Of a stretch of 63,508 nucleotides of DNA, positions 1 through 63,508 are shown one piece after another. A program made the translations under genes and the position numbers. Under the pieces are notes generated by a model that saw only the letters and a program-made list of their open reading frames with translations, searched no databases and was not told the DNA's origin. Numbering within the stretch: the stretch's first letter is position 1; every line of letters starts with the position of its first letter. Source of the stretch: Terriglobales bacterium (GTDB lineage: Bacteria > Acidobacteriota > Terriglobia > Terriglobales > Acidobacteriaceae); contig JAICSO010000023.1 of NCBI GenBank assembly GCA_025936825.1, positions 1-63,508 of the forward strand, read 5' to 3'.

Positions 1-244
1 CAACTGGCGACCAACCGGCAGCGGACGGATTCAGTTTCGCGCAACTCGCTGTGGAACCCGCTACTGGGGTCCCGCAGGAGTATCCCCACATCGGCACCGA
101 TGAGCCATCAGACAAGGTAGCCGTGGTAGGCGCCGCAATAAGGTTCACTTGCTGCTGTGCAACTGCCCAACTGGCTTCAAGGAGGAGGATACACACCACC
201 AGTAACACTACTTTAACCGTCTTCTTCAAATGGGTAAATCGCAT
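1..244 (-). CDS. Multicopper-oxidase-like secreted protein, N-terminal part (runs off the left edge)
   Basis: Only the first 81 codons are in the window. The ATG at 244 follows an AGGAG ribosome site (bases 251-255). Residues 1-29 form a signal peptide: basic start, a run of V, L, C and I, then a cut near AVA-QQ. The mature start carries W-G-Y-S-C at about residues 53-57, matching W-G-Y-G-C of the upstream gene (272-1870), so this is probably a third paralogue of the same family. It lies 27 bp behind that gene and is probably in one operon with it. No copper ligands are visible in the part present, so the copper-protein call rests on the paralogy and on the neighbours. Confidence 0.6.
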   Translation of the reverse strand, partial: MRFTHLKKTVKVVLLVVCILLLEASWAVAQQQVNLIAAPTTATLSDGSSVPMWGYSCGTPVAGSTASCAKLNPSAAGWSPV

Positions 245-271
245 GTCGATCTCCTCAGTATCCTCGAGTAA

Positions 272-1870
272 CTAGTTGGACTCGTCGATCACAAACTCCC
301 TGGAATCCACTAACATCATCATGAACATTCCACCGGGAAAGATATTGTTGGTGGTAATCTCCCGCTCATTGTGTGAGTGCCACATGAAAGCAAAGGCGGC
401 CTCCTCCGTGGGGGAATTGCCGATAGTCCCCGAGGGTGGAGTCGTTCCCGTGGAGCCGACGGCACGCACTGTTGCATCCGGTCCAAGGTAGGGACTTCCC
501 CCGAACCATGTGCCGTTGACTAGAATGTTTGGGTCGGGCAAAGTGACCGGTCCACCACCCGCCACATCGCCAAACGGCGCCGTCTCCACTGGCTTGTTAT
601 GGTCCTGGCACCACTCGAAGTAGTTGACCGCCGTCGGACTTCCCGTGTTGTAGCCATTCGCATCTGGAGTGCAGGTAAGTTTCGCCAAGGGATCCGTCGA
701 TGCTGGGTTGTGGCCATATGGATCCCAGTTCAAGCCTTTTCCGCTCCAGTAGTAGATTCCATCAATCGTCTGGCCCGGAGTTGTGGTGGTGGTGAACAGT
801 AGTGGACCGGCGAGGTTGGGGTCAGCGGTGTCGGGCGTGCTGAGTATCAAATTGCCATCGCGCGCGAGCACTCGAACGTGGTTGCCGTGCTCATGGAATG
901 GATGCTGCCAGCGTCCCTGACCGACGATGCGGAGCAACACCAACTCGCCGGGATGCAGGTGGGGATTGCCGTTATACGGTTGGTGCGGGTACTGAGGGGC
1001 ATAGTTGGGGTCCATGTCGTCTGGCATGGAGCGTCCATTGATCATGAAGTACGCGGGAACGTAAGGCTCCGTGGCAACGCTCATGCAACCCGTGCACGTC
1101 CGTGAAGATTGCTGCTCGGCCTCGCGGTGAATTCTGGGATCCATCTCGGAAAACTGGAACATGTACTCGCGGTCATAGCAGGTGGAAGGGTGATCGTAAG
1201 CGGCAGCGGCAAGACGGAAGTCAGTTTCTCCCCACTGCGCCTTGGCTTTGGCATTGTTGCCAGCATTCGTCAGCGGAAGCCCGCTGCTGCACGTCGCGGG
1301 GATATGCGATGGCAGCACAACGATCGCACCGTATAGTCCCATCTCCATCTGCAGGTCGCCTTGGGTGCCGCTGTAATAAGAGCGGGTGCCTGGCGTCGTT
1401 GCGGTGAACGTGTAGCTGACAGATCCGCCTGGAACGGCTTCGCAGGTCAACAATCCTTGCTGTCCTACAGGCGTTGCGTCTTTGCAGCTCGTCGATACAT
1501 TGAATCCAGGGAACAAGATCGAGGTGTTTCCCGCGGCGCTCGGCAGATTGTTGGTCAGAGTGACCACGACGGTCTGTCCCTCTGTGACAATCAAGGTCGG
1601 TCCGGGCACTTGCATGTTTTTGCAGAAAGCTCCCGATACCGCCGCGGGGGCGAACCCGCTGGGTGCCCCGTTGCAGCCATAGCCCCACGAGTAGATCGCC
1701 GAACCGTCAGGCTGGGTTAGATATTCAGCCTGTGCTGTCAGGTTTAGATTCGGCCCCGTAATGCCAGGAACGGCAGCGAAGGCTGCAGGCGCAAGCAACA
1801 GTGCTGCCAGCATGATCGCGAGGAGCATTTGCGTTTTTGAGGTTGCTTTCTTCATGTTGATGGCTCTCAT
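272..1870 (-). CDS. Secreted multicopper-oxidase-like cupredoxin protein (second of three)
   Basis: A 532-residue protein with an N-terminal signal peptide (M-K-K then a long L/A/I run ending AAFAAVP). Histidine clusters typical of multicopper oxidases are seen at about residues 322-330 (H-P-F-H-E-H-G) and near the C-terminus (W-H-S-H-N-E). The H-C-H cysteine of a type 1 copper site is absent (Ser is there instead), and the first-domain H-x-H-G motif is not apparent. The start at 1870 has GGAG eight bases upstream and lies 12 bp behind the previous stop, so it is co-transcribed with 1882-3495. It probably acts in the periplasm or at the surface. The substrate is unknown; metal (Mn, Fe, Cu) or phenolic oxidation are the usual family roles. 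It may act as a partner of the neighbour that has the cysteine. Confidence 0.75.
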   Translation of the reverse strand: MRAINMKKATSKTQMLLAIMLAALLLAPAAFAAVPGITGPNLNLTAQAEYLTQPDGSAIYSWGYGCNGAPSGFAPAAVSGAFCKNMQVPGPTLIVTEGQTVVVTLTNNLPSAAGNTSILFPGFNVSTSCKDATPVGQQGLLTCEAVPGGSVSYTFTATTPGTRSYYSGTQGDLQMEMGLYGAIVVLPSHIPATCSSGLPLTNAGNNAKAKAQWGETDFRLAAAAYDHPSTCYDREYMFQFSEMDPRIHREAEQQSSRTCTGCMSVATEPYVPAYFMINGRSMPDDMDPNYAPQYPHQPYNGNPHLHPGELVLLRIVGQGRWQHPFHEHGNHVRVLARDGNLILSTPDTADPNLAGPLLFTTTTTPGQTIDGIYYWSGKGLNWDPYGHNPASTDPLAKLTCTPDANGYNTGSPTAVNYFEWCQDHNKPVETAPFGDVAGGGPVTLPDPNILVNGTWFGGSPYLGPDATVRAVGSTGTTPPSGTIGNSPTEEAAFAFMWHSHNEREITTNNIFPGGMFMMMLVDSREFVIDESN

Positions 1871-1881
1871 TTGCTGCGCTC

Positions 1882-3495
1882 CTAATTGATCCGAACTTCC
1901 GTCATCAATCCGCCGAAATTTTCGGCATCGTTTGACAGATGATCGAGATTCGGGGTGTAGAGGTAGTACACATCGCCGGTGTGATACCTCGAGGTATCGC
2001 TGGCATCCAGGATCACGTCGAGGGACTCACCGCCACCTAGTGTGATCGAATTGGTCTTGTAGTAGAGATTGTTGCCCGCCTGATCGCGCAGCAGCTTGGC
2101 ATTCAGCGCGATGACCTGCATTGGGATACCCAGGGAGGCTAGTGTCTGGTACTCGGTAACGTCCAGGTCAGAAATGCGCAACAATGCTCGACCGCCAGCA
2201 GGGATGTTGATGATCGATGGCAACGGTTGCGAAAAGTGCATGGCACCATCAGTGGCTTGCGTCGCCAGAGGACCAGGCGTCACAGTATCGGGATAACTGC
2301 GCCCATTGAGTAGGAAATACTTGTCTTTCATATCGACAAAAGCTTCGGGGTTGAAGGTCATTCCGACGAAGTGGAAGTTCGGATCAAAACCGTGGATCTG
2401 TAGCGGATACTCAACGTCGTACCGCGTGCTGCCGTCGCCATCGTTATACGCGTACTTCTTTGATCCATCGTTGCTCGCTCCGGTCTCCACCCTGGGTAAG
2501 GGATTACTACACAGGATGTCCCTGGAGTCGCACCTCGTCCGCAGATCACCCTGCTGCGCCGTCAGTCCGGCATACAGATCTCCGTTCCAGCGATTCTGCC
2601 GCGGACGCACATAGATCTGTCCCACCATACCCATCTGCAGGTGCTCGGGAGGGGTGATGTGGCAATGCCAGAAGTAAGTGCCGGCATCAGGCGCTAAATA
2701 GTAATAAGTGAAGCTGCCACCAATATTGATTGCGACCGACGCATCTGGAACGCCGTCATAAAAGGCGGACGCATTCGGATAACCATGAAAGTGAACCGTG
2801 TGCTGCTCGAATAAGTCAGGCCGCATCACCATGCCGACGTTGGTGAGAGTAAGGAAGAACTCGTCATCTTCATCGATTGCCATCAGTGGAGCGGGGATGT
2901 TGCCATTCATTACGCCGACATCCATAACCTGGCGCGGGTCAACGTGACCATCCAAGCACGGCGCGGTACAAAGGCCGCCTGCGATTGCGTCGGCGTCAGG
3001 AGCTAGTCCAACCGCTCCGTTGTATGGAAGCGCATTCGTCGGCAGCGGAAATCCTGGCCACGTACCCGGGACAATCCCGTTGGCAGTGGCCGGATCGCCC
3101 GGCTTCAGTCCAGTGCTAGCCGTGTTAAACACATTGGGAAACTGAGTGCCAGGCTTGCCATCAGCCATGTCTTTCAATCCGGACAAAGGACCGAACGCGA
3201 ATAGATAAGTCTGGCTACCATCGGCCATTGTCGCGAAACCGTCCCCGCCCGAAATCTGCTGGCATTTAATGGCACCATTCACGTTCGCCGTTGGCGCCAG
3301 AAATCCCTGAGAGTTGGGCGCGAGGTTCGTCGGCCCAGCGTAGATGGGTTCCGAATTGTTATCGTGCAGTGTCGACGGGTGAGTAACGGTCGAAGTGGGA
3401 CACTGCACCTGGAACGATTGAGCACTTGCCGTCAAGCTGGCAAAAGACATCAATGCTATGACGAAGCAAATCCCGCTGATTCTCCTATTCACCAT
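1882..3495 (-). CDS. Secreted multicopper-oxidase-like protein with type 1 copper motif (first of three)
   Basis: A 537-residue protein with a signal peptide (about residues 1-26, ending ASA-QS). It has H-F-H-G at about residue 235 and W-H-C-H-I-T-P-P-E-H-L-Q-M-G-M at about 276-290, the pattern of a cupredoxin domain with a type 1 copper cysteine and an axial Met. Having this motif mid-protein, rather than at the C-terminus, resembles two-domain multicopper oxidases. It leads a minus-strand run with 272-1870 and 1-244, and the sequence just upstream (3496-3611) should hold the operon promoter. It probably oxidises a metal ion or small organic molecule outside the inner membrane; the substrate cannot be read from sequence. 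Confidence 0.8.
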   Translation of the reverse strand: MVNRRISGICFVIALMSFASLTASAQSFQVQCPTSTVTHPSTLHDNNSEPIYAGPTNLAPNSQGFLAPTANVNGAIKCQQISGGDGFATMADGSQTYLFAFGPLSGLKDMADGKPGTQFPNVFNTASTGLKPGDPATANGIVPGTWPGFPLPTNALPYNGAVGLAPDADAIAGGLCTAPCLDGHVDPRQVMDVGVMNGNIPAPLMAIDEDDEFFLTLTNVGMVMRPDLFEQHTVHFHGYPNASAFYDGVPDASVAINIGGSFTYYYLAPDAGTYFWHCHITPPEHLQMGMVGQIYVRPRQNRWNGDLYAGLTAQQGDLRTRCDSRDILCSNPLPRVETGASNDGSKKYAYNDGDGSTRYDVEYPLQIHGFDPNFHFVGMTFNPEAFVDMKDKYFLLNGRSYPDTVTPGPLATQATDGAMHFSQPLPSIINIPAGGRALLRISDLDVTEYQTLASLGIPMQVIALNAKLLRDQAGNNLYYKTNSITLGGGESLDVILDASDTSRYHTGDVYYLYTPNLDHLSNDAENFGGLMTEVRIN

Positions 3496-3611
3496 ACGTC
3501 CTCACGTCTTCTCCGCCAAAGGCGGCGTGACATTAGTCCTTTGAAGGTTCCTGGAAAGCTGACGTACTTCGATCATTTCGGATCGATACGATGGGGGAGG
3601 GGTGCTAGGCC

Positions 3612-3839
3612 TTACGCGATAGAGGATGTAGCCAAACTGGGACTGCGGAGCTGTTGATAGAGAACTCGCCGGAGGCGATGCGCGATTCCCATATAGCCCG
3701 GCACCATGAAGCATTTACGCCCGGCAGACGAATGGCACTCGGGACATTCAATCGACAGCTCGGGATATCCCACCGCAAGGTGTCTGCGCGCCTGCTTTGA
3801 AGTGATGTGGCTGTGCGGACGAATAGTCATTAGCCTCAC
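3612..3839 (-). CDS. Small putative zinc-binding protein
   Basis: A 75-residue ORF with C-P-E-C-H-S-S-A-G-R-K-C around residues 32-43 followed by G-x-x-H-R-L-R-R. This C-x2-C-x7-C-x9-H pattern resembles the small zinc fingers seen in phage and actinobacterial hypothetical proteins. No other domain is visible. It lies upstream of the copper-oxidase operon on the same strand but is separated from it by about 115 bp. It could be a nucleic-acid binder or a spurious ORF; the ordered Cys/His spacing is the only support. Confidence 0.4.
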   Translation of the reverse strand: MRLMTIRPHSHITSKQARRHLAVGYPELSIECPECHSSAGRKCFMVPGYMGIAHRLRRVLYQQLRSPSLATSSIA

Positions 3840-4102
3840 TCGTTATCTGCGTCGGGTAGCGAAATCATTTCTCCGCTTCCCCGAGCGCGAGGTGAGGTGA
3901 GCGTAGGGCTTTTCGTGACGTAACTGTTTGCGCCGCGTCAATAACGTAGCAGGTTACACAACATTTGATCTCATTAACATCTATCTGGGGTTACGCTGTC
4001 ATACTTACTGCAGCACGCGTGTTGATATAAATGATATATCTAAGCATGTAGTACATATATATACGGCTTAGTCAGCGTTACTTGCCACTGAGTCCCGCCA
4101 CT

Positions 4103-4126
4103 AGTTGTTATCAACACTTAACAACT
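4103..4126. promoter_or_regulatory. 24-bp inverted repeat in the 3840-4295 intergenic region
   Basis: AGTTGTTA (4103-4110) and its exact complement TAACAACT (4119-4126) are separated by 8 bases. CTTAACAA at 4117-4124 overlaps the right arm and recurs at 4138-4145, exactly 21 bp later. There is no T-run, so this is more likely an operator than a terminator. The 456-bp gap is AT-rich at 4020-4080 and otherwise holds nothing recognisable. The response regulator encoded next door is the obvious candidate binder. Confidence 0.4.
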
Positions 4127-4295
4127 TGCTTTACGTTCTTAACAATCATCAGCGTCGACGACTGAGCCCGACACTCTGGGATTCGAGGAATATGCAGCTG
4201 ACGGACGGAGATTATGAACAGCAGCTATGCGGCTATTCGGCGTGAGGATGATCAGAAGCGGCGCAAGTAATCAGTTCAGCCAATAGTGACTGATC

Positions 4296-4976
4296 TTATG
4301 CTTTGAATTTATACCCGTGTCCCTGGACGGTAGTGATCAGGACCGGTCGACTGGGATTATCTTCAAGCTTTTGGCGGAGAGAGAAGATGTGTACATCCAC
4401 CGTGCGACTGTACGTACTCTCGTTGTAACCCCACACTGCCCGCAAGAGTTCCGCTCGTGATACGGTTTGGCCAGGCCGCTCCATAAGATAATGCAGCAGG
4501 CCGAACTCCTGGCCCGAGAGGTACACGACTTTTCCATCTCGGGTTACCTCTTGCCGAGGCACGTCCACGCGCAGAGATCCCTGTTGATGCACTCGGGCTC
4601 CTGTCTGCAGCGGTTTGCGCCGCAACAGCGCTTCAATGCGGACTGTTAACTCATCCGCTTCAAACGGCTTCGTCAAATAGTCGTCGCCGCCCAGTTTGAG
4701 CCCAACCACTTTGTCCATCACGCTGCTGCGAGCCGTTAGAAAGAGGATGGGCGTCGCCAAACCCGATTGCCGGATGTCGCGGCAAAGGTCAAATCCACTT
4801 CGGTACGGCAACATGACATCGATAATGAACAGATCAAAAGGCGACCCATTGATCTTCTCCAGGCCCTCTTCGGCATCCTTTGCAATGTCGACCACATATC
4901 TCTCACCGCGCAGCCGGTCCCCCAGCGTAGTGACAAGATTGTCATCATCTTCTATCAATAAAATCTTTTCCCTCAT
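4296..4976 (-). CDS. OmpR-family response regulator
   Basis: 226 residues. The receiver domain starts K-I-L-L-I-E-D-D-D, with the phospho-acceptor Asp53 in F-I-I-D-V-M-L-P and the conserved Lys in Y-L-T-K-P-F. The C-terminal half is a winged-helix (Trans_reg_C) domain ending V-Q-G-H-G-Y-K-F. It is the output of the two-component pair with the kinase 4973-6925; the kinase stop overlaps this start by 4 bp, implying translational coupling. Direct repeats of CTTAACA lie both beyond the 3' end of this gene and upstream of the kinase and could be its binding sites. The signal is unknown. The copper-oxidase genes nearby make a metal or redox signal possible, but that is inference. Confidence 0.93.
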   Translation of the reverse strand: MREKILLIEDDDNLVTTLGDRLRGERYVVDIAKDAEEGLEKINGSPFDLFIIDVMLPYRSGFDLCRDIRQSGLATPILFLTARSSVMDKVVGLKLGGDDYLTKPFEADELTVRIEALLRRKPLQTGARVHQQGSLRVDVPRQEVTRDGKVVYLSGQEFGLLHYLMERPGQTVSRAELLRAVWGYNESTYSRTVDVHIFSLRQKLEDNPSRPVLITTVQGHGYKFKA

Positions 4977-6925
4977 GTCGACGCCATTGCCTCCGCTGCT
5001 CTTTGACGAGTAGTTGACTGCGCCTTGCCTGTGACTCTCAGATGTAATGTAAAGACGCTCCCTTTTCCCTGCTGGCTTTTCACCGATAACCTGCCCCCGA
5101 TGGCGTTCATGATCTGGCGTACAACCGCGAGTCCCAGACCGCTGCCGTGAATTTGCGCAGCCACCACACGCGCACCACGATAGAAAGGATCAAATATGTG
5201 TTCTATTTCGTCAGGATCAACCCCAATTCCGTGATCCGCGATACTGATCGCAACTTCCTTTCCCACCTTCGCGAACTCGTTAACTTCCACTCGGACGCCA
5301 ATCCATCGCTGATCCCCGCTGTACTTAGCAGCGTTCTCCAGCAAGTTCCGCATGCAGCGAAGCACGCCCTTGTTATCGCCTAAGGCCGCCGGGATTTCCT
5401 TCGGGACTTCAACTTGCACCGTGAATCCTTGTTGTTCAAGGAGTGGCAAAGTTGTTTTTTGCAGCGTTTTTAGAATGCCTTCAACTTCCAACGGTTCTAT
5501 GACGTACTCTTTCTTACCGTCTTTCATGGCTGCAAATAACAGAATCTGATCTACAAGATCCATTAACTGACGGGACTGATTCGTGACGATCGATCCATAT
5601 CTTCGCAGATCGGGCGCATAGCCATCTGCAATGTTCTGTCCAGCTGAAAGCATCGCCGCCAAAGGGGTCCGTAGCTCATGAGAAATCGATGCCACGAAAT
5701 CCATTTGTAACGCAGCTACAGCACGTACGCGTTGGGTCGCAATCACGAGCAAAAACATACTGGTCGCGAGCAGAAGAAGGACTGCCCCGCCAACGATGAG
5801 ATTGCCACGCCAGACTCGTGTAATGGAGGCTTGCAGCGGAGCCGTCCGATGCTGGAGAAAGAGCATCCAGGCGGCTCCTTCAGACGTGCGCTGAATGACA
5901 GGAAACCAGACTGGCCCAGAAAAGCTGTGCCATTCCTCCCCGCGCAGCGATTCTTTGTTCTTCACGCTTTGCCAGAAACTTCCCTCCATGCTTTCCGGAG
6001 GCGGGCCAAAGATATTCATGACGGAATCCGAGTTGCTCACATCAGCGCTTCCAAAACCCGGGTCTGAAGAATAGAGAAGCCGTGACGTCTTGCCAACCGA
6101 CAGCACCGCCAGCTTATATTCCAGCCCTTGCCGGCCTCCGAAGTAGCGCTGAGCTAATTCGGGAAAGATCCTTTGCTCAATCGTGCTTCGATTCAGAACA
6201 ATTACGAACCAGTCAACCGGACCACCGGCGCCCAAAGATTTCTGGCCGTGGTGCACGATTGGGTGGACTATGGCCGGAATGCTCTCGTCGAATTGCCAGC
6301 CCGTAATCGCCGTGCTTCGCAACTTGTGGGCCAACGAAGATTCAGGTTCCGCGCTGGGGTCCGCATCCCTCGGAGGAGCGTCAGCTTGCCAGGCGCGCAG
6401 CGCGACGCGAAGGTTTGAAGCCTTTCCCTCAAGATGGGCGAGCAGCGGTCGCAGTTCCGCGGGCAGCGCAGAGCGTTCAATGCGCACATTATCGGCATTG
6501 AGCCTCAGCAGGCGCGGGTCTGTCCCATGGCTGGTTTCCCAAATGTAAATATCGCTGACAACATCGGGGTTGGAATAGATATTCTCGACGAAGGTGGAGC
6601 TAGTCGCGACTCGCCTCCATTCCACATACCGCCGCAGGTAATCATCCCATCGGTCATTAGCTCCCGAATCTGGCCCCACCTGCAACCCTATACAGATCGT
6701 TGAAAGTTCCCCGTACAAGTCCAGGTGCCATTTCATCATGGCCGACTCCAGATCGGCACCCACTCTGATCTCCGTGGCTCGCCGGATCTGCATATTCCAG
6801 CGATATTGAAGGAGTGCGATGGCAAGCAACAGTAGTGCGATACCAAATAGCGCAGCGGTCCAGATCAAGTGCGACATCCGGGTGGACGTTCGACTAGACG
6901 AGGCAATGTTGAATGAGTTCTTCAT
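4973..6925 (-). CDS. Membrane sensor histidine kinase
   Basis: 650 residues. A first membrane helix at about residues 18-42 and a second at about 375-397 enclose a long extracytoplasmic sensor domain with no recognised fold. The kinase core follows: the H-box S-H-E-L-R-T-P, an N-box with N-L-L-E-N-A-A-K-Y, D-H-G-I-G-V and the G2 box G-S-G-L-G-L. It phosphorylates the OmpR-type regulator encoded immediately downstream with a 4-bp ATGA overlap. The tail after the ATPase domain is basic and poorly conserved. The large periplasmic loop suggests direct sensing outside the inner membrane. Confidence 0.93.
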   Translation of the reverse strand: MKNSFNIASSSRTSTRMSHLIWTAALFGIALLLLAIALLQYRWNMQIRRATEIRVGADLESAMMKWHLDLYGELSTICIGLQVGPDSGANDRWDDYLRRYVEWRRVATSSTFVENIYSNPDVVSDIYIWETSHGTDPRLLRLNADNVRIERSALPAELRPLLAHLEGKASNLRVALRAWQADAPPRDADPSAEPESSLAHKLRSTAITGWQFDESIPAIVHPIVHHGQKSLGAGGPVDWFVIVLNRSTIEQRIFPELAQRYFGGRQGLEYKLAVLSVGKTSRLLYSSDPGFGSADVSNSDSVMNIFGPPPESMEGSFWQSVKNKESLRGEEWHSFSGPVWFPVIQRTSEGAAWMLFLQHRTAPLQASITRVWRGNLIVGGAVLLLLATSMFLLVIATQRVRAVAALQMDFVASISHELRTPLAAMLSAGQNIADGYAPDLRRYGSIVTNQSRQLMDLVDQILLFAAMKDGKKEYVIEPLEVEGILKTLQKTTLPLLEQQGFTVQVEVPKEIPAALGDNKGVLRCMRNLLENAAKYSGDQRWIGVRVEVNEFAKVGKEVAISIADHGIGVDPDEIEHIFDPFYRGARVVAAQIHGSGLGLAVVRQIMNAIGGRLSVKSQQGKGSVFTLHLRVTGKAQSTTRQRAAEAMAST

Positions 6926-7289
6926 CGTCGACGAGGCAGCACGAGCGATCAGGGTTGAGGGTGCTCGCGGTGACCGTTTGCTCCAAGAGATCTAGCTTGC
7001 GGAATAACCGAAACACCGACTCTTGCCGAGCACTTCGCTATTTTCGGGGGGGACCAGCCAAAGTTTGCCAGCGCCATCCAACAATTGCAAGGGGAAAATA
7101 GCTGTAAAGCAATCATATTAAGTTACTTAACACGCACACAGGATACTTAACAACCTCACAGCGAACATCAGTCTAAACCGATCAATAGGCTGAGGTACAG
7201 GCAGGCGGCGAGGTTATAAGTGAGATGGCCGGTCTTAAGACCGATCACGCGGCACAGGCGCTCTGGGAGAACGTCTGTCTAACCACGAC
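6926..7289. promoter_or_regulatory. Kinase promoter region with direct repeats of CTTAACA
   Basis: This 364-bp gap precedes the two-component operon (minus strand). CTTAACA at 7126-7132 and CTTAACAA at 7146-7153 are 20 bp apart in the same orientation, about two helical turns, and match the repeats at 4117 and 4138 on the other side of the operon. OmpR-type regulators commonly bind direct repeats, so autoregulation is plausible. No ORF with coding character is seen. Confidence 0.35.
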
Positions 7290-7834
7290 ATGGACCTGGA
7301 CAACGCAGTAGTAATTTTGCCCACACAATCGGGGAGCCATCCCTACGAAGCGCTAGCGGTCGGGAAGCGAACGATTTACCTCCTCGATCGAACCGGCCTG
7401 GGACATATTTGTACATGCTGTACGACCAAAAATACGCAGATCGTGCAGGAATTGGCCAGCGTCGTTCCCGGCACTGGTACACCTGTCTACGGGAATGGAA
7501 AACTGTACTTTACCTCTAAATCGAAGGTGGAAATGTATCCGCTGAATCAAGGAATGCTGGACAGTCCTACTCTGTCCACATGGGTGCGGGCGGAGGGCAT
7601 TCAGTTATCAGCGCGAATGGGAGCAATGATGGAATTTTCTGGAATCTTGGCGGCGGCGGAGTACTGTTTGCGTTGGATGCAAAGACCTTAAGCCTGCTTT
7701 ATAGAAGTGACCAAGCTGCGAACAGAAGGGATACGGTGCCTCCGCTAGCGCATTTTGCCACACCCATGGTGGCTGACGGCAAGGTTTTTATCGGAACACA
7801 GAACAGTCTTGTGGTTTATGGTCTCCTGCCATGA
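7290..7834 (+). pseudogene. C-terminal remnant of a PQQ-like beta-propeller (quinoprotein) protein, frameshifted
   Basis: Two overlapping frames together read as the end of a secreted propeller protein. The first (7290 to about 7590) has P-T-Q-S-G-S-H-P-Y-E-A and I-Y-L-L-D-R-T-G-L-G-H. The second (about 7580-7834) has S-V-I-S-A-N-G-S-N-D-G, A-L-D-A and ends V-A-D-G-K-V-F-I-G-T-Q-N-S-L-V-V-Y-G-L-L-P. Blades of this kind occur in acidobacterial quinoprotein-like and Ig-domain proteins. The N-terminal majority and signal peptide are missing and the reading frame shifts near 7585, so the gene is dead. Confidence 0.65.
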
Positions 7835-8171
7835 CAGAGTAGCCAAAACGCTCACAACTTAGTCTGCCCGCAATCCATTCCGCTGATCGGCACAAGGTGT
7901 TGTCGATTTTCGATCACGGCAGCCTCAACTTTATTAATGATGCAGCCTGGCGGTCAGACAACTGACATGATGACGTTCGTTGGCATTGGCGGTTCCTTCG
8001 GTGGGGTAGGTATGTGATTGCGATATTTTGGCGGTCGCGTCTCGTATGCTACAGAGACTGGAACGGATCACGGCTCTTTGTTGGTTAGTGTGTCGCGCTT
8101 GGAGCACAAGTTGGCGCACTGCTCTTGAACGAAAGTGATAAGGGAGAAAGGCTGACGAGGTTGACAGCGGA
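7835..8171. other. Gap without recognised gene
   Basis: About 337 bp between the quinoprotein remnant and the small HTH gene. I see no coding ORF, RNA gene or clear repeat here. Confidence 0.5.
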
Positions 8172-8513
8172 ATGTCAGTCTGCGAGAGCTTTGGAACGTG
8201 CCTAAGATGTCAGCACCAGAATTGCCAAAACAGGTCGGAGCGGCGTTGTGAACTTCGGCCCAACGCCAAGGCGGAGTGGGCGAATGGCGTTCCGGAGGGC
8301 GGTATACCCTGGCCAAACACACGAACTGAAATACTGCGGTCATGGAAAGAAGGTACCAACTACGTTGGAGCTGGCGATAAAACGGTCCAGCGCTGGGTAA
8401 GTCAATACGACTTTCCGATTCGCCGCTTAGATCGCCGCAAAGGCGCTGTCGTGTTTGCATTCGAAGCGGAGGTAAATGATTGGTTGCAAATGCGAACGCG
8501 GCGGCCAAGCTAG
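8172..8513 (+). CDS. Small helix-turn-helix (MerR/excisionase-like) DNA-binding protein
   Basis: 113 residues. The second half, from I-L-R-S-W-K (about residue 54), carries T-V-Q-R-W and R-K-G-A-V-V-F-A-F-E-A-E-V-N-D-W-L, the winged-helix pattern also found at the C-terminus of the PAS protein 16398-17048. This family is common in Acidobacteriota as stand-alone or sensor-linked regulators. The first 50 residues look non-homologous and the true start may be later, near residue 50, or the gene may be a truncated descendant of a larger sensor-HTH gene. Its target is unknown. Confidence 0.55.
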   Translation: MSVCESFGTCLRCQHQNCQNRSERRCELRPNAKAEWANGVPEGGIPWPNTRTEILRSWKEGTNYVGAGDKTVQRWVSQYDFPIRRLDRRKGAVVFAFEAEVNDWLQMRTRRPS

Positions 8514-8645
8514 GGCCTGAATTGCTTTCACCGGGGACGCACTGAAGTTCTCGCTTGCGATATGAAGTCGAACTCCAGTCGTTGCGGATGTGCGTAAAAA
8601 GACAAAGTCCATGCCGGGCGGATAGTCCCAACGCAAGCGGTCGCG

Positions 8646-8870
8646 CCGGCAATCATGGCTGTGGATCCCGCCCCGAGCCGCGTGGCAGGGGGAGCGCGTC
8701 GTTCACGACCCTGGAGTATGGGCGTTCTTGTGCTCGTACATTCTGCGATCCGCCCCCTCGAGCATCTCATCGAGGGTGTCTCCGTCGTGCCACTCGGCCA
8801 AACCGATGCTCAAGCTGATCCGGAAGCTCTCGAGGTGTCCTGCATTGTTCCAATTGTGGAACTCGTTCTT
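8646..8870 (-). repeat. Dispersed repeat copy 1 (inverted relative to 18835-19060)
   Basis: About 225 bp, reverse complement of 18835-19060 with scattered substitutions, covering the GGDEF gene end and the non-coding sequence behind it (both contain the CACAGCCATGATTGCCGGC string). It marks an old duplication with inversion over about 10 kb. Confidence 0.75.
8703..8870 (-). pseudogene. GGDEF-domain C-terminal fragment (degraded copy of 18203-19000)
   Basis: The minus strand encodes 55 residues plus stop (K-N-E-F-H-N-W to N-A-H-T-P-G-S) that match the C-terminus of the intact GGDEF protein at 51 of 55 positions by my count. Immediately upstream in frame is a TAG. Similarity continues about 55 bp past the stop (to about 8646), so a DNA segment was copied, not just a domain. 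The GGDEF catalytic motif itself is absent. Confidence 0.8.
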
Positions 8871-8906
8871 CTAGAATCGCGAATCCGATCCTCAGCGGGA
8901 TGCGAC

Positions 8907-9986
8907 TCAGTGCCGCTGTTTGAGAACGAGCTTTTGTACACGCCAGTTCAACAACTCGCTCACATAGAGCTCATTGTCCGACGGACATGCAATTTCGTGA
9001 ATCCATCCGAACTGCTTGAGCTGTTTGCCCGATTCCCCTAGCACTCCCAGAACTCTACCCTCGAGGTTTAGCTTATAAATTCGACCGGGGTATGCGTCAG
9101 AACTAAACAGCACCTGGTTCGGTGGCGGCGTGATGCAAATTGCCCAGGGCGAGCCCGGCGCCATTGTCTGGGGTCCTTTGATCGGCAACAGTGGCTTGCT
9201 TCCTATAGCCGGGCTGGTGTTCGGATCAAATGGCACATCAATTACGATTTGTCGAAGGAACTTTCCTTCAGAGTCGAATACCTGGATGCGGCGATTGCCG
9301 CGGTCGGCCACGTAGACGTGGTCTTCGGCATCGACAGCAATGCTGTGAGGAGTGCTGAACTGCCCCGGTTGGTCTCCGGGTTCTCCCCACGACTTAATCC
9401 AGTTGCCGTTTTTGTTCACTTTTGCGATGCGCGAATTAACATAGCCATCGCTGATGTACGTGTTGCCCTCCTTGTCCCACGCCATGTCGGTTACCTGGCG
9501 GAACAGTCCATCGACGGGAGGCAGCGGCGGGTTCGGGTGCGGCAGAGGCCCGGTCTTCTCGTCAGACGCCTCCTGCTTGCGTCCGAAAACCATGGCTACA
9601 CGGCCCTCGGGACTAAACTTGATGACCATGTCCGAGCCCTTGTCGGCCACCCAGATATTGTCCTGTTGGTCGACCTTGACGGAGTGCCCATAAGACCAGG
9701 CGTACAGGTTGTGACCAATTTCTCGCAGGAACTTGCCCTCAGCGTTGAATTCCAGCAATTGTGCCGCACCGGCCCCGTAAGCGGGGCCGGTCGAGTTCCC
9801 CCGCGACAAAACGAAAATGTGTCCCTTGGAATTGACCGCCACTCCAGCGGCTTCACCCAGGTACAGATCCGTGGGAAGTTTCAAGGGATCAGGAACTGAT
9901 TGAAATGGGATTTCCTGAACCGCCGGTTGTTGCGCAACCAGAACATTGGCAAAAAACAGAAACAGCAGAAGGTAGATTCGTCTCAT
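8907..9986 (-). CDS. Secreted NHL-repeat beta-propeller protein
   Basis: About 359 residues from the ATG at 9986, which has a GGAG ribosome site; a longer frame reaches 10013. A signal peptide (R-R-I-Y-L-L-L-F-L-F-F-A-N-V-L-V-A-Q-Q) leads into repeated propeller blades such as H-I-F-V-L-S-R-G, N-I-W-V-A-D-K-G, T-Y-I-S-D-G-Y-V-N-S-R-I and H-V-Y-V-A-D-R-G-N-R-R-I-Q-V-F. The layout matches six-bladed NHL proteins and peptidyl-alpha-hydroxyglycine amidating-lyase-like proteins. It is probably a periplasmic or surface binding or lyase-like protein; catalytic residues cannot be assigned. It stands alone, with no obvious operon partner. Confidence 0.8.
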   Translation of the reverse strand: MRRIYLLLFLFFANVLVAQQPAVQEIPFQSVPDPLKLPTDLYLGEAAGVAVNSKGHIFVLSRGNSTGPAYGAGAAQLLEFNAEGKFLREIGHNLYAWSYGHSVKVDQQDNIWVADKGSDMVIKFSPEGRVAMVFGRKQEASDEKTGPLPHPNPPLPPVDGLFRQVTDMAWDKEGNTYISDGYVNSRIAKVNKNGNWIKSWGEPGDQPGQFSTPHSIAVDAEDHVYVADRGNRRIQVFDSEGKFLRQIVIDVPFDPNTSPAIGSKPLLPIKGPQTMAPGSPWAICITPPPNQVLFSSDAYPGRIYKLNLEGRVLGVLGESGKQLKQFGWIHEIACPSDNELYVSELLNWRVQKLVLKQRH

Positions 9987-10140
9987 GACATTCTCCAGGC
10001 AGCGCAAGAACACCTTGAGACGACAATTAATACTTTTGTCGCAAAACTATATCTCGTGAACAATTTGATTTCCCCTCTGAAATTCTCAGATGGCTCCACT
10101 CACGGCAGCGAACCAGGGCTTGAATCTAACTGGCGAGTTC

Positions 10141-10953
10141 TCAAGCAGCGTTCCGATTGTTGTTGCCAACGCTTGAACCATAACGGCGGGAATGGTTGCC
10201 GACCGGAGTGAAAATTAGCCTGTAATCGCGATGGAAACAGGCCGGGCAGCGCACAGGATGCATTAGTAACAGCGGAAGGATGTAACGCTCCGACAAGTTG
10301 CGTGGGCGTGAGCGCACGCCAACTTCTCTACCGCAGTCCCGGCAGCGATACCGCTTGGCAAGCCCAAATCTTTTTCGTAACACTGCACAAACCGCGGGCG
10401 CTCGCGCCGTCAGAATCCGGCTCCAATGTCCAATCAAGAACACGGTTCGCTGCGTCCCGGATGTGAGGACGCCAAGAATCCGTTTGCGACTGGTCGAAGA
10501 AGTCCAATAATTTGTGATCTCTCGTACGACGATCTTCGCCCACGAGTACAAAACCGCGAACTTCGGGAATCTCAATTCATCAGTCGTCCCGTGCGCCCTC
10601 GGTAGATTCGGAGGTGTGGCGGGAGCAACGGCCGTCTCCGGTGCTCCCGCTCCTGATCTTCCTGCGTTCTCGCTCGGCGCCTCTACGATCTTGGAAACGT
10701 CGGTGAAAAGCCAACCTAAGGGCGATGAGACTGGAGCCAGCCTGTTTTTAACCGTGCCTCGCAGAGTCGGGTCGCGTTGAGCTTCTTGTAGCGAAAGGTC
10801 GACCATTTTTGCAGAAATCTTTGAAAGCTCGGCAAGTCGCGCTGTCTCCCTCTTGTATGGACCGACGCCTTGACGTTCGATGCCCTGCGAGGTCCACCCG
10901 TGCGTGGCTAGCTGCTCTTCGTCATGAGACTTCTCTGTGCGCCGCAGCAACAT
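10141..10953 (-). CDS. Hypothetical protein with C-terminal zinc-ribbon-like Cys pairs
   Basis: 270 residues with no recognised family. The C-terminal part has C-R-D-C-G followed about 30 residues later by C-P-A-C, the spacing of a zinc ribbon, in a strongly basic context (R-S-R-P-R-N-L-S-E-R-Y). The central part is Pro/Ala-rich and low in complexity. There is no signal peptide. It could bind nucleic acid or metal; I cannot assign a function. The start is uncertain because the first 40 residues are polar and unremarkable. Confidence 0.5.
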   Translation of the reverse strand: MLLRRTEKSHDEEQLATHGWTSQGIERQGVGPYKRETARLAELSKISAKMVDLSLQEAQRDPTLRGTVKNRLAPVSSPLGWLFTDVSKIVEAPSENAGRSGAGAPETAVAPATPPNLPRAHGTTDELRFPKFAVLYSWAKIVVREITNYWTSSTSRKRILGVLTSGTQRTVFLIGHWSRILTARAPAVCAVLRKRFGLAKRYRCRDCGREVGVRSRPRNLSERYILPLLLMHPVRCPACFHRDYRLIFTPVGNHSRRYGSSVGNNNRNAA

Positions 10954-11166
10954 ATGAAATGAATACTACTCAAACGAGCCTCGTTCAAGCGGAAACGAGA
11001 ATTGCATCGAGATTGCACTTTTTCCTTGACGTACCATAACCCAAATTCGCTGCCATTTTCGCCCACGCGCGCAATACTCGCGCCACACAGTTCGGCATCT
11101 GGATTGCATCGCCAGGGGGGATCTCAGGAGTTTGATCTTCCAGGCGGAAATAGTAGCGGCCGCCGC

Positions 11167-11571
11167 TTACGGTAATACTACTGCCAATCTTTTGGTGATC
11201 ACGCCGCCCTCATCGTTTTGCGCCGTGATCGTTACAACGGTGATTCCGTCGGGTAAGGGTCCCACAAAATGTCTGATCCGCGACCCGGCGAAGATCACCG
11301 CCGCCTTTTCGCCATTGACCATAACGGTTGTTCCCGGATCAGTTTCGGCCTGGATTTCTACAATGTGACCATACGGCGTAATCGACTCGACATTGAGCAA
11401 AGGGGGGCGAGGACCCAAAATCTTTGACGGGCTCTGGTAATTTGCTCTGGGCCTGCGAATTTCCCGAGGCACATGGGGGCGATTTAACCTAAGTGCCACG
11501 GCGATGACAATGAGAATCCCGAGGGTACAACAGGCGTAAATCGACCTAGGTTGGAATATTTTGACCAGCAT
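11167..11571 (-). CDS. Small membrane-anchored protein with Ig-like (glucodextranase-B type) domain
   Basis: 134 residues. A single N-terminal membrane helix (about residues 10-28) is followed by a Pro/Arg-rich linker and a beta-rich domain containing E-T-D-P-G-T-T-V-M-V-N-G-E and F-V-G-P-L-P-D-G-I-T-V-V-T-I-T-A-Q-N, the repeat pattern of Ig-like Glucodextran_B domains. It follows pilT by 80 bp on the same strand and may be co-transcribed with it. It is probably exported and involved in surface or envelope binding; no enzyme motif is seen. Confidence 0.65.
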   Translation of the reverse strand: MLVKIFQPRSIYACCTLGILIVIAVALRLNRPHVPREIRRPRANYQSPSKILGPRPPLLNVESITPYGHIVEIQAETDPGTTVMVNGEKAAVIFAGSRIRHFVGPLPDGITVVTITAQNDEGGVITKRLAVVLP

Positions 11572-11651
11572 CAGTGTTCCCAGTCCGCCGGACAGAGGTT
11601 GGAGATTATTGGAGCGGACGGCATAGCATCAGACGATGCCGGCCGGCCCCA

Positions 11652-12860
11652 TCACGCGCCGGGCGTTGCATCTGCCCGCGTGGATTCTGCAAAGTCTGCC
11701 AACTCCAAGCGTAGGTTTCCTGCATTTGTCGCATAGGCCATCCCCGTTTCGAAGTCAATCATTCCAGCGCGGATCAGCTTTTCAATTTCGCCATCGAAGT
11801 GTTGCATTCCCTCAGTCGTGCCGACGCGCATAGCATCGAGCAGGGTTTTACCTTCGTCTTCACCCTTTTCCACGTATTCCCGTGTGCGCAGTGTCGATTT
11901 CAGAATCTCGAGCGCCGCTACTCGTCCGGCTCCACTCTTTAGAGGGAGCAGCCGCTGCGAAATGATGTAGCGGAAACTCTTTGCCAGACGATTGCGAATT
12001 ATGTGCTGCTCGGCTAAGGGAAACACGCCCGCGATCCGTTCCACCGTCTTCGAGGCATCAATGGTGTGCAGGGTTGACATCACCAAGTGTCCGGTCTCTG
12101 CCGCCTCCAGCGCGATCTCGATGGTTTCCCGATCGCGCATTTCGCCCACCAAGATCACCTTGGGTGCCTGACGTAGTGCCGCTCGCAGTGCGGACGCAAA
12201 GCTGGTGGTGTCGCTGTGCAGCTCACGTTGGTGAACCAGACACTTTTGATGGGGATGAAGAAACTCTATGGGATCCTCAATCGTCAAAATGTGATATGCG
12301 TGTTGCTTGTTGATGCGGTCGATGATGGCTGCCAGGGTGGAAGATTTTCCAGATCCTGTCGGTCCGGTGACTAGAACAATGCCATTACGCAGAGCGACAA
12401 TGTTTTCCAGCTCGGCAGGCAGATTCAGCTCTGCGAGATCAGGAACCTTACTGGGAATCACTCGCATGACAATAACGCAACTGCCGCGCTGCATGAAAAT
12501 GTTCACTCGAAATCGAGATGTTTCCGCCAAGCTGTAGGAAACATCACATGAGCCGTGCTCGCGAAGATTGCCGAGCGCGTGCTTGTTGTTCCCAATCAGT
12601 TCGGTAGCAATCTGCCGTGTGTGGTCTGGCGCGAGGGCTCGTGACCCGACTGACGAAAGATGGCCATTGATCTCCACCGTCGGCGGTTTCCCAGGAGAAA
12701 AGAAAAGATCGCTTATTTTCGGGGCGCTTGCCAGCATTGCTCGCAAGAGTGCCGCAGTCGAAACAGGAGCACCAGCGGGCGAGCGCTTCGGCGGTACAGC
12801 GACAGCCGGGGGTGAGACCGGCGCAACGGAACTCTCGCTCGAGGTGATCTGTTCTACCAT
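11652..12860 (-). CDS. pilT: PilT-type twitching-motility ATPase
   Basis: 402 residues. The secretion-ATPase core is complete: Walker A G-P-T-G-S-G-K-S-S-T, Asp box T-I-E-D-P-I-E-F, Walker B V-I-L-V-G-E-M-R-D and His box H-L-V-M-S-T-L-H-T. Upstream is the PilT N-domain (I-S-D-L-F-F-S-P-G-K-P-P). PilT family members depolymerise type IV pili at the inner membrane. The extra Pro/Ser-rich stretch of about 35 residues at the N-terminus and the absence of other pil genes suggest an accessory paralogue rather than the housekeeping retraction motor. Confidence 0.9.
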   Translation of the reverse strand: MVEQITSSESSVAPVSPPAVAVPPKRSPAGAPVSTAALLRAMLASAPKISDLFFSPGKPPTVEINGHLSSVGSRALAPDHTRQIATELIGNNKHALGNLREHGSCDVSYSLAETSRFRVNIFMQRGSCVIVMRVIPSKVPDLAELNLPAELENIVALRNGIVLVTGPTGSGKSSTLAAIIDRINKQHAYHILTIEDPIEFLHPHQKCLVHQRELHSDTTSFASALRAALRQAPKVILVGEMRDRETIEIALEAAETGHLVMSTLHTIDASKTVERIAGVFPLAEQHIIRNRLAKSFRYIISQRLLPLKSGAGRVAALEILKSTLRTREYVEKGEDEGKTLLDAMRVGTTEGMQHFDGEIEKLIRAGMIDFETGMAYATNAGNLRLELADFAESTRADATPGA

Positions 12861-13055
12861 TTAATCTGACCTACGGCTTTGTCTGACCTATGGCTCGATT
12901 CTGCCAGCCAAGAACAGCGGAGCGAGATGAGAACAGGCATCAGCGGTTACGAAGGTGATCCACTTTGCACCAAAACGGAACACCTGAACAATGCTGAATA
13001 GCTGTCGCTTTGATGGAGCATTACGGCCGTGAATGTAAGCACCAGTGCAGTGGCC

Positions 13056-13439
13056 TCATCGCGATTGAGAGTGCTCGGCCTGTGCTTCACCTTCTCTGGA
13101 TAACGCCGATGCGTTTTCTACCAGAACTCGATTCTGAACGGAATAGCCCCATTGCACGAGCTTCCTATAAATTGTTGTTTTGCCCATCTTCAGCACGTTG
13201 GCGGCTTTCGCGATATTCCCGTCACACAACTTCAGCACCCGAAGCACCTCCCGTTTTTCAATCTGCTCCATCGTCAACATGCTTTTGTTGTCGCTGATGA
13301 CATTCCATTGGACCATCAGGTCGGCAATTTCCTGCAGTTGCCGTGCTGTGAGCCGGTGGAACCATGCAGGCAACTCGCGCACATGGTCATATAAATATGC
13401 TAGCGCTGTCATCTGCGTAGGCGGGAAGGGGCTTTTCAT
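13056..13439 (-). CDS. Fis-type HTH transcriptional regulator
   Basis: 127 residues. Residues about 58-95 (M-E-Q-I-E-K-R-E-V-L-R-V-L and N-I-A-K-A-A-N-V-L-K-M-G-K-T-T-I-Y-R-K-L) form a Fis/NtrC-C-terminal helix-turn-helix. There is no AAA+ sigma-54 activator domain and no receiver, so it is a stand-alone DNA-binding protein like others common in Acidobacteriota. The N-terminal 55 residues are helical and unassigned. The target is unknown. Confidence 0.75.
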   Translation of the reverse strand: MKSPFPPTQMTALAYLYDHVRELPAWFHRLTARQLQEIADLMVQWNVISDNKSMLTMEQIEKREVLRVLKLCDGNIAKAANVLKMGKTTIYRKLVQWGYSVQNRVLVENASALSREGEAQAEHSQSR

Positions 13440-13782
13440 GGTCTGGGTCTCACGAAAATCGGAGCGGGAGCAGCAATATTGAATACGGTCTCGCCGATGC
13501 GGGGTTTCATAGTGCCAAGTGGCGACGTCGGCTGCGATTTTAGCTTGGGACCCATTTTGAGGTTATCTACGCAGCATCGCTCCAGAAGCTATCTCAAGTT
13601 CGATGGCAACGGGTAACGCAAGGAAAAGACAAGCATCACGACAGTAATAGCTCTTGCTGACTAGTGCACCGCATCCGTATTCACTGCCCATGTGTTGTCT
13701 TCACACTAAAATTTAAGAACTATGTCGTTTCTTTACGCTACTGTTGCAGCCCGATCCCGATTACCTTTGACATGGAGTTCAT
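13440..13782. other. Divergent intergenic region
   Basis: About 343 bp between the Fis-like gene (minus) and the 48-residue membrane peptide (plus). It should carry promoters for both; I see no convincing boxes, repeats or RNA genes. Confidence 0.4.
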
Positions 13783-13929
13783 ATGGATGTGTCATTGTGC
13801 ATTGGAATTTTTATGCTCGGTGCCGCGACCGGAGCATTGCTAAGCCGGATCGCCACAACTGGACAGCTTCGTCGACTCAGAGACCAATTGGGCGTCGAAG
13901 AAAGTGACACGACGGACGCATACAAATGA
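13783..13929 (+). CDS. 48-residue single-pass membrane peptide
   Basis: ATG at 13783, stop TGA at 13927-13929. The first 25 residues (C-I-G-I-F-M-L-G-A-A-T-G-A-L-L) form a Gly/Ala-rich membrane helix, followed by an amphipathic charged tail (Q-L-R-R-L-R-D-Q-L-G-V-E-E). It is too short for most gene callers. The pattern of helix then charged coil is typical of small bacterial membrane proteins. The role is unknown. Confidence 0.45.
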   Translation: MDVSLCIGIFMLGAATGALLSRIATTGQLRRLRDQLGVEESDTTDAYK

Positions 13930-14000
13930 TTGCCCTCCCCCCAAGGTATCGTCAGGTCGCAGGTCATGCTCCTTATCACTGCTAACGCGGCATTACTAAC

Positions 14001-14498
14001 TTAGAAATTGATGGGGCCCTCGATAGTCGCGCGAATATAGTGTTGCGAGACCAGAGCAGCGCTGCCGACCGCATATAGTTCGTCTAAGTAGCGGTCCACA
14101 AGGAGGTTGAGACCAAACACGCCGGCTGTGTAGGGAGCCTCGCTATGGAACTCCTCCCCGGTATAGCGAGAGCGCCGGCACGCGATTACCATTGAAGCGA
14201 TCATCACGCCCTGAGAAGCCAAAAACCACGGCGAGGTGAAGGTTTTGCGGTAGGTGCGAAGCGGAGGGTCGTCCCAGTGTTTACGAAAGGTATACACGTG
14301 CACTGGCCCAGGCATGACCGATGGCATGCCCTGACGGGGTGCCGCGGGCGGATATTGCCCGATGAGCTTGTGCAGCCACTCCGGGCACGGCTGGTCGTGA
14401 CTTACACACGTCGTGGATGGTGCAGGAGCGTCTGGCAGTTGGGCCAACGCTTCGGCTCTGAGTGCCATAGCGACTGTAAGCAGCATCAACAGTTTCAT
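14001..14498 (-). CDS. Exported hypothetical protein (L-P-D-A-P type)
   Basis: 165 residues. A signal peptide (K-L-L-M-L-L-T-V-A-M-A-L-R-A-E-A-L-A) is followed directly by Q-L-P-D-A-P-A-P, a start seen on many acidobacterial exported proteins. A central hydrophobic stretch (W-F-L-A-S-Q-G-V-M-I-A-S-M-V-I-A) and a second Gly/Leu segment suggest membrane association. No known domain. It lies just downstream of the PilZ fusion gene on the same strand, 61 bp away, and may be co-expressed. Confidence 0.6.
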   Translation of the reverse strand: MKLLMLLTVAMALRAEALAQLPDAPAPSTTCVSHDQPCPEWLHKLIGQYPPAAPRQGMPSVMPGPVHVYTFRKHWDDPPLRTYRKTFTSPWFLASQGVMIASMVIACRRSRYTGEEFHSEAPYTAGVFGLNLLVDRYLDELYAVGSAALVSQHYIRATIEGPINF

Positions 14499-14559
14499 AA
14501 GTCTTTGGTCACCCTCCCCAGCAAATCAACACGCGCACTTGAAAAACGATGAAAACGGT

Positions 14560-16143
14560 TCATCGCGGTCGAAAGATGACTCGGATATGGGCTACCGAAA
14601 AGGTTTGGGACGGGGCTCCTATCTCTTTGTGGCCATGCAGGCGAAACTCCCACATGACTTGCTCGTCATTGCTGCCGAGCTGACGGCACTCTGCGGAACG
14701 CCCACACGCGCCGTCGCCACTCAGCCAGAATTCAACCCGGCTAACCGCGTAGCCAGCGGGAGCCCTGGTCACCCCAATGCGATACCAGGGGCTCCAACGG
14801 CTTCCTCGTCCGCTCGGCCGCGGCCCGGAATCAGCGGTCATAATTGCGGGTGCGACCGCTTGCGAAATCGGCATGAGCGGAGAGGCGTTCGTTCCGTTCA
14901 CAAATGAGGGAGTAGACCCATCGGCTGATTCGCGAATTAGTTGCACGTCCCCCAAAGCGCCGGTCATCGGTGCCAGAGACACGGTGCGATAGCCCGGTGC
15001 TTCGATTTCAACGCGATTGACTTCCTGTTTTGCCAGCCAGAAGCTAAATTCGCCTTTGCCGTCTGTTCCCCAAATGGCGTTATCGGTTGACGGAAGCACT
15101 TTGACACGAGCCGCTTCGATCGCTTTTCCTGTCTGCCGGTCTCTGACGTGACCCGATAAATGGATAGCTGCGTTCTCGGTACCGGCAGAAGTCGCGCCAC
15201 ACAACCAGGTGCTAAGCGAGAGAATGCACAAGAGCGACCAGAGTAGCCGTGCAACGTCTGGGGGATTATCCGAGGCAACCTGCTGGGCATCAGACGCAGA
15301 CTTGGTTTCTAGATTCATGTGGAAATGGTCATGCAGCCAATCGTGAAAAGCTTTGTCTGCAGACGAACTGGCGCATTCGAAGCTGATTCCAGCTTTGCCA
15401 TGCTTGTCGTCCCAGATCACCTTGCCATCGGCGCTTACAAAAATGTCAGTGTTGGGAATTGCGAAGGCCAACTGAATTGCTTCTCCGACGGTGAACACCG
15501 CGGGAGTGTTTACGGCCATGCCGGTCTGACTTACATTCAGGGTGGTGCATTGCAGCAGTTTGCCATCACTTCGCCGTAACGACACTCGAAGTTCTACCGC
15601 TAATCGGAAGTACACCTGGCTGTCACGAAGCATCCGTCCGTACGCTGAAGTGACCAAGTTCCGCAGGCGCTCGGGATCTAGCGGACGCTCAAGGATGAAG
15701 CTGGCTCCCAGACGCGAAGCGATTGCCTTGGCCACGGTGTCGCTGGCAACAGCGATCACGACGGCACGCTTGTTGGCTCCAGGAAGGTTTTGTAGAACAT
15801 GGTCACATCCGGGGAGCTGGTCAAAGTCCAGCACCACGGCTGCGAATTTTTCTGATGAAAGCTGTTCCACAGCTTTTTCGGAGCTGCACTGTTGGGTTGA
15901 GATCCGTTTCTTTCGAAATGCGTCCGAGAGAATGCCGACCATTTCCGGATCGCGGGCAATGACCAGCGCTTTCATAACAAAGCGCGCATCGCAACCGGCT
16001 GGCTGATTGGCAGGAGGAACGGTTATCTTAGGCAATCTGCTAACTTTGGTTAGCCCGTGTTTCTCGCTGAGGTAAGTTAAAAGCGCACCTGACCCCGAAC
16101 CTGCAATAAATGCTGCCGTAAGTGCCAAAGGATTTGACAACAC
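14560..16143 (-). CDS. Receiver-like plus PilZ protein fused to a carboxypeptidase-regulatory-like domain
   Basis: 527 residues from a GTG start. After an N-terminal hydrophobic segment comes a receiver-like region (A-L-V-I-A-R-D-P-E-M-V-G-I-L, then A-A-V-V-L-D-F-D-Q-L) and a PilZ-type domain (L-R-V-S-L-R-R-S-D-G and N-V-S-Q-T-G-M-A-V-N). A second membrane segment (about residues 290-310) follows, then a beta-sandwich of the CarboxypepD_reg type (L-S-G-H-V-R-D-R-Q-T-G-K-A-I-E-A-A-R-V). PilZ domains commonly bind cyclic-di-GMP, but the R-x3-R motif is imperfect here. The C-terminal part would lie outside the membrane, an unusual combination. It starts 1 bp after the stop of the small ORF 16145-16336. 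Confidence 0.65.
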   Translation of the reverse strand: MLSNPLALTAAFIAGSGSGALLTYLSEKHGLTKVSRLPKITVPPANQPAGCDARFVMKALVIARDPEMVGILSDAFRKKRISTQQCSSEKAVEQLSSEKFAAVVLDFDQLPGCDHVLQNLPGANKRAVVIAVASDTVAKAIASRLGASFILERPLDPERLRNLVTSAYGRMLRDSQVYFRLAVELRVSLRRSDGKLLQCTTLNVSQTGMAVNTPAVFTVGEAIQLAFAIPNTDIFVSADGKVIWDDKHGKAGISFECASSSADKAFHDWLHDHFHMNLETKSASDAQQVASDNPPDVARLLWSLLCILSLSTWLCGATSAGTENAAIHLSGHVRDRQTGKAIEAARVKVLPSTDNAIWGTDGKGEFSFWLAKQEVNRVEIEAPGYRTVSLAPMTGALGDVQLIRESADGSTPSFVNGTNASPLMPISQAVAPAIMTADSGPRPSGRGSRWSPWYRIGVTRAPAGYAVSRVEFWLSGDGACGRSAECRQLGSNDEQVMWEFRLHGHKEIGAPSQTFSVAHIRVIFRPR

Positions 16144-16144
16144 G

Positions 16145-16336
16145 TTAAGACTTTTCCCCGTCGTCCTGACTGTCTGCTAGCAACGTAGCTGACGGCCTAC
16201 ACATGGGGGTAACGTAAAGAAGCGACAGTAGGCCCACAAAGGTAACTACATCGTGATACGATCTCACAAGAATGAGGGCCAATAGTCGAAAGCCAGCCGC
16301 TGCCATTTCGTTCTGATTCTGGAACAAGATTGACAA
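16145..16336 (-). CDS. Possible small membrane protein
   Basis: 63 codons ending one base before the start of the PilZ fusion gene. There is one hydrophobic stretch (F-R-L-L-A-L-I-L-V and V-V-T-F-V-G-L-L-S-L-L-Y-V). The tight spacing supports a real, translationally coupled gene. The absence of any family resemblance and the uncertain start keep confidence low. Confidence 0.3.
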   Translation of the reverse strand: MSILFQNQNEMAAAGFRLLALILVRSYHDVVTFVGLLSLLYVTPMCRPSATLLADSQDDGEKS

Positions 16337-16397
16337 TGCGTTCCAGCGTGCCCGTTCCGGCCCTAATATCCGCTAACACTCGTCGGAAGGGGGTGCG

Positions 16398-17048
16398 ATG
16401 CCGAGAAAGGCGAATTGGGAAGAATTGATTCGGTCAGAGAGGATGGGTGCTGAGTTCTTCAAAGACTCTATGGTGGGTCTCGCAATATTTGATGAGCGGT
16501 TGTACTACCAGATGGTCAATCCGTATTTAGCCGCCTCCAATGGCACCCCGATTGAGTCTCACATGGGAAAGCATGTGCGGGAGATTTTGGGAAGCGTGAG
16601 TCTTCCGGTGGAACTGGCGATTCAGCAGGTATTCGCAACCGGACAGCCAGTTCTGAATTGCGAGGTTGCCGGACCATTGCCGACCAAACCGGGCGGAGGC
16701 CACTGGGTTGATAGCTTTTTTCCCATCGCGGACTCAAGTGGAAGGGTAAGACGGGTCGGCGCCGTAGTCGTCGAATTGGAGAAGGAGCAGCGACTAGAGC
16801 CGGTGCCTGACAACAGTGCGTTTGTAAATCACGTATTGCGATCCTGGAAGGGTATTGCCCAGTATATGGGGACATGCGTCAAGACGGTACAGCGTTGGGA
16901 GCGTACCTACGATTTACCGGTGCGACGAGTGCAGCCGGGTAAAGGCTCCGTTGTCCTCGCGTTTAAGAACGAGGTCGATCAGTGGCTGCTTAACAGGACT
17001 CGCGAGTTGAATGTGACTGAAACTCAGAAAAGCCGTCGTTTCAGCTAG
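16398..17048 (+). CDS. PAS sensor with C-terminal helix-turn-helix
   Basis: 216 residues. Residues about 15-130 form a PAS fold (M-V-G-L-A-I-F-D-E, N-P-Y-L-A-A-S-N-G, then a strand around V-V-V-E-L). The C-terminal about 65 residues start L-R-S-W-K-G-I-A-Q-Y-M and carry T-V-Q-R-W-E-R and V-L-A-F-K-N-E-V-D-Q-W-L, the same HTH as 8172-8513. It is probably a one-component regulator in which the PAS domain senses a small molecule or redox state. It has no kinase or receiver domains. Its stop overlaps by 4 bp the end of the convergent tiny gene 17045-17164. Confidence 0.75.
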   Translation: MPRKANWEELIRSERMGAEFFKDSMVGLAIFDERLYYQMVNPYLAASNGTPIESHMGKHVREILGSVSLPVELAIQQVFATGQPVLNCEVAGPLPTKPGGGHWVDSFFPIADSSGRVRRVGAVVVELEKEQRLEPVPDNSAFVNHVLRSWKGIAQYMGTCVKTVQRWERTYDLPVRRVQPGKGSVVLAFKNEVDQWLLNRTRELNVTETQKSRRFS

Positions 17049-17164
17049 TACCCGTCAGTTTTTCTGGGACGCCCGCCCTTTCTGCCCCAACGCGAGAGCT
17101 TCTTACGATATTTTCGAGTGGTAGCTTTTCCGCCTTTTTTGCCAATACATCGAGGGCAAATCAT
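17045..17164 (-). CDS. 39-residue basic zinc/GRKGG peptide
   Basis: ATG at 17164, TAG at 17045-17047. It begins M-I-C-P-R-C-I-G-K-K-G-G, has 16 Lys/Arg in 39 residues and ends G-R-K-G-G-R-P-R-K. The whole peptide aligns with the C-terminal tail of the GAF protein encoded 71 bp upstream (17236-17895) and with that of 41748-42416, both of which have C-P-R-C-I-A-S then an L-S-x-W-G-K and G-G-R-G-R-K. It may be a detached tail or an independent nucleic-acid-binding peptide. Confidence 0.6.
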   Translation of the reverse strand: MICPRCIGKKGGKATTRKYRKKLSRWGRKGGRPRKTDGY

Positions 17165-17235
17165 TTTCGTGAGAGGATGGCGCGGGCAATACATAGCGAT
17201 GGCAACCGCATACTCTTATCCTGGAACTTGCTTTG

Positions 17236-17895
17236 TCAAGCCTCCGCCTGGCTTTTTCTTCCCCTGCCTCCTCGTTTTCCCCATTCCGAAAGCCGTGTTT
17301 TGTGCTTGCCAGCGGTGGTTTGCCCGCCCTTCGACGCAATGCAGCGAGGACAAATCAGTTTTGAGCCTGTGTGTTGGGGACACATTGGCAGGAGGCATTT
17401 GACCGCCAACACCAGCTGGTCAGCCACTTCTTGGAGGAACTCAGCATGTCGTTCGGAATATTGATTCAATTGAGAACTGAGAATGATCATTACGCCCAGG
17501 CTCTCACCTCGCACGATCAGGGGCACGGCGCAGTATGATCGAAGCCCCTCTTCGATGTTGTGCTGCTCGATCTGGAATTCAAACTGCCTTCGAAGGTCGC
17601 GCCGCACAATTGGCTTCTGGTTCTGAAATACCCATCCGTGATGGCTGTCTTTGGGGTCCAACGACAGACCCACGTGATAATAGCTGCCCGGATGCTGCCC
17701 AATCGCCGCCGCCATTTTGAGCGATGCATCTTTGGGAGCATAAAGGCTTAAAGCTATTCGATCGAAGGACATCACCTTGTTCAGCGTTCTCGAGGTGCCC
17801 TGGAAGATTTCAGTCAGGTCGGGCTCGCTGATGACCGCTCGGTTGACTTCGCGTATCGTTCTGTAACGCTGTGCCGTTCGTAATGCCAGAGTCAT
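17236..17895 (-). CDS. GAF-domain protein with zinc-binding, GRKGG-type basic tail
   Basis: 219 residues. A GAF domain spans about residues 10-165 (L-T-E-I-F-Q-G-T, R-S-Y-C-A-V-P-L-I-V-R-G-E-S-L-G-V-M-I-I-L-S-S). The last 50 residues carry C-P-Q-H and C-P-R-C-I-A-S followed by a Lys/Arg/Gly-rich stretch. GAF domains bind small ligands or sense redox. The tail suggests metal and nucleic-acid binding, so this could be a ligand-responsive binder without any classic output domain. It is a paralogue of 41748-42416; the two align from end to end. Confidence 0.75.
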   Translation of the reverse strand: MTLALRTAQRYRTIREVNRAVISEPDLTEIFQGTSRTLNKVMSFDRIALSLYAPKDASLKMAAAIGQHPGSYYHVGLSLDPKDSHHGWVFQNQKPIVRRDLRRQFEFQIEQHNIEEGLRSYCAVPLIVRGESLGVMIILSSQLNQYSERHAEFLQEVADQLVLAVKCLLPMCPQHTGSKLICPRCIASKGGQTTAGKHKTRLSEWGKRGGRGRKSQAEA

Positions 17896-17960
17896 ATTCG
17901 TTCACGTACTACATGAAGTACACTGCTGCGCCCAGTTGTAGCATGTCTAGGGTTCACTTC

Positions 17961-17983
17961 AACAAGCCACCAGCTGGCTTGTT
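17961..17983. repeat. Perfect 9-bp inverted repeat
   Basis: AACAAGCCA (17961-17969) and TGGCTTGTT (17975-17983) are exact complements around a 5-base loop. No T-run follows. It lies in the 307-bp gap between the divergent GAF (minus) and GGDEF (plus) genes, so an operator is as likely as an RNA hairpin. The rest of that gap (17896-18202) shows nothing else. Confidence 0.45.
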
Positions 17984-18202
17984 ACGAAATCAGAACAAGC
18001 ACGACGAACATGAAAGACGTGGCTCTTACCAGGCGTAAGGCAATTCGCCACGAAGTATGCAGACTTATGTGCAAACCAACCAATCAAGGAAGTCGTCAGC
18101 TTGAAAACGTATATCGCTTTAATCGGGATGATGCGGTGATCATTACCTCAGTACCGATGCGCGCTCCTAACCCTGACGCATAAACTCTCTGGGAGTATCC
18201 TC

Positions 18203-19000
18203 ATGTTGAAGCATCCTGAAAGTACGGTCGCTCGTGTAAGCAAACAACTCTCCTCCCTGGAGAAGCGCGATTGGGAACTTTGGGCGATCGTTTCCCTCAC
18301 AGGGGTGTTGGTGAGCGCCGTTCTGCTCGCTGTCCTTTTCCGCGTCGCCTTTCAGGATGACACTGTCCATGTGGAGTTTACGGTATCCCGTCCGCTCGTC
18401 ATCGCGCTGTCAGTCTTGCTCGCACTCCTCAATACTTACCTCGTAACCAAACGCTTCGAGGTTCGTCGTTTGCGCGAGCAGTTGATCTCCAGCACCTTAC
18501 AAGCGCAGGCTATTGAGCAGCAGTCGTTCACCGATCCGCTTACCGAGATATACAACCGTCGCTCATTAGATGACATCGCAGGCCGGCTCATCAGCCATGC
18601 CCGGCGAAGGCACGCCCCCCTCACGTTTCTGATGGTCGACGCCGATAATTTTAAGCAGGTCAACACCCGCTTTGGGCACCTGACCGGTGATTACGTCTTA
18701 GCCGAGATTGCTGCAATCCTGCGAGCTTCGATCAGGGGCTCAGATGCGGCGATACGTTACGGAGGAGACGAGTTCTTGGTGTTGCTAGCGGATACGACTG
18801 CGATTGGCGCTCAAAATGTGATTGAACGGATTAAGAACGAGCTCCACAATTGGAACAATGCAGGACACCTCGACAGCTTCCAGATCAGCTTGAGCATCGG
18901 TTTGGCCGAGTGGCACGATGGAGACACCCTCGATGAGATGCTCGACGGGGCGGATCGCAGAATGTACGAGCACAAAAACGCCCATACGCCAGGGTCGTGA
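18203..19000 (+). CDS. Membrane-bound GGDEF protein (diguanylate cyclase)
   Basis: 265 residues. Two membrane helices (about residues 28-50 and 62-80) are followed by a full GGDEF domain with R-Y-G-G-D-E-F (active motif intact), D-A-D-N-F-K-Q-V-N and the C-terminal D-R-R-M-Y-E-H-K. It should make cyclic-di-GMP from two GTP at the inner membrane. No input domain beyond the helices is present. The PilZ-type protein at 14560-16143 is a possible local receptor. The last 55 codons and some 3' sequence have a degraded copy at 8646-8870. Confidence 0.9.
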   Translation: MLKHPESTVARVSKQLSSLEKRDWELWAIVSLTGVLVSAVLLAVLFRVAFQDDTVHVEFTVSRPLVIALSVLLALLNTYLVTKRFEVRRLREQLISSTLQAQAIEQQSFTDPLTEIYNRRSLDDIAGRLISHARRRHAPLTFLMVDADNFKQVNTRFGHLTGDYVLAEIAAILRASIRGSDAAIRYGGDEFLVLLADTTAIGAQNVIERIKNELHNWNNAGHLDSFQISLSIGLAEWHDGDTLDEMLDGADRRMYEHKNAHTPGS

Positions 19001-19060
19001 ACAACGCGCTCCCCCTGTCACTCGGCTCGCGGCGGGAATCCACAGCCATGATTGCCGGCT
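18835..19060 (+). repeat. Dispersed repeat copy 2 (see 8646-8870)
   Basis: Intact parental copy of the duplicated segment: the last part of the GGDEF gene plus about 60 bp behind its stop. It is inverted relative to copy 1. Confidence 0.75.
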
Positions 19061-20043
19061 CTCTGCTGCACGTCAAAACAAATTTGACTCGCCTTTGAAT
19101 GACAAACGCATGAGCCACGGTTGGCCAGCAACGCACTTGTTGGGACCATTCTGTTGTTATGATGCCCTGAGATGCTGACGACCATCCCTATCCGCCTCTT
19201 GGCCGGGCTCGGGGCCCTACTTCTCACCATGCTTTGAAAAGGGGGCGACCCGCCCCAATGAGCGGATCAGATTGTTGGTTCGGGACAATCGCCGCCTTTC
19301 GGGCTCGCGCTTTGTCAGTGATGCCGCTCACGTGGAAGAAATCCTGTGTAGTGAGTCGTCATGTGACCTCAAATTTCTATGCCAGATTCCTTCCATCGGT
19401 CATGCGTGCCTTCGACCAGTGCAAAAGCATTGCAAAAACGTTTATCCGATCTGAAACGTAAGGAAACACAACGTAAAATCTTATTGACTATGCGCATATT
19501 CACCGACTAACATCGCAAACCGCAAAACGCTTTTCGGACGCTCGTCAACACTTCGGGGGAGGGGTTGACGGGCGTTTTCCCTTTTTATGCAGCACCGCAA
19601 CGCTTCTGGAGGTGCTTGTGTCCACGAAATGGATTGGGATCGCCAGGTCTACGTTTGGGTAAGTATTTTCCGGAGGTTGCCTCCGATGAAGAACACCAAG
19701 TCACGGAACTCTGCCAGCCAGAGCCAGGCTGATACGAAGCAAATCATCCGTGTATGCGTCCTGCAGCCATTGGGGGGGAATGTTATGCGGAAGCTGGTGA
19801 GGGTCAACTAGTCGCATCCGGCGGAAAGGTACGAATGAAGTGCAGCTGATTGGGGACGCGACTGCCGACTACTCGGATGTGGAGATGCGTGCCGCCCTCG
19901 AAGTTAACCTCCCGAGCTTCGCCAATGCGGTGCCCACGAAAGAAGTGGTAGTGGCGATTTCCGTATTCATTCTTCCGAGAAAAGAGACTATCCCTGTGTT
20001 CCATGACGGAATCCCTTCTTGATCCGTTAGCATCGGAATCAGG
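19001..20043. other. 1-kb gap with few recognisable features
   Basis: Between the GGDEF and MFS genes. It holds the repeat tail (to about 19060), a possible 21-codon hydrophobic ORF (19172-19237, weak ribosome site), a GGGGCG/CGCCCC hairpin just behind it and the terminator-like hairpin 19538-19585. A 74-codon frame (19587-19811) has no family resemblance. No tRNA or known riboswitch pattern is seen. Confidence 0.4.
19538..19585 (+). terminator. Strong hairpin with T-rich tail, not next to a gene end
   Basis: ACGCTCGTCAAC (19538-19549) pairs with GTTGACGGGCGT (19564-19575) over 12 bp with one G-T pair, followed by TTTTCCCTTTTT. It has the form of a rho-independent terminator on the plus strand. 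The nearest upstream gene ends 540 bp earlier, so it may terminate a long GGDEF transcript or an unannotated small RNA. Confidence 0.5.
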
Positions 20044-21639
20044 ATGAAACACCCGTGCACCGAAGTATTCACCACAGCTGCAGTGCAGTCTCCCTGTGTA
20101 CCGGCCTCGCGACCGTGGGTGCTTGCAGCCACGATTCTCGGTTCGAGCATGGCGTTCATTGATAGCACGATCGTCAACGTGGCTATGCCTGCGCTGCAAT
20201 CCACGCTTCATGCGACCGTAGTGGACGTGCAATGGGTCATTGAATCGTACGGGCTGTTCCTTTCTGCCCTGATCCTGGTGGGCGGTGCTCTTGGAGATTC
20301 AGTTGGCCGTCGGGCGATGTTCCTGCTGGGTATAGTTGGTTTCGCACTCGCTTCCGTTGGCTGTGGTTTTTCTTCGACGATCAGAACTCTGTTGATATGG
20401 CGCTCAGTTCAGGGGATTGCCGCGGCTGCTCTGGTGCCGGGCAGTCTGGCTATCATCAGTGCATGCTTCGACGAACAATCCCGGGGCAAAGCAATCGGGA
20501 CGTGGGCCGGATTCACAACCATCACAACTGCTCTAGGTCCGGTCCTCGGAGGATGGTTGATTGAGCATGTTTCGTGGCACTGGATCTTCTTCATCAATGT
20601 TCCCCTCGCAGCACTTGCTCTCGTTATCTCTTTTTGGCACGTGCCTGAATCTCGCAATCCTGACTCACGGAGCATCGATTGGTTGGGTGCTTCAATTGCG
20701 ACAGTTGGCTTGGCGGCACTTATATACGGCTTTCTGTCGTCGTCGACTCTCGGATGGGTCCACTTTCGAGTAATCGCGAGCTTAATCTTCGGTGTGGGGG
20801 CGCTCGCCGTTTTCATACTTGTCGAAAAGAACGCAACGGCACCTATGGTGCCGCTCAAGCTATTTCAGGTCTCTACGTTCAGCGGCGCGAATCTGCTAAC
20901 GCTGTTTCTTTATGCCGCATTGGGAATCTTCTTCTTTATGTTTCCGCTGAACTTGATCCAGATTCAGAAGTACTCAGCAACCGCGACAGGTGCCGCTGCG
21001 CTTCCCATGATTTTGTTGATGTTCCTGTTATCGCGTTGGTCTGGAGGACTCATCAGCCGCTATGGTTCAAAGGTACCGCTCATCGTTGGACCGCTGATCG
21101 CTGCAGTTGGATTTCTCCTTTTTGCAGTGCCAGGAGTACGTGCGCAATATTGGATTGCCTTCTTTCCAGCTTTCGTTGTTTTGGGCGTCGGCATGGCCAT
21201 TACTGTCGCGCCTCTAACAACCGTTGTCATGAACTCTGTCGGGCCGGAACGGGCCGGCGCCGCATCTGGCATCAACAATGCCGTGGCCCGAGTTGCTGGA
21301 GTGTTGGCAGTGGCAGTGCTAGGCGCGCTCATGACAGCCGCTTTCGCTCACTCTTTGCGCCAGTCACTTGTCACTCTGAATTTGAATGCCGACATTGTTC
21401 GCCACCTCGATTCCAATCTGGCAATGCTCGGAAACCTAGATGCTCCGTCAGGCACGGATAAGGCAACTGCCTTGGCGATTCGTTCCAGAATTGCCGAAGC
21501 ATTCGTGTTCGGTTTCCGGCTGATCGCTGTACTCTGCGCGGTCCTCGCGATCGCGAGTGCGGTGGTGGCGCGGTGGAAGATGCCGTCCCACACATCTTCA
21601 AGCGTGCAGGATTTCAGGCGCGCTCAGGCTGCTGATTAA
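20044..21639 (+). CDS. DHA2-family MFS multidrug efflux pump (EmrB/QacA type)
   Basis: 531 residues with about 14 predicted membrane helices. Motif A between helices 2 and 3 reads G-A-L-G-D-S-V-G-R-R, and G-P-V-L-G-G-W-L-I-E-H-V-S-W-H-W-I-F-F-I-N-V-P is the DHA2 motif C region. It should export hydrophobic drugs or metabolites by proton antiport. There is no adjacent EmrA-like fusion protein or dedicated regulator. The start ATG at 20044 fits; the first 20 residues are polar. Confidence 0.9.
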   Translation: MKHPCTEVFTTAAVQSPCVPASRPWVLAATILGSSMAFIDSTIVNVAMPALQSTLHATVVDVQWVIESYGLFLSALILVGGALGDSVGRRAMFLLGIVGFALASVGCGFSSTIRTLLIWRSVQGIAAAALVPGSLAIISACFDEQSRGKAIGTWAGFTTITTALGPVLGGWLIEHVSWHWIFFINVPLAALALVISFWHVPESRNPDSRSIDWLGASIATVGLAALIYGFLSSSTLGWVHFRVIASLIFGVGALAVFILVEKNATAPMVPLKLFQVSTFSGANLLTLFLYAALGIFFFMFPLNLIQIQKYSATATGAAALPMILLMFLLSRWSGGLISRYGSKVPLIVGPLIAAVGFLLFAVPGVRAQYWIAFFPAFVVLGVGMAITVAPLTTVVMNSVGPERAGAASGINNAVARVAGVLAVAVLGALMTAAFAHSLRQSLVTLNLNADIVRHLDSNLAMLGNLDAPSGTDKATALAIRSRIAEAFVFGFRLIAVLCAVLAIASAVVARWKMPSHTSSSVQDFRRAQAAD

Positions 21640-21886
21640 CTGATGATGTGCGCTCTTAGTCGAACATCGGCGCTGGTCACAGAGTGGTCACAATAAATCG
21701 CCTGCTCCGACGAGTTATGTTGTTGATTGAAAACCTGAAAAGGCTGGCGTCGGCGGGAATCAAAACGGGTTCCTCCGCGCCGGCAGCGGCGGATTGGTTC
21801 ACGATGACAACGGAGATTCCAGTAGATCCAGGAGCGCTCATCAAAGATCCTAGATAAGGATCATCTAGGTCGCCGAACGGAATACC

Positions 21887-22354
21887 TTATCCTTCTGTCT
21901 CCGGACTCTTTAGCTTTTGCCGCAGATCCTTGAGGTCACTGCTGCGGCCTAGAGCTCCTTTGTTCGCGAGGAGGTGGTCCAGTGAAATAAAATGCACTGG
22001 AACACCGAAGAAAGTGCCTGCGACTCTTCTATTCCAGGCCTCCGGGAATTCCACGCCAGTGATCTCGGTAAGAATGTCGATGCGCACAGGAGCAATTCCG
22101 ATCTGGTAGACGACCTGGGTTCCAGAGAATGTGCTTGGTGTTATGCGATCATGATCGAGAGGGGCCCCGAACTTCCGAAGTGCTTCGACTACTCGGACGG
22201 AATTCTGGGCGGAATTGTGGACCCACACATCGAGGTCTTTGGTATAACGCGGCTCGCCGTACTTCATGACTGCGAAGCCACCCACAATCAAATATTCGAC
22301 CTCAAATTCGTTTAAGAGTTGTAGCAGTTCTTTGTAGTGTGGGTTTTCTGCCAT
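21887..22354 (-). CDS. Nucleotidyltransferase-fold protein
   Basis: 155 residues. L-I-V-G-G-F-A-V-M-K-Y-G, then R-Y-T-K-D-L-D-V-W-V, is the G-G plus D-x-D signature of stand-alone nucleotidyltransferase-like proteins (DUF6036 / AbiEii-like type). Such proteins often act in toxin-antitoxin-like pairs. It overlaps by 53 bp the small ORF 22302-22535, which should be its partner. The substrate is unknown. Confidence 0.75.
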   Translation of the reverse strand: MAENPHYKELLQLLNEFEVEYLIVGGFAVMKYGEPRYTKDLDVWVHNSAQNSVRVVEALRKFGAPLDHDRITPSTFSGTQVVYQIGIAPVRIDILTEITGVEFPEAWNRRVAGTFFGVPVHFISLDHLLANKGALGRSSDLKDLRQKLKSPETEG

Positions 22355-22535
22355 GGCTGACTTCCTCCGCTAGTTCCACCAGTTCCCATGCGGCGGCAAA
22401 GATGGCTTCATCGCCCTGGTCCTGCCAAAACTCAATGTCAAACGAACGGTCCGGGAACTCACGCTCCACTAGCCGCGTCTTCCATCCTGGTTTGTCGGCC
22501 GGGTTCATTTCCACGCTCTCGAATTTGGTCTTCAA
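22302..22535 (-). CDS. Small partner protein of the nucleotidyltransferase
   Basis: 77 residues with F-D-I-E-F-W-Q-D-Q-G-D-E-A-I-F-A-A-A-W-E-L-V-E in the middle, a helical segment. It overlaps the start of 21887-22354, the arrangement expected of a co-translated pair. By analogy with nucleotidyltransferase pairs it could be the antitoxin or a regulatory partner. No catalytic motif is present. Confidence 0.55.
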   Translation of the reverse strand: MKTKFESVEMNPADKPGWKTRLVEREFPDRSFDIEFWQDQGDEAIFAAAWELVELAEEVSHGRKPTLQRTATTLKRI

Positions 22536-23120
22536 CTTTCAGGATATCAGGCCAGATGGTTTGCCTTCTTGTCTTCCCTTACCCTGTAACCAACATGAGC
22601 GACAGTCGAAGGTCCGGGCCGTATTGCCGGAAACGAGAGGTACCGCGCTGATCAGCCGTTCGGGCTGGGATTTCGCATCTCCAGCGACTTCCAGCGCAGC
22701 CACTCACGCAGTGATCAAACTATCAAGCGGCCGCAAACCAGGTGTTTGATCTCTGGTAAGATTGCCACTCAAAGAGAAACGGTGCCAGGGGTGGCGCTCA
22801 GCTTTAAGCAGACGCGGTTGGTGTTGGCGAAGGAGTACAGTGCATCTACAACGGCTCAAGGAACGCCGCTGTACTAATCTCCCGCCATTGCCAGGATGGC
22901 GTTCGGCGTCAACGACTCGAGCGCCCGGCTTATTTCCTCGTCGATGTGCGCCTCGTCAACTCTGCTTTCCATGATGACGGGCCACAACGCTGGGGTATCT
23001 GCACCCGGAAACGGCGCCGATCAAAGCCGTCATCGATCGTCGCAATCAACAGAAACTCAAAGGCGCTGCGGTCCAAGAAGAGGGTCGCGAGCCACGGATC
23101 GAGGAGAAATACCTGATGTA
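22536..23120. other. Gap without intact gene
   Basis: About 585 bp without a convincing gene. A plus-strand frame ends at 23119-23121 with a charged tail (A-V-I-D-R-R-N-Q-Q-K-L-K then E-E-K-Y-L-M stop) and could be the end of a lost integrase, given the attachment-site-like DNA that follows, but the family cannot be confirmed. Confidence 0.3.
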
Positions 23121-23165
23121 AAAATCAGTTGCACAGCCACAAAAACAGCCACAGCAACTGATTTT
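23121..23165. repeat. 12-bp inverted repeat enclosing two ACAGCCACA direct repeats
   Basis: AAAATCAGTTGC (23121-23132) and GCAACTGATTTT (23154-23165) are exact complements. Between them ACAGCCACA occurs twice (23133-23141, 23145-23153) with a 12-bp period. The same 9-mer pair with the same period recurs at 23366-23386 on the other side of the tRNA fragment. This is the layout of arm-type integrase sites. Confidence 0.6.
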
Positions 23166-23198
23166 GTGGACAGCGGTCTCCCGAAGTGGTTCAAAATA

Positions 23199-23245
23199 TG
23201 GTGAGCGCGGAAGGAATCGAACCTTCAACCTACTGATTAAGAGAC
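23199..23245 (-). tRNA. tRNA-Lys(CUU) 3' half fragment (candidate attachment core)
   Basis: On the minus strand the sequence reads from the anticodon loop (CTCTTAA) through the T arm (GAAGG-TTCGATT-CCTTC) and the 3' acceptor strand to CCA (23201-23199). The 5' half is missing: the bases before the loop do not complete the anticodon stem. Loss of homology exactly at the anticodon loop is the signature of a tyrosine-integrase attachment site in a tRNA gene. It is not a functional tRNA. Confidence 0.75.
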
Positions 23246-23365
23246 ACGCCAATCCACAAGTTCAGATCGTACATTAACTCACGATTAACCATTAGCTTAC
23301 ACAAGTCTTGCGCGCACAGAGAACCATTCGTAAGTGCTTGAAATGCTGTCGACATTTACCAGCGT

Positions 23366-23386
23366 ACAGCCACAATCACAGCCACA
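23366..23386. repeat. Second pair of ACAGCCACA direct repeats
   Basis: ACAGCCACA at 23366-23374 and 23378-23386, period 12 bp, same orientation as the pair at 23133/23145. The two pairs flank the tRNA-Lys fragment at similar distances. Confidence 0.55.
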
Positions 23387-23412
23387 ATTCTACCCGGACT
23401 GATCTGCGATCC

Positions 23413-23798
23413 GTCTTCATCCTCTTACACCTGGATCTTGCCTACCACGAGGCCATCAGCAAGGGACGGATGAACAGTTGGGATGATCTGAGAGAAGCCA
23501 TCGTGGTGGGAGCCGTCAAACGTCTCCGCCCTAAGGTGATGACGGTGGCCTGCATGCTGTTCGGTCTGCTGCCAATCATGTGGTCTGTCGGTACTGGTGG
23601 TGACGTGATGAAGCGCATCGCTACCCCCATGATCGGCGGGATCATTACCTCGTTTCTGATGGAACTCATTATTTATCCGCCAGTCTTCGCAATCTGGAAA
23701 TGGAATTTCGAACTAAAGGCGCAACTGAAACAGCAAGGGCCCAAGCCCCTTGAACCAACAAACATACAGGAGCCGGTTCATGCTGGACGCGGCAACGA
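23413..23798 (+). pseudogene. C-terminal fragment of a CusA/CzcA-type RND metal efflux pump
   Basis: The frame reads L-H-L-D-L-A-Y, W-D-D-L-R-E-A-I-V-V-G-A-V-K-R-L-R-P-K-V-M-T-V, G-L-L-P-I-M-W-S and M-I-G-G-I-I-T-S-F, the last cytoplasmic loop and final helices of heavy-metal RND pumps. About 900 upstream residues are missing, and the frame continues into unrelated methyltransferase-like sequence, so it is a chimeric remnant. Together with the CopB-type ATPase remnant it points to a lost copper-resistance region. Confidence 0.75.
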
Positions 23799-23932
23799 CC
23801 TCCCATACGCCGTGGCGAGCTTTGACCGTGTCTTCTCGTCTTTCATGTTCCACCACTTGCCGCCCGACGAAAAGGCAGAACGCTAAGTGCGTCCGGCGCG
23901 TCCTCAAGTCTGGCGGTGAGGATGGGATGAGA
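23799..23932 (+). pseudogene. SAM-dependent methyltransferase fragment
   Basis: The in-frame continuation after the RND remnant reads L-P-Y-A-V-A-S-F-D-R-V-F-S-S-F-M-F-H-H-L-P, and a shifted frame continues R-R-V-L-K-S-G-G. This is the motif II to III stretch of class I methyltransferases (D-x-V-x-S-S-x-x-x-H-H-L then R-V-L-K-P-G-G). Fewer than 50 residues remain and the frame is broken. Confidence 0.55.
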
Positions 23933-24515
23933 ACAACAAAGGATGACCGCCGTGTACGATGGACAGAACAACTCCTCCGCACGGCCTTGGTGTCCTTGAT
24001 TGAGGAGAGGGGCTTTGAAGCACTCACGTGCAGGACATCATTGATCGCGCGAACGTTGGCCGCGCCACATTGTACGCCCACTTCGACAACAAGGAAGACT
24101 TCCTAGTCAGTGGTTTCGACGGGCTGCGTGCCGCGCTGAAAGAGCTCCAACGCCAGGCGCAAATGCAGGCGACGAGGTCGGACGAACAGTTATTCGCGTT
24201 CAGTCACGAGATGTTTGCGCACATCGCAGAGTATAGAAAGGTGTTTCGAGCCATGGTGGGTACGACGTAGCGGTGCACTGGTCCAGCAATTATTGCAGAA
24301 ATCGTGGTGGATCTCGTGCGCGACGATCTCAAGGATACGGTGGGACGACGCGACGACGGCTCGGTCCCTGCCGAAGCGGTTTTCCAATTCGTTACCGGCG
24401 GCTTCTTTAGTCTGGCAATGTTGTAGGCCTCTGGGAAACTCTCGCTTTCCGTGGACGAAGTCAACGCACTCTTTCGCAGGCTCGCCATGCCGGCTGTGAA
24501 AGCAGCGCTGCGCTA
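23926..24515 (+). pseudogene. TetR-family regulator, broken by frameshifts and a stop
   Basis: From the ATG at 23926 the frame starts like a TetR regulator (L-L-R-T-A-L-V-S-L-I-E-E-R-G-F-E-A-L-T). A one-base shift near 24027 moves the rest of the HTH (Q-D-I-I-D-R-A-N-V-G-R-A-T-L-Y-A-H-F) to another frame. A second break near 24265 and an in-frame TAG near 24425 interrupt the ligand-binding part, which ends S-V-D-E-V-N-A-L-F-R-R-L near 24515. With three lesions it cannot be active. Confidence 0.75.
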
Positions 24516-24653
24516 AACCGGCTCGGGAGGATTTCCGCTTCCAACTTTGGGCACCCGAACAAAGCGGGCATTCCGCAGCAATCGCAGTTCTCAATTGACT
24601 TTGAGTTTTGAGGCGTTCCAGCAGCATCTCAAAATAGGGGCACGGAGACCGCA

Positions 24654-26757
24654 TTAAACGAAACTCCCCATTTTTGCTGATGATGAGAGGTTTTTGCCTA
24701 ATAACGGGGCTGTAGGCTGCAGCTTCAGTCGGCGAAGCAACTGAGCATTCAGAGCCACGATGATGGTGGAGAGGCTCATTGCGACTGCACCCACACTCAT
24801 CGGTAGATCGAACCCCCATCGGACGAGCAGGCCTCCTGCTACAGGGATCGCGACGAGGTTATAAGCAGTAGCCCAAACCAGATTCTGAATCATTTTTCGG
24901 TAGGCAGCACGCGATAGTTTGATCGCTCCCACAACATCTCGCGGGTCGCTGCGCACAAGCACAATGCCTGCCGATTCGATCGCCACATCGGTTCCCGCGC
25001 CAATCGCAATTCCAACATCCGCAGTTGCCAGCGCTGGTGCGTCGTTTACGCCGTCACCAACTATTGCGACTCTCGTGCCGCCCGCCTGAAAGCGCTTGAC
25101 CGCCGATGCTTTGTCAGCGGGAAGAACCTCTGCGGCAACTTCATCTATACCGATCCGCTGGCCGACTGAGCCGGCCACCGTCTTGGAGTCTCCCGTGATC
25201 ATTGCGACTCGAATACCGAGCTCATGGAGTTCCCTGACGGCTTCATGGGATTCGGGCCGAATCTCATCCTCAAGGGCGAAAGCGCCTATCAGTCCTGCTT
25301 CGGCCACTATATAGAGAACGGTTTTTCCCTCGGATGCCCACTGGCTCGTCACATTTTCAACTTCGAGGGACACTGTCACCTTGCCCTCGGTCAACAAACG
25401 CGGTCCGCCGACAATGACGCTGTGGCCGTTCACGCGCGCCTGTGCGCCTCGACCCGGCAGCGCCTCGAAGTCGGCAGCCTGCAGCGTGGGCAAGTTTCGG
25501 CGTTTGGCCTCGGCTACGACTGCTTCAGCGAGCGGGTGTTCGGAGTTGGCTTCGACGGCAGCAGCAAAGGCGAGTAAGTCTTTCTCATTGACACCAGACG
25601 CCGCCACCACTCCCGAGAATGCGGGGGCTCCACGCGTGAGCGTCCCGGTCTTATCGAAAATCACCAGGTCCAAATTGCGCGCACGTTCGAGTGCGAGCCT
25701 GTCCTTGATGAGGAGTCCATTCTGGGCGCCGAGCGATGTCGAGATTGCAATCACGAGTGGAATTGCCAGTCCCAAGGCGTGCGGGCAGGCGGATAAGGAC
25801 GGTTGCCGTCCTGATCAGGGCATGTTCTTTGTCTCCTGAAAGCCACCACAAAGCCAAAGTAATCGCGCCAGACGCGACAGCCACGTAGAAAAGGATTGCG
25901 GCGGCACGGTCGGCGAGAGCTTGCGTGCGAGATCCAGAAGCCTGGGCAGTCACTACGAGCCGCACGATGCCGGACAGAGCCGTCTCCTCGCCGACGGCCG
26001 TGACGCGGACTCGAAGACTCCCGCCGCTGGCTACCGTTCCCGCGATGACCTTGGCACCTGCACTTTTCGCAACGGTCCGGGACTCGCCGGTAATCATCGA
26101 CTCGTCAACATCGGCAGCACCCTCAATGACTATGCCATCCACCGGAACACGCGTTCCGGGCCGTACAAGGACAATGTCGTCCACTTTCAACTCAGAAATT
26201 GGAGCGCTCTGACTCTCGGTTCCGCTTATACGTTCAGCCGTGTCCGGCAGCAGGGCGGCAAGTGCGTTGAGGGCACCACGAGCCTGGGAAATGGCTCGCA
26301 TTTCAAGCCAATGGCCGAGGACCATGATCGTAATCAGAGAGGCGAGTTCCCGCCAGACTTCGACCTCGAAGAGACCGAGTGTTGCGGCGAGCGACGTACC
26401 AAAGGCAACTATGATCGCCAGGCTGATGAGAGTCATCATGCCGGGCTTGTGATCGGAAAGTTCGCCCCACGCCCCGCGGATGAAGACCATCCCGCCATAG
26501 ACAAAGACGACGGTTCCGAGAATGGCAGGGATAAACTTCGAGCCAGGAAAAGAAGGTGCTCTGTATCCAAGCCAGTGTTGAACGTCGGACGACCAGAAGA
26601 CGACAGGAACAGTCAGAGCGAAACTCAGCCAAAACTTGTCGCGAAACATGGCGACGATGTGTCCCGCGTGAGGGTCGTGACTTGCATGTGCTCCCGAAAT
26701 GCCACGGCCGCTATGAGGCACGGCGGGCTCGTGCTCATGGTGCGTGATGTGATCCAT
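24654..26757 (-). pseudogene. CopB-type copper P1B-ATPase, single frameshift
   Basis: Two overlapping frames form one P-type ATPase of about 700 residues. The first (from ATG 26757) has a His-rich start (D-H-I-T-H-H-E-H), membrane helices and the A-domain T-G-E-S. The second has the C-P-H transport motif, the phosphorylation site D-K-T-G-T-L-T, the H-P motif (S-E-H-P-L-A-E-A) and G-D-G-V-N-D-A-P-A. The C-P-H triad marks the CopB (P1B-3) class. One base is missing near 25790-25796, just before C-P-H. All other motifs are intact, so this is either a recent mutation or a sequence error. Confidence 0.8.
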
Positions 26758-26776
26758 TTTGAATCCCGAGCGCACC

Positions 26777-27001
26777 TTATGGCGCAGAGGTGATCGATTG
26801 CACCGCAACGCTATTGCCTGTCTGTTCGCCGATTACTTTCACGCGCTCCCCAGCAAAGGAGGCAAATTGCGTGGTGTCTCCCGACAGTACGTATACCTTT
26901 CCCCAACTACGAGACCATAGGTCCAGTTCCCTTTTAGACTTCATGCACTCGCGGGTGCAGTCGGCCTCGCTCTTCCCGCAATCATATGCTTCTGTCCACA
27001 C
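26777..27001 (-). pseudogene. 5'-truncated small protein (DUF5818-like)
   Basis: The frame carries S-E-A-D-C-T-R-E-C-M-K, then G-K-V-Y-V-L-S-G, F-A-G-E-R-V-K-V-I-G and V-A-V-Q-S-I. This pattern is like small exported acidobacterial proteins that have a Cys pair followed by an OB-like strand set. It stays open to about 27100 with good coding character (E-F-I-Y-A-K-T-N-A-D-I-Y) but lacks a signal peptide and ATG; only a GTG at 27001 is available. It lies just upstream of the ATPase remnant. Confidence 0.45.
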
Positions 27002-27100
27002 ATCGTGTCCGTAACGGTTCCTGTAAATGTCCGCGTTGGTTTTTGCATAAATGAATTCTCCTTTGATCGTTACTCTCTTCGGATGAATTAGTGCGGCAAA

Positions 27101-28036
27101 TCTGACAAATCGTTAGCGCCGTTTTCAAGCCGCCCGCCCCTGACAGTCGCTTTGCGTGAAGCGCGTTGTTCTTCACTCGCCCGATCTGGACGATGCAACA
27201 CCACATTGCCCTTGCTTGACCAGATCGATGCATTGCGTTCGTTCGGGAGAAGATGCCGTGTTGGCAAATGGAAACGGGCCGAAGCGCCAAGACATTGGTG
27301 AACTATCCTGACCTGCGGATTGTGCTGAGGACGACGAAGCCGAGGACCCGCATTCGGCGTCACCGATGGCGGCGAATTGGTATTGATGAGCACATCAGAG
27401 CCGCTTGCTGAACAGGGCAAAGGGCGACAGCTCAAGGGTCCCCAGAGACATGGCAGCGGCACAGACGCTAGGGTCCAGCGGCATGGAATAATCGAGGGAG
27501 GTCATCATGTCGGACGGGTATGACATAAACCAAGGTGAGTACTATCGCAACACCTGGACGCACCTGCTGGTACCGGTCACCAAAGTTAGAGCATGAGGGC
27601 ATCACTGGGCTAGTCCATTGGGAAACGCTGAACAAAACCAAGATCGAAGGCGTAACGTCGGCCGTACAGGAGGCGCAGCACTTCCTGGAAGACTTCTACC
27701 TTGTACACGTTTCCCCGCTATCGCTACGTAAAGCGAGTTTGGCAGGCCTAAGCTCTTCCGCGCCAGATCCGTGCGATGCGCTTCTGCCAACTGCTGATAA
27801 TAGGGGTACTGATAAATAGTGCGGAGTCACCATGGCGATAAATCGTATCTCGGTGCGCATAAGGAAGGCGCGGGAGAAACAGATGCCATGCTGCGGAAGG
27901 TCTCTGAGAATTTGAAGCCGACCTTCATCAGAATGTACACCTTGAAAATAATGTCCTTTCCCCCGTGCGCTGGAGTTGGAAGCCTCAGCCGCACATTAAG
28001 GACTGTGACTAAAGAGATTCGATTCAACCGTAGTTC
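27101..28036. other. Gap without recognised gene
   Basis: About 935 bp. A 29-codon ORF with a GGAGG-like ribosome site starts at 27507 (M-S-D-G-Y-D-I-N) but resembles nothing known to me. The other frames look like antisense noise. It is probably decayed sequence between the copper remnant and the cytochrome gene. Confidence 0.4.
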
Positions 28037-28048
28037 GTGGAGGAGAGA

Positions 28049-29716
28049 ATGGTCCGGTTCGATGCTGCGCACAAAGCAGTTCATTACCCGCCTGATCGAC
28101 GTTTTCGCATTTGGATTCGACCATCCATCCTGATCGGCCTCGGCATCGCCATTCTTTCCGTGATCGTGGCCGCTTGGATTGAAGTCGCGGTAGCGGGGAT
28201 GCCACCGGTTCCGGCTGTTCCGCAGATATACCCAAACAACTTCGCGGGGCCACACGGCTTTCCGGTATGGGTGCGCTACTGCCACTTCTTCAATTTTCTT
28301 TTTGTGATGATGCTGATTCGCAGCGGCCTTTCGATACTAATGGATCACCCGCGTCTCTATTTCAATGATGGCTGCACACCGGGGAGCGAATGGATTCGGT
28401 TTACGCCATTAAAAGTTCCACGCGACCGCATCTGGACCGCGAAGGATGACGCGCGATACATCTCGCCGCTGGTTGGCACCCCGGGCTACCGGCACACAAT
28501 TGGGATAGCTCGCGTGTGGCACCTCATTGACGTGCACGGCTTCATCATTACGGGCATCGTCTTCATCATCATGCTGTTCGATACCGAGCAATGGCGGCGC
28601 ATTGTGCCAACATCGCCTGTCGTGCTTTTGCAAGCATGGAACACGTTCGTGCATTACGCGACCTTTCATTTGCCGCCGGAACCAAACGGGTTTTATGGCT
28701 ATAACGCATTGCAACAGATCGCCTATTTCACCGTGGTGTTTATATTCGGACCCCTTGCAATTGCTACCGGCATAGCGATGTCGCCGGCTGTGGTCAACCG
28801 GTTTCCGTGGTACGCGCGAATATTCGGTGGCCGGCAATCAGCCCGTTCTGTCCACTTCCTTACCATGTTCAGCTTCCTCGCATTCTTGGTCGTGCATGTG
28901 ACACTGATCGTGATGACAGGATTTGCGCGCAACATGAACCACATTGTGATGGGTACGGACGATCTGAAGCCGATCGGGATGTACCTCGGATTTGTCGGAA
29001 TCGGCGTGGTCGTTCTCTCGTGGATTGTGGCGCACTACCTTTCTTGGCGCCATCCGCGCGGACTTCAACATGCGCTCAAGTCCGTGACTTATCCCATGCA
29101 GATCCTTACGCTGAACCGGCTGCAACCTCAACAAAAGTACACCGAGAAGGAGATCTCTTCGTATTTCTGGCCTAACGGAAAGATGCCAGTTCGCGAGGAT
29201 TGGAAGCGTTTGGCAGAAAATGGGTTTGAGAGTTTCCACTTGAAGGTGGGCGGCCTCGTCGAGAAGCCGGTGGAGCTTTCTCTCGCCGATCTTGAGCGGC
29301 TGGGTGAGGTCGAGCACATCACCATGCATCATTGCATCCAGGGATGGAGCGGCATCGCGAAGTGGGGCGGGATTCCTATGCAGAAGCTCATTGAGCTCGT
29401 CCAGCCAAAACCAGAAGCGAAGGTTGTGGCCTTCTTTTCCTTTGGTGAAGCTCTCTATGGCGGACCTTACTACGACACGCAGAGCCTTGAGAATGTTCGA
29501 AAGCCGCAATGTCTGCTGGCTTCGCGAATGAACGGCGAACGGCTTCCGCAGGTGTACGGGGCACCGCTGCGTCTGCGAGTCGAAAATCAGCTCGGCTACA
29601 AGATGGTGAAATGGATCGAGCGTATCGAATTCGTTGAATCTGAAAAATTGCTTGGCAAAGGAGAAGGCGGCAAGAATGAGGACGATGAATATTTCGACCT
29701 GCTGCCCAATATTTGA
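28049..29716 (+). CDS. Cytochrome b / sulfite-oxidase-like molybdopterin fusion oxidoreductase
   Basis: About 555 residues from the ATG at 28049, which has GGAGGAG just upstream; a GTG at 28037 is also in frame. The N-terminal half has several membrane helices with conserved His (V-W-H-L-I-D-V-H-G-F, F-V-H-Y-A-T-F-H, V-V-H-V-T-L-I) as in b-type cytochromes. The C-terminal half is an oxidoreductase molybdopterin-binding domain, with Cys in H-H-C-I-Q-G-W-S as the likely Mo ligand. The fusion suggests a single-chain membrane enzyme passing electrons between a Mo site and the quinone pool. The substrate is unknown. No Mo-cofactor genes are nearby. Confidence 0.85.
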   Translation: MVRFDAAHKAVHYPPDRRFRIWIRPSILIGLGIAILSVIVAAWIEVAVAGMPPVPAVPQIYPNNFAGPHGFPVWVRYCHFFNFLFVMMLIRSGLSILMDHPRLYFNDGCTPGSEWIRFTPLKVPRDRIWTAKDDARYISPLVGTPGYRHTIGIARVWHLIDVHGFIITGIVFIIMLFDTEQWRRIVPTSPVVLLQAWNTFVHYATFHLPPEPNGFYGYNALQQIAYFTVVFIFGPLAIATGIAMSPAVVNRFPWYARIFGGRQSARSVHFLTMFSFLAFLVVHVTLIVMTGFARNMNHIVMGTDDLKPIGMYLGFVGIGVVVLSWIVAHYLSWRHPRGLQHALKSVTYPMQILTLNRLQPQQKYTEKEISSYFWPNGKMPVREDWKRLAENGFESFHLKVGGLVEKPVELSLADLERLGEVEHITMHHCIQGWSGIAKWGGIPMQKLIELVQPKPEAKVVAFFSFGEALYGGPYYDTQSLENVRKPQCLLASRMNGERLPQVYGAPLRLRVENQLGYKMVKWIERIEFVESEKLLGKGEGGKNEDDEYFDLLPNI

Positions 29717-29843
29717 TGCGGAACAGCGATCCTTTCGCCCATGAACATGCTGGCGTTGACCACATTTTCTCGTTCTTCCGACCGAAAACGGTGTTTCGCG
29801 GGCTTGAGGTCCTGCCAAGAGGTCGCCAGCCGGAGCCACTACG

Positions 29844-29996
29844 TTGATTGTTTCTCTAGGCATCATTTCGAAACTGCGTGAACTGGTCATTATCGAGGTG
29901 GCAGTGTTCTTGCTTGTCGCTCAAGCTCTGGCGATCAACCGACTCGCAGGATTGCGCTATCCCTTCTGGAGGCCTCTACCTCAGCCCGAAAGGTGA
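29844..29996 (+). pseudogene. C-terminal fragment of a membrane protein
   Basis: An open frame reads I-I-E-V-A-V-F-L-L-V-A-Q-A-L-A-I-N-R-L-A-G-L-R-Y-P-F-W, a single hydrophobic helix with a good C-terminus, ending at 29996, 11 bp before the NnrS-like remnant. No proper start exists. It is probably the end of a gene that once preceded the NnrS-like copy. Confidence 0.35.
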
Positions 29997-30007
29997 AGGA
30001 AACCACT

Positions 30008-30291
30008 ATGTCCACCCGCGGCGATCCGCGAGCTGTTCGGCGGGATGATCAGACGAAATCCATCATGGACCGCGCCATCGCTCGTGAGCAATCTCTCTCG
30101 CGCCTGCTAATGACGTATATCGTCACCGGACTTATATTCATGCTTTTGCCGGGCACGTTTCTTGGTGTATGGAACCTCATCAAAATATCAGCAGCCGCGA
30201 AGCCGCCGAATCGATTTCCCCAGCTTGGATTCAGGCGCATGGTCACGCCCAGCTGTTCCGCTGGGTGGGCACGTTCATTCTGGGAAGGTGA
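30008..30291 (+). pseudogene. Truncated NnrS-like protein (degraded paralogue of 37235-38572)
   Basis: The start (S-L-S-R-L-L-M-T-Y-I-V-T-G-L-I-F-M-L-L-P) and L-G-V-W-N-L match the first helix of the intact NnrS. After a one-base shift near 30190 the +1 frame continues A-W-I-Q-A-H-G-H-A-Q-L-F-R-W-V-G-T-F-I-L-G then stops. Some 350 residues are missing. It is a dead duplicate. Confidence 0.75.
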
Positions 30292-30532
30292 TGACTGAAT
30301 GAGGACTCTCAAAACAGGGGCGCTAGGCGAGACGGTTCAATGCTCTTGCTGTTAACTGCTTGATTTGAAGCGATCTCACGTAGAGAGCTCGAATCAACAA
30401 GAGTTCACACTCAAAGTCGTGTCGGTAGAGCTGTTCCGTAGTGTGAAGTTCCAGCTTCAGCCCGAATGTCACAATAAGAAGTGTCTCGCGGAACGTTGTG
30501 CGCGTCTAATCAGGTATGGAGAGGTAAGCAGC

Positions 30533-31414
30533 ATGAATTCGGCCACAAGGAAATCGAAAGCTCAGTTGCTGGTAGACGGCGGCGATCCTCAGGAAACGCT
30601 AAGGGTCAGAAATGTGGTCGGTTATGTTGACGGCCAAACCACGAATCCGACACTAGTCGCCAAGAACCCGGAAGTTCGAACGATAATCTCCTCCGGGCAG
30701 AAGTTCAGTTCCCAGGAAGAACTGCAGGAGTACAAGAAGATCGTACAGGCAATTTCACCGCTGGTAGGCGGCGCGGGGGTGTCTATTGAGGTCTTCGCCG
30801 ATCTGGATACCACTGGCGAGGACATGCTGGCCCAGGGCCGACAGATGTTTTCCTGGATTCCGAATGCATATATCAAGTATCCATGTACGCACGAAGGGCT
30901 GCGCGCCGCGCAGATCTCCGTTCGTGAAGGACTGCGCGTCAATATGACCTTGTGTTTTTCGCAGGAGCAGGCTGCTGCTGTATACGCAGCAACAAAGGGA
31001 TCAAAAGCCACGGTGTACGTTTCGCCTTTCGTAGGTAGGCTGGACGATCACGGTCAGAACGGCATGGATCTGGTGAAAAACATCAAGAAAATGTATGAAG
31101 CAGGAGATGGACACGTCCATGTGCTTGCAGCAAGCATTCGCCATCTCAAGCACCTGCTTGGCTCGTTTACCTTGGATGCAGAGTTGGTAACGGCTCCGGC
31201 TAAGGTTTGGGAAGAATGGGCCGGTGCATCGTTCCCGCTTCCTGGTAAGGACTTCGTCGTTCAGGGTACCGATACTCAGTTGAAGCCTATTGCCTACAAA
31301 GCACTCGATCTAAATCGCGAATGGGAAAGTTTTGACGTTCGCCATGATCTGACGACAAAGGGGATCCAACAGTTTGTGGCTGATTACAAGAGTACGCTTA
31401 AGCAGTCTGCCTGA
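30533..31414 (+). CDS. tal: Transaldolase family protein
   Basis: About 293 residues from the ATG at 30533, preceded by GGAGAGG; a longer frame opens at 30365 without family similarity. T-T-N-P-T-L-V-A-K-N and the Schiff-base Lys in A-Y-I-K-Y-P, followed by L-R-V-N-M-T-L-C-F and Y-V-S-P-F-V-G-R-L-D-D, are hallmarks of the transaldolase/F6P-aldolase family. It transfers a dihydroxyacetone unit between sugar phosphates in the pentose phosphate pathway, in the cytoplasm. It precedes the FAD oxidoreductase by 12 bp, so the two are probably co-transcribed. The pairing might supply NADPH-linked redox metabolism. Confidence 0.88.
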   Translation: MNSATRKSKAQLLVDGGDPQETLRVRNVVGYVDGQTTNPTLVAKNPEVRTIISSGQKFSSQEELQEYKKIVQAISPLVGGAGVSIEVFADLDTTGEDMLAQGRQMFSWIPNAYIKYPCTHEGLRAAQISVREGLRVNMTLCFSQEQAAAVYAATKGSKATVYVSPFVGRLDDHGQNGMDLVKNIKKMYEAGDGHVHVLAASIRHLKHLLGSFTLDAELVTAPAKVWEEWAGASFPLPGKDFVVQGTDTQLKPIAYKALDLNREWESFDVRHDLTTKGIQQFVADYKSTLKQSA

Positions 31415-31426
31415 AGGTCTGTCTCG

Positions 31427-32650
31427 ATGAGTTCAAGCAAATACATTATCCTCGGCGGCGGCATGGTCGCGGGCTACGCCGCGAAGGAACTGGCGAAACG
31501 AGGTCTCGGTCCCGGCGAGTTGACGATCATTTCCGCCGACGATGCATTCCCGTACGAGCGCCCACCTCTGTCAAAAAGCTTCCTTTCGGGCAAAGACAAG
31601 GAAGTCGATATTCTGATCAATGCTCAAGAGTGGTATGCGCAAAAGAAGATCGGCGTCAAGTTGAAAACGCTTGTTCAAAATATCGATTTGAAAAAGCGTA
31701 CCCTTCGCGCAAGCTCGGGCGAATCTTTCGAGTTTGAGCATCTGCTCATCGCCACCGGCGCACGCGCGAGAAAGCTTGACTGCCCTGGAAATGATCTGCG
31801 CAACGTATTTTATCTGCGGTCCTTGGACGACTCCAGGAACATCCGGGACAACGCGGCAACCGCTAAGCGCGCTGCCATCATCGGCGGGGGGTTCATCGGC
31901 ATGGAGGTGGCTTCGGTTCTCGCGCAACAAAATATCGAGACCACGTTGATCATTCGGGAAGATCGCGTTTGGAGCCGAGTCTTCACTCTTGCAATGTCAA
32001 ACTTCTTTGAGCATTACTATGCCTCGAGAGGAGTACGGCTTCTCAAAGAGGAAAACGTGGTCCAGTTCGAGGGCAAGGAACGCGTAAATGCGGTGGTGTT
32101 GTCGAGTGGCAATCAAGTCGCGTGCGACATGGTTATCGCGGGCGTGGGTGCGGCTCCAGTAACGGAGGTCCTTGCCAAGACCGGCCTGGAAATCGAAAAC
32201 GGCGTTGTGGTCAACGAGTACCTCGAAACGAATCAGGCTGGCGTTTTTGCGGCGGGTGATGTGGCTAGTTACTTCGACAAAATCTTTAACAAGCGACGAC
32301 GCGTGGAGCACTGGGACAATGCCGTTTCTCAAGGGCAGCATTGGGCATCCGTCGTTCGAGGAGATCGGCAACCATTCGTACACGTCCCTTACTTTTTTTC
32401 AGATGTTTTCGATTTATCTTACGAGTTGTGGGGCGATCCTCATGATGCGAGGGAAACGGTCGTCCGTGGCGACGCGAACAGTCCAAGCTTCAGTGTTTGG
32501 TGGCTTAATGGGGATCGGCTGGTAGCCGCCTTTACTATGAACCGGCCTGACGAGGAACGGGAGCTTGCGCCGGAATGGATAAAATCCAAGCAACGCATGT
32601 CGAGGGAACTCCTTGCGGATCAGAATCGCCCTCTAAGAGAAGGGAAATAG
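31427..32650 (+). CDS. FAD/NAD(P)-dependent oxidoreductase (ferredoxin-reductase type)
   Basis: 407 residues. Two Rossmann motifs are seen: G-G-G-M-V-A-G-Y-A-A near the start for FAD and I-I-G-G-G-F-I-G-M-E for NAD(P)H. V-F-A-A-G-D-V-A and V-E-H-W-D-N-A are typical of Rieske/ferredoxin reductase-like flavoproteins (Pyr_redox_2). It should shuttle electrons from NAD(P)H to a ferredoxin or thiol partner; none is encoded beside it. It follows the transaldolase gene within 12 bp. Confidence 0.88.
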   Translation: MSSSKYIILGGGMVAGYAAKELAKRGLGPGELTIISADDAFPYERPPLSKSFLSGKDKEVDILINAQEWYAQKKIGVKLKTLVQNIDLKKRTLRASSGESFEFEHLLIATGARARKLDCPGNDLRNVFYLRSLDDSRNIRDNAATAKRAAIIGGGFIGMEVASVLAQQNIETTLIIREDRVWSRVFTLAMSNFFEHYYASRGVRLLKEENVVQFEGKERVNAVVLSSGNQVACDMVIAGVGAAPVTEVLAKTGLEIENGVVVNEYLETNQAGVFAAGDVASYFDKIFNKRRRVEHWDNAVSQGQHWASVVRGDRQPFVHVPYFFSDVFDLSYELWGDPHDARETVVRGDANSPSFSVWWLNGDRLVAAFTMNRPDEERELAPEWIKSKQRMSRELLADQNRPLREGK

Positions 32651-32658
32651 AGAAAGCT

Positions 32659-32907
32659 CTAGCGGCTCCTCGTACCCCGCCTTCGGTGAGTCGGAGTGGC
32701 AATTCGTTTTAACGCCTTCCCCTTATGAATCGCAATGTGATCAGTCTTATTGCTCTTGATGAGGTATTGCGGTTCGTCCTTTGAAGCGTGGTGCACGTAG
32801 CCTTTGAAGCGAGTGTCCGATACAACTCGCTTGATGATCGTTCCGCGCACCCTTCCTGCTTCGGAGTTCCATTCGACATGATCGCCACGCTTGAACGTTT
32901 TGGACAT
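32659..32907 (-). CDS. DUF2945 (hypervirulence-associated TUDOR-like) protein
   Basis: 82 residues. F-K-R-G-D-H-V-E-W-N-S-E-A-G, then V-R-G-T-I-I and D-E-P-Q-Y-L-I-K-S-N-K-T, fits the short SH3/Tudor-like DUF2945 family, with a basic tail (T-H-R-R-R-G-T-R-S-R). The role of the family is not established. It is convergent with the oxidoreductase and 10 bp from the end of the broken cupin gene. Confidence 0.85.
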   Translation of the reverse strand: MSKTFKRGDHVEWNSEAGRVRGTIIKRVVSDTRFKGYVHHASKDEPQYLIKSNKTDHIAIHKGKALKRIATPTHRRRGTRSR

Positions 32908-32917
32908 TTTTCAGTTC

Positions 32918-33323
32918 CTACCGGAGGGAAGCTGGATCGGGCCACGCAATGGTCAGTAGAAGAGCGCTGTCAACGATGCCTTCCACATCGTGAGGAATAT
33001 CGTGTTCTAGTGTCAGCATTTGCCCTGCTGCTAGCTCTAACTGACCGCTCGGCAGTACTGAACCGAATTCGTCCGTCGAGAGTTTGAACCGAAATTCGTC
33101 CCTCGGTTCGATGTTTGTCCAATCGCCCGCCAGTTTTCATGACGATTAACACGAGCCGGAAATCGGAATACTTGACGAGCGTCTTTGCCGTGTGCCCAGA
33201 CTGCCAGCGTCCTTCGGATCGTAGCTTCTCGATCTCGCGCTTGAGGTCCAGAGTCAGGAGCGGCGCGGCTAAAGTCCCCACTTCGTGTTCTCGTCCGGTT
33301 TGTGGCTTTGCGTCTGACATCAT
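32918..33323 (-). pseudogene. Small cupin protein, frameshifted
   Basis: The frame from 33323 reads K-T-L-V-K-Y-S-D-F-R-L-V-L-I-V-M-K and then H-R-T-E-G-R-I-S-V-Q-T-L-D-G-R, the first cupin motif region. Near 33060 coding continues in another frame as L-P-S-G-Q-L-E-L-A-A-G-Q-M-L and P-H-D-V-E-G to a TAG at 32918-32920. One indel separates the halves. If intact it would be a small metal-binding cupin; now it is inactive or a sequence error. Confidence 0.7.
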
Positions 33324-33841
33324 GATTTCACCTCACCTTTGTAGATGCCGAGTATCACCCGTACGAACCATTTTGGGCGAGCGACACACTTGATTCAAGA
33401 GTCAAAAGCCTGGACTGACTGAACTGCGCCAAAGATTCTTTCAGGAGGGATCATGGCTCAAAAGGCTCAACGTCAGCAGGGCGTCTACCGTGACAGTTAT
33501 GACTTGCACTGCCTTTGGCTGCCCCGCGTCTCTTGTCAGTTCTAAAAACCTACATACGCGCTGCTGTCATCGCAGCGTTCGTCGGATTCGGAGTTTGGCT
33601 CCTTCAGCCTCGCGGCATTGCGCCTGATGTCGGCCGCGGAAAGCTATGCTCAACAAATGTCTATTCGGCACTTACCGGCGCCGGCAACCATGAACCACCG
33701 CCAGAGCAGGCGGTGCGTTCACCCGTCTTGCCCACCAGGGAGAGCGATCGAACGTTTCAGCGGTTTCTGGGCAGGGGATTCCGCGCTCGTTTCCGTCGTG
33801 GAAATCACCCGTGCCGTTACTAAGGGTCATCACCGGCCACA
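33324..33841. other. Gap without recognised gene
   Basis: About 518 bp. A 102-codon frame (33515-33823) has one hydrophobic stretch (A-V-I-A-A-F-V-G-F-G-V-W-L-L) followed by an Arg-rich non-homologous tail. I do not consider it a gene, though the first part may be a membrane-helix remnant. Confidence 0.35.
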
Positions 33842-34975
33842 TCATTCCGAGAAATGCTTAGCTTCGTGAGTCGCCTCAGGCCGATCTACTTCCTGCGACA
33901 ATGCATTACTTTCCCTGATCATGCCCAGAAGCACGACCGTCACCGACACAACAACAGGTCCGATGAAAATCCCTATGAACCCGAAGGCTCTGACGCCGCC
34001 CAATAGTGCGAAGAATATGAGCAGGTTGTGCATCTTCGCGCGTCCGCTCACAACATAAGGCCTTACCAGGGCATCCACCTGTGCGACCACCGCTGCGCCC
34101 CAGCCGAAAAGAAGCAGTGCCTTAATCCAATGTCCGCTGGCCAGAAGAACCACCGCTCCGGGCAGCCAAACGATCGCGGTCCCGACGAGCGGAACTAAAG
34201 ATGCCAGTGACGCCAGAAGAGCCCACACCACCGGCGAGGATAAACCCAGCACCCAAAATGCAACTCCCGTCAGTGACCCTTGCGCGAACCCCACAGCAAT
34301 GCCGCCATACGCACTGGCCACAATGATTTCACTAATTCGCGCCATCAGCTTTTTTGCCTGTTGGTGAGTGAGAGGCATCGATTCCGCCAACCCATGATGA
34401 ATTTTTGGTCCGTCGCGGAAAAGAAAGAACAAGGTGAAGAAAACCACGATCGTGTCGAGCATTAGGGACATCAAGTTGCTCACTGCTCTTCCGCTTAGTC
34501 CCACCAGATATCTGCTCGCTGCGTTTACTCATCCGAGTAGAGTCGCCCGCATGTCAAGCCGCGACAGATCGACATACCTGCCCAGCGTTCCGAGCGGCGT
34601 TTCGAGCAGGTGCATGAAGTATGCGCCGACACCGCCCTGGGTCGCACTCTTTTCACAGAGGGACCTGTAGAGATCGCCCAGTTCTCCGGTGACGACGATG
34701 CCGAGCACAACGGCCGGAATCGCGACGATTAGCATCACCATGACAGTAGAGATGGCCGCGGCAAGGTTTAGCCGTCGAACAGAAAGATCGACTTTCGCAT
34801 GAAGAGGATGAAAAATCACCGCCAGTACCACAGCGGCAAAAATGGCATCGAGAAACGGGTGCGCGACAAGATACGAGAGATAGAGCGCGAGGGCAGCAAG
34901 CGCGAACAAGAAACACGTGTTTGCCGATTGTCGCACGGACAATTCTAACTCTCGGGTGTCTGCTGGTAACGACAT
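33842..34975 (-). pseudogene. AI-2E family transporter (PerM/YhhT type), frameshifted
   Basis: Two frames make one protein: 34975-34529 with the first helices (L-A-A-L-A-L-Y-L-S-Y-L-V-A-H-P-F) and 34504-33842 with the remaining helices (L-A-S-L-V-P-L-V-G-T-A-I-V-W-L-P and G-P-V-V-V-S). The shift lies between about 34505 and 34540, where the first frame ends L-L-G stop and the other continues S-R-Y-L-V-G-L-S-G-R-A. Members export quorum-sensing or other small molecules or ions. It is probably inactive here. Confidence 0.75.
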
Positions 34976-35610
34976 CTCGCAGGGATTCAGGTTGTACGCT
35001 CAACCCAAGCGCCAGTCTGGGTGCGACAAGCGTGACTGTTCCATCACCGAACTAGAGATCATCGACACTACAACATCTCGCAAGGGGCGGATCATGGCAG
35101 AAGCTCGGGCCCGGGACATCGCCTTGGCTCAAGTTCATAACCTTCATTACAGGCTGCCATTGTCGCCCGTAACTTTGGAAATCGGCGAGTGTTCACTCTT
35201 GAACAGACGGCTGGCGTTCAAGGATTCTAGACTACCGAACAGAAACTGACCTTACATCGAAACAAGTACTCAGCAGCACTTAGAACCAGTCGCCGGTAAT
35301 GCTTATGCAATCCTCCGGAAGCAGCTACGCGGCTCGGTGTATCCACAGCATGGGTGCCTTTGTGCGACGAACGGCTCCACATCGGCCACTGCTTGTCGAG
35401 GTCTATCAGGTCATTCGCCGTCTGGCGTAGTCGAAGACGATTTCCTTAAGGTCGCCACTCGGGGTGACCCGAATGCAGATCGGCTAAACACTGACAGGCG
35501 AGCGGCAGGAATCAGGCGATGACTTATGTCACAGACGAACCGTCGCACAGCATCGTTCTCACATTCCCGGTACGGCAGGTCGCGCGCGCCAGTCCGGTAC
35601 AATAACGAGC
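34976..35610. other. Gap without recognised gene
   Basis: About 635 bp between the transporter remnant and the Crp/Fnr gene. I see no coding frame with family resemblance and no RNA gene. The last 100 bp should hold the regulator promoter. Confidence 0.4.
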
Positions 35611-36315
35611 GTGCCGGAATCGAAATTGACATGTGGCCAAACACTAGCAAAAGTACCGATTTTTTCTGGCCTGACGGAAGGCGAGTTGGTCTTTCTGGCG
35701 GAACGCGCGGTTCCGCGCCGGTATGCAGCGGGTGAGAGCGTGTTCGACGAAGGGGAGCTTTGCTCCGGACTCTATGTCGTCGAGTCCGGCCATGTACGGA
35801 TCTTTAAGAGCTCGTCCAAGGGACGCGAACAGGTACTAAGTATTGATGGCCCGGGCAGTTCCATCGCCGAGCTGCCCGTCTTTGATGGCGGGAACTATCC
35901 CGCGTCTGTAACGGCCATCGACGACGCCACGCTGCTCTTTGTTAGCAAGCAGGATTTTCAGGCATTGTGCCTGGCCCATCCTCAGGTGGCGCTGAAGGTC
36001 TTGCGGGTGGTCGGTGCGCGCCTGCGCCGACTGGTTGGCATAATCGAAGAGCTCTCGTTCACAACAGTGCGTCACCGGCTGGCTTCGTTTCTGTTGCGGC
36101 TCGCGCAGAAAGAAGGTAAACGTTCCGAGGTAGGCGTGGAAATTACATTGCCCGCCAGCAATCAGGAATTGGCCTCGCATATTGGTACGGTCCGCGAGCT
36201 CGTTTCCCGCAACCTCTCGCGCCTCCAGGTAGAGGGAATGCTTCAAATCGACGGGCGGACAGTGACGATTTCCAACCTAAAAGCGTTGGAAGCCGAAATC
36301 GATTCCCCGGAATAA
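35611..36315 (+). CDS. Crp/Fnr-family transcriptional regulator
   Basis: 234 residues from a GTG start. A cyclic-nucleotide-binding beta-roll (G-E-S-V-F-D-E-G-E, G-L-Y-V-V-E-S-G-H-V-R-I) is followed by a dimer helix and a winged HTH with I-T-L-P-A-S-N-Q-E-L-A-S-H-I-G-T-V-R-E-L-V-S-R. Only one Cys is near the N-terminus, so it is not an Fe-S FNR. With RIC and NnrS next to it, a Dnr/NnrR-like NO-responsive role is the best guess. It lies about 180 bp upstream of the RIC gene in the same orientation. Confidence 0.85.
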   Translation: MPESKLTCGQTLAKVPIFSGLTEGELVFLAERAVPRRYAAGESVFDEGELCSGLYVVESGHVRIFKSSSKGREQVLSIDGPGSSIAELPVFDGGNYPASVTAIDDATLLFVSKQDFQALCLAHPQVALKVLRVVGARLRRLVGIIEELSFTTVRHRLASFLLRLAQKEGKRSEVGVEITLPASNQELASHIGTVRELVSRNLSRLQVEGMLQIDGRTVTISNLKALEAEIDSPE

Positions 36316-36386
36316 ATCTCAGTCTTCTTACCACGATTCCCTTCTTCTTCGTTTATTCCCCCAAATCTGAATTATTTCGTCCATTG

Positions 36387-36403
36387 TTGTCCCTTCGTGA
36401 CAA
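36387..36403. promoter_or_regulatory. Candidate Crp/Fnr-type operator upstream of the RIC gene
   Basis: TTGTC (36387-36391) and GACAA (36399-36403) are complementary half sites separated by 7 bases, about 90 bp before the RIC start. Crp/Fnr-family sites are TTG-containing palindromes, though the usual spacing differs slightly. Confidence 0.3.
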
Positions 36404-36493
36404 AAGTCATCGGCATGGGTCCGCCGCTCCGCTAGCTTTAGAACATTGACCGCGGCCTGCATGAATGCAGGCTGGGTCGTGAGGAGAATGCAA

Positions 36494-37219
36494 ATGAGCA
36501 TGACAGCCGAGAAAACCGTTCGTGAGTTGGCGCTGGAGAATACCACTGCCACAAGAGTCTTTGAAAAACTTGGAATCGACTATTGTTGTGGAGGTAACAA
36601 GTCGCTCGAAGAAGCTTGCGGTGCGGCCAACCTCTCGGCGGATCAGGTAATCAATTCGCTGGAGATGGCCGAGCAAGCTGCACACGCTGCGCAGAAAGAG
36701 CGGAACTGGCAAAACGAGCCTCTCGCGGACTTGATCGCGCACATCAAGAACACCCACCACAAGTACACGCGCGAGGAGATGACTCGCCTTGTGCCTCTCC
36801 TAGATAAGGTGTGCTCCGTCCACGGGAAGAACCATCCCGAACTGCAACAGGTCCGCGCCAGCTTTCAGGGCTTGGTCCAGGAATTGACTACACACATGAT
36901 GAAAGAAGAGCGGGTTCTCTTCCCCTATGTAGAAAGGATGGAGGAGGCTGTAATCCAAAAGGAGCCTATCCTACCGCCACCGTTTGGCAGCCTGCAAAAC
37001 CCGGTCTCAATGATGGAACATGAGCACGATTCCGCGGGCAACGCACTGCGTGGCATGCGCGAAGCCAGCTGTGGCTATACGGCTCCAGGCGATGCGTGTA
37101 TCAGCTATCAAACGCTGTACAAGGCGCTCGTGGATTTTGAGACCGATCTTCACCAGCACATTCACCTGGAGAACAACATTCTGTTTCCGCGGGCGATTGC
37201 AATGGAAAAAGCACAATGA
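36494..37219 (+). CDS. ric: RIC-type iron-sulfur cluster repair protein (ScdA/YtfE)
   Basis: About 241 residues from the ATG at 36494 (GAGGAG seven bases upstream); longer frames add N-terminal residues without similarity. The N-terminal domain has T-R-V-F-E-K-L-G-I-D-Y-C-C-G-G (DUF542). The C-terminal hemerythrin-like di-iron domain has I-K-N-T-H-H, H-G-K-N-H-P-E-L, H-M-M-K-E-E, E-H-E-H-D and D-L-H-Q-H-I-H-L-E. These proteins repair Fe-S clusters damaged by nitric oxide or peroxide in the cytoplasm. It lies 15 bp before nnrS. Confidence 0.92.
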   Translation: MSMTAEKTVRELALENTTATRVFEKLGIDYCCGGNKSLEEACGAANLSADQVINSLEMAEQAAHAAQKERNWQNEPLADLIAHIKNTHHKYTREEMTRLVPLLDKVCSVHGKNHPELQQVRASFQGLVQELTTHMMKEERVLFPYVERMEEAVIQKEPILPPPFGSLQNPVSMMEHEHDSAGNALRGMREASCGYTAPGDACISYQTLYKALVDFETDLHQHIHLENNILFPRAIAMEKAQ

Positions 37220-37234
37220 CCGGAACCGAACGCC

Positions 37235-38572
37235 ATGTCCGCACTGCCAACGCGCATTGAAAAACAAGCTGGCCGGCCGCTCACGCCGCTGCAGATTTTC
37301 GATATAACAGCGGTGCGAGAAACGACACTGTCGCGCCTGCTGATGCTCTATATCAGTACTGGGTTACTCTTCATGTTGCTTCCGGGAACGTTTCTCGGGG
37401 TATGGAATCTTTTGGCGATCAGCAGTCATCGCGCAGTAGACTCCGTGTCAGCGGCGTGGATTCAGGCACATGGCCACGCGCAGATCTTCGGTTGGATCGG
37501 GACATTCATCCTCGGCATTGGCTTCTATTCCATTCCCAAGTTACGTCGCCTGAACTCGTTTGCATTATCCGCGGTATGGTCATCGTGGGGTTTGTGGACC
37601 AGCGGCGTAACGCTGCGATGGCTAACGAGTATCTACCAGTGGCATTGGAGAACTCTTCTGCCGCTTTCGGCGGCACTCGAACTCGCAGCCTTTGCGATTT
37701 TCTTTCGCACGGTTGCCGGCCACCGTCCTCAAGATTCTGACAAAAGCAAACTGGACGAATGGGTATTGGTGGTCATCGCGGGTTCTGTGGGTTTGTTCCT
37801 CACGCTCTTGGTCAACTTTGGGATCACGTTGATTCTGGCGATGCGAGGAACGTCGCCAGAAATACCGGCGGATTGCGACCAACGTTTTCTGGTTCTTCAG
37901 ACTTGGGGATTCTTGCTTCCATTTGTCTGGGGGTTCAGTTCCAAGTGGCTTCCCGTTTTTCTAGGCTTACGCCCCGCTCGCCGACACGTACTCATGTTTG
38001 CTGTCCTATTAAACTCAGCCGGCGTTTTGATCGTCTTCGCGGGTTGGATGATGGCTGCAACCCTCGTGCTGGTCGCCGGCCTAATCACCGCAGTGTACGC
38101 GCTACGAGTACTTGAACCGGCAGCGCGTCCTGCCAAGGTCAAAGGTGTGCACACCAGCTTTCCAGTCTTTGTTCGTTTAGCCTATATCTGGGCGCTGATC
38201 GCAGGCACGCTTGGGATCTGGGCGGCCTCAGTTCAGAATCCGCAAGGTATTTGGGGCGCTTCACGGCACGCCTTAACCGTCGGGTTCATGGCCACGATGG
38301 TGTTTTCAATCGGACAGCGAGTACTACCCGCCTTCTCCGGGATGCGCCTTCTGTTCAGTACCAAGCTCATGTTTTCGGCGGCCGCGTTCCTCACCATGGG
38401 ATGTCTACTGCGCGTCAGTTCAGAAATTCTCGCCTATCAAGGCCTAGTGCGAACTGCTTGGTCGTGGCTTCCCGTTTCCGCTATCACTGAGATGACGGCT
38501 GTAACACTATTTGCCGCCAATCTACTGGCAACATTCGTGCGCCGTCCTCCATCCACGCAGACAAAGACTTAG
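37235..38572 (+). CDS. nnrS: NnrS-family heme-copper membrane protein
   Basis: 445 residues with about 12 membrane helices. The motif A-W-I-Q-A-H-G-H-A-Q-I-F-G-W-I-G-T-F-I-L-G is the family hallmark, with conserved His that bind heme and copper. NnrS protects cells against nitric oxide and reactive nitrogen. It follows ric by 15 bp with a Crp/Fnr regulator upstream, a coherent NO-defence unit. A degraded copy of its first 90 residues lies at 30008-30291. Confidence 0.88.
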   Translation: MSALPTRIEKQAGRPLTPLQIFDITAVRETTLSRLLMLYISTGLLFMLLPGTFLGVWNLLAISSHRAVDSVSAAWIQAHGHAQIFGWIGTFILGIGFYSIPKLRRLNSFALSAVWSSWGLWTSGVTLRWLTSIYQWHWRTLLPLSAALELAAFAIFFRTVAGHRPQDSDKSKLDEWVLVVIAGSVGLFLTLLVNFGITLILAMRGTSPEIPADCDQRFLVLQTWGFLLPFVWGFSSKWLPVFLGLRPARRHVLMFAVLLNSAGVLIVFAGWMMAATLVLVAGLITAVYALRVLEPAARPAKVKGVHTSFPVFVRLAYIWALIAGTLGIWAASVQNPQGIWGASRHALTVGFMATMVFSIGQRVLPAFSGMRLLFSTKLMFSAAAFLTMGCLLRVSSEILAYQGLVRTAWSWLPVSAITEMTAVTLFAANLLATFVRRPPSTQTKT

Positions 38573-38825
38573 GTAGGAAGCGGTGGCAGGCAACAATCCG
38601 AGCAAGCCCGCGTTCCGTCGGACATGACGCCAATTCCTGCAGGCGTGCCCTGGGCCCCGGGGCAGCTTCCGTATAATTCAATTACGTCTGATCCTCGACT
38701 CTAGGATCAACGAACGATAAAGGAAGGAAGCACAGGATCCCAGTTATGGGGCCACCGGTAGAACCCAGCATTGAGGAGTACTTGCGCGAGAGATTGCGGG
38801 TTAAAGGGACATGGCGGCACGGCCA

Positions 38826-39155
38826 CTATGCCGTCTTCTCTACCGGAAGCCCAGCTTCCATCCAGCCCTGCTTGCCTTCTGGATAGTGCGCCACGTTCTT
38901 GTACCCCATGGCCGCCAATGCACGGGCGGCGTATTCGCTGGCATGTCAATGTGTGTTCGTCCAATATGTGACGATTTCTGCGTCCTTGTTGGGCAACAAC
39001 TGAGGGGCGAGTTCGTTGATTTGTTCCGGTGGAATGTTTAATGCTCCGGGAATGTGCGCTTCGCGATACCGTTCCGATGCGAGGGTTTCAACCACCGTGA
39101 CTCGCATCTGGTCGATCTTTGTTTTCAGGTCATTGGTAGAGATTGTGCTTCCCAT
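38826..39155 (-). pseudogene. Rhodanese-domain protein with both expected cysteine codons changed
   Basis: The frame from 39155 runs E-R-Y-R-E-A-H-I-P-G-A-L-N-I-P-P then E-I-V-T-Y-W-T-N-T-H and stops at TGA, but continues in the same frame H-A-S-E-Y-A-A-R-A-L-A-A-M-G-Y-K-N-V to G-W-M-E-A-G-L-P-V-E-K-T-A stop. In relatives the pattern is C-x4-C-x-A-S. Here the first (catalytic) Cys is Trp (TGG) and the second codon is TGA. The rest is well kept, so the loss is recent. Confidence 0.7.
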
Positions 39156-39433
39156 CAGTAATTGCTCCCTTGTGCAATTCGATGCTCTTGAAGGTTCTTA
39201 AGTCTCGACTTTTCCTAGTCGGAATTCCGGAACCTCAGATGGGCAACAGAGACTGAGCCTCCCAGAGCGCTCAAGGAGCAATCCTGGAACGGCTCTAATA
39301 AATGGGAAAAACGTATCCTGTTGAGAGGATTCATGTAGGCCAAATTCTCGGGGTTATTCATGATCAAAAGTGACTCTGGCGAAACCATTCACTGACTAGC
39401 ACATCTCATGAACTAGGGAAGGGTGCCTCTTTT

Positions 39434-40123
39434 ATGTCCATTCCTGTGTTATTTGCTGTTGTGATCGTGGGTTGCGTGATTGGTGCGGTTTTTCTTGTCG
39501 GCCGTGGGGTGAATGCCGCTTCAAAGACACCAATTCCCGCTGCGAAAGTTGACCAAGCGCTAGCTTCGACGCCAGGCAAGGAGACTGCAGTGTTTGCTGG
39601 CGGCTGTTTTTGGGGCACACAGGCAGTCTTTGAAAGAGTGAAAGGCGTCATCCATACAACGGCTGGATATGCCGGCGGCTCCGCCGCAACTGCAACCTAC
39701 GACCAAGTAACGACGGAAACGACGGGTCATGCCGAATCGGTCGAAGTGATTTACGATCCTTCCAAAATTAGCTACGGCCAGCTGTTGCGCATTTTCTTTT
39801 CCGTGGCCCACGATCCCACTCAGCTCAACCGGCAGGGAAATGACGTAGGCATTTCGTATCGCTCGGCGATTTTCTATGTCAACGACGACCAGAAACGGGT
39901 TGCGAATGCGTATATTTCGCAACTGGACGAGGCGAAAGTATTTCCCAAAAAGATCGTGACTCAGGTGACGCCGCTCAAAGGTTTCTACCGCGCCGAGGAC
40001 TACCACCAGGATTACGCGCTGCACAACCCGGGAAATCCGTACATTCAGGTTTGTGATCGTCCAAAGATCGAAGCGCTCAAACAGCAGTTTCCTGATTTAT
40101 TTGTTGATTACAAGCGACGATAG
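39434..40123 (+). CDS. msrA: Peptide methionine sulfoxide reductase A, membrane-anchored
   Basis: 229 residues. An N-terminal membrane helix or signal anchor (about residues 5-25) precedes the MsrA domain with the catalytic [19 protein letters not shown] and E-D-Y-H-Q-D-Y. It reduces methionine-S-sulfoxide in proteins, here probably in the periplasm. It stands alone with no msrB partner. The RIC/NnrS group nearby makes an oxidative-stress context plausible. Confidence 0.93.
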
Positions 40124-40197
40124 TAAAAGGCGTGCGAAGGAGCGGAGACGTACCGCCGCCTCTCTGGAACGACTGGGAGAATCGACTCTCCAAGAAC

Positions 40198-40428
40198 TCA
40201 CCTGACTTCCCTGTTGCCTTGAATTGTGGGATGGGAAAGCCAATTCCGCTGAGTTCTTGTTATCTGTGGAGTCCTTCGAGGGCCAGTCAGGAACCCCAGC
40301 CTCAAAAGGTCCTGCTCCCTCACCATCCATGGCCATGGCCGAGCAACTTGAATTTCGGCTTGTTCACGCGTAAGTTTCGTTACAGTCGGTTTCTCGTAAG
40401 CTTTCCGAGCCTTTGCACTACTGTTCAT
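40198..40428 (-). CDS. Small protein with K-P-T-V-T-K-L-T-x-E-Q-A motif
   Basis: About 76 residues from the ATG at 40428. The N-terminal A-Y-E-K-P-T-V-T-K-L-T-R-E-Q-A is a start I recognise from a widespread family of short acidobacterial proteins of unknown role, whose Y-x-K-P-x-x-x-K-L core resembles RiPP leaders. The C-terminal half is less family-like, and a parallel frame (M-A-M-D-G-E-G-A-G-P-F) could be its true continuation, suggesting a frameshift near 40330. No maturation enzymes are next to it. The rest of the 661-bp gap (40124-40783) shows nothing else. Confidence 0.45.
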   Translation of the reverse strand: MNSSAKARKAYEKPTVTKLTREQAEIQVARPWPWMVREQDLLRLGFLTGPRRTPQITRTQRNWLSHPTIQGNREVR

Positions 40429-40783
40429 TGTTCGCACGTTCCTTTTTCACTTCCAGCTTCTGCCTGCTCATATATCGCTTTGATCCTCTTACCGAAATAG
40501 CAGGTGATGTCGGTGGTTTGCCCTACAGTGGTAGATGTTTGTGGACGTTTTTGCCGACAGACGTACCGCCGATTGATACAGTGGCAATAACAAATACGTA
40601 GACTGGACAGGCGCTGAATCGAGCTCTGGAAGACCCGGAGTGCCAGGCGCGCTCGTGAGGAAATCTGTACGACGAATCCTTTCAGCACGTATTTCAATTG
40701 TGTGGATACGCCTTGGTTCGTTGAAGCTAGCTTGTTGAACTTTGTGGCGCGAACGATAGAACAAGCTTGGGGGTTCAAGCTGG

Positions 40784-41500
40784 GTGAAGGAGTCGACGGA
40801 GGGTCCCTCGCGATCTCCCCTTCCCCAGGGAAGAAATGGGAAAATTCGTGTTTTGGTGGCGTCTGATTACCAAATCGTACGGAGCGCTCTCCGCCAGCTC
40901 CTCAAAATAGACGACGCATTCGACGTTTTGATGACCGAAACCACTAGCGGAAAGGCTCTACCCCGAACCTGTCACACAACCTCACCGGATGTACTACTGC
41001 TCGAAGTCGCTACACACAGTTCGTCCAGCCTACGCGTGCCTGCCAGTGTTTTGAATGTCGTGCCGGACGCCCGAATCCTTGTTCTCAGTGCGAATGACAA
41101 TACTACCTATGTGCGCGCAGTGTTTGCCACGGGCGCCTTAGGGTACATTCTCAAAGCCGCCGCCGCGTCAGAACTGTTCCAGGCTGTCAAACAAGTTCAC
41201 CGAGGTCGGCGATTTCTGGACCCGCGATTGAGCAACTCTGTACCCGACCATCTGCTCAGTCCAATCAGCGCAGCGACGGGTCAGCCGGGCAAGCAACTCA
41301 GTCGGCGGGAAATTGAAGTCTTGCGCGCCATTGCCTTGGGCTTCACAAGGAAAGAGATATCGAAGGAACTTGATCTAAGCGAAAAAACCGTGCAGACCTA
41401 TCGTGAGCGGATATACCGGAAGCTGGCGTTCCACACCCGGGCTGACCTTGTGCACTATGCAGTAGCACACGGGCTGGCTGGTTGGGAGGATAGTTCTTAA
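40784..41500 (+). CDS. NarL/LuxR-type response regulator with Glu at the phospho-acceptor site
   Basis: 238 residues. A receiver domain (I-R-V-L-V-A-S-D-Y, P-D-V-L-L-L-E-V, A-L-G-Y-I-L-K-A-A) is followed by a LuxR HTH (S-R-R-E-I-E-V-L-R-A-I-A-L-G and K-T-V-Q-T-Y-R-E-R-I-Y-R-K-L). Residue 74, where phosphorylatable Asp is expected, is Glu, and only one acidic residue is in the upstream acidic pocket. It is probably phosphorylation-independent and may mimic the active state. It starts a plus-strand group with the GAF and PAS/GAF proteins. Confidence 0.85.
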   Translation: MKESTEGPSRSPLPQGRNGKIRVLVASDYQIVRSALRQLLKIDDAFDVLMTETTSGKALPRTCHTTSPDVLLLEVATHSSSSLRVPASVLNVVPDARILVLSANDNTTYVRAVFATGALGYILKAAAASELFQAVKQVHRGRRFLDPRLSNSVPDHLLSPISAATGQPGKQLSRREIEVLRAIALGFTRKEISKELDLSEKTVQTYRERIYRKLAFHTRADLVHYAVAHGLAGWEDSS

Positions 41501-41747
41501 TGTTGGGAATCGTCCGTTTTGTGGCGTGACGCCGACTACCCCGGGGTTCCTGGAAACTGTTGTTTGGGGCAGGACTCCTCAACTCGCCTGGCATGGGCGC
41601 CCTAGGACTGGCGACGCAAGACGAGATTGAGCAATGTTTCTTTCGCTCCTGTTCTGATTTCGTAACAAAGGGAGCGGGTGGCTTTTGTGGCTGAATGTTG
41701 TACATGCTACAAATGAGATCAGTGTTTCGAACCAGGTGTTACATACG

Positions 41748-42416
41748 ATGGCAGCATTGAGAACAAGACAGCGGTATGCGACGATACTGGAGGTCAACCA
41801 AGCTGCAATCACTCAGCCCGGAATCAATGAAGTTTTCAGCGGGGCTTGCCAGGCCGTTAAAAAGGTCCTTCCTTACGACCGAATGGGCTTGAGCCTATAT
41901 GTGCCCGACAAGGGAGCACTGAAGCTCGCGGCCACCGAGGGCTGCAGTCCTGACAGCTTCTATCGCACAGGCTTAATGCTGGACTGCAAAGAAACTCATC
42001 ATGGATGGGTGTTCCAGCACAAACAAGCCATCTTGCGCCGGGATCTGCAAAAAGAGATCGAATTTCAGATCGAACAGCAGAATCTGATGGAAGGTGTTCG
42101 ATCCTACTGTGCTGTTCCCTTGATCGTGCGCGGCGACAGCCTGGGAGTCATGATCATCCTCAGTTCTCAGAAGAACTGCTACTCCACAGAGCATGCTGAG
42201 TTCCTGCAGGAAGTATCCGACCAGGTTAGCTTAGCGGTGAAGTCGCTGATGCCATCCTGTTCCAAGCACTTCGGCACAAACTTGGTCTGCCCTCGATGCA
42301 TCGCGTCCGCTGGAGGACGAACAACCGCCGTCAAGCACAAAGCGCAGCTGTCAGGCTGGGGAAAGCAAGGCGGCAGAGGAAGAAAAAAGTCACCTGGCGG
42401 CGGCGTCAACATGTAG
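41748..42416 (+). CDS. GAF-domain protein with zinc/GRKGG-like tail
   Basis: About 222 residues from the ATG at 41748; a TTG-started longer frame opens at 41685. A GAF domain (V-F-S-G-A-C, R-S-Y-C-A-V-P-L-I-V-R-G-D-S-L-G-V-M-I-I-L-S-S) precedes a tail with C-S-K-H, C-P-R-C-I-A-S and G-G-R-G-R-K-K. It is a paralogue of 17236-17895 on the other strand. There is no output domain. It may be a ligand-sensing nucleic-acid binder acting near the response regulator 247 bp upstream. Confidence 0.78.
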   Translation: MAALRTRQRYATILEVNQAAITQPGINEVFSGACQAVKKVLPYDRMGLSLYVPDKGALKLAATEGCSPDSFYRTGLMLDCKETHHGWVFQHKQAILRRDLQKEIEFQIEQQNLMEGVRSYCAVPLIVRGDSLGVMIILSSQKNCYSTEHAEFLQEVSDQVSLAVKSLMPSCSKHFGTNLVCPRCIASAGGRTTAVKHKAQLSGWGKQGGRGRKKSPGGGVNM

Positions 42417-42731
42417 GATTGGCGAGAATGTAGCTAAGGCATCTGCGCCTGCTGCGAATGCTTCACAGTTCAGAACTGTTTCAGGTCGTCATACAGCTTT
42501 GGTCGTCGATTTTTGAACCCACGCTCGACAAGCCCGTGCGGCCTTCTGCTCAGTCGAATTACCGCGCGGAGGGTGCCGCCGTTCCACCTCCTGCGCAGCT
42601 GATCTCCGCAAAACGAAAAACCCTGTGTAGACCTCCGAGCTTGAGGAGGGCATCTCGGTTCGGCTTGACGCATTCCCGGTGAGCAGGTACTATCTGGCCG
42701 GAACCGCAAGTACACCAACTGCGGTACTGCC

Positions 42732-44018
42732 ATGGAGCGAGTTGACCGCCTCCGTCGCAAATTCGTATCCAGCCAAAGTCCCGAGTTTGGTTGGAGGATT
42801 AGTGCGACCCTATTTTGCCTCGCTCTGCTCATCTGCCTGGTCGCGCTATTGGCGGCAAGGCTTCGCAATTTCGACCTTTCCTCATTGCTGTTAGGAATCG
42901 CGCTCGCTACGTTCTCGGTTGTGGTCGCCTTTCTCTCGAGGTTCTTGTTAGAAGCGCGGGAACAAGAACGGCGAGCGGCCAGAGCACTCGACGATACCGA
43001 ATCATCTCTGTTAGAGAGTGAAGAGCGCTTCCGTCAGATGGCAGACAACATCCAGGAAATCTTCTGGATGATCGATGCAAAGACCAGGAAGACCCTCTAC
43101 GTAAATCCAGCTTACGAGACTCTCACTGGCTACTCCCGAGCATCACTAAAGGATAACCCTCTGTCCTATGAGGAGGTCATCCATCCTGACGACCGCATCC
43201 AAATCTTACTGAAGCTTGAAGCGGCCACTGAGACTGGTAAATTCGACGAGCGGTTCAGGATTGTGTCAGCCAACGGTGAATCACACTGGGTGTGGGCGCG
43301 AGGATTTTCCGTCCGGGATGACAAAGGCAAGATCCGGCGCCTTGTCGGTACTGTCCTCGACATCACAACGCAGAAGCTGGGCGAGGAGGAGGTCGCCAGA
43401 AATTTGTCCCTGGCCAAGTCCGCGTGGTCCGAAGCAGACGCAATCCGGAAGGCCACGCTGGCGCTTACCCAAGACCTTCGCATGGACTGCGTGTTAGACA
43501 CCCTGCTTCACTCGCTGTTCGAATTGGTCCCATATGAATCAGCGCAGATCTTGCTTGTCGAATCGGACGCTCGCTTGTTCTTAGCTCGAGAGGCTCCCCA
43601 GGTGGAGGCTGCGAAAGCGGAAATCGGGTACCCGTTGACGTTCGATGCTACCGAATTCCCTCTCGTATACAGAGTCCTATTGGGTCAAGGCGGTCTTGTG
43701 GTCTCCGATACTAAACAGGAGCAAGATTGGCGGCCACTTAGAAGCGTTAGCCAATGGCGGTCCTGGATTTGCGTTCCTCTAGTGGTGTCGCATCAGACTT
43801 TGGGGATACTTTCGGTTGGACACGCTGTTCCCGAGAGCTTTAGCGAGGAACATTTACGACTGACCAAGTTGCTTGCCATTCCGGCAGCCGCTGCCATTCA
43901 GAATGCCCGTCTGTACGAGTGCGCCAAGATTTACGGCGCGGAACTCGACAAGCGTACCTCCGACCTCCAGAAGCTCCAGAGTGCACTCCAACGCCTCCAG
44001 AGTGACCAGCCTTCCTAA
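42732..44018 (+). CDS. Membrane PAS-GAF sensor without an output domain
   Basis: 428 residues. Two helices (about residues 25-45 and 50-70) are followed by a coiled region, a PAS domain (F-R-Q-M-A-D-N-I-Q-E-I-F-W, W-V-W-A-R-G-F-S-V-R-D-D), a GAF domain (L-V-P-Y-E-S-A-Q-I-L-L and W-I-C-V-P-L-V-V) and a short Leu/Gln coiled coil. No kinase, cyclase or HTH domain is present. It may signal by protein contact or be a truncated kinase. It lies downstream of the response regulator and GAF protein on the same strand. Confidence 0.8.
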   Translation: MERVDRLRRKFVSSQSPEFGWRISATLFCLALLICLVALLAARLRNFDLSSLLLGIALATFSVVVAFLSRFLLEAREQERRAARALDDTESSLLESEERFRQMADNIQEIFWMIDAKTRKTLYVNPAYETLTGYSRASLKDNPLSYEEVIHPDDRIQILLKLEAATETGKFDERFRIVSANGESHWVWARGFSVRDDKGKIRRLVGTVLDITTQKLGEEEVARNLSLAKSAWSEADAIRKATLALTQDLRMDCVLDTLLHSLFELVPYESAQILLVESDARLFLAREAPQVEAAKAEIGYPLTFDATEFPLVYRVLLGQGGLVVSDTKQEQDWRPLRSVSQWRSWICVPLVVSHQTLGILSVGHAVPESFSEEHLRLTKLLAIPAAAAIQNARLYECAKIYGAELDKRTSDLQKLQSALQRLQSDQPS

Positions 44019-44125
44019 TGTAGTCTGGACAAGGCACGCTCTGTCATGATGCCTCCCGGTTACGACGCCCCCTTTGGGGGGCGTGGAATCAAGCGTTGAG
44101 TCCATTTCTTCAGCGAAGCGCAGGG

Positions 44126-44956
44126 TCATCCTGAAGGGGGAGCCGATTGCCGGCTATGGTCCACCTCCGCCATGCGCATCGTCACCGCTGTGACTCGTCC
44201 GACGATATCTGCTTCGTGGGGATAGCGAAGCTGGCGAATTTGCCCCCTCGATTGTGGACAAGGAACCAGGATCAGTTGATTTCCCACGAGTTCACACCAG
44301 CTACATGCGTAACCGCTCCGAAGCTCGACAAAATAAATTGGTCGATCGAATTCGTTTTGCCAATTTCCAGCCTTTACTTTGTTTTGATGGGCGTCGATCT
44401 CCACAAATGAGCCAGGGCGGATGATGGGATATAACGTGTAATCCTCGAGTCCAATGTACCCAAAAAGACGCCGCTGCAAGTCTATCTGCCGCAAAAGCGA
44501 AACGGGGATCTCACCCCAGCTTTCAAACATACGCGAGACCAGGTTCGTGCGAGAGAGCTCCACATTCTTGCGGAGTTCTGTGGGGAGAACGATCTCGTTC
44601 CCAACGAGCTCAATATTGGATCCGATCAGGTGTGTGTGTGGCAGGCCGACCAATTTCTGTTCTTCGACGGCATCAGCGAGGTTGATCCCGAAGAAGCCCA
44701 TGATTTTTACATAGCTGCATTTGTAGATGAGACTCAGGCTGTAGAGCTTGTAGATACTCGGGGTAAACTTACCATTTTCGACTTCGGTGAGCCACGCGTG
44801 GGAAATGTAATAGTCCTGGTTGTTGTTCTTCTCCTGGGCAATTTGGTGGCTAAGCCTTTGAACGTCCCGCGTGGACAGACGGGCGCGCAAACGTTCTGCT
44901 CTAAGCCGTTTGCCGGCCTCCGGCCTCTCTGTCGACTCCAACATCGGCGTCGGCAT
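44126..44956 (-). CDS. HTH regulator with S24/LexA-like C-terminal domain
   Basis: 276 residues. The N-terminal HTH (R-L-R-A-E-R-L-R-A-R-L-S-T-R-D-V and W-L-T-E-V-E-N-G-K-F) is XRE-like with an insertion. The C-terminal domain has P-I-I-R-P-G-S-F-V-E-I-D, R-P-I-Y-F-V-E-L, C-E-L-V-G-N-Q-L and D-I-V-G-R-V-T-A-V. This is the beta fold of S24 peptidases, but no Ser-Lys dyad is recognisable, so it is probably a ligand-sensing, not self-cleaving, module. It is divergent from 45151-46863, which contains two copies of the same architecture. It is a likely regulator for the lasso region. Confidence 0.7.
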   Translation of the reverse strand: MPTPMLESTERPEAGKRLRAERLRARLSTRDVQRLSHQIAQEKNNNQDYYISHAWLTEVENGKFTPSIYKLYSLSLIYKCSYVKIMGFFGINLADAVEEQKLVGLPHTHLIGSNIELVGNEIVLPTELRKNVELSRTNLVSRMFESWGEIPVSLLRQIDLQRRLFGYIGLEDYTLYPIIRPGSFVEIDAHQNKVKAGNWQNEFDRPIYFVELRSGYACSWCELVGNQLILVPCPQSRGQIRQLRYPHEADIVGRVTAVTMRMAEVDHSRQSAPPSG

Positions 44957-45150
44957 GATACTTCACACTTTCTTCGTGGCGCCGTCGGTTTGCATTTGTT
45001 ACGAAAACACGACAAACCGGAAACAGGACGAAGATGCGAAATGATACTTCGACCCTGTCTCCCCGCAAACCGACCTTCGTGTGGATGGTCACTATTGCGA
45101 CCGCAAGATATGTTTGAAATGGCAATGGCTTAGAGTCATCTACGGACCTC

Positions 45151-46863
45151 ATGGTCACCGGAAGAGCCAAGTCCCACAAACTTATCACGGCAATGACTAT
45201 TTCCCATTTATTAAAGGCAGTCCAAATTCCTCGTACACACGGAAAGACGAGACGAACAGGGGCCGTGAAACTCCACAGAACCCCGAAATCCGAAGTGGTG
45301 GAGCGTGTCAGAGCAATACTGGACCGTAAAGGCCTGACCCTGTACCAAGTCTCCTTGCGAACGCAGAACCTCTACGGCCGTTCATCTCCCTATTTTGTGC
45401 CTCATAACCTGTACTATGAGCTCGATGTTGGTACCTTCAGTCCGAGTCTCCACCAACTGCTTGCTCTGAGCAAAATCTCCAAGTACCGGTTCAATGATTG
45501 GCTGCGCGTCTTCGGATTCAGCCCGGAGAGAATCCCAGAACTGCAGCTTCTTCTTCCCTCAAAGCGGACCATGGTCCTCGACAGCACAGTGGATGACCCG
45601 GAATCGTGGATCCCCTGGTTCCGCAACAAACCTGGCCCCCGAGAAGCTCCATCTATTGCACCGCTCGGTCAGTTCATAGAATTGTCGGAAGCCAGACGGC
45701 TTAGATCGTTCCAGGTGGATAGCGACAGCTTCATTTACGCAAAAGTGGGACGGCAAGATGTTCTAGCCTTTCCCAATCTGCTCCCGGGCAGCATCGTTCG
45801 AGTAAACACGAAGATCACAAAGACTCTGGCGCCGCGTAATGCCTCCCCGGATTGCCTGTTTCTCCTCGAGCATGCGGCCGGCTTCTGTTGTTGCCGACTG
45901 CAGGCACTAGGTGAAGGTCGCGTTTTGCCATTGAGCACACATCTGCCTTATGCGCAGGTTGAGCTAAAGTTGCACGAAGAAGCGAGAATTCTCGGCGTCC
46001 TCGATCTTGAGATCCGGCCTTTAATTGCCCGAGTACAACCGGAAGTCCCCAGAGCATTGGCGAGGTACTGGAAGCCATTGAGCCTGCCGCCAGAGCAGGT
46101 AAAGTTGAGCCGCTTGCTTCGCAATGCAAGATCAAGAATGGGCTTGTCATTCCGCGAGGCTTCCGTATTGAGCCGCCGCATCGCCTCAGAACTGGGCGAC
46201 GAGCAATACTTTGCCGCACCGGGTTCTCTCTCCGACTACGAAACGCAGGACGCTCCCCCGAGGCACGTGCAGAAAGTAATTACCCTGTGTGCGATCTACG
46301 GTCTGCACTTCTCGACATTTTTGAAAAGCAGTGACTTGCATAGCCAGGATGCTGGGCAAGAGCCGATCCCGGACAATCTCGTCCCAAGAAAGACTCCGAC
46401 TAAGTTTCAGAAGAACAGAAAAGAGTTTAATCAGTTCTCGGGACAGCAGCTTTTAGAATTGCTGAGGCGATGGGAACCGGTGCCATTCTTTCTGCGAAAC
46501 CTCCTGCCCGAGCTTTCCGGGCTGAAAAGTCTCTCCCTTCATGACTTCTTCTGGGTTGGAGACGAGCAGAAACCACTTCATCCTCTCCTGGTGAACGGAC
46601 TTATCCTGATCATCAATCGTCACAAAAAGAAGCCCATTTACTCCCGGTCGCACCCATTGTGGCAGCAACCGCTTTATGTCGTGCTGAAGCGAGATGGAAC
46701 TTACATTTGCGGGTGCTGTAGCCTCGAAAATGACGTGTTGGTGATTCACTCGTATTCCCCCGCCTATCTGCAACCTGAGAAGCTAAGAAATCACGACGAT
46801 GCGGAGGTAGTCGGCCTGGTTGTGACTGTGGCTCGGAGGCTTAACGGCCCCTCGCTGTCGTGA
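45151..46863 (+). CDS. Large regulator with two tandem HTH plus S24-like units
   Basis: 570 residues; the exact start is uncertain (ATG at 45151 or 45193). Unit 1 has an HTH-like segment (V-R-A-I-L-D-R-K-G-L-T-L-Y-Q-V-S) at about 48-122 and an S24-like domain with N-L-L-P-G-S-I-V-R-V at about 195-295. Unit 2 repeats this with L-S-R-L-L-R-N-A-R-S-R-M-G-L-S-F-R-E-A-S at about 310-390 and H-P-L-L-V-N-G-L-I-L-I near 480, ending A-E-V-V-G-L-V-V-T-V. The two units and the divergent 44126-44956 align with each other. It reads toward the lasso genes and ends 395 bp before the ORF in front of the exporter. I know of no named family with this double layout. Confidence 0.65.
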   Translation: MVTGRAKSHKLITAMTISHLLKAVQIPRTHGKTRRTGAVKLHRTPKSEVVERVRAILDRKGLTLYQVSLRTQNLYGRSSPYFVPHNLYYELDVGTFSPSLHQLLALSKISKYRFNDWLRVFGFSPERIPELQLLLPSKRTMVLDSTVDDPESWIPWFRNKPGPREAPSIAPLGQFIELSEARRLRSFQVDSDSFIYAKVGRQDVLAFPNLLPGSIVRVNTKITKTLAPRNASPDCLFLLEHAAGFCCCRLQALGEGRVLPLSTHLPYAQVELKLHEEARILGVLDLEIRPLIARVQPEVPRALARYWKPLSLPPEQVKLSRLLRNARSRMGLSFREASVLSRRIASELGDEQYFAAPGSLSDYETQDAPPRHVQKVITLCAIYGLHFSTFLKSSDLHSQDAGQEPIPDNLVPRKTPTKFQKNRKEFNQFSGQQLLELLRRWEPVPFFLRNLLPELSGLKSLSLHDFFWVGDEQKPLHPLLVNGLILIINRHKKKPIYSRSHPLWQQPLYVVLKRDGTYICGCCSLENDVLVIHSYSPAYLQPEKLRNHDDAEVVGLVVTVARRLNGPSLS

Positions 46864-47257
46864 TATCGGACTTAAAGCGGGTTCACGAACGGCGAATCGA
46901 TCCACAAGCAGGATGCTCCCAATCATGCTGCACAAAGGCCAGACCAGAAAGTCAGCGATCGGGGTACGCGCTTCCTTGGCAGAAGAGCGACACGAGATCA
47001 GACATCTTAAAGCACATTTGTTCGCAATTCGTAACAGACAACTGAACTAAACGCCCGGAGTCGGTTGAAGTCGCTGGGCCTGTGTTGATCAGCGTGCAAG
47101 TGCTGCTCAACGAAAGATAACTTTCGCCTGACGCTCATGAGTGGCCAGCAGTGCCGGCAGCCGCTCCAAGCGGCGCGGCACACCGACTTTGCCCCTTCCA
47201 CAGAGAGACATTCAGCTTTCCGCACACCTCGCACGCTGACCGATTGCTCAAGTCTCA
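46864..47257. other. Region upstream of the lasso cluster
   Basis: About 394 bp between the double regulator and the first lasso-side ORF. It should hold the promoter for 47258 onward. I see no clear -35/-10 pair, palindrome or RNA gene; the frames on the other strand look like noise. Confidence 0.4.
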
Positions 47258-47389
47258 ATGAATATTAAATTTGACTTCTCTCGTTGTCGGGATCGCGAAC
47301 ATCTTGAACTGAGGGTGGAATTGGATGGGATAACCAGCGTAGGCTGCGAATTCGTCGCCGGAGTCGATCCTCGTTTTGCAAACGGGTAG
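47258..47389 (+). CDS. 43-residue ORF coupled to the exporter gene
   Basis: ATG 47258-47260, TAG 47387-47389. It begins M-N-I-K-F-D-F-S-R-C-R-D-R-E-H and ends one base before the exporter ATG at 47391, the spacing of a translationally coupled pair. It has two Cys and no leader motif, membrane helix or known family. It lacks a good ribosome site. It could be an accessory peptide or a coupling leader ORF for the exporter. Confidence 0.35.
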   Translation: MNIKFDFSRCRDREHLELRVELDGITSVGCEFVAGVDPRFANG

Positions 47390-47390
47390 A

Positions 47391-49145
47391 ATGCAGATGT
47401 CGTCGTGGATTCCATCGGAAATGCGGTGGTTGTCCCGACACGTTTTCCCATTCCTTCGCTGGCACATTGCTAGTTTCTTCTGCATGTCGGTGGGAAGCTT
47501 CCTCGGCCTCCTCGCCCCATTAGTCTTGAAACGGCTGATCGACGAGATCCTTCCCAACCGGCGGATAGGCCTGCTAGTCGGTGCCGTGGCTCTCATTTTC
47601 GTGTGCCACCAGGGAAGAGCCGTGCTTTCGAGTCTTGGAGGCTACTTGACGTTGGTCGCAGCCCAACGATTGGCACGCGACTTGCGTCTACGGCTGCTCC
47701 GACATCTAGACACTCTCTCCGCCGCTTACTATGAAAGCACACAAGTGGGCGCCTCAATTTACCCGCTGCAGGAGCCTATCGATGAAATCTCATTTCTTGG
47801 TTCCGACCTCCTGCCTGCTCTCTTGCGGATGGTCATGGCGACCATTCTTACGCTAGGGACGATGCTCGCACTAAATGCACGCATGACTGTAGCGGTCCTG
47901 CCCCTGATTCCCATCTTTCTTGCAACCAGAAAGCACTTTCGCACGCGCTTGGAACGCGATTCCGATACGGTACAGCACAATCAACTGGCGTGGGGCGCAT
48001 TCCTGCAAGAACACCTCTCATCAATCATCGCCATACAACTACTTCGTCAGGAAAAGCGGCAGGAGCGCTCTGCACGTCGGCTTTTGGGCACCTCTGCCCG
48101 TTCGCTGATCGGGCTTTTCCGGAACGGGGTTTGGTTCACCTTCTACACAAGTCTGAGCATCGCACTAGCAATAACTGCGGTCGTAGGATATGGCGGCCGA
48201 AATGTGTTAACCGGCACATTGACACTCGGTGGTCTGGTTGCGTTCTACACATATCTGACGCAACTGTTCGAACCTTTGAGCGGAGCAGCAGAAATTTATC
48301 TACGAGCTCAGAAGACCTTCGCCAGTATCCGCCAGGTGAAGGCTGTCCTGGACTTACAACCCGCGATCAAGAACTCCGTTTCAGCGACCCAATTTCCGCT
48401 CGGGAACTCGTGGACCATTGATCTCGCAGATGTCTATTTCAACTACCCGAACAACCGCGGTCTATTGTCAATTCCGCAGCTCGAAATTCGATCAGGCGAA
48501 CTCGTCGCCATCGTAGGCGGGAATGGCGCCGGCAAGAGCACTCTGGCAAAGCTTCTGGCCCGTCTCTATGATGTAAGCTCTGGGGCAATATCGGTCTCCG
48601 GACAGGATATTCGGGAAATCAACATCGACAGCCTGCGTGCAAATGTGAACTACGCCCCACCGCATCCGATTCTCTTTGACCTAACGCTAGCTAGTAACCT
48701 TCGGCTCGGCAACATTCGGGCTTCAGACCCAGAACTGATGGATGTGATCCAGCGCGTGGGCCTAACTACGTGGGTCGGCTCTCTGCCTGACGGTCTTAAT
48801 CATAGCGTCGGCCCCGGTGGTTCCCGCCTTTCAAGTGGTCAAAGACAGCGCGTTGGGATCGGGAGGTCAATCCTTCAACAACCTCGGATACTGATACTGG
48901 ACGAAGCCACATCCTCTCTCGATGCCCGTTCAGAGCAACTGTTGCTAAGCACCCTGCGTGATATCCTGCCGGCCAGCACTATTATCGTCATTTCGCATCG
49001 GTCATCAGCGTTGTCGTGCGTCGGAAGGGTAATCGTTCTTGAAGCAGGACATGTGGTCGAGGATACCACTCCGGAAATACTTCTTAGAAATCACCGTGGA
49101 TCGTCTCCATTTGGTAGCGTGGACATTAGGTCGTGCCCTCTTTAG
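47391..49145 (+). CDS. ABC exporter of the lasso cluster (D protein, McjD-like)
   Basis: About 584 residues: six membrane helices (about 15-300) then an ATPase with Walker A G-G-N-G-A-G-K-S-T near residue 375, signature L-S-S-G-Q-R-Q-R, Walker B I-L-I-L-D-E-A-T-S-S-L-D and the H-loop S-H-R-S. There is no C39 peptidase domain, so it does not cut leaders. In lasso systems such half-transporters export the mature peptide and give self-immunity. It is first in the biosynthetic run; 268 bp separate it from B1. Confidence 0.88.
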   Translation: MQMSSWIPSEMRWLSRHVFPFLRWHIASFFCMSVGSFLGLLAPLVLKRLIDEILPNRRIGLLVGAVALIFVCHQGRAVLSSLGGYLTLVAAQRLARDLRLRLLRHLDTLSAAYYESTQVGASIYPLQEPIDEISFLGSDLLPALLRMVMATILTLGTMLALNARMTVAVLPLIPIFLATRKHFRTRLERDSDTVQHNQLAWGAFLQEHLSSIIAIQLLRQEKRQERSARRLLGTSARSLIGLFRNGVWFTFYTSLSIALAITAVVGYGGRNVLTGTLTLGGLVAFYTYLTQLFEPLSGAAEIYLRAQKTFASIRQVKAVLDLQPAIKNSVSATQFPLGNSWTIDLADVYFNYPNNRGLLSIPQLEIRSGELVAIVGGNGAGKSTLAKLLARLYDVSSGAISVSGQDIREINIDSLRANVNYAPPHPILFDLTLASNLRLGNIRASDPELMDVIQRVGLTTWVGSLPDGLNHSVGPGGSRLSSGQRQRVGIGRSILQQPRILILDEATSSLDARSEQLLLSTLRDILPASTIIVISHRSSALSCVGRVIVLEAGHVVEDTTPEILLRNHRGSSPFGSVDIRSCPL

Positions 49146-49413
49146 CTATGGATACAGAAATGTTCCCACTCTGGGTTGCTTCGTAGTCCACGCAAATTTC
49201 GTGCCTCGTAGTAGTCCCCCACGTTCTCCTTATCCATCATGACATGCTTTGCAGGATCTGGATCCTTTAGGCTTAATGGCTGAAATGCGAACACCTGCTT
49301 TGTCAGCCTGACACGAGCTAGTCGGTTCTTACACTATCGTCCCCGCAACAAGTTCTCTTAGTCGGCGATCCTGCGAACATTTTTGGCAAAGTCTCGCGCC
49401 GAACCCAGGCGAC

Positions 49414-49722
49414 ATGGCACAGTTCCCAATAGATTTTATGAGTTGGAGGACCGAATACGTGTACGACGTTTGCGCAGGAGTTCGCAGCACAAGGAATAAG
49501 GATGGCGGGATACTTCTGGACCTACATCGCGATCGGATGTTCAGACTCAATCCACTCGGAGCAATAATTTTCGATGCTATTCAAAAGGGGCAAACTGAAT
49601 CCGAGATCACGGAGGAAATAATCCGACACTTTGATGTGTCTCCGGAAGCTGCCAGCTCGGACGCTCGCGAGTTCTTGATGTCCCTCGAGCGACTAGGAGT
49701 GCTTCTCGCAAGAAACCCATAG
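49414..49722 (+). CDS. Lasso peptide B1 / PqqD-like leader-recognition protein
   Basis: 102 residues with the RRE fold pattern: G-G-I-L-L-D-L-H-R-D-R-M-F-R-L-N-P-L-G-A-I-I-F-D, then a helical segment I-T-E-E-I-I-R-H-F and V-S-P-E-A-A and a final A-R-E-F-L-M-S-L-E-R-L-G-V-L. PqqD-like proteins bind the N-terminal part of RiPP precursors and hand them to B2 and C. The following B2 gene begins 40 bp on. The ATG at 49414 is the most plausible start; a second in-frame Met lies at residue 9. Confidence 0.88.
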   Translation: MAQFPIDFMSWRTEYVYDVCAGVRSTRNKDGGILLDLHRDRMFRLNPLGAIIFDAIQKGQTESEITEEIIRHFDVSPEAASSDAREFLMSLERLGVLLARNP

Positions 49723-49762
49723 CCATCCAACCAAGGGCTTCAACCTTTTAGATGATTGCGTA

Positions 49763-50200
49763 ATGTCGCCGAGCGATATCGTATTCCGAAGCCTTCGCTC
49801 CTTGTGTTTGCGGAGACAAACGATGGCACGATTGCTTTTCTGGAAGGCGCTGTTTGGCCTCGCGGCTTTTGACACGCTGCACCTCGGACAGAGTTTCCGT
49901 CGGTTGCATAAGTACGTCAGCCGTTGGAGCCTTCGTGAGAAAACTCCTTCAGACGACCCGGTTCAGCGTGTCTGCCAAGCGGTTAATTACGCCTGCGTCC
50001 TTTACCCGAAGCGCGTGTTATGCCTGCAACGATCCGTCGTAACAACTTGTCTTCTTCGCGCCTGTGGTGTGCCGGCACAAATGATTGTGGGCGCCCAGAT
50101 TCTGCCGTTCAAAGCACATGCTTGGACAGAGGTCAACGGAGTTCCCGTCAACGAGCCTAGGGACGTTAGAAAAACTTACGAAGTCCTCGACCGATGGTAA
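49763..50200 (+). CDS. Lasso peptide B2 transglutaminase-like leader protease
   Basis: 145 residues. The catalytic Cys is probably Cys87 in V-L-C-L-Q-R-S, with His119 in A-H-A-W-T-E-V-N-G, as in lasso B2 (McjB C-domain) proteases. It should cleave the leader from the precursor with help from B1. The short length and the separate B1 gene match split McjB systems. The cyclase starts 13 bp after its stop, so the two are co-translated or nearly so. Confidence 0.88.
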   Translation: MSPSDIVFRSLRSLCLRRQTMARLLFWKALFGLAAFDTLHLGQSFRRLHKYVSRWSLREKTPSDDPVQRVCQAVNYACVLYPKRVLCLQRSVVTTCLLRACGVPAQMIVGAQILPFKAHAWTEVNGVPVNEPRDVRKTYEVLDRW

Positions 50201-50212
50201 TAGGACGCGATA

Positions 50213-52090
50213 ATGAGTGTACAAATAGGTATTCTCAGCTTCGACGGGGAGCCGATTGGTTGTGAGTCTCTGACTCGCCTAAGCAGTACCGCTGCTGCAT
50301 ATGGCCCAGATGGCGAGACGACTCATTGTCAAGGACCAGTGGGATTCCTTTATCGCCCTTTCCGGACCACAGCCGAGGCCACTGCTGAACATCAACCCGT
50401 GGTTTCGCCTCAAGGGAATATCGTCACCTGGGACGGCCGTCTTGACAATCGGCACGAGCTCATTGAACAGCTTCAAGATACGCTGCGAAGCGATACCACC
50501 GATGCAGAGATTGCGGCAACAGCATTTGATCGATGGTGCACAGACTGCTTCACAAGAATAGTAGGTGATTGGGCGATCTCGATTTGGATTCCCGACAACA
50601 GGGAGCTCATTTTAGCCAGGGATTACATGGGGATCCGACATCTCTTCTACCATCTCACCCCGACTCGGGTGACCTGGTCCAGTCACTTAGCTTCCCTTGC
50701 GATTGCCAACAAGAACTTGCATGTGTGCGACCGATACATTGCCGGCTATCTGGCAGCCGATCCTGAAGCTGACCTTACCCCGTACCAAGAAATAAGGGCG
50801 GTTCCGCCCGGGCACTTTGTACGAATCAAAAGTGGGAAGGTGACCTTCGGTCGTTTTTGGTCGGCCGACTTGCGGCCCTCGATCCACTATCGCAGCGATG
50901 CGGAATACGAAGAGCACTATCGATACCTCTTTCGGCAAGCTGTGCAACGGAGACTCCGTACGCAGTCACGCATCCTGGCCGATCTCAGCGGCGGTCTTGA
51001 CTCTACGTCGATCGTCTGTATGGCCGACAGCATCCTTAATACGAGTTCCCCAGGAACACCGGGGGTGGATACGTTTTCCTTTTACGACCTCGCAGAACCT
51101 GATGAGGATGATTTTCGCTATATCACGAAGGTCGAGCAGCTCAGAGGGCGCGCAGGGTTTTGCTTCAATTTCGAAGGCGGTGTGGATTCCATTCTGTTCG
51201 ATCGTCCCGTTTTCGTTGCAAGCCCCAGTTTTGGAGGTAGAGCTGAGATCACGACAGCACTGTCTCAGGTCCTGGAGCAACACGAGTATCGAGTATCTCT
51301 CTCTGGACGCGGAGGTGACGAATTCAACGGGCAGGCGTTGAATCCGCGGGTTCAGATGGCGGATCTGTTTTTACAGTTGCGGTTCGTCGAATTAGCCAAG
51401 CAGCTCGCGGCGTGGAGTCTTCTCATCAGAAAGAGACCGTGGGTTCACCTGCTCGCTCAGAGCCTCTTGCAGTTGGCTCCGGGGTGGACGCGCGCACTGC
51501 TTACTGACGAAGGAAAGGTAGATCCCTGGATTAATCCCGCATTCGCGAGAAGATACCAAGTATCCATCCGGCAGGTCGATGCTACTAGGGGTCTGGGGGT
51601 TGTGTATCCGAGTGTGCGCGACGCAGTTCACACTATTGTGACGATCGGAAGACAGATGAGTTCATTAGAACCCTCGATCGTCGAAACTAGATACCCGTAT
51701 CTTGATCAACAGTTGGTCGAATTCCTGACCGCAATTCCGCTCGATCAGCTGCTTCGGCCTGGGCAGCGTCGTTTTCTTATGCGAAGAGCTCTGGCAAACA
51801 TTGTGCCGCAGGACATTTTATTGCGAAGGACAAAATCGATGGTCAGCCGATGTTTTGCGGTGACGCTAGAGGTGCATTGGAAGCTGGTGGAGAGTCTCTT
51901 CTGCCATCCGGTTGGGTCTCGCCTCGGTTATTTCGTCACGGAACCCCTAAGGGAATCTCTGCGCGCAGTGAAGAACGGTCAAAGCTCTCCATACGTTCTG
52001 CGCCTGATGAAAGCAATATCTTTAGAGACGTGGTTGCGTCAGGCCGAGTCCTACGGAGTGATCTCGATTTCCCGTGGGTCGGCCATTTAG
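50213..52090 (+). CDS. Lasso peptide C cyclase (asparagine-synthetase-like)
   Basis: 625 residues. The N-terminal glutaminase-like domain lacks the Cys2 nucleophile (it starts M-S-V-Q-I-G), as in lasso cyclases. The synthetase domain has the ATP PPi-loop L-S-G-G-L-D-S-T-S at about residues 258-266 and L-S-G-R-G-G-D-E-F further on. It should adenylate an acidic side chain of the core and form the isopeptide ring. The gene ends 121 bp before the precursor ORF. Confidence 0.92.
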   Translation: MSVQIGILSFDGEPIGCESLTRLSSTAAAYGPDGETTHCQGPVGFLYRPFRTTAEATAEHQPVVSPQGNIVTWDGRLDNRHELIEQLQDTLRSDTTDAEIAATAFDRWCTDCFTRIVGDWAISIWIPDNRELILARDYMGIRHLFYHLTPTRVTWSSHLASLAIANKNLHVCDRYIAGYLAADPEADLTPYQEIRAVPPGHFVRIKSGKVTFGRFWSADLRPSIHYRSDAEYEEHYRYLFRQAVQRRLRTQSRILADLSGGLDSTSIVCMADSILNTSSPGTPGVDTFSFYDLAEPDEDDFRYITKVEQLRGRAGFCFNFEGGVDSILFDRPVFVASPSFGGRAEITTALSQVLEQHEYRVSLSGRGGDEFNGQALNPRVQMADLFLQLRFVELAKQLAAWSLLIRKRPWVHLLAQSLLQLAPGWTRALLTDEGKVDPWINPAFARRYQVSIRQVDATRGLGVVYPSVRDAVHTIVTIGRQMSSLEPSIVETRYPYLDQQLVEFLTAIPLDQLLRPGQRRFLMRRALANIVPQDILLRRTKSMVSRCFAVTLEVHWKLVESLFCHPVGSRLGYFVTEPLRESLRAVKNGQSSPYVLRLMKAISLETWLRQAESYGVISISRGSAI

Positions 52091-52195
52091 CCAACGCTTC
52101 GTGGGGATTCATCCGAAGGGTGGTGGCGTTAGTGGGCGCGCACCTGAAATTTGAAAACAAACGCTTTCTGCCGGCAGAGAATTAGCTTCTCTAAG

Positions 52196-52203
52196 AAAGG
52201 AGG
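52196..52203 (+). promoter_or_regulatory. Strong ribosome binding site of the precursor
   Basis: AAAGGAGG ends eight bases before the ATG at 52212. It is the strongest Shine-Dalgarno match in the cluster and decides the start of the short ORF. Confidence 0.8.
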
Positions 52204-52211
52204 TAACCACC

Positions 52212-52340
52212 ATGAACTACAATAAGCCTGAAATTACGGAACTGGGGCCCGCGTCGATGCTCGTTCAAGGGACGAAAAGCATAAACAGCGATCAGCCTGG
52301 ACAGCTAGCACTTCCGAAGGATTGTGAATTCGAAGACTGA
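52212..52340 (+). CDS. Lasso precursor peptide (A), 42 residues
   Basis: ATG 52212-52214, TGA 52338-52340. The N-terminal Y3-x2-P6-x-I8-x3-G12 fits the Y-x2-P-x-L-x2-L-G leader motif recognised by B1. From Gly20 the peptide reads G-T-K-S-I-N-S-D, which would give an eight-residue ring with Asp27, followed by Q-P-G-Q-L and an acidic tail with one Cys (Cys38). The usual Thr at the penultimate leader position is Val here, so the exact cut is uncertain. Ser23 as an alternative first residue would leave the acceptor Asp at position 5, too short. The gene sits behind C and is too short for most callers. Confidence 0.8.
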   Translation: MNYNKPEITELGPASMLVQGTKSINSDQPGQLALPKDCEFED

Positions 52341-52384
52341 CGCTTGCAACCGGCAGCAGAATATTGCTTGACGGTTTGCTTCAC

Positions 52385-52433
52385 GGCTCTCTCTTGGGCG
52401 CGCTGCGCTGGCGAACTAGGGGGAGCCTTTTTT
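52385..52433 (+). terminator. Rho-independent terminator of the lasso run
   Basis: GGCTCTCTC (52385-52393) pairs with GGGGGAGCC (52419-52427) with two G-T pairs; the loop contains a smaller GC-rich stem. Six T follow (52428-52433). It lies 45 bp after the precursor stop and before the convergent peptidase gene. Confidence 0.7.
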
Positions 52434-52465
52434 CTGACGATCGATATTCCTCGTTCCGTCCGTTC

Positions 52466-55045
52466 TCATCGGCCGTCATTTGTTTCAAGTTTACGCAAAG
52501 TCTCCCACCGCGCATACTGGTCTGCCTTGTCAGGATCTAAATCCTTGTGTTCGTTCAGCCAAAAATCGAACCACTCGACTGCTGACTGCTGAGAAGAATA
52601 TCGTTGAACGGGCTGTACGAGGATATGAGGGGTATTCTCCCGTGGCCACCAGGACATCTCCACAGGTTTCTTCAGCCTCCGCAGCCCTGAAAACGTCTCC
52701 CACTGTGAGAGTAAGGATCCCCTTAGGTATGCAGAAATAAGAAGAGCCGCCTTGACTCTGCCCAAACTGAAATTCGGAGCATCTTGAAGCCACGCTAACA
52801 GGTTGCCCCCAAACGGAGAACCGCCATTAATTCCCTCAGCCTCTTCCTGATATTGATCTTGGGCGCCAGCAAGGACATATTCGACGTAACTAAAGTTGAC
52901 CCCGTCGGTAACAGCCGCCGCTCTGAATAATCCAGGGCTGTGCGTCAGTGCATACATCACGTGAAAGCACGTGCGGCTGAAACCGATAATACCAACCCGA
53001 GTGCGATCAACGAGTCCTTGCGAAACCAGGAGACTAATGGCCGATTCGAACATAGCCAACTGGTTCGGTCCTTCTTGAGGCCCGTCCATATCCGGGAAAT
53101 AGTCGCCTGTTTGCAAGACGATTATGCCCTTAGCTGCCAAAGCCCTGCCTCCATTTCCAGTTGTCACTGCGCCATCAGCAAAAAAAGCGTCTGGATCGTC
53201 GCCATGTGTTTGGATCACGAGCGGGTATCGTCGGCCAGCCGTATACTCGGGTGGCAAAGCCAGGATGCCAGACCATGTTCTCCCGCTCATGTCCTGCCAG
53301 TGGTAAAGTTTGGCCATTCCCAACTCTACTTGGCTCAATTGTGGGTTGGGATCCCAGAGGATCAACTCGGCTTCGCTACTTTGCGAACCTGATCTCAACA
53401 CGGTTGGATGATTCAGATCCTCATGGACTTCCAGTTCGGCGTTTATTCCGTCTAGCCGTACTGAATTGTTCAGCTTGTGCGGCCCAGAGTGGCGCCACTC
53501 GTTCAATTTCAAGCTGTAGACGCCTGAAAGAGGCCGCGAATCACCCGTTGACCTGTAGTGAATCGTAATCTCATTCCTTGCAGGATCCCACTGCACGCCG
53601 TCGATTGCCTCGTAGTGCGCCGCCGTTGATGACTGTCTTAAATTAATACTATTCTGCACTTGCCGAGTGACGACGTCCATGAGCACGAAGGTAGGGTCGT
53701 TAACCGTCGGCCCCGCTCCTCTGCTATTTGTTAAATCTGAAAGTGGCACGTAAGCATTTGTGAGGACCACGTGCCGACTATCTGCAAGCCAGAATGCTTG
53801 TGTTGGTACGCTACCGTAACCCAAATCTCGACCCGCAGGTGCATCAAGAAGCGGGAATACCAAGCCCGTAGCAAGATCTACGACGATATATTCTTCTGGC
53901 CTCCAAAAGCTTTCGAGCGTCGTCAAGTCTTTATGGAGAAACCGTCCATCCTTGAGGCGAAACTGTTCAAAGCGAGGTTGATATCGCTCCCACGCTTTCG
54001 GCACATCAGCGACCGGTGCAACGGTCACCAGCAACTTTTTATCCGGAGAGAGGGAGATGCTCGGGACAAACACTTGCAACGGCTCTTGTGTGCCTGGAAA
54101 CCTCACCGGTATGTCTCTGCCGCCTTGCTCAACGTGGAGATAATTCGGATGTTTAAGCAGGTAACTTTCCTCGACATCCTGTATAGCAGGAGGATTCCGA
54201 TACAACAGTCCAAGTGCACTTCGACCACCAACATTTAAGATTTTTCGCGTCGAATGCTGCTCGACATTGTCCTCAGCGAGCGTCGTGTACACCAGCACAT
54301 CGCCGCGCATCTCGAACGCAGTCACGTACAACTCTTCCTTTGTCAGAGCGACCATTGTTGTTGTTTGCACATCAACAACAAAGAGGCGCTGGTAGGGACT
54401 GTCATTTTTAGCCAGAAAAGCCACTTTCTTTGAACCGTCAATCCAGCGGACATCCTCGATTACCGGTGTGTTGCTGGTCGACCTCACCGTTACGAGCTTC
54501 TTCGGAACCAGCTTTGCAGGAGAATTCGCGAGAATATGATCCCGAACAATCTTCTGATCAAAAAGCCAGATTGTGCCTTCAAGTTTATTGGCGGAAAGCA
54601 CCCCGCGCTGGGTTACGAGCAAGAAGTACCGACCATCTGGAGAACATATTGGCGTGCCTGTGGGTTGCCGTTCGTGCAGTTCAATTGTTGTGGATCGAGC
54701 CGGATCTACGATCTGAGAAATCTCAATGGAATCCTTCACCGTAAATGGACGCTTCGTTGTTGCGGTGTCTGTGCCGTGAATTGACACGCTCCAAGTCAGA
54801 GCGGACATTGCGGCGGTAAATGCCAGGCATTGCGAAGCCCAGATACTAACGTCCACCGTGAGACGCCGGAAAGAGCGCAGAGGGTTCCTTAGGGGTCCTT
54901 CCGGCTTCATCGCGATGCATTGCTCGGTCATTGGCGTAAGAAATGGACAACTAGGCATTGAGGAGCAAATCCAACCCCTGCGTCCGGTCACACCAGGGCT
55001 AGCTCTTGCTATTCCTGACCCATGATGTCGGGTAAGAGCGCCCAT
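52466..55045 (-). CDS. S9 family peptidase resembling AtxE-type lasso isopeptidases
   Basis: 859 residues in the longest frame; the true start may be M39 (54931) or M46 (54910), where an export signal with R-R and a hydrophobic stretch begins. The N-terminal half is a beta-propeller (S-P-D-G-R-Y-F, V-R-W-I-D-G-S-K-K-V-A-F). The C-terminal half is an alpha/beta hydrolase with nucleophile Ser690 in G-F-S-R-T and His807 in T-P-H-I-L, ending D-Q-Y-A-R-W-E-T-L-R-K, as in AtxE relatives. The triad Asp is not evident where expected (A-Y-L-R-G-S). It probably opens or degrades the imported lasso peptide in the periplasm. Confidence 0.8.
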   Translation of the reverse strand: MGALTRHHGSGIARASPGVTGRRGWICSSMPSCPFLTPMTEQCIAMKPEGPLRNPLRSFRRLTVDVSIWASQCLAFTAAMSALTWSVSIHGTDTATTKRPFTVKDSIEISQIVDPARSTTIELHERQPTGTPICSPDGRYFLLVTQRGVLSANKLEGTIWLFDQKIVRDHILANSPAKLVPKKLVTVRSTSNTPVIEDVRWIDGSKKVAFLAKNDSPYQRLFVVDVQTTTMVALTKEELYVTAFEMRGDVLVYTTLAEDNVEQHSTRKILNVGGRSALGLLYRNPPAIQDVEESYLLKHPNYLHVEQGGRDIPVRFPGTQEPLQVFVPSISLSPDKKLLVTVAPVADVPKAWERYQPRFEQFRLKDGRFLHKDLTTLESFWRPEEYIVVDLATGLVFPLLDAPAGRDLGYGSVPTQAFWLADSRHVVLTNAYVPLSDLTNSRGAGPTVNDPTFVLMDVVTRQVQNSINLRQSSTAAHYEAIDGVQWDPARNEITIHYRSTGDSRPLSGVYSLKLNEWRHSGPHKLNNSVRLDGINAELEVHEDLNHPTVLRSGSQSSEAELILWDPNPQLSQVELGMAKLYHWQDMSGRTWSGILALPPEYTAGRRYPLVIQTHGDDPDAFFADGAVTTGNGGRALAAKGIIVLQTGDYFPDMDGPQEGPNQLAMFESAISLLVSQGLVDRTRVGIIGFSRTCFHVMYALTHSPGLFRAAAVTDGVNFSYVEYVLAGAQDQYQEEAEGINGGSPFGGNLLAWLQDAPNFSLGRVKAALLISAYLRGSLLSQWETFSGLRRLKKPVEMSWWPRENTPHILVQPVQRYSSQQSAVEWFDFWLNEHKDLDPDKADQYARWETLRKLETNDGR

Positions 55046-55051
55046 CCAGCA

Positions 55052-58000
55052 TCAGAACTGTAGCTTCAGAGCAAATTGCAAGGACCGTGGCCCCCCGAGC
55101 TGATAAAGGGGATTGAATGCGCCGTTGCCGACATTCGACCCGGTCAAGAACTGGCCAAGTGTCTGCGTAGACAGACCGAACTGAGTTGCGTTGCTCATGT
55201 CAGACACGGGTGGTCCGAAGTTTGGATGGTTCAGGAGGTTAAAGATCTCTCCCCGGAACTGAAGCTTCAGTGACTCTCGAATGGGGAAATCTCGGTGTAT
55301 TGCAAAGTCCCATTGCCACGCTCCAAAGCCCCGAAGCGCGTTGCGGCCCAGGCTACCCTGCCGAAGGGGATTCCCATTCACATCGGTGGGAGGCGGGCAG
55401 AAGGGACCGAAACAGCCTAGCCCCGCTTGGCCCTGAGTGTTGTTGAGCACTTTTCCACCCGCATACTGCGGACCGTAGAGATACACGGGAATTCCAGCAA
55501 TCAGATCAGGCCGAATCTGCGCTTGGAAGCTCTGCAAATACGAGAAGTTCCCGTCGAACACATTGACCGGAGGCGCAGACCGAATCTGGAAGATGCTTTG
55601 AACAGACCAACCACGCAGTGCCGCGTCTGCAAGCTTGCGAAGCCGCGGAGTTGCGATCTCATACGTGACAGCGGCAGAAAAGGCATTACGGATATCGAAA
55701 TCGGAGTCACCATGGTTTTGGTTAATGGTACTTGGCAGAAAGGCGTTCGCTCCATTGCCCACATACGAACCGGCGGACGCAGTGTCTATCGAGTGCGACC
55801 ATGAGTACGAAGCGAGCCCCTGAAGGCCATTGCTGAGGCGCCGCTGAAACTGTACTTGCAGCGCATGATAACTGGATGTGGCTTCGTTGGTAATTAGGTT
55901 GATAAACCCGAACTGCGGGTTGGGCGAGGCCACATGTGCGGACTGGATTAATCGTCTTCCGGATGAGCCAACATAGGATGCCGACAGCGCCTGCTCTGCG
56001 CCTATTGCTTGTTCGACGCTCACATTCCACTGCAGAGTGTACGGCAGCTTCAGATGCGGATCGAACACTCCCCAAGCGCCTCCGGGTGCCAACAAATTGT
56101 TTGGAGTTATGGCCGGAGGCGCTGCGTCATCGGAACTCAGGGGGAATGTGCTGGTACCGCCATAAATGGGACCGAGAGCGTATTGAGTCGCTCCAAAAGG
56201 ATAGTAGCTTGGGTTGATGCTGTTGCCGGCTTCGGAAGTTGCTAGGTCATAAAAGACGCCAGTTCCCCCTCGCAGGACGGTTTGCCAGTTCCGGCTTCTC
56301 GTGAGTTCGTACGCAACGCCTATCCGCGGTGCAAAAGTTTTATAACTGGTATGGAAGGGAGCTGTTCCACTGGGTGCGAGCGCAAGATTTGTAAGATTGT
56401 TCAAATCCAAGCTCGTAATAGCAAGAAAGGGAGGGTTTGAAGATGGCGCGAAGTCCACATCCCAACGCAGCCCGTACGTGATGGTCAAGGCGCCGCCAAT
56501 CTTCCAATTATCCTGTAGATATGCCCCCAGATTCTGGAATAGGAATTTTCCACTTCGGCCGGATGACACTCCATCAAATTGCATTGTGCCAGAGGTCGAC
56601 GAGGGAACGTCGCCGAAGACTACATTTTGTTTATAAAGGGCGTTACCCCAAGAGGGAGACAGGCGCCTATAATCTACCCCGATCTTGATATTGTGAGTGC
56701 CCCTCTGAATGGTTAGACCGTCGACAATGTTCAGCTGCCGCTGCCTATTTTCCCCGTTGAATCCTGGTTGTGGACCGGCTGAGCCCAAGGAGAGCCATAT
56801 CGTAACGAGGGCGCTGTTGCTGTTGTTGAACCCCTTCGGGAAGGGCAACGACGCTAGCGGAACTCCCCCACCGAAGTTATCCAAGTACGTGAAGCTCCTG
56901 GAGACAGTCGCGCTGTAGTTGAAGCGAACGTCATTGACCACCGTTCCTGAAGGTACCCAAGTCAATCCTAGAGTCGACGTCCGGATTGTGATCTTGGACG
57001 GCGACACCGAATTAAGGGTACCGTGCCCCCTCTGGCTCGATGTCGAAGGAGAGTCATTGTATCGTCCGAAGATACTCCACGCGTCGTTGATCCGGTGGTC
57101 AATTCGAAGGCTGTAAGCATCTAGTCGCGCACTATTGGAGAAAGAAGTGTTGAACTGTGCGATTCCATTGGTGACATCATCCATCGTGCCGGGAGTGGGC
57201 AACGGAAATGCATTTAGATAAGGCAGCATTGCCGGAATAGCGTCGGCCCTAGCATTCGAGTCCGGCACAAGCGACTGGGCCACCTGAGGGAGGCGGAGAC
57301 GTAAGCCCTCGTAAGACAAAAAGAAAAAGGTCCGGTTTCTGAGGATGGGGCCACTGAAGGTGGCCCCGAAATCGTTTTGGCGTTCCTCCGGCTTGGGTAA
57401 GCCGTTATGGTCCGCAAACCAGTCATTGGCATCGAAGACATCATTCCTTAGATACTCGAATGCGCTGCCGTGCCATCGATTGGATCCGGAGCGTGTGACG
57501 ATGGAGATCTGTGCGCCAGGGGTGCGACCAAACTCTGGCGCGAACGTCGAAGTCTGGATGCGAAACTCTTGCATGGCGTCCACAGAAACCAGACTGTTCG
57601 TCCCACCCAGGACGCTCAGAGACGCATTGGCACCCGATAAGCCATTTCCCGCGGAGTAGTTCGAGGTGCCGATTCCGACATTTCCGCTCACTCCGTCGAC
57701 CATCCAGTAATTGGAAGACGCCCGTTGTCCGTTGACACTGAATTGCCCGTTATCGTAGTTGCTGTAGGGAGTTGATACCACGCCCGGCGTCAGTTGAATC
57801 AGAGTCTGGAAACTTCTACCGTTCAGCGGTAGGTTCTCGGCAAACTGGCGGTCAACGACGGTACTCACCGCCGCTGACTCAGTGTTCACCAGCGTAGCGC
57901 CGCCCTGTACCGTCACAGTCTCCGCAATTGCTCCGACGGGCAGTGTAAAGTTGATGGCCAGCGCGTCTTGGACGTTCAAAACGATGTCTGGCTTGATTAG

Positions 58001-58294
58001 CGTTTTGAAACCAAATTTGGAAACCTGGATGCGGTAAGGCCCTGGCGGAAGGTTGGGAACAGCATAGATGCCCTCAGCATTGGTCACACTCGGATACTTA
58101 ACCCCAGTGGCATCGTTCACGATTTGCACGTCAGCACCGACGATTACCTTTCCCGTTAAATCAACAATCAGTCCGCTGATGGTGCCATTTGGAGATTGTG
58201 CGGCTGCAGAGGTCGCGAGAAGTGCAATGAACAGCAAGGCGAGTAGGGGGAAGCGTAGTCTCACAAGGGCCGCTCCTGGCATCGACGGATTCAT
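55052..58294 (-). CDS. Oar-like TonB-dependent receptor
   Basis: 1080 residues. A signal peptide ends near A-A-A-Q-S. A carboxypeptidase-regulatory-like domain follows (S-G-L-I-V-D-L-T-G-K-V-I-V-G-A-D-V), then a plug (V-N-T-E-S-A-A-V-S-T-V-V and N-G-R-S-F-Q-T-L-I-Q-L-T-P-G-V), a 22-strand-type barrel and a terminal Phe (A-L-K-L-Q-F). These proteins sit in the outer membrane and import large ligands with TonB. The isopeptidase-like gene follows 6 bp downstream (longest frame), mirroring receptor/isopeptidase pairing in astexin clusters. It is probably the lasso importer or sensor. Confidence 0.88.
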   Translation of the reverse strand: MNPSMPGAALVRLRFPLLALLFIALLATSAAAQSPNGTISGLIVDLTGKVIVGADVQIVNDATGVKYPSVTNAEGIYAVPNLPPGPYRIQVSKFGFKTLIKPDIVLNVQDALAINFTLPVGAIAETVTVQGGATLVNTESAAVSTVVDRQFAENLPLNGRSFQTLIQLTPGVVSTPYSNYDNGQFSVNGQRASSNYWMVDGVSGNVGIGTSNYSAGNGLSGANASLSVLGGTNSLVSVDAMQEFRIQTSTFAPEFGRTPGAQISIVTRSGSNRWHGSAFEYLRNDVFDANDWFADHNGLPKPEERQNDFGATFSGPILRNRTFFFLSYEGLRLRLPQVAQSLVPDSNARADAIPAMLPYLNAFPLPTPGTMDDVTNGIAQFNTSFSNSARLDAYSLRIDHRINDAWSIFGRYNDSPSTSSQRGHGTLNSVSPSKITIRTSTLGLTWVPSGTVVNDVRFNYSATVSRSFTYLDNFGGGVPLASLPFPKGFNNSNSALVTIWLSLGSAGPQPGFNGENRQRQLNIVDGLTIQRGTHNIKIGVDYRRLSPSWGNALYKQNVVFGDVPSSTSGTMQFDGVSSGRSGKFLFQNLGAYLQDNWKIGGALTITYGLRWDVDFAPSSNPPFLAITSLDLNNLTNLALAPSGTAPFHTSYKTFAPRIGVAYELTRSRNWQTVLRGGTGVFYDLATSEAGNSINPSYYPFGATQYALGPIYGGTSTFPLSSDDAAPPAITPNNLLAPGGAWGVFDPHLKLPYTLQWNVSVEQAIGAEQALSASYVGSSGRRLIQSAHVASPNPQFGFINLITNEATSSYHALQVQFQRRLSNGLQGLASYSWSHSIDTASAGSYVGNGANAFLPSTINQNHGDSDFDIRNAFSAAVTYEIATPRLRKLADAALRGWSVQSIFQIRSAPPVNVFDGNFSYLQSFQAQIRPDLIAGIPVYLYGPQYAGGKVLNNTQGQAGLGCFGPFCPPPTDVNGNPLRQGSLGRNALRGFGAWQWDFAIHRDFPIRESLKLQFRGEIFNLLNHPNFGPPVSDMSNATQFGLSTQTLGQFLTGSNVGNGAFNPLYQLGGPRSLQFALKLQF

Positions 58295-58392
58295 ACGGAT
58301 TCATCCGGTCTACGGAAGGCCATCAGTATTTGTATCAATTTTTTTTTGAGCAGTATTCGGGAAAGGCTAGTGGTCAGTTTTCCAAACACAAA

Positions 58393-59718
58393 CTAAGGGT
58401 GATTCGGATCAATATGCAGGTAGGCAAACAATAGTGGCTTCTTGCTAGGCCGTTGGCTGCCACCGTTGGGCTCGACCGTAACAAAGACAGCATCAATTTG
58501 CGCCAACGCTTTAGGGTCATCGAACCTCAGGATCCATCGCCTCTTGGAAGCGTTATCCACATAAAAGACACCTAGGTTGAGCGCTTCTTGCCACTCTGGC
58601 CCACGCCGTCCCCAGGCTTGGAAAGTGCTGGCGTTCTTCACTCCGGGCTGCTTGTCCAGGTCGTATGCGTAAAAAATCAGCGACTTCCCTTTTGTATAGA
58701 ACACGCGGCCATAGGGCTTCTTGGTCTCTCCCGTGCCCTCCACGTCGTAGACCTCTGCAACGTAGAGATCCCGTGCACCCATCAGGTCGCGGATGTCACG
58801 GTCATGGGCGAGTAGTTCCTGCGCCTGGCTGATTCCAGCCTCGCGGTCACGCAGCAAGCGCGTCAGATCGACGACCTTGGCTTCTAGTGCATTGGCCCGT
58901 TGCTTATCCTCGGAGGACTGGCGACCGAGTACTTCCAGCTTCTGCTGAAGCCCTTGAGTCTTGGTCTCGGCAGCTTCCAGCTTCTGAGTCAATTCAGATT
59001 GCCTTTGAAGAATATCCTGCTTGTCCGTCTGACCGGTCTGGAGCTCGGCTTCTAGTCTCGCTTTGACAAGTCTCATTCGACGCATCTCACTCGACTGCCG
59101 TCCTAGTTCGCACCGCAGCGACGAAACTTCCCTGTCCCTTTCTGCCATCTGCGAACTTAGAATCTCACGCTCATGGCCAGCGTCGCTGACCCGTTCTTGC
59201 AGCACCGCGGAATCTCTCCGTCCGGCGATCGGTCGAACCACGGCACTTTTCACACCCAGTCGAATGCCCACTTGGAAGGCAGAAACGCCAAGGGCTATGC
59301 ACAGCAGGATTCCAGCGGCACAGAGAACCCAGACGTTGCGCCAAGTAGCCTGACTCGCCGACCGAGTGACCGTCGCTACGGCCTCCGAGACAGAGTCCCC
59401 ATCGGAGCCCGCATGAATCGCGCCCGATTGTTCCTCGTGAGTCAAGCGCTCGAAAAGGGCGGTTTCTGCTTGCTCTTGCGACCATAACGGATCAAACTCC
59501 ACCTGTTTCGGGTCCGGCGCCAAGGCGGGAATGGTCTTTCTGACCACCGCATCGAACTGTTGCATGGCCTCCCTGCAGGAGGGACAAATCCTCAGATGCT
59601 GCTGCAGTCGCTTCCGCTCTTCGGCCGTCAGCTGGCCGGAAGTTGAGACAGCGCAGAGCCCGAGAAACTCGTCATGGGGTGATTGCGACAATGCCCCGGC
59701 TCCTGGTTTGAGAATCAT
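58393..59718 (-). CDS. Anti-sigma protein with zinc finger and RskA-like C-terminus
   Basis: 441 residues. The N-terminal zinc-finger (L-Q-Q-H-L-R-I-C-P-S-C, the H-x3-C-x2-C of zf-HC2) is followed by one membrane helix (about residues 133-153), a long coiled coil and a C-terminal domain of the anti-sigma-K type (G-R-V-F-Y-T-K-G-K-S-L-I-F-Y-A-Y, F-V-T-V-E-P-N-G-G). It should hold the ECF sigma factor inactive at the membrane until a periplasmic signal arrives. Its start overlaps the sigma gene stop by 4 bp. Confidence 0.85.
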   Translation of the reverse strand: MILKPGAGALSQSPHDEFLGLCAVSTSGQLTAEERKRLQQHLRICPSCREAMQQFDAVVRKTIPALAPDPKQVEFDPLWSQEQAETALFERLTHEEQSGAIHAGSDGDSVSEAVATVTRSASQATWRNVWVLCAAGILLCIALGVSAFQVGIRLGVKSAVVRPIAGRRDSAVLQERVSDAGHEREILSSQMAERDREVSSLRCELGRQSSEMRRMRLVKARLEAELQTGQTDKQDILQRQSELTQKLEAAETKTQGLQQKLEVLGRQSSEDKQRANALEAKVVDLTRLLRDREAGISQAQELLAHDRDIRDLMGARDLYVAEVYDVEGTGETKKPYGRVFYTKGKSLIFYAYDLDKQPGVKNASTFQAWGRRGPEWQEALNLGVFYVDNASKRRWILRFDDPKALAQIDAVFVTVEPNGGSQRPSKKPLLFAYLHIDPNHP

Positions 59719-60419
59719 TTTCTACCACATCCGTTACGGTCCGGCAATTTCTCTGCAAACAGCCGCTTTCGGAGCTTGTCCAAGCCCCGATAGTAATGAT
59801 TCCGTATGTTTCCCACAGATTGATCAAGTTTTGCGCCGATTTCGGCGAAGGTATAGCCGTCAAAGAAATGCAGGCTCAGAGTATTGCGCTGGTCTTCTGT
59901 CAGGGAGTCGAGAAGTCCCGCCACGGTCGCATTCCCGACCACCGAATTGAGGTGAGTTCCTTCTTCCCTGCTTTCCGGGCGCGAGTCCAATAACTCCGCC
60001 ACGCCATCGAGGTCCACCCTGGTGTAGAAGTGACGGGAGTTGAGGTACCGTCTGCGATCGATGGCGCGGTGATAAGTCATCTGAACGATCCACGAGCGCA
60101 GCGCAGATCGGGACGAATCAAAGATGGAGCAGTTGCGATGAACAAACAGAAATACGTCCTGAAGCAAATCATCTGCTTCGGAGTCGTCGCGCAGGATGCG
60201 CATCGCAACAGCCCGAACCAGTCGGGCGTAGCGGCGGAATAGAATACCTAGTGCTTCCCTGCTCCCATCGCAAATCCGGACCATCAACGCTTCATCGGAG
60301 ATCTCCGACTCGACGGTGCGCGGCTCAGCGGGAGAGGTGGCCTTCTCATCGCGCTCTTTAGAGATTGCGAGCGCATTTAGCCGAAATACAGTGGAAGCAT
60401 CCATAAAGCCGGGAGCCAT
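59715..60419 (-). CDS. ECF sigma-70 factor
   Basis: 234 residues. Sigma region 2 (F-R-R-Y-A-R-L-V-R-A-V-A, D-D-L-L-Q-D-V-F) and region 4 (L-D-S-L-T-E-D-Q-R-N-T-L-S-L-H-F-F-D-G-Y-T-F-A-E-I-G) are complete. It is coupled to the anti-sigma gene by a 4-bp overlap. The pair presumably controls the receptor and peptidase genes that follow on the same strand. The first 45 residues are polar and may be extra; the start at 60419 is the longest frame. Confidence 0.92.
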   Translation of the reverse strand: MAPGFMDASTVFRLNALAISKERDEKATSPAEPRTVESEISDEALMVRICDGSREALGILFRRYARLVRAVAMRILRDDSEADDLLQDVFLFVHRNCSIFDSSRSALRSWIVQMTYHRAIDRRRYLNSRHFYTRVDLDGVAELLDSRPESREEGTHLNSVVGNATVAGLLDSLTEDQRNTLSLHFFDGYTFAEIGAKLDQSVGNIRNHYYRGLDKLRKRLFAEKLPDRNGCGRK

Positions 60420-60698
60420 GAAGTACGTTCAAACGGAGTTCGGCGAGGTCAGTCTTCCCCAAGGTTTCGGCAGTTTTCGAGGGCTCGGTATCCTTTATTT
60501 ATGGTCACTGCCGTCGCACACCTCGCCGCACACATAAACATGTGTTTTTCAAGTACTTACAAATCCGCCGACGGCAGCGGACTCAGTCTTACCTCCTAGT
60601 GACTCACGACAAGTTCGATTGAGTCTCGCTTTGATGTCTATAGACGGTCATTCTATAGGCGGTGGACGCTGGCATGAGCTTGCTTTCAAATCTCGCAC

Positions 60699-60911
60699 GT
60701 GACACAACTGCTCCTTAAGGTTGGGAAACGAGTACGAAACCTACGAACGGACCGTGGGTGGTCGCAGGAAGAACTTGCCGATCGAAGCGGCGTGAACCGT
60801 TCCTATATGAGCAAGGTCGAACTAGGAAAATCCGATGTGTCATTGTCCGTCCTTCACAAAATTGCCCGGACCCTCGGAATCTCACTCGCAGAACTACTAA
60901 TGGGAATCTGA
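60699..60911 (+). CDS. Small XRE-family regulator
   Basis: 70 residues, essentially one HTH domain: R-N-L-R-T-D-R-G-W-S-Q-E-E-L-A-D-R-S-G-V and R-S-Y-M-S-K-V-E-L-G-K-S. It is divergent from the ECF gene with 279 bp between. It could regulate the neighbouring lasso-import operon or the integrase region. No effector domain. Confidence 0.85.
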   Translation: MTQLLLKVGKRVRNLRTDRGWSQEELADRSGVNRSYMSKVELGKSDVSLSVLHKIARTLGISLAELLMGI

Positions 60912-60990
60912 ACGGCTTAATTGTGCAATTGCCGATCGAATGGATTAAACAGCGAGCGCTCGGTGTTTGTCAATGAGCTTTTGTGCCGGT

Positions 60991-61137
60991 TTACTTGGAC
61001 TTGGGAGGACGGCCACCTCGCCGGTTCTTTCGCTTCTTTGAAAGCTTGCTGTAGTGATCCGAACCGTACTTCTTATACGTCGCCCTCCCGCCTTTCCGCC
61101 CAAGATCCGTGGCGGCGGGATCTTTCTTTCTTGCCAA
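60991..61137 (-). CDS. 48-residue basic GRKGG-type peptide (TTG start)
   Basis: TTG at 61137, TAA at 60991-60993. It reads M-A-R-K-K-D-P-A-A-T-D-L-G-R-K-G-G and ends R-G-G-R-P-P-K-S-K, with 19 Lys/Arg in 48 residues. A rare start codon hid it. It shares the K-G-G-x-A-T core with 17045-17164 and with the GAF-protein tails, but lacks the C-P-x-C pair. It is probably a small nucleic-acid-binding protein of the stress-protein KGG type. Confidence 0.5.
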   Translation of the reverse strand: MARKKDPAATDLGRKGGRATYKKYGSDHYSKLSKKRKNRRGGRPPKSK

Positions 61138-61273
61138 CCGTATTCAGTAACGGCAACGACTGATTTCAGTTTAGCAGCACGACCTTTTCTGTTGAAGGGA
61201 CTCCATGTTCGGCAGGGCGTTTTGACTCCGACGACGAACCTCTGAATCGAACGTGAAGGTCGCAAGGAAAAGT

Positions 61274-61954
61274 TTACGCTAATAATGCAGCTTCCACTTT
61301 CGCGGCGGCATCATCCTGCATGTGCGGAAGAACATGTGAATATACATCCAGCGTGAAGGCCGCACTCGTGTGCCCCAATTGCTCTGATACTACCTTGGGC
61401 GAAACGCCCACGGTCAACGCTAAGGTTGCTGCGGTGTGCCGCAGGTCATAGAGTCTGATGTTCGGCAGTCCGGCTCTTTTCAAGATGGGCTTGAAGTGCT
61501 TGTAGACCAGGCTGTTCACATTGACCGGCCGGCCGAATTCAGTCACGAAGAGCAGATCAACTGCTTCGGGCCATTCTTCGGCATCAACAACTGGATGCGC
61601 CGTTTGGAATTCCCTCAATTGCTTCAGTCTCGCGATAACCCAATTCTGTAATCTGATCAGCCTTCGACTGCCAGCCCGCTTGGTCTCCCCATACTCCCAC
61701 TGGCCGGTCGGGCCTTTCCGAAGCGTTCTTCTGACGCTGACGGTTCCGCGCTCCCAGTCGATGTCTTGCCACTTGAGGCCGATGCATTCGCTTGGGCGCA
61801 TGCCGGTTGTGATCGCAAGGGCGAAAAGAGTTCCGTACATCGTGGGTAATGCGAACTTCAAGAACATCTTCGCCTCCTCCACACTCAAGACTCGCATTTC
61901 TCGCCTTCGGATCCGAGGCAACTTCAGTTTTTTTGTTGGGACTTCCAGGATCAT
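61274..61954 (-). CDS. Tyrosine integrase, catalytic part (split gene)
   Basis: 226 residues with the full catalytic set: Arg in T-T-G-M-R-P-S-E, H-L-R region L-R-H-T-A-A-T-L, H in L-G-H-T-S-A-A-F and Tyr in D-V-Y-S-H-V. It overlaps the end of the N-terminal part (61951-62409) by 4 bp as ATGA. One extra A would fuse the frames, so this is either a single-base deletion or a coupled split gene. It would catalyse site-specific recombination of the island. Confidence 0.8.
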   Translation of the reverse strand: MILEVPTKKLKLPRIRRREMRVLSVEEAKMFLKFALPTMYGTLFALAITTGMRPSECIGLKWQDIDWERGTVSVRRTLRKGPTGQWEYGETKRAGSRRLIRLQNWVIARLKQLREFQTAHPVVDAEEWPEAVDLLFVTEFGRPVNVNSLVYKHFKPILKRAGLPNIRLYDLRHTAATLALTVGVSPKVVSEQLGHTSAAFTLDVYSHVLPHMQDDAAAKVEAALLA

Positions 61955-62409
61955 TTCCCCCGCAAAGCCTGCCTGAAGGCAGCATTCAGCACCCAGTGAG
62001 CGCCTTGGACCGTCCGCGGCGAGAGCCCGCGATCTGACATCGCTTGATAGACCCCCTGGACGTCCAACGGCCTGATGCCTACCAGATTTTTCTTCCCAAG
62101 TGATGGACGGATGTACTTTGCGAGAAGGCTTTCGTAGCCTTCATACGTCTTGCTACAAAGCTGCGATTTGACCGTTTTTAGCCACCGATCGAGGTATTCG
62201 TCCAAGCGAATCTTCGCGCCGTCCCGCTCGATATAAGCTCCTAATTCATTGACCTTCTTTCCCAAGAACTTCTGCGCCTGCCGCAGAGAACCATGAACAG
62301 TACGGTTGTAATAGTTGCGCTGTTTGGTTTGAGGATCGCAGCCCATGGGGATGCGAATCATCCAGGTATTCTGACGAACTGCGATGATCTGACCTAGTTT
62401 GCGGGACAT
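61951..62409 (-). CDS. Tyrosine integrase, N-terminal arm/core-binding part (split gene)
   Basis: 152 residues. An AP2-like/arm-binding start (I-I-A-V-R-Q-N-T-W-M-I-R-I-P) is followed by a SAM-like core-binding domain (L-D-E-Y-L-D-R-W-L-K-T-V and R-T-V-Q-G-A-H-W-V-L-N-A-A-F-R-Q-A-L). It ends at a TGA that overlaps the catalytic part. GGAGG lies upstream of 62409, so this half is well translated. Confidence 0.75.
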   Translation of the reverse strand: MSRKLGQIIAVRQNTWMIRIPMGCDPQTKQRNYYNRTVHGSLRQAQKFLGKKVNELGAYIERDGAKIRLDEYLDRWLKTVKSQLCSKTYEGYESLLAKYIRPSLGKKNLVGIRPLDVQGVYQAMSDRGLSPRTVQGAHWVLNAAFRQALRGK

Positions 62410-62482
62410 GAAGACACCTCCTTTCTTCGCTCGCGCACAGAGCGGCGACGCTGATGGTTGCTTTAAATTGAAAGGAATTTGG

Positions 62483-63380
62483 CTATAGCGAAAGACCGTT
62501 CAACAGGGCCGCTTCCATCTTTTCAGCGGCTTCGTCTTGCATGTGCGGCAGCACATGGGAGTAGGTATCCAAGGTGAAAGCTGCGCTGGCGTGTCCGAGT
62601 TGCTCGGACACCACTTTTGGCGCAACCCCGACCGTTAGTGCAAGGGTCGCTGATGTGTGGCGCAGATCGTACAGCCGGATATTCGGCAAGCTAGCTTCTC
62701 GTAGAAGTGGTTTGAAATTCCTCTTCACGAAATATTCCTCGCTGATCGGATCACCATGGGCAGTGGTGAAGATCAGATCAGCGAAAGGGCTGTCGAACGT
62801 TTCACCACGTGCCTGAGTCTTATCCTTCATTCTTCTGAGTAATTCGAGCACCCAGGTCTGCAGCTTAACCAGTCGACGGCTTCGGACTCGCTTCGTGTCC
62901 GTAAAGATCCATTGCCCATCGTGCCGATGAATCGACCGAACGACACTTACCGTTCCACGATCCCAGTCGATGTCCCGCCAGCTAAGGGCGAGGTACTCGC
63001 TCGACGCATTCCGGTAGTGAGGGCTACAGCAAAGAGGCACTCTTGGGGAGAACGCGCCGCAGCCCTCAGAAATGATCGAGCCTGATCTGTGTTCAAAACG
63101 GACATTTCTCTACAGTGTGGACTGGGGAGTTGCACTCCATGGGTTGGATCAGAGAGCAGCAACTGCCAACGTATTGCTTGCCTGATTGCAGCTCGCAAAA
63201 CGGCATGCGCGTAGCGAACGGTGCGTGCCGACAGTTTCCGATCGATCATAATCTGATATGCCGATTGGATCTCGAGCGGCGAGAGTGAGGCTAATAGCCT
63301 GGTGCCGATCGCCGGGCGGATGTATCTGCGCAGCATGGCTGAGTAATCCCTGTACGTTTTTCCGCGGACTCACACCAGTT
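62483..63380 (-). pseudogene. Second tyrosine integrase, broken copy
   Basis: Frames 63336-62947 and 63040-62483 together form most of an integrase paralogous to the one at 61274-62409. The first has the core-binding domain and T-T-G-M-R; the second has L-R-H-T-S-A-T-L, L-G-H-A-S-A-A-F and D-T-Y-S-H-V. A one-base shift lies just after T-T-G-M-R near 63000, and the frame upstream of 63336 is also disturbed (T-Y-R-D-Y-S-A-M preceded by a stop). The N-terminal arm domain is missing. The last 128 bp of the window (63381-63508) show nothing recognisable. Confidence 0.75.
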
Positions 63381-63508
63381 TGGCACGTTTGTAAACCCTC
63401 GAACGGCAACCCTCACCAGGAGTTCATGCCGTTTGAGCGACCAATGCAAGCTTCCAACTAACGCTCAGCGCAATTTCTCACGTTTCGCTGACGCGGCGCG
63501 CGATGAAC

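Follow-up and report, generated by a model that had tools for sequence, protein, structure and literature searches.

A lasso-peptide gene cluster facing an isopeptidase, an Oar-like receptor and an ECF sigma/anti-sigma pair in a Terriglobales bacterium

The window, a stretch of 63,508 nucleotides, is an entire contig of the 6.54 Mb, 141-contig genome of a soil-dwelling Terriglobales bacterium. It carries a lasso-peptide module, D-B1-B2-C-A (47376-52340, plus strand), that is convergent with genes for an isopeptidase, an Oar-like receptor, an anti-sigma factor, and an ECF sigma factor (52466-60419, minus strand). Gene content, precursor anatomy, the family and predicted fold of the isopeptidase, and conserved linkage lead us to favor, on balance, a reading in which a lasso-peptide maker is paired with a receiver of its own, switched by the ECF factor via the receptor. 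A sequence-only reading had proposed a complete lasso system joined to an isopeptidase/receptor/sigma module, and this is borne out: all expected genes are present as open frames, with families confirmed by profile search and the precursor read directly. The features are as follows.

40573-40603, plus strand: ECF-type element, second copy; a response-regulator gene (40784-41500) follows after 180 bp
44126-44956, minus strand: X1, HTH regulator with a LexA/CI-repressor-like C-terminal fold; relatives recur near such clusters
45151-46863, plus strand: X2, 570-aa relative of X1, directly ahead of D
47376-49145, plus strand: D, ABC exporter (membrane and ATPase parts; PF00664, PF00005), probably for lasso peptide export
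49414-49722, plus strand: B1, PqqD-type leader-recognition (RRE) protein (PF05402, 3e-14)
49763-50200, plus strand: B2, transglutaminase-like leader peptidase (NF033537, 69 bits, above the cut-off of 33)
50213-52090, plus strand: C, asparagine-synthetase-like macrolactam synthetase (PF00733 Asn_synthase, 3e-33; PF13537)
52212-52340, plus strand: A, precursor of 42 aa (leader 52212-52268, core 52269-52337)
52466-55045, minus strand: isopeptidase-like S9 protein (propeller and alpha/beta hydrolase), by sequence and fold a probable exported lasso isopeptidase
55052-58294, minus strand: Oar-like TonB-dependent receptor (PF25183, 5e-152; PF13620, 3e-19; PF00593)
58302-58340, minus strand: ECF-type element TTGATACA-N16-CGTAGAC, found by position weight matrix (PWM), between the anti-sigma and receptor genes and ahead of the receptor and isopeptidase genes
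58393-59718, minus strand: anti-sigma factor with zf-HC2, one hydrophobic segment, a coiled coil, and an RskA-like C-terminal domain
59715-60419, minus strand: ECF sigma factor (PF04542, PF04545; TIGR02937, 89.8 bits)

With an RRE protein, a leader peptidase, an asparagine-synthetase-like cyclase, and a small precursor side by side, the plus-strand genes form a lasso cluster, whose predicted product is a threaded macrolactam. The translation of D contains the Walker A motif GGNGAGKS and LSSGQ. B1 scores 50 bits against the NCBIfam model NF033530 (lasso_PqqD), below its cut-off of 70; the top NCBIfam model for C is a lasso cyclase, at 291 bits against a cut-off of 525. The Cys and HAW positions of B2 (45 aligned rows) and SGGxDS of C (52 rows) are at least 95% conserved. 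The biosynthetic operons of relatives hold a candidate kinase and a candidate oligopeptidase.

The precursor gene has AAAGGAGG 8 nt upstream of its ATG. The 19-aa leader carries YxxPxI at -17 to -12 and Val at -2; given the -17 spacing, the 23-residue core has Gly1, one of the residues expected at position 1 (Gly/Ala/Ser/Cys), and Asp8 within the span 7-9 where Asp or Glu is expected, for a predicted lasso mass of 2473.14 Da (core less one water). A core start behind Thr(-2) (GTK|SINSD...) was ruled out, since Asp and Glu are absent at 7-9. The match of A to the benenodin family is weak (E 0.018). Across the fetched loci, a small YxxPx[LIVMT] ORF lies in 45 of 46 gaps between C and the isopeptidase; the 46 gaps hold 68 precursors, some identical and with near-identical loci from different species each counted, so that the locus family offers many uncharacterized precursors with linked receptors. 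Some of these have acidic C-termini, such as AYEADE and DCEFED, which could bind metal. That feature would suit a siderophore-like carrier, as has been proposed for isopeptidase clusters (in PMC9266682 and PMC11006600): the peptide would pick up a cargo outside and return with it, and cleavage by the isopeptidase would set the cargo free. We regard this as unlikely here; no metal-uptake gene was found among the module genes scanned.

The S9 protein belongs with the lasso isopeptidases by homology and by a propeller/hydrolase fold nearest to SpI-IsoP and AtxE2. Its best PDB sequence matches are these two enzymes (5jrk, 1.3e-24; 5txc, 1.1e-21), and a Foldseek search with its model (pLDDT 80.5) places SpI-IsoP/AtxE2 chains at ranks 1-8 among the 50 matches listed, with TM-scores by query length of 0.47-0.53. 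The score against the equivalog model NF033523, 158.6 bits, is far under the cut-off of 400. All 20 plasmid records matching the window isopeptidase come from genera of the Sphingomonadales or Caulobacterales, and in 12 the matched region carries the annotation Atxe2 family isopeptidase. Ser690 and His807 are invariant in a 28-row alignment; the usual S9 acid position is Glu in many relatives and Ser (ISA) in the window protein, where the nearby Glu783 may serve as the catalytic acid. By a simple hydropathy count with repeated loci kept, of 63 isopeptidases whose mature start was recognized, 62 have a hydrophobic stretch ahead of it. From these resemblances, the S9 protein would cleave the isopeptide bond of a lasso peptide.

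The receptor combines CarboxypepD_reg (PF13620) with an Oar-type barrel (PF25183), the mark of Oar-like transporters, and probably starts at the GTG at 58264, 8 nt behind AGGAG, after which the translation reads like a signal peptide. The genome holds 76 stretches with an Oar-type match, fragments of a single gene being counted separately, and chance proximity of this abundant family was considered and ruled out: the window receptor scores 357-1238 bits against isopeptidase-linked receptors elsewhere and 279 bits against its best paralogue in the same genome, which places it in a separate orthologue group adjoining isopeptidases elsewhere. Its top match (60.7%) stands beside a distant isopeptidase, so receptor and enzyme are not always co-inherited. 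We presume that the receptor resembles Oar of Myxococcus xanthus.

M. xanthus Oar is described as needed for secretion of the protease PopC (PMC6434023), which makes import by the window protein uncertain; that Oar serves PopC secretion, whereas the window receptor is encoded beside a lasso isopeptidase and an ECF switch. An Oar-like protein that carries the lasso peptide or the isopeptidase outward through the outer membrane would also fit the finding that profile scans of the locus genes show no outer-membrane export partner for D. Yet the receptor shares its strand with the isopeptidase, anti-sigma, and ECF genes and not with D, and elsewhere receptor and isopeptidase occur with no biosynthesis genes adjacent (8 of 55 isopeptidases lack a convergent C), and we therefore think an export role very improbable.

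The sequence-only reading had staked the linkage on conservation of these genes next to B1, B2, and C in relatives, and a genome-neighborhood comparison finds it kept. Loci were picked via isopeptidase, C, or B2 matches; for the named loci, two peptide patterns gave 153 relatives, of which the best 80 were used. Only isopeptidase frames longer than 1.7 kb and sufficiently flanked were counted, and near-identical loci entered once per species. Within the fetched Terriglobia loci, an Oar-like receptor lies upstream of the full-length isopeptidase gene in 56/56 cases, the anti-sigma and ECF genes also lie upstream in 37/43, and a convergent C adjoins 47/55 isopeptidases. Four loci with split or short isopeptidase frames are among those outside these counts: one (L089) has the receptor, and the other three (L096, L121, and L122) show no such receptor upstream. 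Conversely, 47 of 50 cyclases of the clade of the window C converge on an isopeptidase; one of eight from other clades lies near one, and that single case is a 31-bit match. Recurrence in dozens of genomes, together with the precursor-like ORF in nearly every gap, argues that the convergent layout is more than chance. Silvibacterium bohemicum S15 and Granulicella sp. S156, both cultured, are among the relatives that share it.

Isopeptidase modules also occur where biosynthesis genes were not found. Class searches, which score the best 2-3 candidates per genome and leave absences provisional, detect no C at E≤1e-40 in 6 of 44 isopeptidase-positive genomes and no lasso B2 in 6 of 12 other isopeptidase genomes. 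A single-protein scan of named genomes gave no match. Pairs of an ECF factor with a zf-HC2/RskA anti-sigma are often general stress switches. Both points would suit self-protection or turnover, in which receptor and isopeptidase clear lasso peptides of the cell or its neighbors, as detoxification or food, and in which the ECF pair responds to stress or the envelope instead of the lasso peptide. We hold this account possible but doubtful: export is already provided by D, and the promoter evidence that follows also speaks against it.

What is new here is the ECF-type element between the anti-sigma and receptor genes. At 38.6 the copy at 58302-58340 has the highest PWM score in the window, with a matrix trained on 11 loci, the window excluded; the promoter pattern itself was drawn up after reading the stretches ahead of receptors. 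The element precedes 34 of 57 receptors that have a zf-HC2/RskA-type anti-sigma (23 of 46 when the training loci are set aside), 0/24 with a FecR-type anti-sigma, 0/7 with a fused sigma, and 5/859 other genes, and is thus conserved with the zf-HC2/RskA sigma/anti-sigma type. In the other 23 of the 57 loci it scores below 13 and is not recognizable; these include L066, which is the locus of the nearest isopeptidase relative. A short form, TGATAC-N16..18-CGTAGAC, occurs in 13 copies in 16 genomes, 8 of them ahead of a receptor, and its reversed control gives 8. No copy scoring at least 13 was seen ahead of the ECF gene nor, within the window, ahead of the biosynthetic genes. Autoregulation of the ECF gene was considered and rejected, the dyads ahead of it reaching at best 6/56, where five shuffles each gave 4.

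A genome-wide pattern search finds two copies of the full element in the genome of the window, one ahead of the receptor and one at 40573, a site already known beforehand. Two matches at up to three mismatches are ordinary (28 of 100 shuffles); both copies found have zero mismatches. So few copies are unlike a broad stress regulon, which weighs against the turnover account. Judged from its placement, the element would be recognized by the window ECF.

The anti-sigma matches zf-HC2 above and RskA_C slightly below the cut-off, and its conserved positions are mostly C-terminal in the alignment. Profile searches find no FecR domain in it and, at E≤0.001, neither an STN nor a Plug domain in the receptor; two marks of Fec-type cell-surface signaling, STN on the receptor and a FecR-domain anti-sigma, are thus missing in the window. 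For a third, a sigma-dependent promoter right ahead of the receptor gene, the conserved ECF-type element there is a candidate. The receptor has no STN match through which occupancy might reach the anti-sigma, and this counts against the producer/receiver reading.

In the producer/receiver reading, making, export, sensing, import, and opening of the peptide would run as follows. B1 and B2 would take off the 19-aa leader, C would close a Gly1-Asp8 ring, and D would export the 23-residue lasso. The dedicated receptor would bind and import this peptide or that of a near relative; its occupancy, or peptide in the periplasm, would free the ECF factor from the anti-sigma, and the freed factor would fire the TTGATACA-N16-CGTAGAC promoter for more receptor and isopeptidase. 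The isopeptidase, with its probable export signal, would open the ring in the periplasm, so that the signal is ended, cargo freed, or the peptide recycled. We infer the use of the element by this ECF factor, the identity of the ligand, import rather than export, and the activity and purpose of the isopeptidase.

The isopeptidase family and overall layout are those of known astexin-type clusters, but the receptor and anti-sigma families differ. Astexin/benenodin/sphingopyxin-type clusters of Alphaproteobacteria encode homologous isopeptidases (AtxE2, SpI-IsoP), next to which known clusters have a TonB transporter and a sigma/anti-sigma pair (PMC9266682). The proposed likeness to the astexin-type layout is confirmed in Asticcacaulis, Novosphingobium, and Sphingomonas, where ECF, anti-sigma, TonB receptor, and isopeptidase genes face C and B2 in the order of the window. 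The proposed difference in receptor and signaling pair also holds: the one Novosphingobium set scanned has an STN+Plug receptor and a FecR anti-sigma, whereas those of the window are Oar-like and zf-HC2/RskA-like. In these three alphaproteobacterial regions the precursor gene lies ahead of B2, two of the three have GntR next to it, and no separate B1 is annotated, whereas the window has a separate B1 and its precursor at the far end by the isopeptidase. According to PMC9266682, rubrinodin is the one exception to the absence of ABC exporters from isopeptidase clusters of the astexin type; the rubrinodin cluster shares exporter, isopeptidase, and TonB receptor with the window but has a FecI/FecR-like pair. 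Closest in precursor are the Ile/Val(-2) types (bsf; Acidobacteriaceae, Duan 2023), described with YxxPxL at -17 to -12, Gly1, Asp8, and split B1/B2 (PMC10368454). Their clusters are all said to encode a kinase/phosphotransferase (PMC10368454), whereas the window yielded no relative of the APH-like gene that related clusters carry; the words isopeptidase, TonB, and sigma do not occur in the main text of that paper.

The sequence-only reading had called the locus an independent version of the astexin design. This stands for the receptor and switch, which belong to phylum-matched families, and not for the isopeptidase, an AtxE2/SpI-IsoP homologue, or for gene order, which is the same as in the three alphaproteobacterial genera. 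On the isopeptidase tree, lineages of the two phyla interleave, and the type of receptor and switch follows phylum and not enzyme lineage, with 6 changes of partner type; the apparent independence thus lies in the receptor/switch part. The careful tree keeps 48 of 82 rows; the other 34 were removed because they were long-branched, cut short, or near-duplicates, or to thin the set. A first quick tree of 80 rows gave 8 changes, with a long-branch warning.

The role of isopeptidase-type lassos for their makers is unsettled, and hypotheses are given in PMC9266682. We suggest, tentatively, that Acidobacteriota lassos of this type are mainly signals and not weapons, with maker and receiver operons face to face and an STN-less Oar receptor on its own ECF switch and promoter; that the passage of isopeptidase lineages between phyla brought repeated rebuilding of receptor and switch, or their exchange for local types; and that genomes with a receiver but no maker eavesdrop on foreign peptides or strip them. 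With a second phylum that pairs this enzyme with a receptor and switch of another kind and has a conserved promoter element, the receiver half can be put to the test: one reporter could tell whether a lasso peptide is a signal.

The fold model of X1 is middling (pLDDT 71.8). Around the second element copy, the response-regulator gene has one weak match in the fetched loci and the GAF gene none; of the neighbors at 40.8-42.4 kb, only the PAS-GAF gene recurs there.

Profile scans of the window's frames (ten in the main scan, five short ones, and three more) place lasso-peptide biosynthesis genes on the forward strand, ending in a precursor gene that was read directly; the S9 isopeptidase-like, receptor, anti-sigma, and sigma genes lie on the reverse strand and converge on it:

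47376-49145, forward: ABC exporter D
49414-49722, forward: PqqD-type B1
49763-50200, forward: B2, profile score above the curated cut-off
50213-52090, forward: cyclase C
52212-52340, forward: 42-residue precursor A
52466-55045, reverse: S9 isopeptidase-like protein, start at some point within an 859-codon frame
55052-58294, reverse: Oar-like receptor, probably starting at GTG 58264, 8 nt behind an AGGAG
58393-59718, reverse: anti-sigma protein
59715-60419, reverse: ECF factor

Precursor A reads MNYNKPEITELGPASMLVQ, then GTKSINSDQPGQLALPKDCEFED; Tyr -17, Pro -14, Ile -12, Val -2, Gly 1, and Asp 8 are spaced as described for Ile/Val(-2) precursors in the available text of Duan 2023 (PMC10368454). 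The predicted monoisotopic mass of its product, computed minus one water, is 2473.14. Gaps between C and the isopeptidase yielded 68 precursor peptides, some identical, in 45 of 46 cases, often with acidic tails (e.g., AYEADE or ADWE) that may serve as a handle for the receptor or enzymes. Several short frames adjoin the ECF gene at the contig end (61274-63336, reverse); we take them to resemble pieces of tyrosine-type integrases, a possible mobile-element remnant.

Class-wide searches of 399 Terriglobia genomes, scoring the best two or three candidates per genome, found S9 relatives in 44, one of them the genome that holds the window, and C relatives in 67. The sequence-only reading had proposed that the lasso system is linked to the isopeptidase/receptor/sigma module and that conservation in relatives would bear on this; in fetched Terriglobia neighborhoods, annotated by profiles grown from window genes, the linkage is real and well conserved. 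Among loci selected through isopeptidase, C, or B2 matches, counting isopeptidase frames above 1.7 kb with enough flank and near-identical loci of different species separately, a receptor of the window type lies directly upstream of 56/56 isopeptidase genes, anti-sigma and ECF genes accompany 37/43 (missing in L068, L078, L086, L097, L102, and L123), and a convergent cyclase accompanies 47/55. Cyclases of the window's clade converge on an isopeptidase in 47 of 50 cases, three more having too short a flank to count; the exceptions are L221, L234, and L093, the last of which has a second cyclase, in broken frames, lying in between. Eight cyclases of other clades gave one 31-bit match, not counted as an isopeptidase. 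Short or split isopeptidase frames outside these counts include L089, with a receptor, and L096, L121, and L122, with none upstream.

A PDB sequence search (E<=1) with the S9 protein gave two strong matches, Sphingopyxin I isopeptidase at 1.3e-24 and AtxE2 at 1.1e-21; five further matches listed reach 0.22 at best. The protein scores far under the curated NF033523 cut-off. The first eight Foldseek matches listed for an AlphaFold2 model (24-row alignment, pLDDT 80.5) are chains of these same two enzymes; normalized to query length, their TM-scores are 0.47-0.53. Ser690, within GFSRT, and His807 are invariant across 28 aligned rows. A strand-end Glu (IEA) found in many relatives is Ser (ISA) in the window and L066; Glu783 (QWE), which aligns pairwise with QIE of SpI-IsoP in the PDB search and is absent from some relatives, is the favored candidate for the catalytic acid.

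The window's own genome has 76 Oar-type matching stretches, pieces of one gene counted apart, the best besides the linked receptor reaching 279 bits (34% identity). All 89 receptors linked to an isopeptidase, a count that includes the window's and repeats some places, match the window receptor with at least 357 bits; of ten unlinked receptors, three fall within this group (654-709 bits) and seven outside (60-220 bits). The window receptor is therefore a dedicated orthologue. The top match, from L225, is 60.7% identical, and the L225 isopeptidase scores only 201 on the isopeptidase profile; the pairing of this receptor with a single enzyme lineage is thus not constant.

Intergenic stretches between anti-sigma and receptor genes share an ECF-type promoter element, TTGATACA, 16 bases, and CGTAGAC, a pattern drawn up after reading stretches upstream of receptors. 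With a weight matrix trained on 11 loci, window left out (threshold 13), the window copy (58302-58340, reverse) scores 38.6 and the window's next sites 20.6, 16.0, and 10.1. The element precedes 34/57 receptors with this anti-sigma (23/46 excluding training loci), 1/11 without an anti-sigma directly upstream (L137, with an anti-sigma piece at the locus edge), 0/1 at a cut locus, 0/7 with a fused sigma protein, and 0/27 proteobacterial receptors (24 FecR, 3 other). Its presence by partner type therefore indicates that it goes with this sigma/anti-sigma pair. It is not recognized at this threshold in 23/57 receptor and anti-sigma loci, L066 among them, nor upstream of the window's ECF and biosynthetic genes; 5/859 other genes, not cleared of repeats, reach 13 and none 18. 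The own genome has four copies of the looser TTGATAC-N15..19-CGTAG (reversed control, one); across 16 genomes, TGATAC-N16..18-CGTAGAC occurs 13 times, 8 before a receptor (reversed control, 8). The full element has two copies in the own genome, both on the window contig, the second with these neighbors:

40573-40603: second element copy
40784-41500: LuxR-type response regulator that it precedes (profile scan)
41685-42416: GAF protein
42732-44018: PAS-GAF protein

Other clusters, too, have PAS-GAF relatives close to their ECF end (L111, L069, L125, L228, L225, and L098).

The module is a variant of the isopeptidase-type lasso cluster. All 20 plasmid records with an S9 match come from Sphingomonadales or Caulobacterales genera, 12 annotated as Atxe2 family isopeptidase at the matching position; in three such regions, ECF, FecR, TonB receptor, and isopeptidase genes face C, B2, and a small gene. 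The available text of one review describes this ECF/FecR/TonB receptor/isopeptidase layout as nearly invariant and gives rubrinodin as the sole cluster having both exporter and isopeptidase (PMC9266682). Among named genomes, a peptide-pattern search yielded 79 loci, from the best 80 of 153 relatives. In a careful 48-row tree (34 of 82 rows dropped as long-branched, cut, near-duplicate, or for thinning), Acidobacteriota and Pseudomonadota isopeptidases interleave: the Acidobacteriota label needs 6 changes, of which starred branches force 5, and partner type likewise needs 6, counts that do not separate gain from loss and call for caution over long branches. In an 80-row tree, Oar-type partners (41 rows) are all in Acidobacteriota and Novosphingobium-receptor-type partners (28 rows) all in Proteobacteria. 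Exchange of the enzyme, with receptor and switch rebuilt or that part replaced after transfer, would explain this pattern. This partner exchange and the promoter element are the strongest additions; module function, resting on sequence and prediction, is the weakest link. Searches, mostly of non-subscription literature, found no title or abstract start describing this module, a result that with such coverage does not prove novelty; the available text of a Granulicella genome paper merely lists a lasso cluster (PMC7074687).

Six of the 44 isopeptidase genomes gave no C match at E<=1e-40 (G156, G198, G253, of 80% completeness, G262, G279, and G402), and some isopeptidase frames are split (L121 of G198). 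Another 12 isopeptidase genomes were searched for B2, and 6 gave no match: two from Rudaea, one each from Frateuria and Oleiagrimonas, an Obscuribacterales, and an Acidobacteriota MAG. Eavesdropping, removal of peptides made by others, or decay could each account for such receivers without makers. In both trees, isopeptidases of L165, L168, L172, and L173 (Rudaea, Frateuria, and Oleiagrimonas) nest among acidobacterial ones; these genomes gave no lasso B2 match, and FecI/FecR-type genes lie upstream of the isopeptidase in all except L173.

In 35 loci that have B1, B2, and a gap between C and isopeptidase, the biosynthetic strand carries an APH-like phosphotransferase in 31, a candidate tailoring kinase, and a classical prolyl oligopeptidase in 19, a candidate second peptidase, mostly between B1 and B2; the L067 copies are:

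L067:14584-16071, biosynthetic strand: APH-like phosphotransferase
L067:12560-14767, biosynthetic strand: prolyl oligopeptidase

The window, L227, and L229 have neither, and L066 has no phosphotransferase. According to the available text of Duan 2023, every Ile/Val(-2) cluster in that study has a kinase or phosphotransferase gene (PMC10368454); the window is therefore an exception. Glycosyltransferase-like genes adjoin B2, with tandem cyclases, in L082, L083, and L084 (1.9-5.1 kb or 16.8-19.9 kb), whose products are possibly glycosylated lasso peptides. One frame of about 1000 aa replaces the sigma and anti-sigma genes in L144 (3677-6676), L178, L184 (3616-6666), L198, and L209 (2068-5220), a set that includes a Pyrinomonadaceae MAG; the three scanned with Pfam have sigma-70 region 2 at the N-terminus, and the two read (L144, L209) have a CxxC stretch followed further on by a hydrophobic segment. 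Such a frame may be a fusion of a sigma factor with a membrane sensor of its own. Relatives of the window's helix-turn-helix regulators, X1 (44126-44956, reverse; C-terminal domain with a predicted LexA/CI-like fold) and X2 (45151-46863, forward), are found in many of these clusters, next to D/B1 or the ECF end.
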